The position numbers and the translations under genes are program-made. Shown piece by piece: positions 1 through 64,000 of a stretch of DNA of 64,000 nucleotides (within the stretch, counting starts at the first letter, position 1; each line of letters begins with the position of its first letter). The notes beneath the pieces were generated by a model, which searched no databases, was not told the origin of the DNA, and worked only from the letters and a program-made list of their open reading frames with translations. Origin of the DNA: Eutreptiella sp. 'Long Island Sound 2002' (lineage: Eukaryota > Euglenozoa > Euglenophyceae > Eutreptiales > Eutreptiaceae); NCBI GenBank assembly GCA_964036045.1, contig OZ038378.1, forward strand, positions 21,894,941 to 21,958,940. Reading direction: 5' to 3'.

Positions 1-807
1 GGACCATGATATCATGAGACAGGACAGGCTCAGACACGACATCTTCAGACAAACCATCTTAAGACGTGCACCTCAGAAGATAGCACATGGCAACATGTAC
101 ATGACATCCATTTGTACTCCCGAGGTTTCGATTTGCGTAGGGGGGGTAAGAAAATCCGTCAGACAATCCTTGCCCCCCCCCCCCCGAAAAAAAGGTTTTG
201 GCAACCCCCCCCCCCCCCCCCCGAAAGGGGCTCAACACACCAATACCCAACAACCTCCGAGCCCCCCGAGTACCTGTTGCTCAACGGTGACCGCATGTTG
301 TGCTTGCACACGACCCCGGTAATTTACGGGGAGGGCGGGAGGGGCGGTGGAAGAGGGGGAGGGAGGGAGGGAGGGAGAGAAGGGGGGACACAGGAAGAGA
401 GGAAGGATGGGCCCAGTCAATTACGCCCCTGGGGAAAAAACTCCTCGAGTGCTTTCGGCGCCCTCTTCTTCAGGGCCTGCAATGGGGTGGTCACTTCATC
501 CATAAACCCAGACACATCCCCCAGGGCTCATGGGGACGCTACTGGGAGACTTGAAAGACAGCATCGGGGTGCCCCCTGGAACGCACGGCACCGTGCCCAG
601 GGTGGACAAACTGACTGACCCGGCAGTCCACAACACGCACAAAAAATCCCCGAGCCCAAACGCATGGGGAAACGACTGGGCGCCATCCTGGTGTCTGCAC
701 GCCGGCTGTGTTGACCCCCCCCCCCCCCCTCACTTGAAAGACCGAGTCCACCTTTGGGCGGCTGCCCACAGTCGACTTGGTGAACACAGCAACACGTGCC
801 AAGCAAG

Positions 808-1088
808 GCGCTTAAGAGAGGTCGCATAGCTAAGCCGTCATGCACCTGACGCCTGAACTGGAGTCGCCCGATTCAAATCCCTTAAGCGGGACGGCTGTCC
901 TGGGCGCGAGAGTGTCGGGGACCCCGTGAGGGATAAAGGCTAATTATACGCTGGCGTCCGCAGATCGCCCAGGCAACCTCACCTCACCTCACCTCACCTC
1001 ACCTCACCTCACCTCACCTCACCTCACCTCACCTCACCTCACCTCACCTCACCTCACCTCACCTCACCTCACCTCACCTCACCTCACC
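808..1088 (+). mobile_element. tRNA-derived SINE with (ACCTC)n tail
   Basis: A tRNA-like head at about 808-885 has an A-box-like stretch (GCATAGCTAAGCCG) and a B-box-like stretch (GATTCAAATCCC, about 868-880). It is followed by about 90 bases of unrelated body and then about 22 uninterrupted copies of ACCTC (976-1088). A tRNA head, a short body and a simple-repeat tail is the usual layout of a SINE. No flanking target duplication was found. The tail stops 18 bases before the stop codon of gene 1, so the insertion would lie in the 3' UTR or just past the gene. The tail could instead be an independent microsatellite. Confidence 0.55.
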
Positions 1089-1105
1089 TTCACTAAGGAA
1101 CGCGC

Positions 1106-1432
1106 TCATGCGTCGTGATCAGGATCATCATCCGCACGCGCTGTCCTCCAGTGGGGGTTGCAGTCCCCTTGGGCCTGCCCTTGCGCTATTTGCTGCTTGT
1201 GCAGAGCCTGCGGCGCCCCAACGGCCCCCGTGGCCGCGACCCACAAGACCAACAGCGTCACGAAGTCCCACAGGGGCTGTCGGCCTGGCGAGGCCCCCCA
1301 CGAGGGCGTCAGAAAGAGGGCCCCATAGGCACAGACAGCGATGGCCCCACACAACCATTTCACGATCTGGAGGGTGTGCGGCTGCAGTAAGGCCAGGCGC
1401 GTGGGCACAACGCCGTAGGTGGGCTTCGCGGG
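1106..1432 (-). CDS. Gene 1, last exon: two membrane segments and stop
   Basis: The exon opens after TGCAG with the codons for PAKPTYGVVPTRL and runs 108 codons to TGA at 1106-1108. It holds two hydrophobic stretches, one around QIVKWLCGAIAVCAYGALFL and one around FVTLLVLWVAATGAVG, then a polar tail ending DDDPDHDA. It starts in phase 0, as required by the preceding exon, which ends after a complete CAG codon. Confidence 0.65.
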   Translation of the reverse strand, partial: PAKPTYGVVPTRLALLQPHTLQIVKWLCGAIAVCAYGALFLTPSWGASPGRQPLWDFVTLLVLWVAATGAVGAPQALHKQQIAQGQAQGDCNPHWRTARADDDPDHDA

Positions 1433-4400
1433 CTGCAGGGCAGGAGGGCACAGGGGGAGCAGGGGACGGGGATGGACACGCCGAAGGAAAAGCGGGGGCC
1501 AAGTGCACAGCACCGGGGGCATGGCCTGTCCAATGAGCTGGTGGAGCCGGGCGTTGGTGCGGTGGCTGTGGCATCCCGGATCTATGCCTCCGGCCCATCC
1601 CTCAGCCCTCCATCTGAGCCCTATGCCTTAGCCCTGTGCCTTGGCTCTATGCCTCAGCCCTGTGACTCAGTCCGATCCGTCATACACCTCAGCCCTAAGG
1701 AATAGTCGTACGCCTCAGCCCTGTGCCTCAGCGCTATGCACGAGCCCTATGCCTCAACCCTTTGCCGTAGCCCAGTGTCTCAGCCCTGTGCCCTCGGGCC
1801 GACGCATAGCGATGAAGCATCGGCGTGAGGCACAGGGCTGAGGCGCAGAGCGAAGGCATAGGGCTCCCGCATGTGGCCGACACCCAGCCACTTGGAGCAG
1901 GGCTGAGGCGGATGTTGCAGCCCCCCCGCCTTGTGTCAGGCTGTGCACTTCTGTCGTTCCACCTTTTGTCAGCGCGGTGCCCCCGTTGATATTTCGGACC
2001 TGCGCGGACGTTCGAATCCCCTTGAAACTTAGAGGTATCGTGCACCGGCCCTTGTGTTGATCAGTTTGAGGTGCGTATTGCGGGTCTTCATCACCTGCAA
2101 CACCCCCCATTGAGAGTGCCAGACACACCGTAAACACCGTGAATCCTGTCTCGCAATCTGACTTGCCCATGCGGTGCCCCCCCCCCCCCCCCTGTACACA
2201 CACACGATTGCAAACAAACGAGCACAACGCGGCTCAGAATGTCAGATTCCTCGTCAGTTGGATCGTCAAACAAGAAACATGTTTGACGCCAATAGGCGCC
2301 TTTCTGCAGTACAGTGCTGTACACACACACACACACACACACACACACGATGAGAACCGGGAAACAAGAACAGAGCAAGAAAAGCGGTGAAAGAAAACTC
2401 CTTAGAGCCGCAGAGCAGCCCTAGACGTCTTTCGGTTTGTTGATAGAGGCGGCAATGTGCAGCGCTGGACAGTTGTTTCCCTTGCACCCTGACCTGTCCC
2501 GCTGCCCTGACAACCGACCAACAAGATTATCCATGGAGGAGTTCGTGTTCTGGCTGCTTAACGCTATGCAATGGGAGAGTTTGGGACAGCGAACATGCAA
2601 ACATACAGACATGCAGGGACTGAACTACGAAAAACCCTGTGTTAGGTGCCCCCACCCCCCCCCCCCCACACACACATGGTGCGAGCGGAATGCAGTCTAT
2701 GGGCAACAAAACGGTGCTGCAGGACAGAGTTGTGGAGGACTGAGGCACTCGCCTGCCTGCCGCCTCTGACCTCCTGTGGGCTCGCTGTGGCGGGGGTGTG
2801 TGCATGCATGTGCGTGAGTGGCCCTGCATGGCGTGTTTGTGCTGGGCAATACCCTGTGGAGGTGGTAAGGCCCACGGGAATCTCGGCTCGGCAGGTTTTC
2901 CCCCGGCGGGTCTGCACTATCCTGGGGCCCTGAGGGCCTACCCGGGGGGGGCAGGGGCTGCTGGCCCTGGCAAGAGGGGGGGGGGGGGGTCCACTCCACG
3001 GCTCATCCACCAAGCCCATTGCAACGCAACAGTGCAGGGTTCCCTTTTGCGGCGGTGTTCTCGGGGTCTCCAAAGCGGAGAAGAATCAAAGTTGCGACAT
3101 AACCCCTGCTGCCCACGTTGGGGACGAGGACCCGAAGGTCTCGGCCAAGAGGGCCCTCCGGTAGGGGGGGGGGGGGACCCTTGGGTTGCCTGAAGCGAGA
3201 TTCCGATGGGTAAGGGCTTGTCCTACAGCTTCTGGATCTGGGGCTCTGCACGCTCAACTCCCCTTATGCCACATCTGTGACGCCAGCATAGACAGTTCAC
3301 AGATATGCAACATGATCAAACGGGGGGCGGACACCTGCATGCGGAAGGTCTTGACGACATTGCGGCAGTACAGGGTGGCGGCCACACAGCGTAGCGGCAG
3401 CAGCACCGTGGCTAGCACCACACAGGCCCAGTGCTTGCCCATGAGGAAGAAGAAGGAACACAACCAGAAGAGGAGGACCCCGACTCCAAGGCGTATGAGC
3501 ACGCAGTTCTCAATCCCATGAATGGTCAATTTGTAGTACACGGAGGAGTCCACTGGAACAACATACCCAAAATTGGTCCCTGGGTTGATGTACAGTAGCA
3601 GTAGCAGAGCTCTGTTGTACCAGGCTTCTCGAACACCCGATATGCCCCTTTACAATTAACAACAATGCCACAACCGTCAGGAACCCTCCACAACCACCTT
3701 CCATCCCTCAATGCCCTCCATAACCCTCGACAACCCCCCGACAACCCTCCACTGCTTTCCACAACTCTCCACAACCCCTGAATATGCCCAATATGCACAA
3801 CCCTCCACAGCCCTCTACCACTCTACCACGCACCAAACATTTCACGCTGTGCACATAGCATATGACACAGGCACACTTTACCCATAACGTGCAATGTGAA
3901 ATTTGCGCAATGTGCAGGTTAGGGTGGTACCCAAGCCCTGAGCTAGGTTCAGACTGAGTTACGAATGTATCTGCATATCTCTCGGGGACATTCATAATAT
4001 GCCAACTTTGTGGGTTTTGGCACTTTTCGGCATTTTCTACAACTTTTGCTTCCATGTGCAAACATGTCGTCACCTGGGGGGGGGGGGGGGTTATGTGTAT
4101 ACTTTTTGAAATCTGCAAGCAAAGGCCATTTCAGAAATGTATGGGTTGGGGGGGGTCACATTTTTCAGCGTAGCACAACACATTGGACCGTGCACACAAA
4201 CATGGCACTGCACCGTTCATCCATTTTTTTTCTGAATCACTGTCATCGTCAGCATTCCCTTTTTCAGGCAGGGCTGGGACCCCATTAGGGCAGACATCCC
4301 CCTGTTGTGAAGCCTTGGTGGGGTGTGTCTTTCAATCCCAAAACTGGGCAGCAAAAGCGGTGGCCTCAGTCGTCGTCAGAATGTCATGCTCCTTGTGGGA

Positions 4401-7400
4401 GCATGCAGGTGGCTGTGAGCGGGAAGTACGGGGCTTTTTTGCCCGGCTACCAGGCTCATGCCGAGTCACCTGCACCCACTCTGCACCCCCAGAGCGAGCC
4501 CTTTTGGGCGTCAATGGCTTTTGTGGTGCATCCGGGGAAGCAACAGCCCGTGGCGTGAATTTATATGAAGACCTGGCAGCTGCCTGTTGAAAAAAAGAGG
4601 CAGCAAGCAACACATGCACCGTCTGAAACGGACGAAAATCTCAAACATGTCGTCAGTACAGCATGCAGACCTGGGGTGTTCCAAATAGCCCTTTTCAGGG
4701 GCTTTCCGAATATACCCCACATACCCCCACCTCCGGAACACTCAGTGGGCACAAATGAGGCAACAATGGCACCGACCCCCCAAAACCCACAAAGTTGGCA
4801 TAAAACCACCGTCCCCGAGAGATATGCGTCGTGTGTGCAGGCGCGCGCGCGTGTGCCTGTGTGTGCATGCATGTGGGTGGGTGACTATGGGTGCACTTTG
4901 CACTGTACAGAATGTACTATGCACCCCGCACCTTGTGCAACTGGCAGTGTGTGCTCCGTACACATCCATACATCTTGCATGCTTTGCTGCGCAGCACGCA
5001 AACTCCACATTGTGCATGGTGAACATTAAAGGGATTTTGGGACTTTCTTGGGGATTGGTTGGTCAAAAGCACCTTCTTATGGCCCAAACTTGCCTTTTCG
5101 TTTTTTGTGCCCTTTGATGAAAAGAGTCATTTTTCAACTGATTTGGACGCATCGTCGATGCCAAAATGCGCCATTTGCAACGCCTGTTGGTCCTTGGCAA
5201 TGATGTGCACGGGCCAAAGGTGGGTGATCATGTTCCCATCCCAGGTGGTCCCTAATGACTCACTTTAGACTCATTTCTGATCCCATGATCGATTCAACGC
5301 CACCCCTGTATGCGTGAAATGCACCACTTTTGAGTGCCAGACACGTGCTGCATGGTGTATGTGCTGTGCGCGTGGCCACAAATGATGTTCCTCTTTATCC
5401 TCATCCACCACCAAGAGGGTCATAGAGGCAGTGTATGGCGTTCAAAGCCGCCCAAAACAGCCAAACGGTGACAACCTGCGGTTTTGGGGAAGGGGCCTTC
5501 TCGCGGCAGCTTGTTTACAGATCGAAGCCTCTGAGACCGATCAAGGCTCATCTGCAGTGTTCGGGGTCCTGTCATTGGTATTCCACGTGTACCTCCTGTC
5601 TTCACACCAATTACCACAAAATACGACCCCCAGGTGGTGCAATCGCCTGCATGCCATAGATGCATGTCCCACCCCATCACCAGCATAATCGATAACAGCT
5701 AGAACACCCGTTTGTCCTGCCTCGAAATGCAATCTACACACGAACATTGCCCCTGCTGACCAGGGCCCACACGTGCAGCACACCTGATGTAATCTTTCCT
5801 GGATACCAAATCAAGCCCTCTGGTGTCGGAGAGCATCCTACAACAGAAATGTGAGGAAACATGGAACGGCGGCTGAAGAGGAACCGAGGGTGGTCGTGGT
5901 GACTGATATGCACCCAACGGCGATGGGAAGACAAGCAATAATGCTTTAAGGCTCATGGGCAGAGTCCGATGCTGACCGATGGCGGCTTTGTCGGCAGTGC
6001 AGAGATGGAGGCCGGAGTGTGTTCGGTTTTTACCGTGTGGGCAGCAGAGCATACACAGGGCCGCATTCACATACGCCCGCATGCCATACAGTGTGCTGCA
6101 GCATAAGCTGTGCGGCAGATGGCGGAGGTGCCCTTCTGAGACCGTGTGCAGCGGCCCATCATTTCCTGACAGAGCAACGTTGCTTTCCCAGTGCCCTGAT
6201 ATCCCTTGGAGGGAAACAAACGCACCGCGCGCACCGCGCATAACACCGCGCGCGCACCGCGCGCTCGTTTTTGAGTTGCTGTTTTACGCACTTCTGGCTG
6301 ATTTTCAGTGTGGCAAAGACGCGGTGGCTTCAGGGGTTCACATACGACAACGGAGGCCTCCACTCCATCCTCCTCACCATTGCAATGGTGGTTGTAGCTG
6401 CCCACACCCCCTGCCGGGGGGGGGGCCGTTGAGCTCAAAGAGACCTCCTTGGCACGGCCCACCACCGAGGAGGGTGCCCCGCATGGGTGCCCAAACCTGC
6501 GGAGCATTCGTTTCGCCACATTTGGCGTTTCGAACCTCACAGGGTGCTCATTCCCGTGAGGTGCCCCATAGGGTGCCCAATCCTATGAAACATTCGTTTC
6601 ACGATGTTGGGGCATTGCACAAGAATAGCAAAAAAAGAGATGTGAGCTGTAATGCAAAGGACCAAAATGGTGGGTTAATAAAACAACGCGCACCAAACCG
6701 TGCGCACCGCGCGCACACCGCGCATAGCACCGCGCGTTCGTTTCCCTCTTGGTGGGCTGCTCATCAGGGGCTGGGCATTATTTGCTGGTCTTCAGGCTCA
6801 ACCAAAACCCACCCACCCCCGAGACAACAACGCATCCAAAAAGGTTTTGTTTTCGTGGGGTGCAGAGCAGGACATCGATAAGATTCATTGGTGCCACGCG
6901 ACGCGCTGTGAGTGACTCGCTTGGCTCCGGTGTCCCTGCTTCCATGTTTGCAGTCGCGGTAAACCCAACTGCACACACACTTGAACACCGACGATTGGCG
7001 CACCAAAAGAATGCGGACACGCCCACCCTGCCACTGAAGCCACACGTATGCCCAATGGTCTGGCTTCCCAATGCCCTGAGAGCCCCCTGCACCTGCCATC
7101 GCAGCCAGACCTACGTCCGAGGCCGTCGCTGCTCAATGCCCCTAGAACACGTCTCAGCAGCCACACCTAGGAGCAGGTGCTGGAGCAAATACACTTCCTC
7201 CTCAGGGTTGACCACAGTATCGTCCATGATGTCATCAAAATACGCCAGATTGTCCAGGTCCTCGACCCCAAAATACTTGAGGGTCGTTGCTGCATAGTCC
7301 CGGCAGAACCGGACCTTGGGGACCTGACAACACACGAGGCAACCTCACAAGCGACCTGAAAGGGCATTTCCCGTCACTCCCGCGACGTGTCGTCGGGAAG

Positions 7401-10400
7401 GTGCACCACAGAACGCGCCATGCGGCCAGGGGTTGGGAGAGGGAAAGCAGAGCGCGAGCGGGCGGGTATGGGAGATGAGATCGGGAGAACGACAGGCAGC
7501 AACAGCCAAGAGAGAGCGGCAAGGGGTGAGGGAGAGGCAGACAGAGCGGAGCGCGAGGCAATCAGGCAGAGAGAGCGAAGCCTTTGCACCTGTGCCTGTT
7601 CCTATTCCTGCGCCTGTGCCTAAAGCGGGGGTTGCACCACTTGTAGCCATATCTGGGTCTCCAAAACAAAGAGGAGCAAAATGGCTACATGAGGCGCCTT
7701 GTGCGCAGCGCACGCGCAGCACAACTATTTGGCCATCTGGCCCACCCACCCGTTTCTAGTCTGCGCCACAAGTGGGACAAGGTGGTAATGTGGTCGCGCA
7801 CTACCACTCACAGATGTTTGCTCTGATGATGTTGCGTGGTTTTGCTCCCTCAAGGGCGCTGTTGGAAGGATGCCCCGCCACAATCCAAGCTCAATTGTGG
7901 TGTGGCCCCGAGACGGCAAAGGCCTTGATGCTTATTGCCGAGCGTGTGCCTGTGCCTACATGCCGGTGCTTACACCAGTGTCTGTGCCGGGGATGGAGGT
8001 TGTACCCATGACAGTGCCAATGGCGGTGTCGGTGCCTCCGTCTGGGCATACGCCTGCACATGTGCCGTTGTAACACTGCATGCACAGAGGGGCACGGATG
8101 TGCGTGCTTGAGGTGAATCACTAGGAATGTCTATGCACTCCGTGCACGATACGTGCAGTGCCCACGCGACGAAACCCAGCTAGGGAGGAAGGGAGGAAAC
8201 CACTCTGCATTTATGCAGGCATCACGAGGTTCTTCATATCCCTGGTGGTCGGTGGCCGTGGCCAAGCGCAATCTGCTGTTGCCTGAGTGTGTTGGAAGAT
8301 GGTGGCAGCCTTCTAGGGACATAGACACTTTGCCGTGACCTGATTGGGGCTCAAGTTGTAGCAGCCCTGTGTGGGCCGTTACTGATAAGCCGTGCTAGTG
8401 ATTCGAGATGATTTGAGAACGCGGTTGCAGTGCTGGCTCATAAAGAGAATCCACAAAGGATGTTGTTTACTAAAGATAGCAAGGCGGTGGCCATGAAGGT
8501 TGGAATCCGCTAAGGAGTGTGTAACAACCCAACTGCCAATTTGTTGTATGGTGAATGTACAAGACGTCCGGTGATTCCCCATCATCATAATCCAGCATCC
8601 ACGTATAACAAAGAACGTGCAGCAAAACGGGGTGAAAATGGGTTAAAATGGTCGAAGGTGGGTGAAAATGGGTGGAAATGCAAATGTGCCACATCCTCAA
8701 TGCACGAGAAGCGAAAAAAGCCTGCTATGGAACAACAAACATATGAAAAAGGGCCAAAACTAGGGTTCAAGTAGTTGCCAACAAACAAAATTTTGCACTG
8801 AATGCACACCACGTGTGCGCTGCGTGTGCACCGTGTGAACAGCATTCCCCCTCAGCCACATGGGGCCCGCTGCACCGGCACGGTGGTGGGTGTAGGGGGT
8901 GCCGTACCTCTTTGGGAGCAAATTGTTTGAGAAAGCTCTTGTACCAACAAAGCGCTGCGATCCACGCAAGCACGCCCCACAGAACGACAGGCACAAGGAT
9001 GGTCTTCAGCGGCACCCCATCCGACCACCGCTTTATGACCGCCGTTGTGACGATCAGCCCCGCCCCAATGACAAAATACCAGAAGCTGTACAAGTATTGA
9101 ACCACGGCCGCTTCGGCCACGGACCGACGGGGCACCAACCAACCCCCGAAGGAGAAGCTGATCAGCAAACTGGGGATCCACAGCCGGCCGTTCTCCATGC
9201 CTGCACAGAAGTGTGTGAAAGGGGAGGCAGGACTATGTGGCTGCCTCCCTTGCACACACCACACATGCATCCGCCCCCTGCAGTGCGTCACCCCACTGCC
9301 ATGTGGCGGAGTTATTCTGACGCTTTGGCCCCTGCACCGCTCACAACACAGTGCGGCAGTGCTGCATTGCTCCTTCTCATGGGTCTCCCCGTGACAAATG
9401 ATCTCAATGCAACTGCGCTTTGCGGGGTCCAGGACAGTCAGGCCTTGTTCATGAGAAGGCCCGCCAATGCCGCTGTGGTACCCCCGACGTTCTGTGTGCG
9501 GTAGGCGGTGCGCGGATCAATGATCCGTGGGGCTCCAGCCCCCCCAACTTTGAGCCATGGATCATGGATCACCCCCCCACACACACACACTGGGTGCCTC
9601 CTGATCCGCAAATCGACCGACCACCAATGGGAGCAACCTCGTGGGTTGTACCAGGCACCGATCTGCACCTGCAAAAAGCAACCATTGCCAACGCCATTGT
9701 CACTGAGCAGGCTCTGCCATTGAACAAACCAAACTGGGCAACAAAAATGTTCAAACTGCACCTGGTGATGTTGTGTGACGTGTAAATGGAAGCAAACAAA
9801 TGAGTAGGGGAGGCAACAAGTGATCCACAAATTATTTTTGAAAATCCAAAATACACAGTTTGACTTGGTGTAAAAACAAACAAGTATCCATGAACAATTC
9901 TTAGAAAATAATACCACGCTTAGTGACATGGTCAACCGTCCATTGATCAACAACCTGTTGTTGCCGAAAAGAAAGATCCAACCAACCAACAAAGTTCCAA
10001 AATTCTTCTTCCAATGTCCAAATGAATAAAACCAGTTGCGGTGTTGCGGAAAAAAAACTGATCCGAAGCCCAGTATAGCCTTTCTGCTGGACCTCTGCCA
10101 CACGCCAGGCAATGTAATCAAGCTCCAGAGGATTCATCAAAAGAGCCACGCACCATCAACTACCGTCGGTTCACCACCACCGTCGGTTAGGCGCCAACCG
10201 CAATTGGCTGACCAGCATTCTGCAACCCAAACCTTCGAATGTTCTTCGCAAAACAAAAAAAAGCAAAAAGAAGAAGAAACACGTCACTGCACCAACTAGC
10301 AACCGCGGCCAAAGCTGCAACACGACGAGGCGCTGCCTCTGCGGTACAGTATCACTTGGCCCTTGCCGCAGGGCTGCACTGGAAGGATAGGAGAGAGGGG

Positions 10401-11104
10401 GGGGGGGGGATTGGAATCCTGGGGGGGGGTTGACTGGGGGGGGGGGGGTCCTCCTCCTTGCTGAGCAGCCCACTAAAGTTGCTGAAGAATTCTTTTGTGT
10501 TTCGGCAAGCTACAAAGCACCCACACGTTTGGCACAACAGCGCGGAGTGAGCCTCGGGCAGAATTGGAAATGGGGGAAGGGGAAGGGGGGTTGGGCCCTT
10601 GGGGGGGGGGGGGGCGATCCTGCTTCTTCCAAACCAAAAAATACCGTTCTTATGCAGCCCCGCGTGGGACTCGACGTATGCAGCACATCCAATGGCCTTC
10701 CCCCGACCCATCACCACACGCCCAAGATGATCCCATAGCCTCGAAGACGGATGAGACGTGGGCGGGGCTTTCGCATGTGCGCACGAGGGTGTCGCAGAAG
10801 GCGGCTTGGGCACGAGGCACATACCAATGTCATGGAAAGCGCTCTTGACAAGGGGGGGCGCCACCAAATTGACGGACATTGCAAACTTGTACCCCATCAC
10901 ACCACAAACACAATAACATAGCAACACGCAAAAGAAGAAGACGGTTCCCAGCATTGGACTTCCACCTGCAGATAAGACAGCAAGAAGGGACACGCGCCCA
11001 ACAGGAGATGATGGCCACAATCCAGGGGCGGACCTCCAAACGTGTGAATCTTCAACCGGGGTCTTACCCTTCTTTTTAGCAATTGCATGTGTCCCTGGCT
11101 GCAA
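1106..11104 (-). CDS. Gene 1: multi-pass membrane protein of unknown family (six exons)
   Basis: Exons, in coding order on the minus strand: 11104-11068, 10965-10825, 9200-8908, 7323-7167, 3552-3335 and 1432-1106. Each has an AG before it and (except the last) a GT after it, and the intron phases agree at every junction (1, 1, 0, 1, 0). The last exon ends in TGA. The product is about 390 residues as seen. Predicted hydrophobic segments: one in exon 2, three in exon 3, two in exon 5 and two in exon 6. Exon 4 is instead acidic and soluble (LDNLAYFDDIMDD, then NPEEE), probably an extramembrane loop. The C-terminal tail is hydrophilic (ADDDPDHDA). No start codon was found, so the 5' end is missing; a 38-nt candidate exon at 13389-13352 (GCAQKAPLLQEHE) has the right end phase but is weak. 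I do not recognise the family; a transporter or channel-like protein is only a guess. Introns contain SINE-like, CpG-rich and minisatellite DNA. Confidence 0.6.
1571..1870 (+). repeat. Minisatellite in inverted arrangement
   Basis: Imperfect copies of a unit like GCCTCAGCCCTGT run along the plus strand from about 1600 to 1800 (ATGCC, TCAGCCCTGTGCC and similar). After about 25 bases the same unit continues in the opposite orientation (GTGAGGCACAGGGCTGAGGC and AGGCATAGGGCT, 1826-1870). The two arms can form a long imperfect hairpin. Confidence 0.7.
1871..3334. other. Non-coding DNA with simple repeats (intron 5 or 3' flank of gene 1)
   Basis: No gene is supported here. It holds a dC run (about 2177-2192), a (CA)n tract (about 2322-2348), further dC and dG runs near 2655, 2980 and 3164, and a perfect B-box-like string GTTCGAATCC at 2011-2020 without a convincing A box. 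The open frames are disrupted and low in complexity. Confidence 0.5.
3335..3552 (-). CDS. Gene 1, exon 5: two membrane segments
   Basis: Bounded by TTCCAG before and CAG|GTGTCC after. The frame is open over 218 nt and encodes two long hydrophobic segments (around LGVGVLLFWLCSFFFLMG and VVLATVLLPLRCVAATL) separated by a short positively charged turn, and it ends with a basic stretch (RNVVKTFRMQ). Phase 1 at the start matches exon 4, phase 0 at the end matches exon 6. Confidence 0.65.
3665..3830 (+). repeat. CCCTCCACAACC-type minisatellite
   Basis: Many imperfect copies of a 10-15 base unit combining CAACC, CTCCA and CCTCCACAACC follow one another. Copies differ by substitutions and small length changes, so the array is old or poorly homogenised. 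Confidence 0.65.
6227..6741 (+). repeat. Pair of CGCGCACCGCGCGC direct repeats
   Basis: Two clusters, 6227-6275 and 6688-6741, share the order GCGCACC, CGCGCAC, CGCGCATA(A/G)CACCGCGCG and end with TCGTTT. They are about 460 bases apart in the same orientation. They look like the two ends or two copies of one duplicated CpG-rich segment. Confidence 0.6.
7167..7323 (-). CDS. Gene 1, exon 4: acidic soluble segment
   Basis: Bounded by TGTCAG and CTAG|GTGTGG. It encodes VRFCRDYAATTLKYFGVEDL followed by an aspartate-rich and then glutamate-rich stretch and a leucine-rich end. It contrasts with the hydrophobic neighbours and probably forms a loop or helical domain outside the membrane. The exact donor is uncertain by a few bases, but the one chosen is the one that fits the phase of the next exon. 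Confidence 0.6.
8625..8770 (+). repeat. Dispersed repeat, copy 1 (GGTGAAAATGGG family)
   Basis: The stretch has several GGTGAAAATGGG-like units followed by CACATCCTCAATGC, GAGAAGCGAAAAAAGCCTGC and GGAACAACAA. A diverged copy lies at about 15170-15300 with the same order of parts (GGTGAAA, ATATCCCCAACG, GAAGAAGTATCAAAACCTGC, CAAACAACAA). Class unknown. Confidence 0.5.
8908..9200 (-). CDS. Gene 1, exon 3: three membrane segments
   Basis: Bounded by TTCTGTGCAG and GAG|GTACGG. In 97 codons it carries three hydrophobic segments: around LWIPSLLISFSFGGWLV, LYSFWYFVIGAGLIVTTAVI and ILVPVVLWGVLAWIAALCWY, with short charged loops (PRRS, KRWSDG) and a basic end (KSFLKQFAPKE). Strong tryptophan and aromatic content at segment ends is typical of membrane proteins. 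Confidence 0.7.
9201..10824. other. Intron 2 of gene 1 (1.6 kb), no coding signal
   Basis: No gene supported. It contains a short (CA) run near 9577-9590, and dG runs at about 10400, 10440 and 10600. Open frames here are low-complexity proline- or glycine-rich shadows of those runs. Confidence 0.45.
10825..11104 (-). CDS. Gene 1, exons 1-2 as seen
   Basis: Two small exons: 11104-11068 (QPGTHAIAKKK, donor AAGG|GTAAGAC, a strong consensus donor) and 10965-10825, which follows CTGCAG and ends at ATTG|GTATGT. The second exon holds a cysteine-rich hydrophobic segment (TVFFFCVLLCYCVCGVMG). The intron between them is 102 nt. Joining them changes the reading frame exactly as needed. No ATG was found upstream, so earlier exons must exist. 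Confidence 0.5.
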
Positions 11105-12815
11105 CTGCAAGAGGAGCACAGCGCAGTCCCGCAATCGTTCCAAATGGCGGTCATGACGATGTGTCAGGGAGCACGTGACTATCGCTACTAGCAGACTGGA
11201 TCAACAACATACCAACCCCCACTCTGTCCAAGCAACACTGGGGGTTGAACCGTCCGCATTATGAAGTGTAAATTTGGTGGTGCTGTTTCCCAGAATTTGC
11301 TTTTGTGTGACATGCAGAACCGCTAACTGCCCAACAAAAGGTATCAGTCACGGGTGACCTTTGGGAACGGTTTTCCATTGCCTGTTTGTTTGTGCTTGTT
11401 TTGTATTTTGCACCTTGCAGGCCATGAAGGCCTGCGCACTTCCAACAGCTTCTTGATGGCCACTGGTGGTAGTGCCTGCGTTCTGGTCAGGGTGACAAGC
11501 TCCTGGACCACTGTCAAGACGTATGTTGTGACCGCCTGCACTTTGTTGTGGTTCTGGTTGTGGTCAAGCCAGGTCACACTGGTTGGGTATGACGGAGTGG
11601 ATTCTTCATGTGCTGACTGTGCCGAGCCCGAGTTTAAGTGCGACTACCAAACCAAAAAAAACAGACATGAAGACATTATTTCTCCCGTACATCACCCACT
11701 TGCTAATTCGGTGCATTTACGCTCCGTGTGTGTTCAACAGTCATAGCTTTCCAAGGCCACTGGAGGAAATAGCCTGCACGTGGGGCATTGCTTACTACTT
11801 GCCTTGTTGCCTTGGACTGTGCCACTGCGTGCTTCTCGAGTGCAGAAATGCACTGCAGTGTGCCCAGCACCGAAGGAAGCTGTGGATAAATAGCTGTATG
11901 GCACCTCATATCAGCATGAAATCACCCAGCCCCCGCGTTTTCAAGGATGAATGGCTGCAGCAAACACACAGAAGATGTGTGAGAAACTCTTTGTGTCAGC
12001 GATGGCGAAATAGTCGAGGAAAACGAGCCCGTTGAGCCCAGTTCACATTGGCTGTTGTTCATTACCTTGCCCTGAAAATGAAGCAAACTCTGGTTTGTCA
12101 ATTTTTTTGGATCACTGCAGAGGACACATGGGACTAAATGGGATTAGACACATGGGACTGAGGCATTAGACTAATGCAAAGAGAGGGTGGAGGTTCTGCC
12201 CTTCATGTGCTTGCGGCATTCACTGCACACAACTTTTTGGGAAGACTACAAACATAGATCCACACTTCTACCACTGCTCACCTCTTCAGGCTAAAATTTG
12301 GCATAGCTTACGGGCCCACTCCATCCCTGAAAAGCGTGCCTATTGGCCCCGGATGCTTGATGACGCCATGGTGTCATCATGTGCAAAATCTCTTGCAAAT
12401 CAGTGGCCTCAAGCCCGCACACTGCCCTGCCGCTTCAACCCAACCGGACCCTTTCATAAAAGGTCGTTTGCGTGGCATGTGCGGATGAGGCCACCAAGAC
12501 AATGGTAAGCTGCCAACAATTGTTATTTAGTGAAGGCTAAAGGCTTGCTGTGCTTCAGGCAGGCAGGGACAAAGATTCTGATGTAGACTCTTCCACAAAA
12601 CTAGAAAGCAATTGCCAAGTGCTGTGGAAAATGACGTCAATAGTCACTCGGATTGTGGGATTGTGTGGCTGGGGGCTTGGGCACTACCTTGGCTGCAGGC
12701 TTGACAGGGTGTTGTGAAGTGTGTATGGTTTGGGGCTTGCCAGCCTATTTTGTATCCTAAATCCCCCTTGCGATACAGCGGTAGCCCCCCCCTCCCTGTG
12801 TCCAGCGAACAATAA

Positions 12816-13305
12816 AATCCTCAAAAAATACGGTGCAAACAGCAGTGTTCGTTGGATGCGCTATTCAGTGTGCACAAGAATGTTGTAAAACTCCGGTAAC
12901 ACATCGCTGGGCACAAGATACCCAGCCCATTCAAAGCACAATGCGATGGAGGCTTCCAATTAGTACTTTTCAGAGCAGAAGCCCTTGTTGCGGTCCCGCT
13001 TCATCTTGAAAAATTGAACATGCTCCCCCGGCTTGGGGCTGCTCTTGGCACAGGCAGAAATGGCAGCCACATCCGGCTCAGGCACCTTGGGGATGGACAG
13101 ATTTGATGCTGTAGTTGAGGGATACCATTCCCTCACATCCTCCTTTACACAATTGGCCACCATTATTGCAAGATGCATCACAACAGCCCCGCATTTCCCC
13201 AATCCTTTAGCCTGAAACCTCACTTCTGAAGCCCGGTACCTCATTGATTAGGTCCCAAAAAGATACGGTCCAAACAAAAGTGTTCGTTTGGACAACGCAT
13301 TCGTT
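12816..13305 (-). pseudogene. Open frame flanked by direct repeats, possible transposon remnant
   Basis: A minus-strand frame from about 13244 to a stop at 12960 encodes about 94 residues (includes CVKEDVREWYPSTTASN and a basic end HVQFFKMKRDRNKGFCSEKY). It is flanked by two similar sequences in direct orientation: 12821-12856 (AAAAAATACGGTGCAAACAG then AGTGTTCGTTGGA) and 13256-13308 (AAAAAGATACGGTCCAAACA then AGTGTTCG, with CGTTGGA further on). The protein is not recognised. The direct repeats suggest an inserted or duplicated unit; it could equally be the last exon of an unknown gene. Confidence 0.3.
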
Positions 13306-13889
13306 GGACATGGGGGGAGGGGGGGATGACGGAAAATAACGCAAACAAAACCTCGTGTTCTTGTAACAAGGGCGCTTTCTGCGCGCACCCTGAAAAAACA
13401 CAAGCAGCAAAGCAATGCATTATCAGGGCCCAGACAGCCATGTCTATGGAGGTGCATTAAAGTCACGTACTGAACGTAGGGGCAAAAAGTGGCAGGACAG
13501 CAATCAGCAGCGCTGAAATGCCAGCCCCAGCCCTGAATCACAGGAAAAACTTGATCTCACAGAGCACTAGAAGAAAGAACCAAAAGGAACCGGCAAATTC
13601 TACGGTTCCAAATGCGGTTCCGGTCTACGGGTCAGCCTGTTTAGGTCCTGCACGCTGTGCGTACAGGGATCAGCTCAGGGCTGGGCCACCGAGCCATCTC
13701 CCTCAGCCTTTCCCTCATTGTACACAGCGCGAGAGAAGGACCCGGGCCAAGGCCTTAGTTGTCTTCATTGTTGGCCCTTCCATGCCCCTCTCCCACAGCC
13801 CCAACCCTCTAAGGGGCATCGACGCTCTCCCCTGCCCCTCGTTGACGCTCTCCCCTGCCCCTCGTCCTGTGAGGACGCCACTGGCGGCA

Positions 13890-15860
13890 TCAGTCTGGCG
13901 ATGCCCATGGTGAAAAGTCCACGAGCCGTGGGAGCGCGGCGATGGTCTGGCCCCCCCGATCCGTCGGGCCGCAGCTGTGCAGCCGCCTATGATGGACGGG
14001 AGCGGTGAGCCCTCCCGGATGATCTAGCCCTCCCCAGCCCTTGCCTCTTTTGGGGCATGCTTGAGTTGATGCACCAGCCGCTTGCCGGCAGCCGCTAATC
14101 CGCTTGCGCTCCAAGGGGGGGGGGGGTCAACGGGTCGGTCCCCTTGGTGCCCCGCCGCTTGCGCCTTATCGTCCACCAGCGCTCCTCTTGGTGTGGAGGG
14201 CTCCTCTCTGGCCTTTGGCTGGGCCTCCAAGCCATGCCGTGGCACGTGTCTTTTCATGCTGCTCACCTGGCTGATCAGTCCGGGTTTGCACCCAGTCCCT
14301 ATCTCCCTCCAAAAATTGCAATGGTATTCCCTGGTGTGAAGGTAAGTCGGCTTAGTTTGGACTAGCCGACGTTCCTCCTGCGCCCTGTGGAAATACTTAG
14401 CAGCGTCCTCCACCCCAGGGTCAACCGTAGGGGGGGGGGATATCGCCAAACCCAATGGGTTCCGTGCGAAATACCAGCGGTGTGGCGAGTAGGGCGCAAC
14501 TGCTCCCGGGAGATCATTAAGACCCCACAAGGCAAGCGGCAAGGCATAAACCCAGTCCAGCGTGCCATACACTAGGTATAGTCGCAAAGCGCTTATGACG
14601 GAGTGGACAGCTCGCTCCGCATGCCAATTACTTTGTGGCCTATGTACAACGGATTAGGACGGAGGATGCGGTTCTAGGGGGCGCCCTTGCACTGCGCGCT
14701 TCTTTTAGACCGGGTTCCCCTTGAAGAGTCCCCAAGCACACACCCCCCAAACGCCCTTATATCACCTCTGCCTCAGGAGCATGTCCCACTGGGAGACCTC
14801 GTTCAGCGAGGGCACGAGGTGGTCCATATTCTACGAATGGGGGCACCACGATGGACCAGGGGGTGCTTGGTATGGCCGTCTAGCGTAGCCCTGCTGCCGA
14901 CCGTCTCGGGATGACAGCATGGTACATCTTGGCTAGCACAAAGGATCTTTGGCGTTGATCAAGCCCATGAGGTCACCTTCGATTATAATACTTGGACGTA
15001 ATACAGCACTTGGAGAGGATGCTAGATTGCCCCTCGGCCTCGATCATGATCCTGAGGCCCGACATTAGCTGTACCTGCTCAGGTTCCCCATGATGGGGAA
15101 AACAACATGGACACATCACCTCTGCCTTCTCGAGGTCCCATGGTGGGGAGAAATCAACGTAGGAAAGAGTGGATGTGGTGGAAATGAGCAAAAAAGTGTG
15201 AAAAAAGGTATGAATGGGTGAAACTAGGTGAAAATCCAAAAATGCCATATCCCCAACGTGGAAGAAGTATCAAAACCTGCTCTCAAACAACAATGATGCC
15301 CCCCTAGCATCACAAAGTATGGGTCTCTAGTACGGCCACACGCCCAAATAGTTGCGCTGCGCTTGCACTGTGCGCGCACTACGTTCAGTGCGCCCTCCTA
15401 GTCGCCTTACCTCTTCGGCCAAAGAAAGAGGCTCCCCATCACAGCTACTGTCACTAGAGGAGTCGTCCTCAACGACTTCAACTCACGCACATGCGGCGGC
15501 TCCACCCACCGTACCGCAAAGGCACCGTAAAACCGGGCTCCTTGACAAGGCACACGTGCAAAACGCTACAGCCATCGCCGCATGCCGCGCGCTGCGGCAA
15601 CCCTCTCGCAACCCTCTCCATTTGCGATAGTCGTCGCATGCGCGGGGGCAAAATGTATTGCCCGGGCCCATAAGGAGCTGGATCCAAGCGCGGGTGGCCA
15701 TCATGGGCGTACCTGCGGCAGATAGCCATGCCCTACGGACTTGCGGCAACATCGGCACTACAGCGCCCCATGCAGCGGGCAGAAGCCCCCCGTAGTGCCT
15801 CTGCCTTTCCCGAGACCTCGGCGTGCTAGGGGCACCCCTTCCGCCTGACATTGCGCCCCA
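13890..15860 (-). mobile_element. Decayed Ty3/gypsy-type retrotransposon, integrase region
   Basis: On the minus strand, 14587-14024 encodes a stretch typical of the C-terminal part of a gypsy integrase: a PLALWGLND segment, then PYSPHRWYFARNPLG (the place where such elements have SP-[YF]-x-[LV]-xFGR), and further on charged residues and a tyrosine-rich HTREYHCNF. Further upstream in element order, 15851-15478 carries pieces of the catalytic core spread over two frames (YGPGQYILP, then KEPGFTVPLRYGG, resembling the GPGE...LTKFTxxVPL region of algal gypsy integrases). Frameshifts and stops break the frame repeatedly and no LTRs were found, so this is a dead fragment. Family assignment is from remembered family patterns; exact ends are uncertain. 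Confidence 0.55.
15170..15300 (+). repeat. Dispersed repeat, copy 2 (GGTGAAAATGGG family)
   Basis: Diverged copy of the sequence at 8625-8770, in the same orientation and with the same order of short conserved blocks. It lies inside the region of the decayed gypsy element, so one probably inserted into or beside the other. Confidence 0.45.
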
Positions 15861-15899
15861 TCCTCGGCGAGTACCGCGGCACGGCCACTAGGCGCGTTC

Positions 15900-18800
15900 C
15901 AAAATGTGCGGAAACAACACTTTGTGTTGTCCTGACAAGGGTGTTGTTCTAGCAAGGGGGAGCAAAGCAACAATGGAGAGAGATCACGGGTATGGCCAAG
16001 GCGGATGCAGCAACACAACAGAACAATTTGATTTTGACAAGCCCAAACTCCTCTAGCACTTGGGAGCCTGGTGTCCTCTAGTGGTGACACAGCACTGGGT
16101 AGTCGTGCCATTATGAGGAGGTGAATGAGATACATGGGACTGACTGGTCATGTGCGATCAAAAGCGAGCCACATTTTCCATTTCATCACACACTTTGCTG
16201 ATGGTTTTCTCAATGCCACAGCATCCCCAAGGGTCGCTAAGCGTCCCCAACTATCCCCAAATGTCCCCACTTGGGCCTAAATATTTGCCCTGCACGCACT
16301 AAGTGCGGCAATGTAACCTCCATCACAGCATGTGCCAGAGGCAACAGCACATGTCCAGGCAATATTCCCAACATTGTCAATGCACCCCAAAACCTTGAAA
16401 ATATTCTTCAGACACCAGGGGTTTATGAGGGGACTCAAAATTCCCTAGACCCATGGGTTCTAGCCATTTGCACTGTGCACGTGTGCACACGTGCACACAA
16501 GAATCTATTCTTGGACCTCCTCCATGGCACTCTTGAACAATGCACACAGAATATCACTCCACAGCCCTTTTGTACATCATCCATGCCAGCACATCCACAG
16601 TACCAACCATGATATAGTTAGTCGAAGTGACGCTCCATGTGGTGTCCCCATTAACGAACAGTGGGTGTGCAAGCGCATGCACAAGTCACTCAAGCAGTCA
16701 CACATCAAGGCAGGGCTTTAGTTTGTGACATACAGTTCAATGTACAATGTAGACAGGCGGAGATATGCACAACACAATGAAATCCTGCCACCTCTATGAT
16801 TCTATGAAGCGGTGTGCACGATCGAGGGGGTAAGGGTTACCCTGTTCCAGGTAAAGGGTCAATGTTTTGATGAATAGATGTCCACATTTCACAGGACATC
16901 CATGATTATTCAGGGAATGGGATGCCTCCACTGGTGGGGGAGGGCGCCACCCCCAAGCCCACCCTGCAGCCTTTTTGCCAAGGGCAGCCCCCACATTTTG
17001 AAGCCCAGAAAAAGTGCATGAACGTGTGTGGGTAGCGGTCCCAAAATGCAAAACAAGTGGTGCTCTCTGATCCGCTGTGCACTACATGAAGTGGTTGCGC
17101 TCTTTGTAAGTACGAGGCTTACAACAGACAGAAAGCCACACAGTCAGTTTAAATGGGGCTAATCTGCAGGCAGCACATTGTAGACCACTTTGAAAGCCCA
17201 AAGCGAGGATGACCCCCCTTCGGCTGGTCTCCCTCTGCATGACAGCAAACATCTGTCATGCACTGCTGTCTAGTTGCTGCACGAAGAGCAATGGATGGAG
17301 TGTTGTTTGTATCGAGCATCGAACGAATTCTCTTTCTGGTATAGCAACTCCTCATCCTGCGGCGGGGATGCCTCTTACAAGTGTGGGGGGGTGGGGGTCT
17401 GCCAAGATTCCGCAGAGCATGTTGACAAATTGGCTAGGGACAGCTCCATGTCTCCCTTGGCGTTGTCGTGGTATTGCCTTGCAGAACTATAAATATAATC
17501 TCTGGCCAGGAAAAAGGCACTGTGCTCCGAAAAAGTCCCTGAACAGCACTGCGGATGCAAATCAACACTTCGGCCCACACATCTGCATGACAATGCCAGC
17601 CCTGTGTACACCAAAGGCTACACAGGCATTGCAAAGAGGGTGGCTGCCTGACTGCATCTGGAGGAAAACTGGTATCACGACATTCATCTGCTGGGGCCAT
17701 TGACTTTGTTGCACCACATCTTTGGTTAGAGTAGAAATGGATACATTTGCAGCAGATTTCCATGATTTGCTACGGCTTGGAATGGGACTTGTGTGCCTTG
17801 ATGCACATTTGGGCACACGGAAGCAATGGTCCATTTCAGGGTACCATATCCTGAGCATGTACGCCATACCGTCGTGCGTAGGCAAGGGGTTCAAACAACA
17901 GATGGTGTTTGTTTCCGGGACTTCTAGGGCATTTTCCATTGCCCATGGGATGGGGCCGGGGGGTCACTGCCCCCGCGTGGGTCAGCGTGGTGAACCTGCT
18001 TGGCGTCTACCCATCAACAAAAGCAGGTGTCATTGCACGGAGCACATTCTTGGGCACCCCAGCACCTCAAGACGAAAGCCGAAGAGCGGAGTGCAGAAGG
18101 AGGGAACATGTGGACCAGTGAGGCCTGCTAATCACCCACTTTCCCGGATGCGCTGAGAAGTGTGGCGTGCCCAAATCAATCACAGCATTGGATCAGCAAA
18201 TTGCCCCATGCCCCATCAGTGGCCTCATCAGGCATGTGCCACTCTCCAATGGCAAAAGACCCCCGCACGTGAACATCCGTGTAACCCCCCCCCCCCCCGT
18301 GCACATGTTGCACTTCACCTGCCGTCAACTAGGCCAAAGGGGGACGAATGGTCAGATATAGCCACCGTTTCCGCCCCTGCGGCGCAGCAAAGGCCCCAGA
18401 AAGGGTTTGGCTGACAAATGAGGAAATGCTGATGGGGCAGCTGCCGAAAAAAGACGATGAATCAAAAAACAGGTGGAAAGCAGGATGAGGGATGAACATT
18501 GGCCAGACCGAGGGTACAAGAGCACCGGACGAGGAGTAAACAATGACCAAGCAAGCAAAAGAGGACACAGTGAAAGGAGGATGGTCAGCAAGAAAGTGCC
18601 TGACGATGTGAGGTCCTGGCGCTGGCCAACGGTGGCATTTGCTAGCCCCTCTACAGTCCTCGGGAACGCCAACAAATGTCTCGGAGGATCACCAAACGGT
18701 AGAAGAACGAGAACCCGCAATCTTTGACGGCCAAAAAATGGCACCGCCTATGGCTCAGTTTTGGTTCCTGAGCAGCCGTTTTTGCCAAACAAGAGCGACC

Positions 18801-19060
18801 CAAAGCCGCCCAATCCTCAGATTTGCATCTCCGGCAGCCCACGTGATATGCCTAGGCACGTGGTGTCCCCAGTCCCATAGAGATGATGACTGATGATGTC
18901 TTTGGTGCAGGGCCTCAGTGTGAGCCCCCCGCCTCACCCCGTCCCCCAAAATTTGTACACATTGTCGGTGGATCAGCTCCTACAAACAAGTTCCTGTGAG
19001 CCACACCGTATATGATACTATAAACCATTCTCACACACACCCGTTGCCCCCGACGGAGAA
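15900..19060. other. Intergenic or intronic DNA with unassigned open frames
   Basis: Lies downstream of gene 2 and upstream of the known exons of gene 1. Open frames at 17209-17703 and 17722-18156 (plus) and 17939-17562 (minus) overlap one another, and none shows a recognisable domain or consistent splice sites. The minus frame contains DGMAYMLRIWYPEMDHCFRV, which looks protein-like and may be a decayed element. A dC run sits at about 18286-18297. Confidence 0.35.
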
Positions 19061-19140
19061 CGGTAGTCCAGAGGTTGAGCATTCACCGGGTGCCCGACAG
19101 GGACCGCGCTCGAATCCAGTCCTGCCAAACCATCGCATTG
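19055..19140 (+). mobile_element. tRNA-derived SINE head
   Basis: A-box-like TAGTCCAGAGGTTGAGCA (about 19064-19082) is followed at normal tRNA distance by a B-box-like GCTCGAATCCAGTCC (about 19109-19123). The acceptor ends do not pair well, so it is read as a SINE rather than a working tRNA gene. It lies about 165 bases past the stop codon of gene 2. Confidence 0.5.
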
Positions 19141-19303
19141 CATGCGCAGGCGCAGGCGGATGTGCGCTGCACATAGACTGTGACATGGGGTATCGGAGCT
19201 TCTTGGCGCAATGCTCTGCCATCGTTGCTGAGGTGCGGCCGAAGTGGAACACACCAAAACAGGCGTTTGGGGGCGGGGGCCCTGACTTTGCTGGGGCCCG
19301 GCC

Positions 19304-19510
19304 TCAGGACTGCTGCCGGTGCCAGGGCTTCGCCGCGCGGCGCTGTGTCCCGTCGGGCTGCGGCGCCCGCTTGGGAGGGCTGTGGCGCTGGCAGCAGAAG
19401 GACAGCCAGTCCACCAGAGGGAACCCCTTGGCTTTGAGGTGCAGGACCCAGAACAGCCGGATGCCGAGGAAGCCCCAGAAATCGACGCAACCCGTGTTAT
19501 TGGTGTCCGC
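19304..19510 (-). CDS. Gene 2 last exon: second C-terminal EF-hand and stop
   Basis: Follows CACCCGCAG and runs 68 codons to TGA. It encodes ADTNNTGCVDFWGFLGIRLF, an EF-hand-like loop (DTNNTGCVDFWG; D1, N3, T5, G6, V8, D9), a hydrophobic helix (WVLHLKAKGFPLVDWLSF) and a basic, glutamine-rich tail. Phase 0 at the start matches the preceding EF-hand exon, so the two loops form a pair. Confidence 0.7.
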   Translation of the reverse strand, partial: ADTNNTGCVDFWGFLGIRLFWVLHLKAKGFPLVDWLSFCCQRHSPPKRAPQPDGTQRRAAKPWHRQQS

Positions 19511-22500
19511 CTGCGGGTGTGTGGATGTGGAGGCACCAGAGGCGTAGATGGGCATCGGACTTGTGGGCCTACTCCTACACCCCCTTTATGACATGACGCC
19601 GGGCCTCTCAGAGTGCAGTAAGCGGCACGACCCCCCACCCCCCATACCCCGTACACAACGTACCAAGGGAAACAGGGGGGGTGAGGACAGGCCAGTCCGG
19701 TAGGTCAAGGGCACTGGGCGGTGAGAGCCAATGGGCACACCGCTACCAACGGAGGGAGAGGGTTCAAGGAAAGGACAAGGCTCCCCAAAGGCCCCCAAAA
19801 CCTCCAAAAGTCAGTGCTCGTGACTGCCCTCCCCCCCCCCCACACGCCACGCTGCGCCATGGCGCTGCTATGCAGACCCCAGCCAGCCCAAACGGTCTCA
19901 AGAGATACCCACCGCTCAGCGGGTGAAGGAAGTCCGGATCCGAACGTAAGGGGCTGCCTGGGCAGGTACCCATGAGTGCGGGGGTTGGGGGGGGGGGGGG
20001 CACGTGACAGTGATGGATCTAATTGGGGGGGTGGGTGTCCCTCCCTCCCCCCCCCCCCGTTTTGTGACGAGGCGTCACAATACGCGTCACAAAAAAACCC
20101 GGTCACAGCCTTTTGGGTGTCACAATATTTTCAGAAAAGCTGTTTTCCCACTATGGCCTATTGTATTTTTTGTGACATGTCACAATTCACTACCCCCCCC
20201 CCCCCCACCCCCACCCCCTGAGTGGCGCACAAATTAGATCCATCACTGCCACGTGATGCGGCGACGCGACAGGGTGTCGCACTTGCTGTCGTGTTGTGCC
20301 ACCTTTCCCCACTCGGCCGGGGGCAGCCATATCCAGTGCGCCGGTGGAGTTGGTTCAGAGACTTGCCACCATGACACCGTACCTCCGCAGTATGGCGTGT
20401 ATTGGGGGGTGGTGGGGTTGTGGCGTATATGGGGGTGCTCAGAGGTGAGTCCGAACCGTGTGTCAAACCGAGGACGCCTCTATGATATGACGTAGAGGCA
20501 TTAGGGGTGCCTACAGTTTGGATTTAGATGTGAAGGGACCGCAGCCTCTGCGGGGGGGGGGGGGGGGCTGATGGCGTCGTGACGACTCTGCACAACCGGC
20601 CAGTGCCAGTGGAAGACGTATCCCAGGCAGGGCGGTCCTTAACGGGAAAAAAAAAGTGTTCCGTTACACAGTTTTCCCAAAAAAGCCCACGGGCACTCCA
20701 TGTGTTCAACCATGGTTGGTGGAGGTTGGCGGTTGGTGGTTGGCGGCGATTGGCGGTTGGCAGTTGGCAACTGGCGGTTGGTGGCGGTTGGTGGTCGTTG
20801 GCGGCGGTTGGTGGTTGGTGATTGGTTGTTGGTGGCGGTTGGTAGTGGTTGGCGGTTGGTGGTTGGTCGCCGCTGGCGGTTGGCGGCGGTTGGCGATGGT
20901 TGGTGGTTGGCGGTTGGTGGCGGTTGGCGGTTGGTGGGAGTTGGCGGTTGGCAGTTGGAGGTCCCTTGGGGCGGTCCTTAAGGGCGGTGCTTAACAAAAA
21001 AAAAATCTGGTTCCTTCAGGACCACCCAGGGACCGCCCAGTGAGGGGGGGGGAGGGTGACCAACACACTACACCGCAGGCCGTCCAGTGGTCACAGCACA
21101 CACGCATGGCTGCAGCTACACCCAACTCCCGGCCTTCTGCTCGGTGTCTGTCATGTGTGGCGCTTCAGGAGCAAAGCAACAAATTGCTGGCTTGAACTCC
21201 TTGCGGCTGGCGGCTGCCGGCCAACCCCAAAAGACTTCGGTCAGTAGAGAGGGACCACCACGTGGCCCATGCGCCATGGACCTTGGTCCGAATCCAGAGG
21301 CTTGCAGTAGCTACATGACCGGCACTGCGGCCTGCAAACACCCCTGACCACCCTAAGGTCGAGTGTTTGGGCCCACCGGTTGACACCGATGGTTGGAACA
21401 CGCCGGGTCGTGCCCTGGCTTGTCTGCTGTGGTGCTCAGACATACAAGAGGAGGGGGGGGGATGATTTTGTGGGAAACTTTCGTCCTTAACGTGGCGAAT
21501 TTTCCCACCCGAACACAGAAGAAAGCAGTGCAGCATGTGCGACCCGTGTCTTGCCACCCTGCACAGGATGTGGCACTGCAAACTGCTGGGGGCCCTGTTG
21601 TTGCAGGACTTGAAGTATCGGAGGAACTATTCTTCAACCCCATTTCTTGGCCTGCTTCTCGAGCACAGCATGACGACTCGTTGTCCGCGTCTGCAGAGTT
21701 TACAAGCTGCGCTAGTTTGTGCTTTGGGGTTTGCAGCGTGGCGAGCTTTTCCCCGGCGGAAGTGATCCCGCACCCCCCGTAACCCCCCCTCTGTAATCTG
21801 GGCGTACCCACTGTCACTTTAATCCATCGGCGCGGTACCTCGGGTTTACACGTCTACGAATGGGGCAATTGTGAATAGCAGCCTCACCCTCCCCCCCCTT
21901 AACGACATTGTCAGTGTTGGCACATCTATTTTCCGTTTGAGACAAATCAACGCTCGCCAATCGCACGACCGCAGTGCCTACAACCTGGAGTGGTACACCG
22001 CACGCCCCGACACACAACGAAAGGCAGCGACGGCCACGCCTGCGTGTCTGAAAGCACGCAGACCACTCGGCAGTCCGTACTGCATCGGAGGGGGTGCGCC
22101 CTGCGGTAGAGCAGGGGCTGGGCTGGGGCCTGCTCCCGGACCGGGACACACCTGCCGCAGCATTTTCTGCAGTTCCACATATGTCACGTCCCAGAGGCCA
22201 TGTTTGAGCACCCAGTTCCCCAGTTTTGGGAGGGTCAGTATCCCGGAGGCATCCACGTCCACCTCGGCGAAGATGGCACGAGTCTGTGGGAGACAAGTGG
22301 CAAAGGGCTGCGGGCCCCACAGGGGGCGGGAAGGGGATGTGGGGAAGGAGGAGGGAGGGAGGGAGGGAGGAGACGTCAAAAACAGAGTCCTTGAGGCGAC
22401 TGCACTGCAGAGCGGCTGGTGACTGCACCCATTTCTGGGGCTGGGGTGTTGAGGAAAGACATGTGTTGTCACAGCCGGGGCCGCTCAACCGCAATCCCCC

Positions 22501-24908
22501 CGTAACGTCGGGAAGGAATAGGTCACACAAAATGTTGACCACTCCCGTTCCCAGGCTTCCTTGGGGAATTAACCACATGTCCACCGTCCGAGGGGCGGTC
22601 TGCCGGCGCCCACCACCTTGGTTGTAGCTCCGGGGGAGAATGTCCTCCCACAGCTCCTCCTCCTCCTCCAGATCCAGGGCACACAACTTTTCCACAAGCT
22701 CCAGCCACGGCACTCTATGACAGAAACAATGAAGAAGAGCGGGAGACACCAACAGCAAAGTGCCACACCTGAAACCCACGCAACACTTATGACTCGAGTC
22801 AGAAATGACAGTCTAATAGCGCAAATAGTGCCCAAACCCAACCCCATCCATGCCCAAGCTCGAGCTCACCTGCTGCAGAAGGTCCAGTGTAATCTCCACC
22901 TCGGCGTACCTGGCCCAGTCAGGCCGAGCCCAATGCACAGTCCGAGCATAAGGGTTGCCGGCAGCTGGGCCCGGGCTTGTGCCCGTCCGCATGTACTCAT
23001 GGGCCCTGGCGCGGTACGTGTCCTGCATGAGATTCGCTCGGAAGCGTCCTGAGCTGGTGGTCTGCAACCCAACGTCTGGAGGCTGGAGAACAAAAAGGCA
23101 TAGGCCGGTGTGTAGAGCTGTGGTCTATCATCCATGTGACTGTATGCTCACGCGTACATGCATACAAATGACATGCATGAATGATCCGACACGTAACCAT
23201 ACACATATAGCCACACCACAAATAGAACACACACACACACACACACACACACAAATCACAGGTATTATCGAGGATACCGCCAGCAACCACTGCGATCCCT
23301 TTCAAGGACCCCCATCCAGGGCCTTGGGGAACTGGCAGAGGGGTGCACCAGACCCATACCCTCGGAAGGTGAGGGCGACGCTGTGGGGTCACACAAATTG
23401 CGTCCTCTGAGTGGGTGACCTGAGTCGTGCCTTTAGGAGTTCTAACACACAACCGTCCACGGGCATGGGGGGCATAGTACCTCAACCCCCCCCCTGGAAA
23501 TCTCCTCCCACTTGTCGTGACACCCCCTCCCCCCCTACGGGGGGGATTGCACCACACCACACAATAGTAGCATGAAAACTGCAGCAGTTCCAGTAAACCC
23601 CAAAGAAAATTTGTCTTCGGCGCCTTTGGCGCCTAGTATTTCCTATGCTCTTTGGGCCAAGTGACGCCTCCCCCCTCCCCCAGGGGGGAAAAAGGGGGGG
23701 GGGGCATCTATTATTGTCCATGACCCTGTTGCATATGGGGGCTAGTTGCAGGGTTAGGGATCAGCAATGCCTTTCCCAGCCCCTCTCGGCCCTCCCCGTT
23801 CTGTGAGGTGCGCTAGAGGGGCCAACAAGAAGAATCGAGTCTTCTCACTAGTTCCTCTGCCGTGCTTGGAGGCCGATGTTGCCGCCATGCTGGCGTGTGC
23901 CGGACTAACCTCCTGGGCTGGTTGACCTACCGCCATGTCCCCTGCCCCCCCACGCAGCGAGGGGGGGAAAGGGGTCAGCCGCGGGTGTCCGCTGCCTCAC
24001 CGTCACCGTTAGCGTAGACGGTGATGTCATCTTCCACGCCCCACCGTTGAGGTGGGACAGAGCGCGGCTGAGATGCCAATGCCGCATCGTACACGGCGGC
24101 TGCTGCCTTGTAGCCCTCACTGGCCATTATCTCATTGTCGGCTGTTGGGTCCACTACGTCGCGTCCACTCAGCGGCAGCAAGCGCCGCGTCTTGCCAATG
24201 TTGATCTAAATGCCTGATCTAGATGCCTGGCGAGAGCAAAAGCGCGGCCCCCATGCTCAAGGGGTATGGTAGGGATGCCGCTCGCATCGAAGGCGGCACC
24301 CCCTGAGTCAACACCCAATTTGGGGAATCAGTCAAAAGCATTGATACCGCAGGCAAGGCCCCTAAAAATCACCTGCAAAGGGGGGGGGGGACTTCAAGGA
24401 CGGGGTAAGGTATGACCCCAGCCTCCTATCGGCGTGGGGTGAGCCCCTGGTCTCGTGTCCACCAGCGATGAGGGGTGAGGGGCTGGAGGTTCGGTGAAAG
24501 ACCCGAAACACCACAATAGCAGGGGTTGCTATTCCTCTATTGGTCAAGCGCACTGCCTCATTGCAGTTGAAGATCATTGCAATTGAAGAGTGCGGGTACG
24601 CATTTGGACACTGCTATGGCTAACCATTGCTATACCATGGAAACACCTTTGCATAGACGGTGCGCAACACAATGAAGCTCCATTACCGGTTGCACACCAG
24701 TGTCTTCTTGCGGCTTGGGTGATGGTTCAAGGACTGTGAGCACTGCACTACTAGCTAAGCCTTCGAAGCACTCACTTGTTCCTGCTTTGCGGGTGGTGCA
24801 TGTGCAACTAGTACACAATTTCCACTTTAGCAAAGTTATCCTACGCCAAGCGCCACCACCACATATGTCTCAGGGTGCACCAATGCAGGGCCGGGACACA
24901 TACACACA

Positions 24909-24964
<56 letters not shown>

Positions 24965-27900
24965 CACAACGAATGCAACAAACACGGCACTAGTCAAAGT
25001 GTCCTAAGTGTACTAGGTCTCGTTAGGTGCAGTGTCAAAACAAAAGCAGAAGCATGTTCCAATACGGCACTATGCGCCTTTCTGCGGTGAAGAGGGAACA
25101 GTGGGCAACAACTCTAGTCTGCGGCCGCGAGATCATTCCTTGGTGCAGCTTCCATGGTGTACAGACAACAATGTGTCCCTACGTCACAAATAGGGTCAGA
25201 TTCAACCTGCCCACTACCTCTTCACTAGAAAGACCCCGGACAAGGAATAAACCATCCATGATCCCTAGGTTTCTCGTTCACTCCCTGTAATAGTAGTCTC
25301 ACCACAGCCACAAGTGTGAGCCGGAACTCCCAAATTCACGGATTGTAGAGACGATCACTCTACCTTCACCACTCTACTTCCTGCTGCCTCGGTGTAGTCT
25401 CACAAACATTCAAAAACAACCCGTCACCGGGCCGCTACACACACAAGAGTATCGATCAGGCTTTTCCAGGAATGCACGGGAGACATCCAAGACCACTATC
25501 CGTCCCAAACACCTGTGATACCCTATACCACAATGTTAGGAGCCAGACACCAGCTACTGTATGTGCCCTCCCACCAATCGGCATGCCCCTTGAGCCACCG
25601 GAGCAGGACAGCCGCCGCATGTGCTCTAGTCATGGGGAGGTGAAAGCTCATGTGATAGACAGCCTTTTACGTAGCCTGGACATCATGTGGCGCCGTAGCG
25701 TACGCACAAAAAAAGGCCTTCATGCATGCCTTTATGCACAAACGCACACACACACACGTGCTATGTGATCCTCCTCTATGCACAGCAAAGCAAAGCACAG
25801 AGCAGAACATATCCCTCTGTAGCAAGCATGGTGTATGGCGCACCGTAAAATGAGAGAGTAACAGAAATGCACAGCCCCAAGTGCAAGAAAACGGTCTCAC
25901 GAAGGAGTTTAACACCGCCAGAGCGGCCGCCTCCCCATCAGTGCCTTTAGCACTGCACCCTACCCCGACTCTTCAAGTGCCTTCCACACGCCCCAATCAC
26001 AGGTCTCAGCGTGCTCCACTCTCTTTTGGTCATCTGTCCCCTGTCAGTGCCCCATGCAAGAAGACAGCTGTGGCTTAGCCCAGTCATCAATCATTCACTG
26101 AAGACACCCTAGCATTGTCTCAAACACACACTGAAAAACTACTCCAAAGGGTGATGTTGCGGGTGACCCGGCTACGTACGATGACATTCATCGATGACCT
26201 TCTGGACATTTTGAGCAGAGCGAAATAGTGTGTGTGTGGAAACTTTTCCTACAGGTTGCATATGTGGGACAATGGCTCACGACGCCTGTGGCACGGAGAT
26301 TGGTCTGGACCTCCTCAACATTTTGACCATCCTTGCGGCAGGGGGGGGGGGGGGCAGTGTATGGACCGCAGCTGAGCACAACCCCTGCCTTGTAAGTCCC
26401 ATGGCAAGGTGGATGCGGAATGGGCAGAAATGGAGACAACGAAGTTGAGAGAAGTAAGAGGGAGCAGCGACGAAGAAGGGCAACGAGATGAAGCAACAGA
26501 GCGGAGTAGAACAGATGGTGGTGAGGCAAGATGAAATATGGGAGGACAGTAGCGAACACAGATTTATAATTTTCATCATCAGCCAATCGCCTGTTGCTGT
26601 TGCTCTTTCATCCTTGCACCGCTATTCTGTTGTTTCTACCGCTCGTTGGCCAGCATTGCTACTGCCATACTGTGGTTGCAAACTCTACAGATATGCCTAA
26701 CGTTTCTGTTTTGCTATCTACTCCCCACTATACCAATGACAATACCGATGAAAATCGACATAGCTGTCTTGTATGCCTCAGCAGCATACAGCCCTACCGC
26801 AATCATTGCAATACCCTGGAAATCACGGTGTCAACAAGCAACAAGGGTAAAGCCTCATGGGACAAAGATTTCTGTGCATTGGGTTGCGCACTTCTGCAGA
26901 GGAGTTTCCCATCCACATTCAGCTGGAAGCACAGCACCCCAGATGGCCGCCCACAAAAGGCCCTACAAGGGCTGGCTTGATTCCAATGTTCTGTCCATTT
27001 CACTAGAAATCCTGATGCATTGCGGAAATGATGAATTCCCAGGGTTAGGGAGTGCTGTTCCAGACAAAAATGCAAATGCATTTGCCCATTCCAATAAAAC
27101 TTCCTCACAATTACTCCAATTTACGCATTCGCGATTGAATTACTCACTTGGAGAAAAGGAGCAACCAGATCAGCCTCAAATAGCTTGTGCATCACTGATC
27201 CTTTCCAACAACGTCTTCAAATGTTTTTGCGTTTGTCCTGGTTTGCTCGCGATTATGCAGACTGTGATGATGCTATGGGTGTTCTTACCCAATGATGTTT
27301 CGAGGCTGCCCTTGGAGCTGGTACCCCTGAATCACAATTTTCTTCGCGGCCTCTGACGCTCAACTGCCAATGTCTTTGCTGTTGTTTGCAGTTGAGATCT
27401 GTTTGGCAAACAGGTTGACCACAATGCTCGCTCCCCATGGTGCACGCGGTATCCCCAACTACCTCCGTTATCCCAATCCCCGCCCTGTATCGGAGAAGAA
27501 ATCCCAATGTATCGGTGCAATGTATCAGCAAGCTCATTTTTGGCCAAAAGGCTTGCCCTTTGTCCATACTCGCCTCGTGCTCATTCATAGGCCTGGTTGT
27601 TGTGCAATTAGGACCATTTGCAAACCCTGAGAACTTTGAGCTCTTTTTTGGTCAATGATACTGGAACCGCTCCTCCAAGGTGGCTGAAAAGGGAAGCCAG
27701 GCACCCGGAATGTGAAACTGCTGTCTTGAGATGCCATGTCCCAAGATGTCATGTTCCCACTGTGCTCCCACCTGCCTGCCTGAGCCTGCCGTCCATGAGC
27801 TGAGCCTGCATTTTGCGCATCTTCACGGCCAACTCCTTCTTGCGGCACAGAACAAGAACAAACAGGGAGGGCTCCAGCCCAAAACCCTCTCCAACCCCCT

Positions 27901-30900
27901 GCACTCTTGGCTCCATGGCCCAGTGCCATGTGCACTGGTTGAAACCACCACAGTGCAATCAGTGCAACACACGGAGCATTTGGTTATCCTCCAACTCAAA
28001 TGCACTGCATAGGCCTCCCTCCCACACCATGCCCCACAACTACGAGCACCTGATAGACAGCACTCTTGTTGGAAGAGACGGCCGACCCTTGGAGGTGCGC
28101 TGCCTCCCTTTGGAGGGCGGCATGCAGCGCACTCTTGCGATCAAACCACGTCGGGTCCAGCACGTCGCTGTCGAGGCCGATGTCTGCGGGTGGACCAACA
28201 GTGCAACAACAGGGAACGGCCATGCAGGATCCGCATGGTGAGAGGCATACTCCCATTGCACGGCATGGGCACTGCGCAGCTGCACATTACATTCGATAAC
28301 AGTGATTTTCAATTTGATGGACTATTGGATATCTGCCCCTACCAAGTTCTCACACCCTTCTCACACCCAAAACCATCCAAAACACTTATAATACATCTTT
28401 TTTTGAGTTTTCCACCTTTAAAATCGGAGGTTGGGTCTCTACACCCCTTCTCAAGACCACCCAGTGACCCAGCTCCCTGGTAGATACTCTGCCGGAGATA
28501 TGCCATAGAGAGAGAGAGAGAGAGAAAGAGAGAGATGGTTTGCTTCATCTGCTTTGGTGGCTTTCGGTAAAAGAATGACCAATTACCATGTATGGATACC
28601 AGTGGCTTATGCCCACTGTGCCCGCCTTCCCATCAGAGCCCCCCCTACCATCTAGTGCCTGTCATGGCTGTCGGCCTATGGGCCAGGTGCACCCCATGGG
28701 TGGGGCACGCAAACACGCAAACATGTGCCTTAAGCCCCTGGGGTGCCAGATGCCAGGTTCAAAGATGAGTTGCCGGGGCGACCCTCGCTGGCAGCCCAGG
28801 GGCTTCAGAGGCCATATTGTCAGTGATTGGTTGGCAATCCGAACCCTATCCCCTTCAATGATGTGTGCAAAATCATCGTCAGGTACCCTCGGGTCGCTAG
28901 GACGGCCGTTTCTGGGTCGTCCCTCCTCCCACAGGGGGGCTGTGATGGGGGGGGGGGGGGGGGCACAAGCCACAAGCAGGGGAAAAGCAGGGCTCTGAAC
29001 ATAGGCGAGGGCACAGGCAGCACAAGACGAAGCACAGCAGAGGCAGATGCAGGGCTCAGGCACGGCCACAGGAATGGGACACAAGCCGGGGCACAGCAGG
29101 GGGCACACCAGGAAGACACGCCAACTTGTTTTCAAACAGCTCCTTGAGGGCCTGCACCTCCTGCAGCTCACGCCGCAGGCGCTGCAGAAAGTCCTGTGTG
29201 GCCACTGCATCCCATTCGGCACGCGCCTGTTCCCACTTCCGCTGTTCTGACTCAAGCGTGTGCTTTTCCACCGCGAACTGCTCCATCGCTTGCTTCAGCA
29301 CCTCCAGCTGCCGCTCAGCCGCTTCTTTGGCCTTGTGGGGAACGTGAGTGGTCCGGGAGCGGAGTAAGAAACGGGCAGGAAACATGTTGCGGATTGTGGG
29401 GGATGCGCTGCGGTGGTGCACCAGAGTGTCTCATTGTGAGTGTGCTCCAGCAGCTTTGCTGCCATGCTGTAGCAGGTGACCCCAAAGGGTAGGCACACGC
29501 AAAATTTGTCTTGCGTGCACGCACACATACACACAATGCAAAGCCACTCAACACCAATACCTTGCAGGCAACAGGGCACGGCATGAGGAGGAACAGCTCG
29601 TCAGGCCAAAATATGGCACACACACCCACGCACATGGGAATGTTTGTATGTTTCCCTTCTCTGTACAATGCTATTGGCTCATGGGGGCTGACCTTACCCA
29701 AGGTGTGGGATGACTGCTTGTTCCAAAGAGGCATAAAGGTATGACACAGTGGCATCAGCTATGGCCTTGAGCATGTGTTGCTCAGATCATGGGCCAATAT
29801 GCTGAAAATTTTTCGTCCGTGGAGCGATGACTGGTTGCTCGTTTTACTGTGGGCCTTCAAATTTGCAAAGCTAGCCTCGTTGCATCATTACCATTTCTTA
29901 TCAAATGGCCAAATTGATCTGCACCAAAGCGCAAAAAGGTTTTTTGTTGGTAGGCGGGGGCAAGGCATCCACTGCACAATCAGAATCTCCTCAAGGTCTC
30001 CAAATCCTTCAGTGTTTCACAATGCTGGCCACCCTCTACCCCTGTGCAGGGTAGCAACATTGCAAACAGCAGTGTGCCAGCTTTTCGTTCATCTTTAATG
30101 GTATTCTCCGAAATGTGCATGCAAGTTGCCTGCTCCATGATGGACAACAACACCAGCCTGCACTCAAACTCATGGGTATGGTGAGTAGACATCTGTGTGT
30201 TCAGATTGAGAAGAAAAGAGCCCCAATCATACACGTACACCGTTGCCAGAAGCAAAACATGAATGCCCCGATGCATCCTGGAACGTGCAACGGTCTGGAC
30301 TCTGAGGAGTGAGTAGGCTGCAAAAAATCATATCAGAATGCATCACTTAGCACTTCATTTGGGTCCACAGAGGGGGATTTCCCCCTCCCCCCCGTTGGTG
30401 TTAGGGACTGAAGCCTGCTAGCCTACAGTGCCCCATGTGCGTGGGCTAAACACAACATTGCGTATAGCAGTATGGAAGCTATTGAGTGGGGTCACCTGTG
30501 ATGACCCTGAGAGGCATCCGGTGATCGTTTTGGTGATAGACAGCTTTGACTGCACACCCAGGGATGCTGTCAGTCACCGCTAAAAGGCGAATCTCCGCGT
30601 TGTTGTAGACATACCTCCCTTCGAGGTGTATCTTCTAAACACATTATAATTGCATTTTGGGGGGTGCAAGGGTGTGGTCTCAAACACACTTTGTGCTATT
30701 GGCCACCATGTGTGCCCCTTGCCTGCCACACCCATCTCCAAAAGGACCGTGGTATCTGAATGACTGCCAGAGTGTGGTCAGCCATAAAGGCAAGTTGCGG
30801 GGGCATATGGTTCAATGCCCGCACTCCCTTAAGGCCATGCTGGAAGCGGCCCCAATGGCCAATGGGCAAGCCTGCCCTGAGATGATGCACTTGGCACAAG

Positions 30901-33834
30901 AAGAAGGAGTGCACCACGTTGCCACAACAGAGTTATGCATCTGTTTTCTATGAGCTGAGTGCATCTACCGTTCATATCACCAGTACGGCTCAGCAAACTT
31001 TCATGGCTGAAAAGGTGCAAGCACGCCGTCCAACTCTGAAAAGGAGGGTCATCGTTTTCAAATTCTGGGACACTTGTATGGGTCAACAAATGAAGGCTTG
31101 GAACTGGTTGGTGCAGTTGATGATCAAACGCGTTGCTTGCGTCTCAGATGATGCCCAAAACCATTGTCCCAGGAGTTGGCAACGAGCTTTTCAGCAGCAC
31201 TTAAATCTGTGCACGCTCTTGGAGCTGGAAATACCGCAGCTTCTGGCACCAGACTTACTGGCCCATGTTTATCAATTGTATCATTTTTGGGTCCACAATA
31301 GAGGGCTAAAATTGTCCACAAACTTCTTGGTTGCGTACGTGAAGTGGAACTCTGGCACGTGGGCGGCACATGACGCATGTGAAGCAGTTCCAAACCAACC
31401 AGAGGACTCTCCTGCGTGCGAGCAAGCACAGCTGGGCCCGGCCCAGACAACTTTGCCGCCTGTCTTAAAAGTGAAAAGTTCCCCATGAACTTCTCCAGCA
31501 ATGATGAAGCCCTCCCTTGCCGTAGCTTCACACAGGCTGCAGATTCCACGTGCACAGGGCGTTTAGAACACACAACGAGAGGCCATCCCTCAACGTGTCC
31601 ACGGAAGCTGAAGGGGCTGTAGTAGCGTTGGGGATAAGCATTGTGTGGATTAGGGAGCACCTGCAGCCACTCAATGCGCTCCTTGTGCAGCTGCTGCTCA
31701 GCCATCTCCAAGTCTTGAAGCATCTGGGCTTTTTGGTGGTCCTCACGATGTTTGACAAACTGCTGATTCCAGTACTCCCCCTCTTTTTGCAGGGCTTCCT
31801 CGGCGCATCGCGGGTGGGGGCGACTACGGATCTCATGGACAGCTTGCTGTGCATCTTGCCCCAGGCTGTTGTGGAGTGGCAGCAAGGGGCATGAGATGTG
31901 GGCGATCATGTGCGCATATGGGTCTATGGCTCAGCTTGCAAGTCAAATCAAGGGTTTTGGAGACTACTGCATCCGCCCCTGTAGCATTTCGCATGACTGT
32001 GGCACATTGGCAACGACAACGAATGGATGTCCCCAAAAGATGCGCAGCAAAATGCTTCCTGCAGGTGTGGTCTCGTACCTCCCTTTTGTCTGCCTGCTTG
32101 CCTGTCTGCTTGTGGCCTGCCTGCCCACATACGTGCCTCTCTGCTGTTTTGCCCATCTGCTCCTGACCTTACTTGCATGCATACCTGTCTGCCGTTTCCA
32201 TGAGCCATATGATACCCTCGATTCAAATGACATTCCATGCCTCACCCACCGCTTCCCTGTCTCCTTATCCCCTTGTCTGCTTGCGCGCCACCTGCCCCGA
32301 CCTTTGCCGTGCATCACTTCAATGGCAGAATGGCAGCATCAGGCCAATGGAGTGCAGGTTGCAGGTGGCCAGCACACGCCCAGGGTTAGAGGAAGGAATC
32401 ATGCTCAACCAGCTGACGTGAGAAAGTTTGACCCTGGGGCACATGGTAGACAGACAAATATGTATTCATGTAGATTGGCAGATGGGCCAGCAGACAGTAA
32501 ACATAGATGAGTTGACAGATACACGGATACCTTCCTTAACTTTGAGACCCCGATAAGACTACACACCAAATTGATCGAAATCCACCCACATCGCTCAATG
32601 TGCGACGGAAGCGCGACGGAGAGTCGGGGGCCAGAGGGCAAGCAGAGGGGGGCTGCCAAGCCAGCAGTGTCTGACCCAACTGCCACGACCTGAAATGTAA
32701 GCTCCGATCGCGCACCTACCCCTAGTGCCAGCACAACAGAGCGCGTGAGCTTCCTACTGGCTACCCCACGCTGTCCCTGACGGACGACACGTCGTATTAC
32801 CGGGCACAGCACGGTGCCGAAACCTTTCTTGGTCTCGAGTCATTCTTTGCCTTAGGTCATTCCTCTCTTCTCCTCCGTCACGGAGGGCCGTCACGGAGGG
32901 GAATTCAGGCTCTGCCTCTTCAGTGGCCTGTACGACCTCCATTCGTCACCCTAAACCAATGCACACATGCCACAGGGTGAGGCTGACCTGCTCCACTCTG
33001 CCGCTTGGTGGCCCTCAATGGTGTGCCTGCAATGGAGCTCCTGGTCCTGCATCTCCGCCATGGCAGCAAAGCCTTGTACCCCCATGGGAATGCCAATGGA
33101 GAGGTCAGGGTATTCGCTGGCCTGGCCAGTTGCTGCAGCTGCCGCCCAATCCTGAACTTTCTCCAGAGAGTCGCTGACGTGAGGCCTTGAGAAGCCATCC
33201 ACATCGTGGGCATCTTCCATCGTGTACGCCTCAACAGAATCTGGCAAGACAGGGGGGTGACAAACAGGGATTTAAGGTGCGTGAACCGATGGAGGGATGG
33301 TGTAACAGATGGATGGACAGGCCATCACAATGGAAAGCAACCCCCGTGAGTTTTGCTTTCGAGGGGGACATCTTTCAATTCACCGGTATACACATTAAAG
33401 ATACATACGCACAATCTTACGAGGTTTGTACCCCCAAACCCATGTTAACTGTCCTCAAATAGCACCTTAGAGTTCTTTGTTGTTGGTCTGTGCAGAGCTG
33501 TCTCTCACTTCTGGTGTATTCTCTTTTGCAATTATCCTCTTTGTGAGTATCCGCTTCCTTCCAGCAGCACAATCTTCCCCAGTGGGTGCCACTTGTAGCA
33601 AAATGTATTTGTGGCAACATCTCTGCAATAAATGGTTCTATTAAAAATCCCCTCCTCTATGAACAGTGTGTTTCGGGTTGGGTTGGGTTGGACGCAATCT
33701 GAAGTGATTCCTGTCACCTCAACGGAAAAGATGTCCTATCACACATTGCAGGCCACCCTCCATTGAGCTCAGCGCTGCAGACCACTGTCAACCCTGTCTG
33801 AACCATGCACACATGCACACATACACAGACCCAG

Positions 33835-33871
<37 letters not shown>

Positions 33872-36800
33872 GAAGGAAGCCAGCATGCAGAGACGCACTA
33901 AATCCCCAGGCACCACCCACCAGCATTTGGCCAGACGCCACTTGTGGACAGCAGGGGGTGATTGGTGCAGCCGTGGCCCACACGCCTGGATGACCCCAAG
34001 GCTACCTCACCTTCCAGTCATTAGGTGAGGCGGTGAGAGTCCATAGTGTCATCGCCATGGATTTACTTAGCCCTAATGGACCATTTAGCACCGCTGCACA
34101 CAAGACAGGGAGGAGGAGATGGGATGGAGAACCACTCTTCGCGCATATCTTTGTAGCAGCATTGGCTCTAAACATGCTTTGAAAGTGTCTGTTTATCATT
34201 GTGCACGTCACAATATCAGAACAAATGGGTTTTGGAACTCGATTGTTGAGCAGAGGAGGCTAACAAGTACTGAAGCATTTCTCGTTCTTTTTTTCCACTA
34301 CCCCCCCCCCCCCTTGTCATTCCCCACCCCAGGGAAGACGGTCCCCCACCACCCCCTGGGGGACGGTTGCCAAGTGACGGTCCCCCATCCCCCCCTGGGG
34401 GACCGCACCACCACCGTACACGCACCTTTGTAGGCACAGAAATTGCAGCATAAAACAAAGGAATTCATCATAAGATACGTTCAAAGGGCTGGCAATGTAC
34501 GGAGACCTACTCCTTGACCGGCTTGGTAGAAAACTTCTTGGTCCTGCTCCACTTGACCTTGAACTCTTGCACACGCTCTCCACTTTCCACTGGAATGCTT
34601 AGGGCCGCACTCTTGGGTGGTGGTTTTGCCTTCTCAGGGTGGGGCTGTCAAGTTCCATTTCAGCAAAAGTGAGCAAAATGTCCTGCCAAGAGTACAAGGG
34701 ATACAAGTGGCAGTGCCCCACAACATAGTCACCCACACAACAACACAGTGAAGATTTTGGGTTGACCAAGTGACGGTCCCCCAGCCCCCCCCCAGGGAAC
34801 GACAAGGGGTGGGGAACGACAAGGGGGGGACGACAAGGGGGGGGGGGGGGTACAAACATTGATGCCTTGTTCATACCAAAACAAAGAGTAACTGTGTTGC
34901 CCATGGGAACGCTTCCGCCACACTGCAACATCAGGGTAAATTAGCTTTTAAAGCAGTGTGAAAGAAATGCGTATCAGAGCAATAGAGTTCCATGCACATC
35001 TGTTGATCTGTTGACACCATCACCCTCTACCAAGGAAGAGACTGCGGCCCAGGCTCAACGCATGTGTGGTAGGGAGGAGGGAGGAGGGAGTTAAAGAGGA
35101 GGGACGTCATCCACTTGGTCAGAAGTAGCAGAGCCCCATTGTTACTATTTTCCCCATACCCCTTGGATCAAGCAACAATTAAGACTGTACGTGAGTCCTT
35201 GGCCGTGCTAGGATTCCATATGGGGCTACGTGGTTGTTTGGTGCATATTGAACAAAAAAAGGATAGCTTTTAGACTATGGTCTGATTTACCATATGATGA
35301 AGTAGCAAAACACAACATATCACAAAAATTCAAAAAAAAAAAAAAACATAGTGTGCACCCTTTCAGCAGACCAGGGCCGGTCTGCGCGTCATAGCTTGTA
35401 GGCGCTACAACCACATCAATTCATGGTTGTGACTAGGGGCACTGGTGTCGCAGTACAGCTAGTGGAGGGTCTGCGCAAACCAGCAATTGTCAGCAGAGCT
35501 ATCAGGGACACAGTGTACTAAGCTGATTTACGCTCTGTCATGCAGCCAGGGAGAGGGTTGGAGAAATGGGCGTGCATGAATTGGGCCTACAAAAGCAAAT
35601 TGCACACCGACTATGTGACACAGTCCGTTGGGAACACATGGGCGGTGCTGCACAGTCTGAGACATAATGCAAGAGGTCAGAGCTGATCCAACAGGTCGCA
35701 GAACAACACAGTACTGATCTGTTGCGTGTAATTTGACGCCTTTTGTTTGCCAGAGGACATCACACTCCCCGCAGCTCCTGGGGTGTGTCCGGAGGGGGGG
35801 TTACCCGCACCTCATGACAAACACACCTAACTGTAGTGCCTGCTCTGGCTACCTCCACGGAATACGCACGACTCAGCTCATACCTCCATTCAACGAAAGT
35901 AGCAGCTCGTTGGCCAGCTGCATCCAGCCTTTTGTATCCGTCAGAATTGGACACTGTTTGTCCGGGTCCCAGGGAAAGCGTAGAATGAACTGGAAAACCT
36001 GCACACCCGGCGGGATGCAACATGGAGCCAAAAGTGAGGAATCGGGTCAGGGGAAGGATGACGATGAAAAGAAGTGTGCGAATGATGGAGCGAGAGTGTA
36101 TGTGCGGGGCAGTGCTCCATAAAGAGTAACTTGTCACTGGGTGCACAACCGCTGTCCAGTGCAATGTCCTTTGTAGCGAAACGTTCGTCCCACTACTCAT
36201 AATTGCAGCACATAATGCCTCTGTGTCGACAACCCCCCTGCCACCACTGACAGGCTTGACATCCAGTCATTCCCAAACCGTGGACTTTGGAGGGTGCTCA
36301 CCACGTCCACTGATGTGGGTATTGTAACACAGGGCTCCGAACAACCAGGTAGCACACCCCTGTGTGGCCACTTGCAGGGGGTGGGGAGAAAAGCGATCGC
36401 TAGGGGGTTTGATAGGGTGTGGGGGATACAAAGAGCAATTGCAGGGCAAATGTGCGGGACAATGAGGGCAGAGATGGGAAAAGAGTGTGGGGGTGGAACT
36501 GAGTGTGGGGCGAATGTGGGGTGACTGTCATTGCCAGGGCAAAGGACAAAATTAGAGTGTGCAGCTGCACAGCAACAGCGGAGAAAACGGGATGGCGGGG
36601 ATGAAATGGCGCACTGCTGGACTTACAGTGACCCGATACGAGCTTTGGACCTGCCAGAGAAAATGTCTGGACGTGGCAAAACAAAGAACAAAGATGTTGC
36701 ACCTCTGCACCAGGGTGCACTGTGTGATGACGGCACAGGGCATACCTTGTGGAGCAATCCCACTTCGAACGAAACACTACACTGGACGCTACACTGGATG

Positions 36801-39800
36801 CAACAAAGCAACAAGACTTTTGACAGGCTGTCAGAGTTCAGAACATGCCCCCGAAGGACCTCCTGTCATCCGTGTGTCATGCACGTGCTGCAAGAAAAGG
36901 GACTGTGCAATAATGCAAAGAAGATACACACATTACTGCGGAGCCATGGCGCCGTTCATGTACAATTTATTTTCAAGAGGGTTTCCTCGTGGAAGATTAC
37001 AATTCTCTGCCTCTGGGGTACCAACTTGCATTGGGGCAAACACAATTAGGAAATGTGCAAGTGGACATGGGCCTAGGGGGGAGTTCCTCACTAGGCTTCG
37101 GGCGAGGGCGCACCACCACCCGCACAAGTCGGCATGGTTCGAAAACAAGAAGGGGGGTGCAGTCTAGGCTACTCAACATCCTCCACAACAAAGGGGCCCG
37201 CTGTAAGGACTTCGGATGGCATAGCTTCAGGAGGTTTGGAGCGGCCTAGCTCCGGAAACTCGGGCCTGTCTTCCGCAGCCCGTGGCTGGAGGCGGGTGGT
37301 GGCCCGACCTGTCCCCTGTGTGTGTTCTGTTTGCTGCGTTGGGCATTGTAGGTGTTCCGGATGGGGGCCCTTAGACACTGTCTACCCCTCCTGAGGTGCA
37401 TCCGGCCTTTGCCTGGGGTTCTTTGGACGGGGACGGGGACCCGGGACGAAAAAGGGAGAGCGGAAACAACCCCCCTCCCCGCACGGAAACTTGTTGAGAA
37501 AACAGGCCTCAAGCAAAGGCACTCAGGCACAGCACGCCAAAAGTGTCCTCATTGGTGGTCCCATAGGTCTGCGGCATCAGTGTGAGACACAGCTGTGTCC
37601 TCAGAACACCACTTCTATTCCCCATAGTTCTGTTCCCTCACAGGGACAGCCTGCCTCCCTGAAAGCTCGTACAAACCGCAATTGTAGTACTTCCTCTGTC
37701 ATGCTTGGCACAACCATGTTCTCTCCCCCTCTCCCCCTCCTCCCCCTCCCCTTTCCCCAAATGAAGGCTGCTTGTAACAAAACATACACACGCATTAGCA
37801 CACAAAGCTGCAAAGGAAGCTGGTCAGTGGACAAACAAAGCGCATTGGCGCCTTTCTGGTAGGAGAAGGGATGCAGATAGTGCCCGGTGTTCCTTTATGG
37901 GGTCATTCACAGACTGTTGTGGGTCAGCGGCGATATGTGCCGCATGCAGTACTCACGTACGCACAACATCCGCTCTGACACATATTTCAGAAAATCCCCC
38001 GCATTAACCGAAAACTGTCCCACTCTCACCGACGATCGATCCAAAATACATCCGTGGCTTGGGACAAGCATCAATTCATTTCGGCAAACCCAAACCAGTC
38101 TGTACACCCGGAAGTACCATCCAGATCACTTGCTCAGCCTTACAGCAGACGCCGCCACAATCAAATCCAAAGGGGACAGGGCAGGCATCGCGCTTCTCCC
38201 ATAGCGCTGAACCCGCCCTCGTACCTTGCGGCCCCGGAATCTTTCGTCTTCCTCCCACTCCGCCGTTGACTTGCGGTTCATGTCGGGGATGCACAGAGTG
38301 CTGCTGGGCAGCAGCCGCTCAGTTTCACATGGATACTGCGAGACCCACTGCACGTTCGCTCCATTCCCCAGGAAGTGGGGGGGCACTTTCTTGCCGTTCT
38401 CCCCACGGAATGCGAACACGCAGGGGCCCCCGTAGCGCACGGTGGCAATGTCGACATCCAGCGTCGTGCTCACGAAGCCCGGGTCGGCAATGATCAGTTC
38501 GCTCAGGAAATCCACGTAATCGGGCCGGAAGTAACCCTGCGGAAGTAGGGGAGAGTGCGCCGTGTGCGGGGGAAAAGGTGGGTGCATACGAACGCCTGAT
38601 AGCCGGGACGGGGGCCACATTGTCCTCGAGAAGCGTCTGTCAGGGTGTGCGCGTGTGGATTGACTTGAGAAATGTGTCTGACAGAGCACTGCTGGGCCAC
38701 AAACGGTGGCAGCAGACTGCTTCCCTGATCCCCATTGTCAAGGCAAGTTCGGCATGTCCGTCCGGCACACAAACAGGGTGGGCCGAATGTGCCCAAGACG
38801 GATTGTATTTCACAGAGCTATCCACCAGGAGCTTCAGCAACCGGTTCACCGAGCGGCACGTCACTTTGGCACAGACCGTTTTGCATCTGGCACCCTGCAG
38901 AGCGCCCTCGGTCAGGGGTGTGGCAAGCCAGGATAAGGGCGCCTGTACAAATTCACTGATGAGACTTGGTGTCACGCAGGGGGCATGCCCAAGCCTGAGG
39001 CTGGGCTGAAAGGTCCCTCTCCAGGGGCTGCAATGGCTAATGGCGTCGCAAGCCCATCTATCTGCTCTGCACCCACAACGCGTGTGGCCATTGTCCTGCT
39101 CATTGGAATTGAAGGGACCGATGGGCTGCTCCGTCTGTGCACATCTTTGTCGTTACATCTCCACACTCGAAATAGACGATGATGCTTTGTTCTTGTGATA
39201 CTTTCCCTGTGTTGGACCAATCTCCCCTTTGAGCTTGGGCCCAAGCCCACTCCTCAGGGAGCTGGTGCTCCAGGAACCCTCCGTTGCTTCCTCCAGTGCA
39301 ACCTGGCGGCTTTGCCCCTGTTCCCAATCTGGTTTGTGCTCGCTTGTTTTTCCACTTCTTGTTTCTGTGCAGCATCCCCCCCCCCTCCTGGCATCCACTC
39401 CCACTGCCAACATCACACACGCCCCAACCCTGGGCAGTGAGGCTTGGAGGACACTCTCCACAAACCGATGATGTGGGTTTCGGCACAGGGCCTTTGTGAC
39501 CTCGGATCCTCAAGTGCTACCCATCAGTGGTGCGCTAGAGTTATCAGAACCTGCCCCTCCGATGATGTCTTTAAGGATGTTCTCCCACTGGTAATTGGGT
39601 GGCGATTTCATGCATCCTGCTTTTCCCTCCCTGAGCACGCGCTTGTAGTTGGGCCTAGTGAAACACTGGCTTCCCTGTTGCAACTCCTGTTGGATGTGGC
39701 TTTCAGTTGCCCCTGATCAAATCAGGCTTTGCATTGTGGATGAGGACTCTAGTGAGGTGGCAGCATCCAACCAACCACTCGAACCACCATTCGAAGAATT

Positions 39801-42800
39801 CCTTGAGGTTCTTGTGACATAAGCTGCAGTGTGCCAAGGAACAATGAGACCCTGGGTGAAATCCTTGGCACCTTGTTCCGCTCTCCAAGATTGTCCAGTA
39901 CAGTGTGTGTTGCTGTATGATCTGCTTTTGTCAACCAAGGTCATTTGGGGGTGCGGTGGGGTGCGGGGGAGCACAGTTATGTGGGTCAGAGTGGAACACT
40001 TATCACACTACGATCACCACCATCACCACCACCAAGCACCAATGACATGATGTGTAACACTTCGACCCTTATCCCCTTGGCCCTGCGTTACAAGGCCCGC
40101 ATCAGTAGTGGAGAGCACCCTCCAAACTTGACGGTCTGGGAATGACTGCTGTGCCGGCAGGGGATGGATGTGCGGGGCACAACACTGCAGTCGCGAGCAG
40201 TGATGGGTTGATCTCTCTTGAAACCAATTGGGCTGCATCAGGTGCTGGGGAGACGGTGACTGGAAGCACATAACACTGGACATCTTGCGGGCAAGTGAGT
40301 GAACCCAGAGCAATTGGCATATAAAATCTTAGCACCAATTAGCAACACCCAGTATGCAATGTATTCTTGGTGCACTGCCTCATCTCTTGTGTACACTAGA
40401 TTGCTCCCCTGTCTACTCACTTTTGTGTTCCATACAATGTCATCATTGTCATGTGCTGCCGCATAACCATGCACATAAACCGTTGGGTGTGGATTTGCAG
40501 GTGTCTTAAGTAAAGTTGTGAATGTCCATTTCACAACGCCGTGCTTAGCTGTTTCCAACTCAAAATGATCATCCAACAAGACAACCCTCCTTGATGTTGT
40601 CTTTGGCATTTCTACAACTTTTTTTCACAAATTTTCGTATTTTTGAAGGGGCCCCACCACAACAAAACCCGCAATTGTACGAAATAGGCCCCCACCCCAA
40701 CCCCACCCCTACCCCTATGCCTAATACAGATTTGTTTCTTTTTCACAAAGATATAACAAGCCGTTGATCATGCTATGTGCTACTGATTTTGTTCATTTGA
40801 CCAGTGTCATGGTGGACGGCAACAACATCTACTGAGAACTGCGGGGGGTTACCAAAGAGGATGAACAGTTGATCTGCCATCTCTTCTTGGGTGGCCGGTA
40901 TGGTTTTGGTGTGCAGTGCTGCAAACAGCACATTCTCATAGACACAGACACAACGCAACGCATCACCAACCATGTTCCCAAGCAAGGTGTGACGCCAATA
41001 GGTAGTATTAATATGTGTTCGCAAACAAACTACGGTGCAACGTTGCCGGTTATTGATATGCTTCGCTTTGTTTTCACACATTTCCTTCTATCTGTAACAT
41101 ACTGCAAGTCCCACCCTTTGAACATGCCAACACCGTATATCGGCAACAACAAGAAGATAACCGTGCACTTGATGGGCGATAATAATAATGCTGATGGTGT
41201 GTACAGCAGCCCATGTAAGGAAGAATGCATGCATGTATACCACACATATGGTGGCGCTAACTGTTTGTTTCTACACACACACTAAACCCGCCCCAAACAA
41301 ATATGAATCCATTGCCATGGCAAGCCAATTTATACTTCAAGGAGACCAACCTCCTGCCATAATACTTATGAATATATGGTTCAAAAAACGCATGTCGAAT
41401 CACACCGTTTGTATTATCCAATATGACTCCAAAAACCAGATCGTCATTCCCATCTTACCATGCCAATATCACGGCGCTCAATCGGATTTGTGGTTGCGTC
41501 ACATGTTCAGATGGAAAGATTTGAAGAATACATATCCATCGTTGAAAGCAGTTTGCCTGCTACTACTCAGTAATCCGCGAGGCGTGTGACCCCCATGTTC
41601 TAATCCTCTCATCTCAGGATTGGATTTCATTGAGATCCATGGAGCCAAGAATTATCCATTCCTAAACAGCTCCTGCGGCTGCCTTTGCTTTTGCTCGAAA
41701 TTAGTCTTGATATGGATGCATTTGTATGCACCTCTAAGGCAACAGCCCACAGTAAGCTCACAAATGTATACGAGGCACCAAGACACCGCTTCGTTCCCGT
41801 CAAACGGGGACTGAACCTAATGCAGTGGATACCAAACATCGTGCAATCATTATGGACTGACAAATGGTATGTGTGCCTGTAGGAGATGGAGTGCTTCTGC
41901 ACATAGGCAAAGGCCACCTTACAGATGTGCACCTTGCCTTGTGCCACTACATGACCGCCGTTGCCTTTCCCGCTTGCCTTTCCGGTGCACTTGCATTTTG
42001 CAGATGGTTTTTGATCATGGTATAGGTGTCGGCTACGCAGAACGCACCACCACTGTGACATTGACAAGAGTGCCTCCATACAGTCTTGGACTTTGTAGTT
42101 TGACTCGTTGTACAAGAAAAAGTGGCTCTAATATGCAGAGTCTGGGAAAATCGTGTACCACCGTGCAAGCATCTGGATTGCAGTCTGCTCCTGAAATGTT
42201 TCCAAGAGTTCGGATCCCGTCTTAATGCCTAAGCCGTTCCACCTGAAAACATACACTGCAAAGCACGTGATACACTGGGTACATACGACACAGCTCTGTT
42301 ATGTGACATTGCAGTTGAGCTACTGATTAAAGACCAAGGCTACAACTACATTACTCCATGGCGGACAAAGGCAGTAGGGCGTGGGGTGGAGGGGAGTAGG
42401 GCTCAGCACCCTGCCTGTCCTCTGGCAACCTTCGGTAAATTCCTCTGCCTACCATGTTCGTGCGTGCAGGTGCAGGTTCTGATGTGCTCTCCAACCACCG
42501 TGGGCAGTCAGATCTTACCCTGGACCCCAGACAATCGATACCCAGAGGCGCTGCTCAAGAGAGGAGCGACCATCTGAGGGCACCCATGCCACACCAGAAT
42601 ACACAGGCCTCCTTCAGAATAAGACCCAGCTGAAATGAAATGCGCAGCGCCGCTAAGCATTGAACGTCAAAAGTTTGGAAGGTTCACTCCACAAGCTGCA
42701 ATAAGCCATCCCATGCTGTGACTGGTCTATCTTTCTTGATGTGTTTGCTCTCTGGGCCTGGACCTATAACCACGGGAAACCAAGAAAAAGGGCCCACCAA

Positions 42801-45800
42801 TTCTGAGGTGCCAGACCCCGACCCACCCAACCCACTTTCTTAGCCCACGCAAACTGCACCCTGTTTTGCGCATCAAACGCGCAGAGAAGGACTGGTTCAC
42901 AACAGTGCAAAAAAACTATTTTTTTGGATATTTGATAAACGTGTTTTTGGGCATTGTGAAATAAATTGTTTTTTAGGCATTACGCAACTCCGTGTTCCGA
43001 AATGGGACGTTTTTTATATTTTATGGTGCTCTGAGTGCGCGAGGCCTCGCGCACCCGAGATATTCGAGGTAGAGTTTACTAGGAAACCATAAAAACCGCA
43101 AGGACTGGAGGTTGTGTAAGTACACAGCTTTCACACGTTATTAAAACTCACGTTGTATTGACGAAGGAGCATTGAAAGTGTATGACGGCCAGACTTCCCA
43201 TGTTCGGTGAAACACATACACTCTACAATAAAAATAAAATACAAATTTAGGCATCCGGAGTGCGCGAGACCTCGCGCACTCTGATCACGTTATGTAATGG
43301 TTTACGGGGTGGATATGACGCGTAAGACTGCAGGTGCAGTACCATACTGACAAGCACATTTGATTTTTGCGGTGTAGGTGTGTGTAGACACAGTGTTGGT
43401 CACGTATGACATGGTACACAACATTGTCCAACGGAAACAATCAGTGCGCGAGGCCTCGCGCACTCAAACCACACAAGGAAATGAAAAAGCGGGCAGGTCA
43501 GGCTACGCCGGCATTTACATTCCCTTTCAAGGCTACCACTTGTGACTGTCGATTATACATCGGTAACCTTCGTCGTATCCGTCATGGGGGTCAGGGGAAT
43601 GATTTTCTTTTTTCCAACAGCCACTCAATGGGAGACGTGTCCAATTTTAATGGCGGCCGTAGCCTTCGCTGCCCGAAGGATAGGGTTTTTTTTTTCAACT
43701 GGGATTAAGGAAGAAAACGGAACAGGAGATTGTGGTTGGAAAAACGGTTTTCGGTTACTGGCAACGGAGCGCACGCAGACACCAAATACAAATTGCGACG
43801 GCAGCGTGCGCACTAATAATGACGACAGGAAAAGGCCAGCTGTTTTCAAACACGCTGTTTTTAAAGAACGCTGTGCAAAACGATAATTAAAATATGTGAG
43901 CAAATTCAATTTCACACAGAAATACGCAGAATGCCGCTTCGCGCCAGAAAATCAGTAACGCATCGAATGATTGCAGAAGTAAGCAAAGGAGCAGCAACAC
44001 TAAGAGAGGCATGCGTTGTAGAACAAGCATACCAAACAGATGACGACTTGTGGAACGGACTGAAACGAAACGACCTGGCGGCGCAACTGGTGTTAACATT
44101 TGCACAGCGACTCAGGTTCAACAAAAGAACGCGACACAGTTTACCAGCAGCTAAAAGGCAGGAGGACAAGCGTTGGGTGCGCATTTTGCGACAAGAGGGC
44201 TGGAACCTGTACCTGTTGATGCGTCAACGGGCAGTACCAAACAGAAAAAAACCGGGAAACACGACAAGGTACCTAACACAAACAGAAAGACGAACGAAAG
44301 TACGACTTGGGCAAGCAGACGCCTGCGCAGATACAGTGGACGAATAGGCGGCAGCAGCACTTAAAGCAACGTGGACACTGGTGCTTGCATCGTGTTGCGT
44401 GCTGTGGATCGACAACTGGTACCGGGCACAATACACGACACACCCAGACGAAAGTGACCGGTCGCAAAACTGTACTGCAATGGCAGTACTTCAACTAAAG
44501 CAGAGACCAACGTACTGGGCAGGACACCCAGCCATTGAGGACCTGGCAGCACGCATAACGACAGTCGCACGGGCTATGCAACAGCGCGAAAGGAGAATCC
44601 ACCAGACTCTGCGTGACATGGGATATGTGGATGGTTGTGTACCAGATACCGGAAATGTGAGAGCACCGTTGGATGTGTGGAGGGATACAACGACCGTGCA
44701 GGCACCGGTGTGGCGCCTGTTTGCCCTGTCGAAAGAAAAGGTCACCTGCGGTGTCGGTCTGTTAAACTTGTTGCAGTTTGCGAAGGACACAGCACAACAA
44801 ACAAACAGGGTTTTGCCGCTGTTGGTTGACGAAAACATACACTACAGGATACTAAAACTGTTGTATGGGGCAAAGAACCAACGATGGAACATGCGTGCCT
44901 AACTCCGGTACGTACCTGTAGTTTACGGTGTTTGGCACGCCTACAAGTTTGTTGTTACACCGACTTTTCGGGTGTTCTGGCCCATTCTAACTTACCTACG
45001 GAAAGGCCTGCTACGCCCGGGTTCAACCATACTATCATACCCAAAACTGATAGTTATGGAAAAAACTATTGCTGCGCTTATGCTTGCCACAACCAGGATA
45101 CTACGCCCGTTTCGTCGCAAGGCACAGGCTGCAACTGCAATCAGTGGTCGTGACACGGCGCATGCCAACAGGGCAGCAGTGGCAAACGGAGTGTTGTGTT
45201 TGTTGTCGGAATGGTGCCCGTTGTTGTTGTACCTGGGTCACCTGGTACGGGAGTGCACCTGGGCGGGGGAAAATAACAGTACGGGGTCGCGGGCCGAGGA
45301 GGTGTTGCAGTTGAGTTTGTGTCTATTGCAGAGGTTGCGACGCGGACCGTGTGACACCGTTCTGAAGTACGAACGCACCATCATGTGCACATTGCTGTAC
45401 AACAGCAAGTGGCACTAGGACCTGCCCGGTCAGGCACACTCAGAGGAGTTTGGTGAGGGGATGTTGAGCAAGCTGGTGCGCGAGGAGGCAAAAAACACCG
45501 GTTCTGTTACTGTTGAGGAGGTGGAAAACCATTACCTGTTACTACAAGTTGGTCCAGGTGGCAAACGCGTGGGTGTGCAAAACGTTCCCAAGAACCTGGT
45601 ACTTGGTCACTGCGTGCTGGATGCCCTCATTGACCAAAAGACAAACCCCACAAACCAACTGAAACGGAAACTGGATGCTGCTGTGGGGAGGAGGACAGAC
45701 ATGGATGCCGACAGACAGGAAGCAGCAACGCGCAACGTGCGCCAACGCGTGCGGTAACTGACACCCGCAGTGCGCGAGGCCTCGCGCACTAAAGGACACG

Positions 45801-48800
45801 AGAAACGGGTCTGTAATGCGATGTGAGTGCGCGAGACCTCGCGCACTGAGTAGATCGCTAAGTCCCGTGGAATTGGTCGCAGCAAAGGCGGTTGTGTAAC
45901 AGATTTGCGAAAACAAGTGGCAAAATGGCGTTTCGACTGAATTCAGAGCCCAAATGACCGTGTTTCGTGTCATGCCATCTGCCCTTTTTAGGTATTTTTT
46001 GGCACCATGAGTCAACCAGGGTCGCCAAAACGTAGACCACCAGACGCAGCGGCCGTGGAGTCATCACCAGGAACCGACCAAGGGGACACGCCGAAGAAAG
46101 GGCGCAAGAAGAAGGGGGATAAGAAGCCGATACCGGAGATGAAGCTCACAGTTGACATTCAACAGTGGCTGCGGAAGGAGAATGGAAAAGCAGTGAAGAC
46201 AAAGATTCTTGATTTGAAGATTGACAAGACCAAGGAGCGGGGACAGATCCGAGCCATCAACCACGACGACGTTGGCAAAAAAGTGGCGGGATACCAAGCG
46301 TTGCCGCCACCCGGACCGTTGCGCGTAACCGCATGGGAGGACAGTGGTATGACTCGCTTCGCATTTTTGCATAAGGTCGACAACATTTCTTCTCCCTGTT
46401 GTGCTGTGGTACATGATTTGCGTTGCAGATGGCTCGCTTTACGTTCTGAATGGGCAACACGGGACAGAAACATGCAGGGCGATTCAGGACATGCGGCTCG
46501 CAGAAGGCAAAGAACTGGAGGACTGGCAAGAATATTGCTATGTTGACATTCTCAAGTACGAAACGCCTTGGAGGATCCGGGCCAAGGTTGCAAGATTACA
46601 GCAAGCTGGCAGCCAGTCTATGACGTGGATTCCGCTGTCCGATGCGCTAGACAACATGTTGTTGTACATTGAGGACCATAAGCGGGAAAAGGAACCACAG
46701 GATTTCGAACGGTTCAAAACTGCTGTTGTCCAGGTTGCCGTCAACTCTGCGTTTCTTGCCCCCGAGCAGTTGGAAGAACCAGGGCACACAGTATGTGTTG
46801 GTGCCTCACACGGTCGCAGTGCGCAAGGTCTCGCGCATTCTATGGCACGGTTTTCCTTCGTAGGACGCGACATTCAAGCACTGGAGGGACATCACCTCCT
46901 TGGCATACTACTGCGGCCACGACGCGGTTACTGGTATGAGGAACCTCGAGGGTAAGAGCAGGAAAGAGGACGTCACAAAGAATGCCTTCAAGAAGCTGGA
47001 GGGGCTGCATCTGCCAAGTTTATTGCAGAAGGTCTGCGCGCATATGAACCTGAAGGATGCGACCATACGCAGTACCCAGGCCCACATTGACGCGTTGATT
47101 ACGGAACAATGGGTTACTTTCCACCTTGACCATCCGGACAATAAGTATTTCGTCAACCAAACCGCAGGTAGGCGTCGGTTTCGCAGCGTCAGTGCGCGAG
47201 GGCTCGTGCACTCTCCCGCCTTTTCCACATCTACACAGCTGCCGATGCGAAGATCCGAGCAGAAGTCGCAGCACTGGGCACGTCGCAACTGAAGATTGGC
47301 CTCGGAAACTGGGGTTATTGGGAAGACGCAAAAAGTTTGAAGTACCGGTCGCCGTGGCCAAAGTGGAAAACGTTGACCGGTGCACCTCTGTGGCGGACTG
47401 GGGACAAGGGAGCACCTCCGTCACCGCAGACCCTGTCCGTGCGGAAACAACTGCAAAGGAAGGCTGAGGCACCAGCATCGGCGCCGGCGACACAGACACA
47501 GTTGAGTACTGGCGAAGTGATCAATGTCTCCAAGCAGGACGACCAAGGGACCAAGTGCACTTTGACAGCATGCCGTATTGAGGATATCGAAGATACACCA
47601 CCGGCCCGTTTCCGGGACTTGCAGTACCCGTTGTGGGTTGTCAACGCTGACCTTTTCGTGGAATATGACTCTGCAGGATTCGTTCCTACGTGGTTGTTCG
47701 ATGTGATGATGTTGGGTAAGGATCTCATTTTCTATGGCGACACTGATGTGGTGTACCGTATTGGCCGAGACATTCAGAGGCTCTGGCGTATCGAGAAGGA
47801 GAATGATCCAACTACAGTGCCTTTCTATCATGCCCAGTTGCCGGTATACTCTTGGATGTCGGGTTCCGTCACAACCAACATGTATCAGTTTGACGAGCAC
47901 ACCATGTGGATTGGAACAACGAGTCGCTGGGATAAGCAGGTATATCTGCCGCTTTCGCCGTTTTTGACGCCGTTGAGTGCACGAGGCCTCGCGCACTGCT
48001 GTCTCAGTTATTCGTCTGTATTCATCGCATTTGCAGTTGCCCAACTATGTGACGTATTCCGCTGGAGATTTCGAAGAGATGCAGAACAAGAACCTCGGTG
48101 GCTTCATGCCTCTGATTCACGTGCTGTGGTACCTTGACAAGTATCTGGTAGATTGTGGGAATGCTGATGCAGTGGTTGTTGTGGATGAGACGCCGGCCAT
48201 GGCCGCAAAGATTACGATGTCGGACGGGAGGACTAAAGTGGCGTTTCTGGCTGTGTCAGCGATCAAGCAAAAGGACCTTAGCAATGCCGTTGGAGGTGCT
48301 CTGCAGCATGCCATCATCATGCGGTACATGTTGGAAGACGATCAGACGGAGCAGGGAGCGACAACTGCAACTTGGGATACTCAAGAAGAGTGGCTTCTGC
48401 GTGGCATTCCACTCTGGGTTTTGGACAGCAACCGAGGTCACGAAGGGCACCAAAAGGTGCATGCTGCTGAAGCCGCCCAAGAACAGATCGTGACTGAGGC
48501 ACCCGTTGACGAGAGTGAGTCCACTGCGCCTAAGCCTGCACCTATCCTGCCCAAGCTGAAGAAGACTGCCCAAGTTGTACCAACTCGGGGTACTGCAGCC
48601 GGAAAAGGAACCCCCTCGGGTAGCAAGAAGCAGGCAAAAGAAAAAGGAAAAGAATCGGACAAGCCGGAAGAATCAAACAATGACGATGGCGACGAGATGA
48701 TCCCGAGCAAGTACTGGAGCCACAGCGCAAGCGGAAGCGGGCGCCCGCCTCTCACTTTGATGCAAGTCCCGATGATTCGGGTAAGGACCAGCCAAAGTTG

Positions 48801-51800
48801 AAAGCGAAGACTGCTGCAAGTGCTAGTGCAGAGTTCAAGCCGCCATCGCGTTCTGGTGCTCAGCCATCCCGTGGTACCGTTACCTCCCCAAGTGGGGGAA
48901 GTTCGGTGGCAAGGAGCCTGAATTCCAGGTTGGCTAAGGTTGCAGGACCGAAGAAGAAGTAGGTCACGATTAACCCAGGTGTTTTTCTCTTTTTTTGCAG
49001 TCATGTGTGCGCGAGGTCTCGCGCACTCGCCTTCGACGCGAATGCATTTATATGTCCTTAAGGGCTTGTACATTTTTGCCGAGCTTTTATTTCAGAGTTT
49101 GCATGTAGTGCATTTCGTGTCGTGTTTTCGTTGCCTTCTGTACACAATTGTTTCCACGACCTTGAGTGCGCGAGGCCTCGCGCACTGAGGGACAGAAAAA
49201 AGTAATTTATTTCGCAGGACAAACTTTGGTACAACTGGAGTTCCACAGAATTTCATTTTTGAAAATGAGCTTCTGAAAAGGCACGTGCTTGTGGGATTTT
49301 GAAATACAAAAACAACAACATTGGTAATACGCACCCTTCAAATCAATCAAAATAATAATTTATTTTGGTAAAGAAAATCTTAAAAAAAGCAGCAACTTGC
49401 GGAAAAAACAATTTTTTTGGTGATGTCTGATTCATGCGTGCTGCAAATGTCCAAAAAGAATAGTTTTTTTGGTTGCCATTTTTTGTGTCCGCCCCTTCCA
49501 AAAGGGGGTGCAGTTTGCGTGGGCTAAGACTTTATGGAGCCAATTGTCAGTGAATGTGGTGTTGCTCATGTCTAATGGTGTTTGCTTTGTACTTGGAGGT
49601 TGGTTTTCATAGGGCATTTCTTTTGTTGCATCCGTCACAGTTGCATGCACAGAAATGCAGCAGCAAATTGCGACCGCTCGCCCAACAATGACTACAACAG
49701 CATCGGGGTTCTAAGTCTTTCTTGAAAATCCATGAAGACAAAAGGACAGCAGCTTAAGTCATGCATGCCAGGGGTGGATATAGTGGGGGGGGCGTCCCCC
49801 CCAAGCCCCCCCCCCCCCCGATGACGATTACCATTACGATTTACCCGTGACTGAACTAGCAATTTTGCCAGCAGTTTCACAAGAGGACTGATGGCCAGAA
49901 AAAGCGCCAGAGCAGGATTTGAACGCAAGGCAGTCAATTCGTGAGCCTAGGCATATACCGCTGTACTACTGAGCCATCCTTCCAGCCCTCAACACCAGAC
50001 AATACATTGCACAGGGGTTGGTGTATCCCATGACGACAGTCCACACAGTGCAATCATTTCTTGACACATTTTGCCAAAATGGCTTGCAATTCCGAATCAT
50101 CTGTGCCTGAACTGCCTGAGCTAATCGTAATTGCAATCATTCCGTCATCACTGCCTCCTGGCTCAACAGCCCCCCCCCCCACCCCACCCCAACCTTGGTA
50201 ATGTCGTCACAATCATATCCACCCCTGATGCATGCAATTGCAGCTCCCAGAGGACCCCATGAGGACCCCATGAATGCGCTGCATTCCCATGTATGCTGCC
50301 AAGCCCAGAGGTGCAGCTTACGTAGAGGGATTAGACCATCCTACACCAGTTGTACTACGCCGTACCACCAGCCTTCATGGAACCCCGCGCCCCACCACAA
50401 TGCAGTGTCCACGAGAACCCGCAGGAGCCTCCTCACCACCTTACTAACACCCTGACTAAAAGAGGGGCGTGCCCAGCCACAAGCCGCCATGCTCCAGGGC
50501 ACGAACTTGCAATCAGTACACAGCCATGCAGAGTGTGGGCAGGCACACCAGTGTCCACTTCTCCGCTGGTAAAATGCGCATCCCCCGAAGGAGGTCCTGC
50601 TCATTCTCCAGGGCACACAGTTTGCCAACGGCTACATCGATAGCCCATTGGGTGGCAGGGAACCGCTCTGACCCACAGCGTAGTGACTTGTTGAGCGGCA
50701 CATACGCTGGTCCAGTGTAGAGACGCAGCCCTGAAAATGTACGCATGGATGTTTGTGTATACAAGCTGCGAGTACACAAGGGTTGCATGAAGGGTCAGGG
50801 AGCGAGAGGCACTCCCACACACGGCCCCACAGAGTTTGGTGCAACGGAAGGACGAGGGGGCAAGCACAGGGCCGTGAAGCTGCCGGACAAAAGCTAGGAC
50901 AGACCCAGATTACAATGTGAAGATTGCAGCTAGTACGACAGTTTTTTCCATTGTGGTACAATTGTATACACTTGTTTGTGTCCTTTTGGCTGCCGTTTTC
51001 TGCCAAAACAGGGCAAATGTGCAAATTGATCTTTGACACCATCACACCATCAATGTGAACACTACGGCCCTGGCTTGACGTGCAAAGTGTGGAAAGGATC
51101 CCAGCCCAGCCTGCGATCTGCCCTGCAATGTGATTGGCATGAGGAAATGACATGCACAACTGTTCATTCACTATCAGACCATGAACTCACCCCAGACGTG
51201 GCATGCACAGGCACATGCACATGCACCAACCAAACCAAAGGCAAAATCTCAGGACAAGCATATGTGCTGGCACATGTGGAGACATGGCAAGCATCTCATA
51301 CCAACTACTTCAGCTGCAGTGAGTCCCACAGCCTTGGCCAATTCAGTATTCATGAATGTCTCTGTTGTCCAGCCTTCGTGCCCTATAACATATGCAAAAA
51401 GAAAAAAAGCAATGAGTATGTAAGAGCCCCCATCACAACTGAGGGGTGAAGAGTCACAATGGAGCGCTGAATGAACATTGGACATAAAAAAATGGGGAGG
51501 GAATGCGGAATGGTGTACACTTCAGTAGCGTGTCTCATTGTTGAGAAGACCCAATTGTTTCAGCATGGCTGCAATCCTCGCCCGGCTTGTGAGTCCAGAA
51601 GGGGCATGGGCACCTGTGGAAAGCAAAAGCAATCCAAATAAGTCTGAGAACCGTCCTCTGTTTGCAAATTTGGCCTCCATCGGGCTTCACATGGACCACT
51701 ACTTCGTTGTGCCCCAGCCAATTACCCTCAAATAAACCAAAGACCCCCAGCACACCCAACTGCCACCCAAGCTCCTGAAACACCTGCGGTGTGTTCTGGG

Positions 51801-54800
51801 TGTGTGTGTGTGTGTGTGTGTGTATGTGACGCCCAAATATTTCAACCAAATCAATAGCGTTTGCTATAAACATCACCACTCTACAGCTCTGTCCGCACTG
51901 CAGCAATGTGTGAGTGTGTGTGTGTGTGCGTGTGTGTGCGTGTGCGGGGGTGCGTGTGCGTGTGCGTGTGCGTGTGCGCGTGTGCGTGTGTGTGTGCTCT
52001 GCTGTACTATGTATGAAGGCAGCTGCCTATTAAGGTCCTGGACGCTCGTGTGCAGGGTGGGGAGGGGGGTTAGCGGATTAGGACTCGTTGACTGCCTGCA
52101 CTACCCTCCCCCGCCTGCCCCGTGGTTCGTGGCGTGGCGGAAGGACCAGGGCCTCCCGGTCAAGTCGCCTCACCAGACGCCCTCCCCTGCACCCTAGCTG
52201 CTGCCATCCCCCCTGGGTACCTGCACTTTCCCCAAATTCAGTGGGAAAATCAGACAGCCCCCCCCCCCCCCCGGTCTCGTATTGACGCAATCCCCTGGGT
52301 GCCACTGGTGAAGACTGGGGCCAGACTGGGGCTGGGGCTGGGGCAGGGGCTGGGGCAAGTGCAGACCTTGGTCGCGCACATCGAAGCCCCCCTTGGGGTT
52401 GGGATACTTGCGGCCCTCTTCATCCAGTGGCACCGGTTGCGTGGCGTAGCTCCAGAAGTCTGCGCCTTGAAACTCCGTGGAGCACCACTCCGCCTCCATT
52501 CTGCTCATCAGCCATGTGCTGGAGGGGGGCATGGGCTCTTGCGAGTCCTCCAGCATGCGTTTGAAGGCGGGGCGCCAGGAGGTCAGCTTGATGGCCTACC
52601 AGACACAAGGAGCAAAGAAATGTGGGAAAGGGCTGGGCCTGGGCTGTTCCGGGATCATCCCCTGTCGTTTGGGGCCTCAGTGAGCTGGAGCTGACCCTCA
52701 TCCGTCCAGTAACCACCCATCAAATGCAAACCCCGCAGGAGGGGGCGTCGGGGTAAAGCCTGATTCAGGTGAGATACTGAAGGTGTAGGTGGGACCTTTG
52801 GTGGGCTTCCCATCACACAGCCACCTCCCAAGAGCTACATTGCACCCACTCAAAGGCAAATAAGTTCAAAAGGAGTGGGAAGGAGGAATGTGGAGACACT
52901 GTACACACGTTGTGGACACTGTACACATGTAGACACCGTACACATGTTGTGGACACTCGGGACCAAGGTGCATGTTGTGGACATGCACATGGAGGACACT
53001 CTACGCATGTTGCCCACACTGCGCACATGCTGCCGACATCGTGTAGATGCAGACACTGCACACACATTGTGGACACTATGCTCATGGTGTGGACACTGTA
53101 GACAACTGCACTGCCAAAACGCACTGTCAGAGCGAGAACCTACTGCATATCTGCTTTTCGACCTGTTGTCTGCACACAGCACGGCATCAAGAAAGTGGTG
53201 CGGGTGACCAAGCCGCCCACAGCCCTTGACGGGACAAAAGACACCATGCATTACGGCGTGGCCGTCAAGGCCCAGGAGAGGGGGTGGAGGGGATCAGACA
53301 CCAAAACCCCAGACACCGTTCTGGGCCATAACAGAAAGCAACTTGTGCGTTTCACGTGTATGCACTCCGTCACAAGCTTTATCACAACAGTGCCGCATGA
53401 GGCATAGCACTGTGGGGCATGGCCCAAGGTACTCGATCGACCCTACCACACGCCTCACCAGCAGAATTAAGAGAAGCGTGCTGCCTACCCCCCACCCCCT
53501 CCCCAGCAGCCAGCCCCAGCGAAGATTGTGGCTTGTGGACGGGTGGTGAGGCACAACATGAATCGTGTTAGAACAGAAAACTTTTTGGCACCGGGTCGTC
53601 CCATTCCACCTCTAACAAGAGTGGGGGGGGGGGGGGGCAGACCTGGAGATAGTGCGTATCGCCGCTAACGCGAGATACACAGATACCCACTTTTTTTGTG
53701 CGATACACAAACGACACACACTTCAGAAGCCTGGGACACATGCGTGTAACATGAAATCCACGAAGAGAGAAAAGAGATCTTGGCCACCCCCCCACAGGTA
53801 ACATGTCACCATCACTGTACCAAATTTTGCAAATCGCATTCATGATGAGACGACTGACATGTGGAAAAACACACACACAGGGAATTGAACACATACTCCC
53901 TGGTTCACCAAACGCCTGCCTCAATAACTGAACAACAACTACCAGCTTGCAGATCAGTGCAACAGAGCGTTCTTAGCTTGAAGTGATGTCCAGACAAAGC
54001 GCAAATCCAGCGCAATCCAGCATCGACTGCCCAAAAATCCACCGCAAAGTAGACAGCTGGGTGGGACACACATGTGATACACACTCTTGACAGTTGGGAT
54101 ACACAAATGATACACACCCCCGAAGCTTGGGATACAGTGTGACACAGAAATGTCAGTTTGTGGCATACACTCTATCTCCAGGACTGGTGGGGGTGGGGGG
54201 GGGGGGGCTGCCCCGTGCCCCACAGCCCCGCAACAGACGACACAACAACAGTGGCCGCCCCAATGTCTGCCCCCAAGCCCTGACCGCAACAGAGCAAGTC
54301 AACCGAGGCCCAAAATGCACCGAGCAGCCTGTGCGCTGTATTGCTTCAGCTACTTGTTCAAGCTCTGATCACTGCATGATGATGATACTGCCGCAGCATC
54401 ACCCACGTCCAGCGCATGTACATACCATCGGGTCATCCCCAACCCCATGGGCACCCACTTCGCAAACCTGCAGTAGATTGAGGTAATCCAAATGGGTGGG
54501 TCGTGCATTGTCATTTCCGTCCTCGGCAGCTGCGAAGGTGCGCATCTGCACATGATGCGGCGACGGGTACAGCATCCCTTCATGCCGAAGTGGCACAGGC
54601 GGGATGTGGCTTGAACACAGACATCAAGATCAGGCCCTTGGTGAGCCCACAAGAGCAGAAGGGCGGGAGGGGGGTCATCTGGCGCCTTGGTTGGGTGTCC
54701 TGTCCCCGCACTCACCCGCAACCCCTCCTCCTGTGACCCAATCATCAACCGCCCCATCCCCCTTTCCTGGGGGGCAGTGTACCTGTGCACCTCTGACCCA

Positions 54801-57800
54801 ACTTGGCTGTAGTTCAGAGGAACGATGCGAAAAGCTACAGCAGACACTTCACATGCCGCATTTCACTGCCCGCCAAGCCCCAGCCAACCCCACCCCAGGG
54901 AAGGGGGAAGGCAGGGAGTTCCTTCAACTCACTAAAGGGCTCCTCACACCCAGAAGAAAGCTTGGCTGTTAGCCATCATTCAGAGGAGAAGAATGACAGA
55001 AAAAATGGAAGGGCTACAGTAAATTGTCTGGCACCACCCCATATAATGGAGGAAACTGTTATGCAAGTTTTCTTTTCGCTGTAATGCATAATTGTTTTTG
55101 CTACAATACACAACCTAACAATACGCAGAGAAGGCAAAAGAAGCAAGTATTGTTTTTAGTAATGTGAGTGGACTTTTTTGTATGATCATGAACTTTGTTA
55201 TGACTAGGGCATCGACACTTGCCAGTTCTGTACGGCACCGCAGCGGCCCTAACAACGGGGACGCCAAGTAGCACGTGTACAGTCTTGCGCTGTTACACGG
55301 TGGATGTGCACAAAAGAAACAAATTGCTCCTATGCATTGATATTCCTTTGTCAATCTTGCAAAATACAAGGTTCCATTCTACCACCCCTACTAACCCCTG
55401 CCACCTCACGAGGCAGACGATGGCTGCATCTCTGCTACGGTCTCAGGGTCTCTAAAGCAGGGATGCAAACGGTGGCTGAATAATCCCTCCCACCTCAGGG
55501 TCCCTGAAGCGGCGAGGCAAAGGATAGCCGCAGTATCCGAACAGGCATGGGTTCCCTGAAATGATTATTTGTTTTACGAGTATATTTTGTCACTATAATG
55601 TAACACCCCCAAACCCTTGGGTACAACTTACCCAACGGCTTTCACACGCCCACAGAAAACACCAAAGTCCTAAACCACCTGCCAATGGCAGGTGCACATC
55701 GTGTTTCCATCCATCGGTGTCTTACCTCGAGAGTCCCTAATCTTAGGGACTGCAGGAGAATCTGGAGGCCACGGCATTACTTAGGGCGCCGGTCGAGTAG
55801 CCACTTCAAGCCTTGGATTTCAAACGCATGGGCGCATGGGATAAGAGCGAGGTGCCCCAGCGTTTGGTCCGACTGGCGTCTTTTGACCCATTCAGCATAT
55901 ACATTTGTCATATTGTCTGAAAACAGGCAATGCAGCTCATCTTTTTGGGTCCATTTGTCGGGGCTGTGAAAGACAAAAAATACGCATGTTTGTGGCAGCC
56001 ATGCTGCCCAGCATGTGCACACAACGGGCTGCATGAGCAACAACTCATGCGGCAGGCAGCGCAGCTTGCGGTCTTGTCGTGCCATTATGGCTGCTTGTCT
56101 TACAAACTGGCACAGAGTTACCATTGGAGCGTTCAGAAAAGGTGTGGAACATGCTTTCTGTGCATTGCCTTTTCTTCCCACTCCATCTATCTTGAAAGCG
56201 ACAATAGAGAATTGCGGTTATACTGTCGTCCCATTCTGTGCAGGGGCATGGTCGGACTGGGGTGCCAAAGAGCGTACTTATGGGACACTGCAACATGATG
56301 TTTGCAACACAGGGAAAAAGGATACAAGTGGAATGAACCCTACAGGTGTGCCGAAGGCGCGGGAGAAAAAAATGGCCCAAACGAAAAAAGGTTCCCAGAA
56401 CCCTGATTCTTACGTGATTTAGAGCGAGGGGGGAGGGGGGAGGGGGTCCAGGGGAGGGGGGGAAGGGGTCCAGGGGGGAGGGGTCCCCCCACCCCTTGCC
56501 AAAATGACAATTAAAGCAACGCCCTGCCTCCCCCCCTCCCCGGGCCTGAGCGTGCAGAAGGCAGTGGGGTGGGCACCAGGTTCATCCTCCCACCGCCCCC
56601 TTCTGGTCTTGGAATTGAAAGGAGCCGAGACCTGTTCTGAAGTCTTGATCTCCGACAGCATCCCAGCCAATATCCCACGCCTGGGAGAGACCGCTGGCCC
56701 CTGGGCGTTGGCCTGTAGGACGCGGAGCGCCGCAGACACGGCCTCAACTGGCGCCATCAAAGCGGTGGGATGCAAAGCAACAATGTCATCACAGAAATCA
56801 TCGAAATTTTGGTCATTGTTCAGCAGCTGTCTGATGTGATTGCCGCGGAAGCTCGTGACCTGAACACGTGTGCAGCATGAACTGGGTAGGAGACTATTGC
56901 GTGTTTGCATGTGGCGTGAGCAGTAAGGGCGGCGTCACCTCACCTGACCTACACGGTGACAGTTGCACACAAGATTTCCATTCCTCAGCTGCGCTGCCCC
57001 TGACTTCGCCCTCCCTCCACCAGTCACATATTCGACCGTCCAACACTGCAGGGGATGTGGCTCCACATCAGTCAACATCAGCCTGTTTTATGAAAATCCG
57101 GCAGTCGGCGCAGCCGTGTGTTGGAGGGTGCTGGAGAGGGTCAGTGACTCGCTGGGCCCTGCTGTGCTGGCAGACCATCAGCATCAGACTCCGCCAATGA
57201 ACGCCACAGCGCCGATGAGCGTCACAGCACCATTGGTCATGTCCCAATCGCCCTCGGGCAGCTACCACTCACTAATCAAGACTGTATATTGGGACCGAGC
57301 TGTGGAAGGGCACTGGACACGAGACTAGACACCGCATCAGTATCCACCTATGACATGTGTGCATTTGGGTGCTCTCACCTGCATGCACGCTGCACTCTGC
57401 ACAGGCACTCTGCAAACCACACAGCACACAGCAAACTACACACCCTGCACGTTTGCACAATCCAACTTGCACTTTGCAAACTGCATACTGTGCACTATGC
57501 ACAGTACATTGTGCACCCCAACCACTGTGTACTGCGCACCGTGCCCATTCCACTGTGCACTGCACATTGCACTGAGCACCTCTGGTCTACACACATTGCA
57601 CCGCACAGTTGCCATGAACCGCATCAGACACTTGCAGAATGCAGCGTGCACACTGATAGACAGCGTCCCTACGTTTTGCAGCAGGGTAATGCAGTCGTTG
57701 GGGCATTTGAGGGGTCCCTAAATGATTGAAGGAGTGGTGGGGGTCGGCTGTGGCAAGCCGGGACTGCATCTCTTGTAGTGCCCTCGAGCCGAAGCCTGCG

Positions 57801-60800
57801 TCCAAGGTCTTGGGTGCAGGAAATTCATTGGGGACAAGAAGGAAGAATAAGTGATGAATTTTGTGCAGCGTTATGAACTATCTTTGTCCGCCCTGCAAAC
57901 ATTTAAGAAAATTTGTCCCACTGTTTTGGTTTGTTTCAATGCATATGGCACCCACCATGGACTTCCTCACTCAAAGTAGAAAGACATACCTGTTTTGGAA
58001 ATTTTTGACAGTTTTGGACTGTATCTACCTCCAAACCCTTGTGTACAACTTCCCCAACGGCCTTCACACGCCCACAGAAAACACCAAAGTGCTAAATCGC
58101 TTGCCAATGCGCTAGTGCACGACTGGTTGTGTTCCCCCCCTTCACCGCCTTTTGCCACACCAAACCTACGTGGACCGGCATCCGTACATACAGCGGGGGG
58201 GAGGGGGACTGCGGGGGTCAAGCAAACCCTTGGTCAAACCTCGGTGTGCTCAAGGGAACACCCTGGGCCCACCCTAACCCCTACGGAGCAGGTCATCCTT
58301 CAGACGCCGGCGACGTGGTTGTCATTGTGGGCTATCCTGACTAAAACCAAAAAAAACGGTCCTCAGGGACAAGCCTGGCCGTGGACGTGCAGCACTGGAG
58401 GATCATGACGGGAGAGCGGCCTTCATGCACCCAACCACCAAGGCCGGTATGTGCAGCCGTACAACTACAAGCGCCATTTGAAGTCCGGGGAGACCTGTCC
58501 ATCTGCCGGACAAACGATGCGGACAGAACCTCTGGAAGACTGCACTGTCCAACGAAGTCGTACAATGAGAGCTTCAGAAACCAGCTCCCCTAGAGAAGGC
58601 GTGACTTTGTGTCTGGCACCCTCCAGAATACCCTCAGCCAACGAGCCGCAGCCGACCAAGATGGTGACCGTGCTGGAGAATTGTCACCGCTGTGGGGCTA
58701 TCTTGAAGACGGACAGAGTGGGGGTCGCGCGCTCAAACCGGGCCTCCGCAGCCCCGATCCTGGGGATTGTGCCACCTCTCTCAACCCTCAGTCGGTCATC
58801 ACAGAAGCCACACCTTCACAACGGTCTTCGGGCGGGAGTAAGTGACAGGATTGCGGTGCAGCTGGGTTGCCAGGTTCCTGATGGTCTGCATAGTTAATTC
58901 ACGGAACTCTGAGTAGTCGGCGACAAATGACTCCCCGTCCTCAGTGGCATCAGAGTCATCCCAACGGGCGAACATCTGCTGTGCAACAGCCGTTGGGGGC
59001 AGCCCCACGGCTTCCCCCATGGTACGTGCAGCTTCCAGGACCTCCTGTGGGCAGCACAGAGAGAGGGATAGGGGAGAGGGATGGAGCATGCTGCTGCACG
59101 GTCCGCCGTCACAATGGACTGTCAAGGAGAAGCCAGGGGAAACGGTCGGATGTCCAGACGACGCCAGTAGATACACTGAGGCGTCAGGGAGCCCCCGCAT
59201 TGAAAAACAAAAAAGGGAAGTGGGTGACTGCACACAAAATCGTGTTCGGGTGGTAACCAACGGCGATTGGGCAGTGGCCGACGGCGGTGGAAGAACAAGG
59301 GAAGGCGCTCGGACGGCAGCCGACGGCAGAAAAGGGCATGTGGTTGATCCCACAGCACTCCGGCAGTGATCGTACCCTGACCCCGGGGGGAGGGGGGGGG
59401 GGACTCCGTTGGCTGCAGAGATTTGGAGTTGGGCAGACAGCGATGACGCGTGCAAAGCGAGCCCAAGAGCTCAAGCCTTCCTGGACCTGTGGCCCAAGGA
59501 AAGCCCCTGCCTGTTGCTGTGTGGCGCTCGTGTACCCTCCACCCCACACCCCTTTTGCCAGACCGGCGACAGCCAGGGGGAGGGAAAAGGTCGACATGGA
59601 TCCAGGAAATAGGGCAAGCAACCTCTGCCTCTGCACCTACCCCCCCCCCTACCCCCTCTGTCGGCCCAAATTTAAGCCACCACAAAGCGAGGGTGCAAGC
59701 CGTGGGCTGGCCTCCCGTTGGGAGCCAGGAAACGGGGCGGCAGGCTGTTGCTACCCTCCCCTCCCCCCCTGGGGGAAAGGGGAGGCCAGGGAGAACGGCT
59801 GCCCCTCCCCCACAAGCAACAAGGCCTCAACCGGTCCCGGGATCACAGGTAAAACCCCACCGCGAGACAAACGCCAGGAAGTCCCCGTTTACCCCGCGCC
59901 ATTTCCCACCACAGGTCCCGGTGGTTGAGTGGTTATGCATCCAACCACGCATCCAAGAACCCCCAGTATGAATCCCGGGAGCATAAGTTGTACCTCACCT
60001 GAGACAAACGCCTCGCAGTCCCAGTTTTCCCCGCGCCGTTTTACCATCACGGGTCCTGGTGGTTGAGTGGTTATGCATCCAACCACGCATGCAAGAACCC
60101 CCAGTTTGAATCCCGGGAGCATAAGTTGTACCTCACCTGAGACAAACGCCTGGAAGTCCCAGGCCTTTGTCCAGCCCCCTACCATCCTTTCTCACCCGGC
60201 ATCAGGGAGCACAGGTTGTACCACACGTGTGACAAACGCCTGGAAGTCCTCAAGGCATGCCCTGGCCCCTGTACATGCTTGTCTGCCAGGGAATCGGGTC
60301 ACAGCCGCCGTCCCGGAATGTCGGGGCCAGCAGCTGGTCGCAACTGTTATGCGGTGCCCATACACACGCGGGCTCACTACCACTACCACTACTCCCCCCC
60401 CTACCCCTGCGGGGGTGGGAACAAAGCGAGGTGCTGACCCCTCCCCCCGGGCAGTTGGCATCCCCTCACCCCAGAGCACGGGAGCACGAACGGGCCACCG
60501 GCAACAAAGGGTTGCACCCCGGGTAACTGGGCTAGGCGCGGTGTGACTGTGTGACCCGATGTGCCTCGGGTAGTGACAGGATCTCGCGTGAGCACCCACA
60601 CACACAGGCACGGCAGCGTCTCCCGCCCACCAGCGCTTCGGCAAGGTCCGTGGGGGCTGAGACCGTTCGGCATTGGCACCGGACCAGCAGGCGGCTCAGC
60701 CCCGGTGTCCGGCACAGAAGGCAGCCACAACCCGGCACCCTGCCCCTGTGTGAGGCCCGGTCCCAACCCGACCCAAACCCCGCACCTACCGCCCCCCCTC

Positions 60801-62666
60801 CCCATCCCCCTCCCCCGGGTACAGCGCCCAGGTTCCCAACAACTGCCCCAGCCGACAGCACCGCGGCACAATTGGTCCCATACCGTTGTGGCGGTGCGGT
60901 GGGAGGGGGCTGAAACAACAACCATCACCGCGTAGGCGTTGGTGGAGTCGCCCTGCATGTGCACCAAGACCAGGGCTGTCCTTAGCACCCACCAAAAAAG
61001 GGCCCGGCCTGTGGTGCACTCAACCTCCGCAGAACGCCAGCCAACGAGTAACTGCTGTCGTTCATCGGCGGGTGGCGCTGGGTGGGCACGGGTGCCAACT
61101 GTGAAACGGAGGGGTGCTGCTCCTGACGAGACGTTTGGACTGGGTGTTGGGGGATGGGCTGGGGGCTGATGCGGGCATTCCCGGTGTGGCGCTCCCCTGT
61201 CAGTGCCTTCAGTGCGACATGGGGGGGTCCTCTTGTGAATGGGGTGTCGTGCTTTTGCTTCCGTTGTCTGTCCGGTGGCATTACGCCTGCAATGGCACAA
61301 GACATTGGTGTGAGGGCTCCCACCAATGTGAGAGGCACTGCCCTTTGGGCGTGGACCATCTGCACAGACCTGGGAGCCTCCCAGCGACCCGGTCCGGTGC
61401 AAAACCTCCTCATCCGAGACTTTCTGAATGTGTGGCGGGCACTCCCCAGCCAGCGCTCCCCGGCTGTGTACTCAGGCATCCCCACACAGCGAAGTTTGGA
61501 GGGTACTCTGATGTGGGAACTGTACCACAGGGCCGGGGTGGGTCCGGGTCACCTGCTTGAAGGAGGCGGGAAGGGGCCATCAAGGTGGGCACGGTGTAGT
61601 GCAATCGAGCCATGTGTTGCTGCTCCGTGCACTTGCCCGCTGCTGCTCAGGCCTTTCAGGAGATGATTGCGCCAAAAGGTGCGTGCGCGCTGCACATGCC
61701 CTGCGAGGCGTCACATTGATGTGTATTGTCTGGTGCTCTGCTGCGTGTCTTCCGTTTGCAGCCACAGGCTGCGCTGGGGCACTGGCCCGTGACCAGCGCC
61801 ATGAAAGGGCGGAGGACATTCTTTTTGGGCCCGCCGGTTGGGGGCTGGCCCCGCGGGGCGTGACCCTCCCCCCTTCCAATGCGTCCCGTCAAGCGCCAGC
61901 CCAGGGGCGTGGCTGTGGCTGCCGCTGCAGTGCGTCACTCCCAACACCCCCTCACACACCTCCTGCCCCCAGACAATGGGCCAAGAGTTCGATAACGAAA
62001 CGGTCAAACGGCGGATCCCACGGGCTGTGCTCATGCGCAAGACATGCTCAGACACGCGACCCGTGAGGCAAGGCCCGCCCGAACCCCCGGGACACACTAC
62101 CCCTGTACCCCCCCCCCCACACACACACACTCTCTTAGACACCAACACCCCCTCATCGACCCGCTTCCCCCCGACGGACACACTTTGCGGGTCAGCATGG
62201 CACTCCCCTTGTCGCGCCGGACGGCCAAGAACTGCGCTGTCAGGGCGTCGTCCAGCTGCACGTCATCCTCCAGCAGCCGCAGCGCATCAGCCCCGTCCGC
62301 CGTGACCACCTCCCGCTCGTCGCCCTCGTCTTGGGCCAGGGCGTCCGCCAGTTTCAGGAACAGGACCCGACACGCCTGAATGAACTCGCGCTGGTCAATG
62401 GTGTCGTCCTCGTTGGGGTCGAGCCAAGAGAACACCTCCTGCTCCCCGTCCGGTCGCCCCATCAGCTGCGCGATGTCGCGTATGAGCGGCATCACGTCAT
62501 TGAGCGTCAGGCGGCCGGTGCCGTTGACATCCAACTCGGAAAACCGATGGGCCATGGAGTCTTCGAACACGGCGATGTTGTTGACGAAGGAACGGATCAC
62601 GGAGCCTGTGATGGAGGGGCCGCGGGCCTGGCTCTGGAGCCCCGCGTGCAGCATCGGCAAAACCAC
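19304..62666 (-). CDS. Gene 2: EF-hand / ADP-ribosyltransferase / coiled-coil protein (about 19 exons, 5' end not found)
   Basis: Exons in coding order: 62666-62184, 59044-58814, 56859-56632, 54545-54468, 52595-52367, 51382-51302, 50730-50549, 38536-38225, 35998-35884, 33240-32988, 31865-31661, 29331-29109, 28183-28050, 27838-27772, 23075-22870, about 22730-22632, 22283-22152 and 19510-19304, possibly with small ones missed. All junctions keep the frame except those of the 22.7-kb exon. The protein (about 1,150 residues) starts with an EF-hand pair (about residues 30-110), then a weak EF-hand, a mono-ADP-ribosyltransferase fold (about 440-600) with R, STT and ExE motifs, coiled coils (about 730-950) and a C-terminal EF-hand pair before TGA. 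Known ARTs of this type transfer ADP-ribose from NAD to proteins; calcium control through the EF-hands is inferred. A 12-kb intron inside the ART domain holds a transposon. The substrate, the cellular site and the true N-terminus are unknown. Confidence 0.65.
20001..20255 (+). mobile_element. MITE-like inverted-repeat element
   Basis: The ends 20001-20024 and 20232-20255 are inverted repeats of 24 bases with one mismatch (CACGTG, A or G, CAGTGATGGATCTAATT). Between them are dC/dG runs and many short GTCACA/TGTGAC motifs, several forming palindromes (GTGACGAGGCGTCAC; GTGACATGTCAC). There is no coding capacity. Short length, terminal inverted repeats and no ORF fit a MITE. The left flank is a dG run, so a target duplication cannot be defined. 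Confidence 0.65.
20706..20965 (+). repeat. GT-rich minisatellite (GGCGGTTGGTGGTT family)
   Basis: About 260 bases are built from short units such as TTGGCGGTTGGTGG and contain almost only G and T on the plus strand, with G runs of two. Repeated glycine/tryptophan/leucine reading frames on the plus strand are shadows of the repeat. The array is bordered on both sides by similar sequence: GGCGGTCCTTAACGGG plus a run of A before it (20632-20654), and GGCGGTCCTTAAGGG, TGCTTAAC plus a run of A after it (20970-21004). Confidence 0.7.
22152..22283 (-). CDS. Gene 2 exon: EF-hand of the C-terminal pair
   Basis: Follows TCTCCCACAG and ends CGGCAG|GTGTGTC; 44 codons, phase 0 to 0. It encodes IFAEVDVDASGILTLPKLGN, in which DVDASGILTLPK is an EF-hand loop with D at 1 and 3, S at 5 and G at 6 but lysine at 12 instead of glutamate. 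The helix WDVTYVELQKMLRQ follows. Confidence 0.7.
22632..22730 (-). CDS. Gene 2 exon with unresolved phase
   Basis: Between CTGTCATAG and CAACCAAG|GTGGTGG one frame reads VPWLELVEKLCALDLEEEEE followed by LWEDILPRSYNQ, an acidic helix with the codon usage of the neighbouring exons. That frame does not match the phase 0 ends of the exons on either side. Another frame does (arginine- and tryptophan-rich) but is a less plausible protein. Either small exons are missing on both sides, or the less likely frame is used. Confidence 0.4.
22870..23075 (-). CDS. Gene 2 exon after the coiled coils
   Basis: Follows AGCCTCCAG and ends CAGCAG|GTGAGC (strong donor); 206 nt, phase 1 to 0. It encodes SSGRFRANLMQDTYRARAHE, YMRTGTSPGPAAGNPYART and PDWARYAEVEITLDLLQQ. 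Confidence 0.65.
23750..24600 (-). mobile_element. Possible retroelement fragment
   Basis: A minus-strand frame (about 24200-23970) encodes LPLSGRDVVDPTADNEIMAS, EGYKAAAAVYDAALASQ and WGVEDDITVYANGDGEAADT, with compositional features of a gag-like protein. A second frame follows at 23936-23754. Base composition and the CCCCTCGGCC-type segments recall the gypsy remnant at 13.8-14 kb. No LTR or protease motif is visible, so the assignment is weak. Confidence 0.25.
24898..24968 (+). repeat. (CA)n microsatellite
   Basis: About 35 CA dinucleotides with three interruptions by AA. Shorter (CA)n tracts occur at about 2322-2348, 23229-23252 and 33836-33870; (TG)n tracts occur at 51801-51824 and 51908-51995. 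Confidence 0.9.
24969..27771. other. Intron of gene 2, no assigned exon
   Basis: This part of the intron between 27.77 and 23.08 kb has several open frames on both strands around 26590-27590. The longest on the plus strand (26646-27356, 236 codons) has no recognised domain, and a minus frame at 27588-27253 overlaps it. A dG run lies at about 26341-26354. Nothing can be called with confidence. Confidence 0.35.
27772..27838 (-). CDS. Gene 2 exon: short basic helix
   Basis: Follows GTGCCGCAAG and ends GGCAG|GTGGGAG; 67 nt, phase 0 to 1. It encodes KELAVKMRKMQAQLMDGRLR, a basic, methionine-rich helix. The start is the least certain of the boundaries, because the frame is open further upstream. 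Confidence 0.5.
28050..28183 (-). CDS. Gene 2 exon following coiled coil 2
   Basis: Follows CACCCGCAG and ends TATCAG|GTGCTCG; 134 nt, phase 1 to 0. It encodes DIGLDSDVLDPTWFDRKSAL and HAALQREAAHLQGSAVSSNK. The helix in the second half may extend the coiled coil. Confidence 0.6.
28509..28536 (+). repeat. (GA)n microsatellite
   Basis: A run of AG dinucleotides with one interruption lies in the intron between the exons at 29.1 and 28.2 kb. Confidence 0.8.
29109..29331 (-). CDS. Gene 2 exon: coiled coil 2
   Basis: Follows CCCACAAG and ends TCCTG|GTGTGCC; 223 nt, phase 0 to 1. It encodes KEAAERQLEVLKQAMEQFAV, EKHTLESEQRKWEQARAEWD and LQRLRRELQEVQALKELFEN. This is the most typical coiled coil of the protein. 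Confidence 0.75.
30650..31490 (+). pseudogene. Unassigned plus-strand frames, possible decayed transposase
   Basis: Two adjacent plus-strand frames (30657-30953, 30919-31488) lie in the intron between the exons at 31.66 and 29.33 kb. The first contains CQSVVSHKGKLRGHMVQCPH, which resembles the second half of a BED-type zinc finger, but the first cysteine pair is not clear. The second has no recognised motif. A broken hAT-like element is possible, but an accidental frame cannot be excluded. Confidence 0.2.
31661..31865 (-). CDS. Gene 2 exon: coiled coil 1
   Basis: Follows CCACAACAG and ends CTGCAG|GTGCTCC; 205 nt, phase 2 to 0. It encodes a highly charged helix: AEEALQKEGEYWNQQFVKHR, EDHQKAQMLQDLEMAEQQLH, KERIEWLQ. 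Heptad-like spacing of leucine, methionine and tryptophan supports a coiled coil. Confidence 0.7.
32988..33240 (-). CDS. Gene 2 exon: acidic and alanine-rich segment
   Basis: Follows CTTGCCAG and ends AGCAG|GTCAGCC; 253 nt, phase 1 to 2. It encodes SVEAYTMEDAHDVDGFSRPH, an alanine-rich helix (VQDWAAAAATGQASEY), and a methionine- and glutamine-rich stretch (AAMAEMQDQELHCRHTIEG). Confidence 0.65.
34317..34411 (+). repeat. Tandem GGTCCCCCA...TGGGGGACC hairpins
   Basis: Two consecutive inverted repeats with arms GGTCCCCCA and TGGGGGAC(C/G), separated by GGTTGCCAAGTGAC. The second pair (about 34378-34404) has perfect 9-base arms and an 8-base loop. A related half (CAAGTGACGGTCCCCCAG) recurs at 34767-34784 with AACGACAAGG repeats behind it. 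Confidence 0.65.
34507..34644 (-). CDS. Candidate last exon of an unknown gene, lysine-rich C-terminus
   Basis: After TTGACAG the minus strand reads 45 codons to TAG at 34509-34507: PHPEKAKPPPKSAALSIPVE, then SGERVQEFKVKWSRTKKFST and KPVKE. The composition (lysine and proline rich, good codon usage) looks like a real C-terminal tail. It lies inside the gene 2 intron between 35.9 and 33.2 kb, and its start phase does not match the exon at 35.9 kb. It could be a nested gene, an alternative end of gene 2, or a pseudogene. Confidence 0.3.
   Translation of the reverse strand, partial: PHPEKAKPPPKSAALSIPVESGERVQEFKVKWSRTKKFSTKPVKE
35884..35998 (-). CDS. Gene 2 exon after the ART domain
   Basis: Follows GGTGTGCAG and ends GGAG|GTATGAG; 115 nt, phase 0 to 1. 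It encodes VFQFILRFPWDPDKQCPILT and then KGWMQLANELLLSLNG. Codon composition and both splice sites are good. Function of this segment is unknown. Confidence 0.65.
36265..36335 (+). repeat. Dispersed repeat (AGTCATTCCCA...CACAGGGC), copy 1
   Basis: It reads AGTCATTCCCAAACCGTGG, then TTTGGAGGGTGCTC, then CTGATGTGGGTATTGTAACA and CAGGGC. The same order recurs on the minus strand at 40147-40079 and, with a deletion, on the plus strand at about 61470-61532. Class unknown. Confidence 0.6.
38225..38536 (-). CDS. Gene 2 exon: ADP-ribosyltransferase domain, catalytic half
   Basis: Follows TTCCGCAG and ends CGCAAG|GTACGA; exactly 104 codons. It encodes DPGFVSTTLDVDIA (the S-T-S/STT motif that follows a glycine and an aromatic residue) and VQWVSQYPCETERLLPSSTL, matching the SQYPxExE pattern that carries the catalytic ExE of arginine-type ARTs. 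Together with the Arg in the previous exon, all three R-S-E elements are present, so the enzyme is likely active. The residues between the exons join without a gap relative to the family. Confidence 0.8.
40079..40147 (-). repeat. Dispersed repeat (AGTCATTCCCA...CACAGGGC), copy 2
   Basis: Reverse-orientation copy of 36265-36335: AGTCATTCCCAGACCGTC, AAGTTTGGAGGGTGCTCTCC and TTGTAACGCAGGGC align without gaps apart from scattered substitutions. Confidence 0.6.
40238..41000 (-). other. Unassigned protein-like frames inside the 12-kb intron
   Basis: Minus-strand frames at 40609-40238 and at about 41000-40773 look protein-like: one contains RRVVLLDDHFELETAKHGVV, KWTFTTLLKTPANPH and DEAVHQEYIAYWVLLIGAKI, the other IPATQEEMADQLFILFG and QFSVDVVAVHHDTG. 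Splice sites with matching phases for insertion into gene 2 were not found, and the ART fold needs no residues here. They may belong to another inserted element or a nested gene. Confidence 0.3.
41001..42833. other. Left part of the 12-kb intron, no firm gene
   Basis: Open frames on the plus strand at 41188-41589 (contains NHTVCIIQYDSKNQIVIPIL and LWLRHMFRWKDLKNTYPSLK) and on the minus strand at 42115-41627 are not linked to any domain. Nothing is seen between about 42240 and 42833. Confidence 0.35.
42834..42838 (+). repeat. Target-site duplication ACTTT, left copy
   Basis: ACTTT immediately precedes the left terminal inverted repeat. The same five bases immediately follow the right end at 49529-49533. 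Confidence 0.75.
42839..42861 (+). repeat. Left terminal inverted repeat
   Basis: Starts CTTAGCCCACGCAAACTGCA and continues CCC. It matches the complement of 49506-49528 at all 23 positions. Similarity continues weakly (TTTTG) and resumes in the subterminal block at 42908-42934. Confidence 0.9.
43035..43464 (+). repeat. Palindrome cluster A (three copies)
   Basis: Copies at 43035-43054, 43259-43280 and 43443-43464 of the palindrome AGTGCGCGAGGCCTCGCGCA plus CT. The first lacks the outermost T, and the second has A for G in the centre (GAGACCTC). They lie in the leader region between the left end and the first long frame. A ten-base-pair stem forms on either strand. Confidence 0.9.
43480..43930 (+). 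other. Leader of the transposon, upstream of the first long frame
   Basis: Two short overlapping open frames (up to 43708 and 43886) have no recognised motif. The frame used by the next gene is closed here by three consecutive stops at about 43814-43822. The region probably contains the promoter, but no motif can be named. Confidence 0.35.
43931..45757 (+). pseudogene. Transposase-like frame with three in-frame stops
   Basis: One frame runs 609 codons from ATG at 43931 to TAA at 45755-45757, broken only by TAG (44345), TAA (44900) and TAG (45416). All four segments keep one frame and similar composition, so they are one former or unusual gene. The first segment is basic. In the middle, PLLVDENIHYRILKLLYG is followed about 20 codons later by VVYGVWHAYKFVV and an aromatic-rich stretch (FRVFWPILTYL). 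An acidic D-E pair followed by a G-x-WH-x-x-K segment resembles putative transposase domains with a GDQxT...GxWHxxK pattern (for example DUF6589-like proteins), but this is pattern memory only. The last segment ends in a basic tail (ATRNVRQRVR). Each stop is one C-to-T change from CAG or CAA. Either the copy is inactivated by transitions, or TAA/TAG are read through. Confidence 0.5.
45769..45847 (+). repeat. Palindrome cluster B (two copies)
   Basis: Copies at 45769-45790 (perfect consensus) and 45826-45847 (central GAGACCTC) lie between the stop of the transposase-like frame and the start of the ParB-like gene, 57 bases apart from start to start. Confidence 0.9.
46007..48962 (+). CDS. ParB/sulfiredoxin-like protein of the transposon (five exons, one frameshift)
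   Basis: Exons 46007-46346, 46429-46790, 46864-47167, 47239-47939 and 48037-48962; introns are 82, 73, 71 and 97 nt, all GT-AG with matching phases (1, 0, 1, 0). About 870 residues. A basic N-terminus (PKKGRKKKGDKKP) precedes a ParB-like core, in which SLYVLNGQHGTETCRAIQ at about residue 115 corresponds to the GxHR-type loop of the ParB/sulfiredoxin fold; here the arginine is glycine, so nuclease or CTP-binding activity may be altered. Long helical regions follow. The C-terminus is Lys/Ser/Pro rich. Near 48700 the frame must shift by one base: before it reads NNDDGDE, after it EPQRKRKRAPASHFD, a nuclear localisation-type signal, to TAG at 48960. This is a one-base deletion or a sequencing error. 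Introns 2, 3 and 4 each contain one palindrome. A DNA-binding role at those sites is inferred, not shown. Confidence 0.6.
46347..46428 (+). other. Intron 1 of the ParB-like gene, without palindrome
   Basis: Donor GTATGACTC, acceptor TTGCGTTGCAG, 82 nt. It is the only intron of the gene that lacks the element's palindrome. Removing it joins WEDS to DGSLYVLNG in frame. Confidence 0.6.
46791..46863 (+). other. Intron 2 of the ParB-like gene, with palindrome
   Basis: Donor GTATGTGTT, acceptor CTTCGTAG, 73 nt, phase 0. The palindrome at 46818-46839 is the most degenerate copy (GTGCGCAAGGTCTCGCGCAT). It occupies the middle third of the intron. Confidence 0.7.
47168..47238 (+). other. Intron 3 of the ParB-like gene, with palindrome
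   Basis: Donor GTAGGCGTC, acceptor CTACACAG, 71 nt, phase 1. The palindrome at 47191-47212 reads GTGCGCGAGGGCTCGTGCAC, with one change in the centre and one in an arm. Confidence 0.7.
47940..48036 (+). other. Intron 4 of the ParB-like gene, with palindrome
   Basis: Donor GTATATCTG, acceptor GCATTTGCAG, 97 nt, phase 0. The palindrome at 47976-47997 reads GTGCACGAGGCCTCGCGCAC, one change from consensus. Confidence 0.7.
49006..49186 (+). repeat. Palindrome cluster C (two copies)
   Basis: Copies at 49006-49027 (central GAGGTCTC) and 49165-49186 (perfect consensus) lie downstream of the stop codon of the ParB-like gene. The first follows a T-rich CTTTTTTTGCAG that resembles a splice acceptor. 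Confidence 0.9.
49506..49528 (-). repeat. Right terminal inverted repeat
   Basis: Perfect inverted copy of 42839-42861. It is followed by the second ACTTT (49529-49533). Confidence 0.9.
49529..49533 (+). repeat. Target-site duplication ACTTT, right copy
   Basis: Identical to 42834-42838 and directly adjacent to the right terminal inverted repeat. Confidence 0.75.
49898..49984 (-). mobile_element. tRNA-derived SINE, minus strand
   Basis: The reverse complement reads GGATGGCTCAGTAGTACAGC then GGTATATGCC (A box region) and GCGTTCAAATCCTGC (B box region) with tRNA-like spacing. The acceptor stem does not pair. It lies about 370 bases beyond the transposon, inside the same intron of gene 2. Confidence 0.6.
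50549..50730 (-). CDS. Gene 2 exon: ADP-ribosyltransferase domain, first half
   Basis: Follows CATTTTCAG and ends CACTG|GTGTGC. It encodes LRLYTGPAYVPLNKSLR, the usual opening of R-S-E class mono-ADP-ribosyltransferases (LYTGPxYxxxNxxLR), then a helix and LLRGMRILPAEKW, where the arginine occupies the place of the catalytic Arg of the first ART motif (YRG in relatives). It ends in phase 0, and the fold continues directly in the exon at 38.5 kb. Confidence 0.7.
51302..51382 (-). CDS. Gene 2 exon: short exon before the ART domain
   Basis: Follows TGTTATAG and ends GTTG|GTATGAG (a good donor); 81 nt, phase 1 to 1, which is exactly what fits between the exons at 52.4 and 50.6 kb. It encodes HEGWTTETFMNTELAKAVGL and TAAEVVG. 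Confidence 0.6.
52367..52595 (-). CDS. Gene 2 exon preceding the ART domain
   Basis: Follows CTGGTAG and ends CCAAG|GTCTGC; 229 nt, phase 0 to 1. It encodes AIKLTSWRPAFKRMLEDSQE, then a tryptophan-rich stretch (MEAEWCSTEFQGADFWSY) and KGGFDVRDQ. It lies directly ahead of the start of the ADP-ribosyltransferase fold. Confidence 0.6.
52880..53110 (+). repeat. TGTGGACACTGTACACA minisatellite
   Basis: About ten diverged copies of a roughly 20-base unit (GTTGTGGACACTGTACACAT with variants). The unit itself is partly palindromic (GTGTACA/TGTACAC). Confidence 0.75.
53640..54180 (-). mobile_element. tRNA-like SINE within GATACACA-type repeats
   Basis: The reverse complement of about 53865-53945 has GTTGTTCAGTTATTGAGGCA (A box region) and GTGTTCAATTCCCTG (B box region). 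Around it, degenerate units (GATACACA, GGGACACA, AAGCTTGGGATACA) recur at 53660-53750 and 54060-54150. They may be the body of the same element. Confidence 0.45.
54468..54545 (-). CDS. Gene 2 exon: short linker
   Basis: Follows CATGTGCAG and ends CTGCAG|GTTTGC; 26 codons, phase 0 to 0, encoding MRTFAAAEDGNDNARPTHLD and then YLNLLQ. Its boundaries were chosen because the phases fit both neighbours; a longer exon starting further upstream would break the frame. Confidence 0.5.
55609..55695 (+). repeat. Direct repeat, copy 1 (ACCCTTGGGTACAACTT...)
   Basis: AAACCCTTGGGTACAACTT, CCCAACGGCTTTCACACGCC and CACAGAAAACACCAAAGTCC recur with few changes at 58030-58115. The copies are in the same orientation, 2.4 kb apart, in two introns of gene 2. 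Confidence 0.7.
55777..56300 (-). pseudogene. Ankyrin-like pseudogene fragment
   Basis: The minus-strand frame 56181-55777 contains AEWVKRRQSDQTLGHLALIP then AHAFEIQGLKWLLDRR, similar to an ankyrin repeat (G-x-TPLHLA ... A-x-x-G-x-x-x-LLxxG). A second frame just upstream (about 56300-56150) contains CTEWDDSITAILYCRF and appears to be the same gene shifted by a frame. It lies in the gene 2 intron between 56.6 and 54.5 kb and fits neither exon phase. The remnant nature is inferred from the frame change. Confidence 0.35.
56632..56859 (-). CDS. Gene 2 exon: helical segment
   Basis: Follows GTGTTCAG and ends GAACAG|GTCTCG; 76 codons, phase 0 to 0. It encodes SFRGNHIRQLLNNDQNFDDF, an alanine-rich helix (APVEAVSAALRVLQANAQ) and GILAGMLSEIKTSEQ. 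No family is recognised for this segment alone. Confidence 0.6.
57370..57600 (+). repeat. TGCAC-rich minisatellite
   Basis: Many closely spaced TGCAC, GTGCA and TTGCACTTTGCA motifs with CACA spacers. The unit is short and irregular. A similar but smaller cluster occurs at 4835-5010 inside gene 1. Confidence 0.6.
58030..58115 (+). repeat. Direct repeat, copy 2
   Basis: Second copy of 55609-55695 (AAACCCTTGTGTACAACTT, CCCAACGGCCTTCACACGCC, CACAGAAAACACCAAAGTGC). The flanks are unrelated, so the repeat unit is about 85 bases. Confidence 0.7.
58814..59044 (-). CDS. Gene 2 exon: degenerate EF-hand
   Basis: Follows CCCACAG, ends AAG|GTGTGG; exactly 77 codons, phase 0 to 0. It encodes a helix (EVLEAARTMGEAVG), QQMFARWDDSDATEDGESF and DYSEFRELTMQTIRNLATQL. 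The acidic loop flanked by helices resembles an EF-hand, but its spacing is not canonical, so calcium binding is uncertain. Confidence 0.65.
59045..59860. other. Intron DNA of gene 2, no exon
   Basis: Contains a dG run at about 59384-59401 and GC-rich low-complexity frames only. No splice-bounded frame with matching phase was found. Confidence 0.4.
59865..60240 (+). mobile_element. Tandem tRNA-derived SINE copies, 138-base period
   Basis: Two full units begin near 59911 and 60049: GGTCC(C/T)GGTGGTTGAG, then TGGTTATGCATCCAACCACG, a B box (AGTATGAATCCC or AGTTTGAATCCC), GGGAGCATAAGTTGTACC and GAGACAAACGCC. A partial unit precedes them (from about 59865) and another follows (60206-60250, GGAGCACAGGTTGTACC...GACAAACGCC). 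The spacing between the GGTTGAG motifs is exactly 138 bases. A and B boxes suggest a tRNA-like promoter in each copy. Confidence 0.7.
60250..62183. other. GC-rich intron DNA of gene 2, no exon
   Basis: Long open frames on both strands here reflect the GC-rich composition. A minus frame ending near 61290 at ATTGCAG looks exon-like but overlaps the dispersed repeat at 61470-61532, and its phases do not fit. Nothing is called. Confidence 0.4.
61470..61532 (+). repeat. Dispersed repeat (AGTCATTCCCA...CACAGGGC), copy 3
   Basis: Shorter, more diverged copy: GGCATCCCCACACAGCG, AAGTTTGGAGGGTACTC, TGATGTGGGAACTGTACCAC and AGGGC. Compared with copies 1 and 2 it lacks about eight bases after GCTC. Confidence 0.5.
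62184..62666 (-). CDS. Gene 2 exon: N-terminal EF-hand pair
   Basis: Follows CCCTTCAG and ends at GCAAA|GTGTGT; 161 codons in phase 0. It contains two EF-hand loops: DVNGTGRLTLND and the near-canonical DPNEDDTIDQRE (acidic or polar residues at positions 1, 3, 5 and 9, isoleucine at 8, glutamate at 12). Each is preceded by a helix (HRFSEL, EVFSWL). After them comes an alanine- and aspartate-rich helical stretch. It is the clearest single exon in the window. The exon before it was not found. Confidence 0.75.
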
Positions 62667-64000
62667 CTGAAGGGGGAGATGACAGTAGCAGTCCCGAGCT
62701 CATATTTGCCCAATTGCCCGCACACTAACCAATGCCCCGTTCCTTACTGTAAGCCCCATGCGGCCAATGCCTGCCACTCAAGCTTGACCCCAGCCCAACA
62801 TCGTGAACATGGCGAAAGGGAATGAAACACCATGCAGTATCAGTATTGTGGAAAAGTGCATGAGACTTCGACTTTACTGAATCTGCAGCAGCGCTGGTGC
62901 ACACGGCTGCCGTTGTAGCAGTGCTGCTGGTGTAGCGGTGCTGGTGGTGTGACATTGAGTGTGTCACAGTGCTGGCATGGCTGGAAGCTGGTGGATATCC
63001 CTAGAAGCAGAAAGTGTGCATGCCGTGTGTCGTATGTGTACATTGCTGTGTGCCCATTCATCCTGACAGTCGCCAAATGTGTATCGAAATGTGTCTCCTG
63101 CCTGACCCAAAATTCATTGAATGCCGTGCTGGCTTTCATCTTGGAGTGCACTGTGCACAAGGACACCCCGCAAAAGCCTACACAGGGGGGGGGGGGGGGA
63201 TACTAAAAGGCGCACGGGTTTGCATGCACGGCGCCTGTTTGACAGCAGGACACCCTGGCTGGGCAAAAAATATGGCCGAAAAATGGAAAAAAAAAACTCA
63301 AACAAATGCCGTCGTCTACTCAAGTTTTAGACAAAAAAAAGGCTGTTTGAGGTGACCCTGCTTCAGCAGAATAGCACGGGGCCGTCAGCGACAACAGCCC
63401 GGCCCATGCACTGCCTGGCAGCTGCTCGGGCCCAAATCCGACTGCGGCCAGGGGCCAACAGATGGGGCTGAGGTAATGCCAGCACCCCGCCGCCATCAGC
63501 AGCAGCTCACACAGTGGACCCTGACCGCCACCACCCCTCACAAATAGTGTCAAGTACAATAGTACAGTCATGTGCACTACGGCACATTCAACAGCTGCTC
63601 CAACTCAGTTGCCCCAATGTCCGTCAGAAGCAGCTACTGGATGTCTTTGGTGCTACTATGCCCTAGTGTACATTACTGTTACGGGCCACACTACTGATAA
63701 TGGTGTCCGGTGCTCTTCTATTGGTGTGCCTGTCCCTTCCACACCTTGAAAGACAATTATTGGGAACACTTCCGCAACGTCTCACGCTACCGATTTTATC
63801 ATTTTATCATTTTCAGGTGCCGTGCTTTCCATTCATAGGCTGTGTGTATTTTACGGTGCAAGTGCTGTAAAAGTCTACAACACAAGCGTCATAAAAAAGG
63901 CAATCGGATGTGTCAAAAAATGTTGGTCAGCACACTACCTTGGCCAAAATGCTTTGGCGATACAATTTTTTCAAAAACAGGAAGTTTTTGGTTCAAACGG
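62667..64000. other. Upstream of the first seen gene 2 exon
   Basis: A minus frame at 63577-63350 (contains CELLLMAAGCWHYLSPICWP and a second hydrophobic stretch) may be an earlier exon or part of a divergent gene, but lacks a convincing donor. There is a dG run at about 63186-63199. The window ends in AT-rich DNA without a gene. Confidence 0.35.

Follow-up and report, generated by a model that had tools for sequence, protein, structure and literature searches.

A recently active DNA transposon of Eutreptiella with a predicted DDE transposase and dispersed palindromes that are very probably cis sites

Introduction

Among described transposons, the VANDAL elements of Arabidopsis offer one point of comparison for the element reported here. 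According to PMC5735166, the sites of VANC21 lie in introns and in intergenic and terminal non-coding regions, and the VANC motifs are short, directional and arranged in tandem repeats. Our element shares with VANDAL/VANC a dispersed non-coding motif, found in introns among other places, and an accessory-protein gene; however, its motif is a 22-bp palindrome at fixed places, and its transposase is different. A second point of comparison is Sola1-1_Ec32 of Ectocarpus, which has a ParB-methyltransferase accessory gene proposed, in PMC12477816, to bind and modify the element. What the two have in common is an accessory gene, carried by a transposon, that has been given a ParB-like reading. The accessory gene of our element (gene 2) nevertheless matches neither a methyltransferase nor a ParB profile, and the transposases of the two elements differ.

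Results

The window, a 64,000-nucleotide stretch of contig OZ038378.1 from Eutreptiella sp. 'Long Island Sound 2002', contains an element of 6690 bp (42839-49528) whose ends read CTTAG..CTAAG. The features by which the initial annotation delimited it are present. The 23-bp terminal inverted repeats (42839-42861, plus strand; 49506-49528, minus strand) are perfect, against a chance expectation of 0.00, and reach 24 bp with the flanking T/A included. Identical ACTTT duplications flank them at 42834-42838 and 49529-49533. An A/T-rich subterminal block at 42911-42980 (plus strand) is inverted at the right end, at about 49400-49475. The pair scores 87, whereas 500 simple shuffles average 46 and reach at most 65. 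The reported contrast in base composition also holds, with a GC content of 0.508 in the element and 0.548 in the rest of the window. The CpG observed/expected ratio is 0.95 in the element versus 0.58 in the rest of the window, a contrast weaker than the window implies because the pooled flanks of 11 other loci give 0.775.

The ends are far from single: the end sequence has about 2,600 matches in the 2.28-Gb host genome (1305+1306; control, 1+0). An exact 5-bp duplication accompanies 17 of the 18 elements for which both ends were found, and the duplications differ between copies, as the initial annotation had anticipated. Similarity among five copies (L012, L013, L015, L022 and L025) is at least 99.9%, yet they carry five different duplications. 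An empty site was likewise expected; a gapless paralogous one was found for L025, and none for the window insertion among the fetched loci. A second apparent empty site, seen on comparing L024 with L022, was set aside for a 24-bp gap at the junction.

The sample comprises 20 fetched regions. Six (L011-L016) were picked because the list placed their two ends about 6.6-6.9 kb from each other. The remaining 14, which came next in the list of ends on contig 1, yielded four full elements, seven short ones and three single ends with no pair (L020, L021 and L023). L003-L010 (3 kb each) lie inside places already taken in and were left out of the count. Given this choice of regions, the full-length share is a property of the sample and no genome-wide estimate. 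The sample leans to young copies because all 100 listed ends are perfect matches, and zero divergence of the ends is no evidence, perfect ends having been the selection criterion. The element is a genuine, recently active DNA transposon.

The copy in the window is coding-dead, with both of its genes broken. Gene 1 (43931-45757, plus strand), which the initial annotation read as a long transposase-like frame, has three in-frame stops there and is missing some 60 consecutive residues found in relatives. A change in the genetic code is ruled out as the cause of the stops because the relatives are open under the standard code, as is the 665-residue frame in five of the 11 full-length copies. The transposase reading itself stands as a prediction. 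The structure model (pLDDT 76, pTM 0.71) shows the predicted RNase H-like core that the initial annotation expected of a transposase, and D, D and E motifs align among the relatives. Within the fold families on the VIA list, the best matches are the P element (10.4), Hermes (7.7), RAG (6.0) and Transib (5.6), with unrelated rows at 3.9 or below. Inverted ends and fixed-length duplications at different sites are those of a DDE cut-and-paste element.

Gene 2 (46007-48961, plus strand) has exons at 46007-46346, 46429-46790, 46864-47167, 47239-47939 and 48037-48961, and a frameshift near its 3' end in the window copy; its product is 879-881 residues long in the three copies translated. The initial annotation described it as a spliced ParB-like gene. 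Its four GT-AG introns are confirmed and are kept in all 11 full-length copies examined, whereas no ParB profile matches in Pfam, PHROGs or NCBIfam. Gene 2 is ParB-like by motif only, as read by eye. The sole weak row in the PDB search is pArc, not ParB, and was rejected as support; no methyltransferase profile of Pfam matches, and a partial structure model of the product (pLDDT 31) is unusable. In six comparisons, all with L012, dN/dS ranges over 0.12-0.50 in gene 1; in gene 2 it is 0.26-0.65. These ratios indicate purifying selection on both.

Ten copies of a 22-bp palindrome, overlooked in the initial annotation, are dispersed over the window element. Three lie to the left of gene 1 (43034-43055, 43259-43280 and 43443-43464), one directly 3' of it (45769-45790), one at 45826-45847 and two at 49006-49027 and 49165-49186; the positions of all seven recur in other copies. 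The remaining three fall in introns of gene 2: 46818-46839 in intron 2 (46791-46863), 47191-47212 in intron 3 (47168-47238) and 47976-47997 in intron 4 (47940-48036). Intron 1 (46347-46428) is without one. None of the ten overlaps coding sequence (chance, 8.8e-6). Genome-wide, the palindrome occurs at 7782 places with at most two mismatches, and its control at 0.

Palindromes diverge less among copies than other non-coding sequence does (0.035 versus 0.081), these means resting on about seven lineages, as the 11 full copies include five near-identical ones. Each palindrome holds four CpGs, and divergence at CpG positions is 0.039 inside palindromes compared with 0.108 in other non-coding sequence. 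The palindrome at 49006 is an exception, being more diverged than its flanks (0.093 versus 0.041), and that at 45769 is hardly less diverged than its own (0.045 versus 0.052).

Seven elements of 1.21 kb keep the ends, three palindromes and little else. One of these palindromes stands 195-199 bp from the left end; from the right end, the others are at distances of 498-500 and 342-344 bp. The corresponding distances in L012, the single full copy used for comparison, are 196, 502 and 343 bp. The spacers are 53-67% identical to L012; the right spacer is still similar (z 5.8-7.6), so ends and palindromes are not the sole trace.

A second family in the same genome has about 45% amino-acid identity to the first. 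Each of its two full elements carries ten palindromes and an exact 5-bp duplication (2/2). Palindromes lie 195 and 423 bp from the left end (196 and 421 in L012) and 347 bp from the right (343 in L012). In blastn between the families, 10 of 12 rows are palindromes, and other DNA hardly aligns. Single sites have apparently been gained or lost between the families. The outer base pair of the palindrome is G-C at 102 of 107 sites in the first family, at 21/21 in the short elements and at 0 of 101 in the second family, where two copies are counted twice (L043 and L044 being L031 and L032).

Discussion

Our data suggest, with a probability of roughly 0.7, that this is a DDE element with dispersed palindromes that are needed in cis and most likely bound by the gene 2 product. 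The gene 1 product would be a DDE transposase, cutting at the CTTAG... ends and inserting with a 5-bp stagger. The palindromes, which are very probably cis sites that the element needs, would be dyad-symmetric binding sites of a dimeric protein; the gene 2 product perhaps binds them and is the most likely candidate. Their occupancy all along the element may be required in cis, either for the element to move or for it to stay active. Because they have kept ends and palindromes, the 1.21-kb elements could be mobilised in trans.

A lesser but substantial chance is that the element belongs to a known superfamily, the P element or hAT, as a branch that has diverged strongly, and that only its sequence is unfamiliar. 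These two top the fold list, and the gene 1 model gives a fold group that both share. Pfam includes hAT, P, KDZ, CACTA, Transib/RAG, P-type and THAP profiles, but no Pfam family passes for the members of two protein sets that overlap, one of 12 and one of 14. At the level of profiles, searches of Pfam and NCBIfam return no known family, which favours the initial statement that the contents match no familiar superfamily with 5-bp duplications. The relatives make up a deep, separate family and come from short ENA and JGI contigs.

Other features also separate the element from particular superfamilies. Members of the P superfamily make 8-bp duplications, whereas those here are of 5 bp; relative to the Drosophila transposase (solved as strand-transfer complex 6pe2) and its element, the accessory gene and the ten palindromes are further differences. 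With 14 members searched to an E-value limit of 10, no P-type or THAP row appeared, and no hAT dimerisation-domain profile matched in the Pfam searches; very remote members could escape either. The element differs from hAT (Hermes, 6dwz; hAT5, with 5-bp duplications) in its CTTAG ends, accessory gene and palindromes, although hAT families whose duplications have this length of 5 bp have been published (PMC12730594). The same source assigns 8-bp duplications to Zisupton (KDZ), and 5'-CA..TG-3' ends to most members of the CMCT clade (CACTA, Chapaev, Transib and Plavaka). The 5-bp duplications differ from those of Zisupton, no KDZ row was returned in the Pfam search of 14 members, and CTTAG..CTAAG ends are not CA..TG. 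In A5, the one sequence inspected by eye for them, the CMCT motifs C(2)C and H(3-4)H were not seen between the second D and E. Among the titles and abstract openings listed in searches of the open-licence PMC literature, none named such an element, and the palindrome core and end sequences are absent from open-licence PMC paper texts.

The transposase itself might bind the palindromes as internal or subterminal synapsis sites, leaving gene 2 another role. Conservation of the palindrome distances from either end is strong, and gene-less short elements retain the sites; both point to transposition itself. However, transposases usually require sites close to the ends, and the sites here occur throughout the element, in introns, between genes and far from the ends. 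We consider this somewhat unlikely.

Alternatively, the gene 2 product could act like VANC, binding dispersed non-coding motifs to keep the element unmethylated. The element-specific motif is concentrated in non-coding sequence and is laid out as VANC21 sites are; divergence at CpGs is lower inside palindromes than in the rest of the non-coding sequence, and CpG observed/expected is 0.84-0.95 in full copies compared with 0.775 in the pooled flanks. Against this, the ratio is low in the short elements (0.57-0.80), and CpG transitions, counted in seven copies, are 1.0- to 3.4-fold other C/G transitions, so the element may well be within reach of methylation. Both observations weaken CpG richness as proof of missing methylation. 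We consider this VANC-like role somewhat unlikely.

It is rather improbable that the element represents a new superfamily of eukaryotic DDE transposons that marks its own DNA, with a ParB-fold dimer of the gene 2 product loading at about ten parS-like palindromes and coating the element. Transposition, or escape from silencing, would depend on the mark; gene-less passengers too would therefore retain palindromes, and the two families in one genome would use diverged pairs of palindrome and protein. Were this true, a eukaryotic element would have its own DNA-labelling system. That the palindromes are a neutral small repeat, spread inside the element and kept alike by gene conversion or youth, is very improbable: they are many, and single sites appear to come and go between families, but their sequence and spacing are conserved across families whose other DNA hardly aligns, and the outer base pair is family-specific.

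The element adds a recently active transposase lineage missing from the searched catalogues. The system also provides a natural test of dispersed palindromes, with the short elements bearing on the need in cis and the two families on coevolution of site and protein, and it allows a choice between roles in transposition and in anti-silencing.

A viral or prokaryotic origin was rejected on searches of viral_contigs and genome_contigs, in neither of which a relative of the transposase was confirmed; in viral_contigs, moreover, nothing matches the 22-bp end sequence exactly. The palindrome occurs in two viral contigs, which we take as chance, the matches overlapping open frames. One of these viral frames itself reads like a ParB-methyltransferase.

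An intact-ended element in a recently mobile family

The element covers 6690 bp of the window (42839-49528). Its inverted ends, 23 bp each, are perfect and flanked on either side by ACTTT, as the initial annotation had proposed; the second inverted subterminal block that it described is genuine. The long frame that it called transposase-like is gene 1, a predicted DDE transposase (43931-45757, + strand), in which we find three in-frame stops. Its "spliced ParB-like gene", the accessory gene 2, is indeed spliced (five exons, four GT-AG introns), but no profile in Pfam, PHROGs or NCBIfam supports the ParB label, the N-terminal part being ParB/sulfiredoxin domain-like on reading by eye. Because gene 2 also has a frameshift close to its end, this copy is coding-dead despite its intact ends.

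Further copies with differing duplications had been named there as support, and were found. In the host genome (2.28 Gb, 2205 contigs), the 24-bp end is matched at ≤3 mismatches 1305 times in forward and 1306 times in reverse orientation, its reversed control 1 and 0 times. Twenty regions were fetched, of which 17 contain both ends and three a single end. With the window copy, the set comprises 11 full-length (6551-6860 bp) and seven short elements (1208-1212 bp). Five-bp duplications are exact in 17 of these 18 and off by one base in the other; ACTTT and AATAT occur twice and 13 others once each, with a bias toward A...T (A first in 11/17, T last in 13/17). Full copies of this family (family 1) are 0.854-1.0 identical pairwise. 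Five of them bear five different duplications and show ≥0.999 identity to one another (L012, our reference copy, with L013, L015, L022 and L025), so family 1 moved recently. Empty sites at orthologous positions had been named as support as well; for L025 there is a paralogous one, whose 380-bp alignment is gapless at 87%. It lies within repeated, possibly coding sequence common to the flanks of L024 and L025 (87%).

Gene 1 is open (665 aa) in five of the 11 full copies, and gene 2 is stop-free across its mapped exons in seven. In six comparisons with L012, broken copies included, dN/dS is 0.12-0.50 for gene 1 and 0.26-0.65 for gene 2. Only three relatives of gene 2 were found, each spanning the C-terminal part, for which structure prediction gave no usable model.

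Conserved palindromes

The window holds ten copies of a perfect 22-bp palindrome, AGTGCGCGAGGCCTCGCGCACT, at ≤3 mismatches (0.00 expected by chance), every one within the element. None of the ten falls in coding sequence (8.8e-6 under random placement); introns 2, 3 and 4 of gene 2 hold one each. Their places recur across the 11 full copies save where deleted, with 9 or 10 per copy. Palindromes diverge by 0.035 on average and the remaining non-coding sequence by 0.081; at CpG positions the values are 0.039 and 0.108. These figures reflect about seven lineages because five copies are near-identical. Compared with its own 30-bp flanks, the palindrome at 49006 is more divergent; the other nine are less divergent than theirs, though one only barely. 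Genome-wide, the palindrome occurs at 7782 places at ≤2 mismatches (control 0), a count that takes in some sites of a second family. Of two exact matches in viral contigs, one (L001:5234-5253) lies within a phage ParB-methyltransferase-like frame and was taken as chance. L020, L021 and L023, possibly truncated or interrupted copies, each have a perfect end whose partner is absent within the fetched 9.5-9.9 kb; L023 carries seven palindromes.

Common to L012 and the seven short elements are the terminal 29 bp (90-100%) and three palindromes (82-100%). Measured from the left end, the left palindrome lies at 195-199 bp (196 in L012); measured from the right end, the other two lie at 498-500 bp (502) and 342-344 bp (343). 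Spacers are 53-67% identical to those of L012; similarity exceeds shuffles on the right (z 5.8-7.6), weakly on the left (1.6-3.1), and not between the palindromes (-0.1 to 1.0). These elements look like old internal-deletion derivatives that retained ends and palindromes. As they lack both genes, they suggest that the palindromes are needed in cis for movement in trans.

For the second family (family 2), the P0049 search, in which 67 of 8590 candidates were scored, gave a best identity of 100% and many stop-free matches. Two full elements of family 2, L043 and L044 (6393 bp), have a 29-bp perfect inverted end beginning CTTAGGC, duplications TCACA and ACGTA, and ten palindromes apiece with the same 18-bp core as family 1. 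At the pair flanking this core, G-C occurs at 102/107 family-1 and 21/21 short-element sites versus 0/101 family-2 sites, of which 71 have T-A or A-T and 30 have unpaired A-A or T-T. Palindromes lie at 195 bp (196 in L012) and 423 bp (421) from the left end and at 347 bp (343) from the right, and the two 3' of gene 1 are 55 bp apart (56 in L012). A blastn comparison of the families gives 12 rows, 10 of them palindromes, and the gene 2 counterparts align at 31-47% identity. The palindrome-bearing introns of gene 2 seem to differ between L043/L044 and L012, with ten palindromes in each; family-2 exon borders are approximate.

Proposed mechanism and novelty

The best-supported reading is that the gene 1 product would cut and join, while the palindromes would be putative dimer sites required in cis, perhaps for synapsis, marking or anti-silencing. 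We infer the function of gene 2: its product is the likeliest binder, since no gene besides these two was found and gene 2 both evolves under selection and diverges in parallel with the palindrome. The nearest parallel in layout is the VANC system, whose protein binds motifs lying in the non-coding parts (intronic, intergenic and terminal) of its own element (PMC5735166); accessory ParB-methyltransferase genes of algal transposons are a second (PMC12477816). As a DDE transposon, the element belongs to a known kind. Its lineage and ten-palindrome design had no match in the profile catalogues and open-licence paper listings searched; Repbase may have an earlier entry.

Other features of the window

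The sole Rfam match at gathering scores is a eukaryotic large-subunit rRNA fragment (8290-8610, + strand, 59 bits). The window also contains a perfect ACCTC array (976-1089), a 138-bp tandem repeat of about two copies (59864-60162) and an open frame with an EF-hand pair (62097-62666, - strand).
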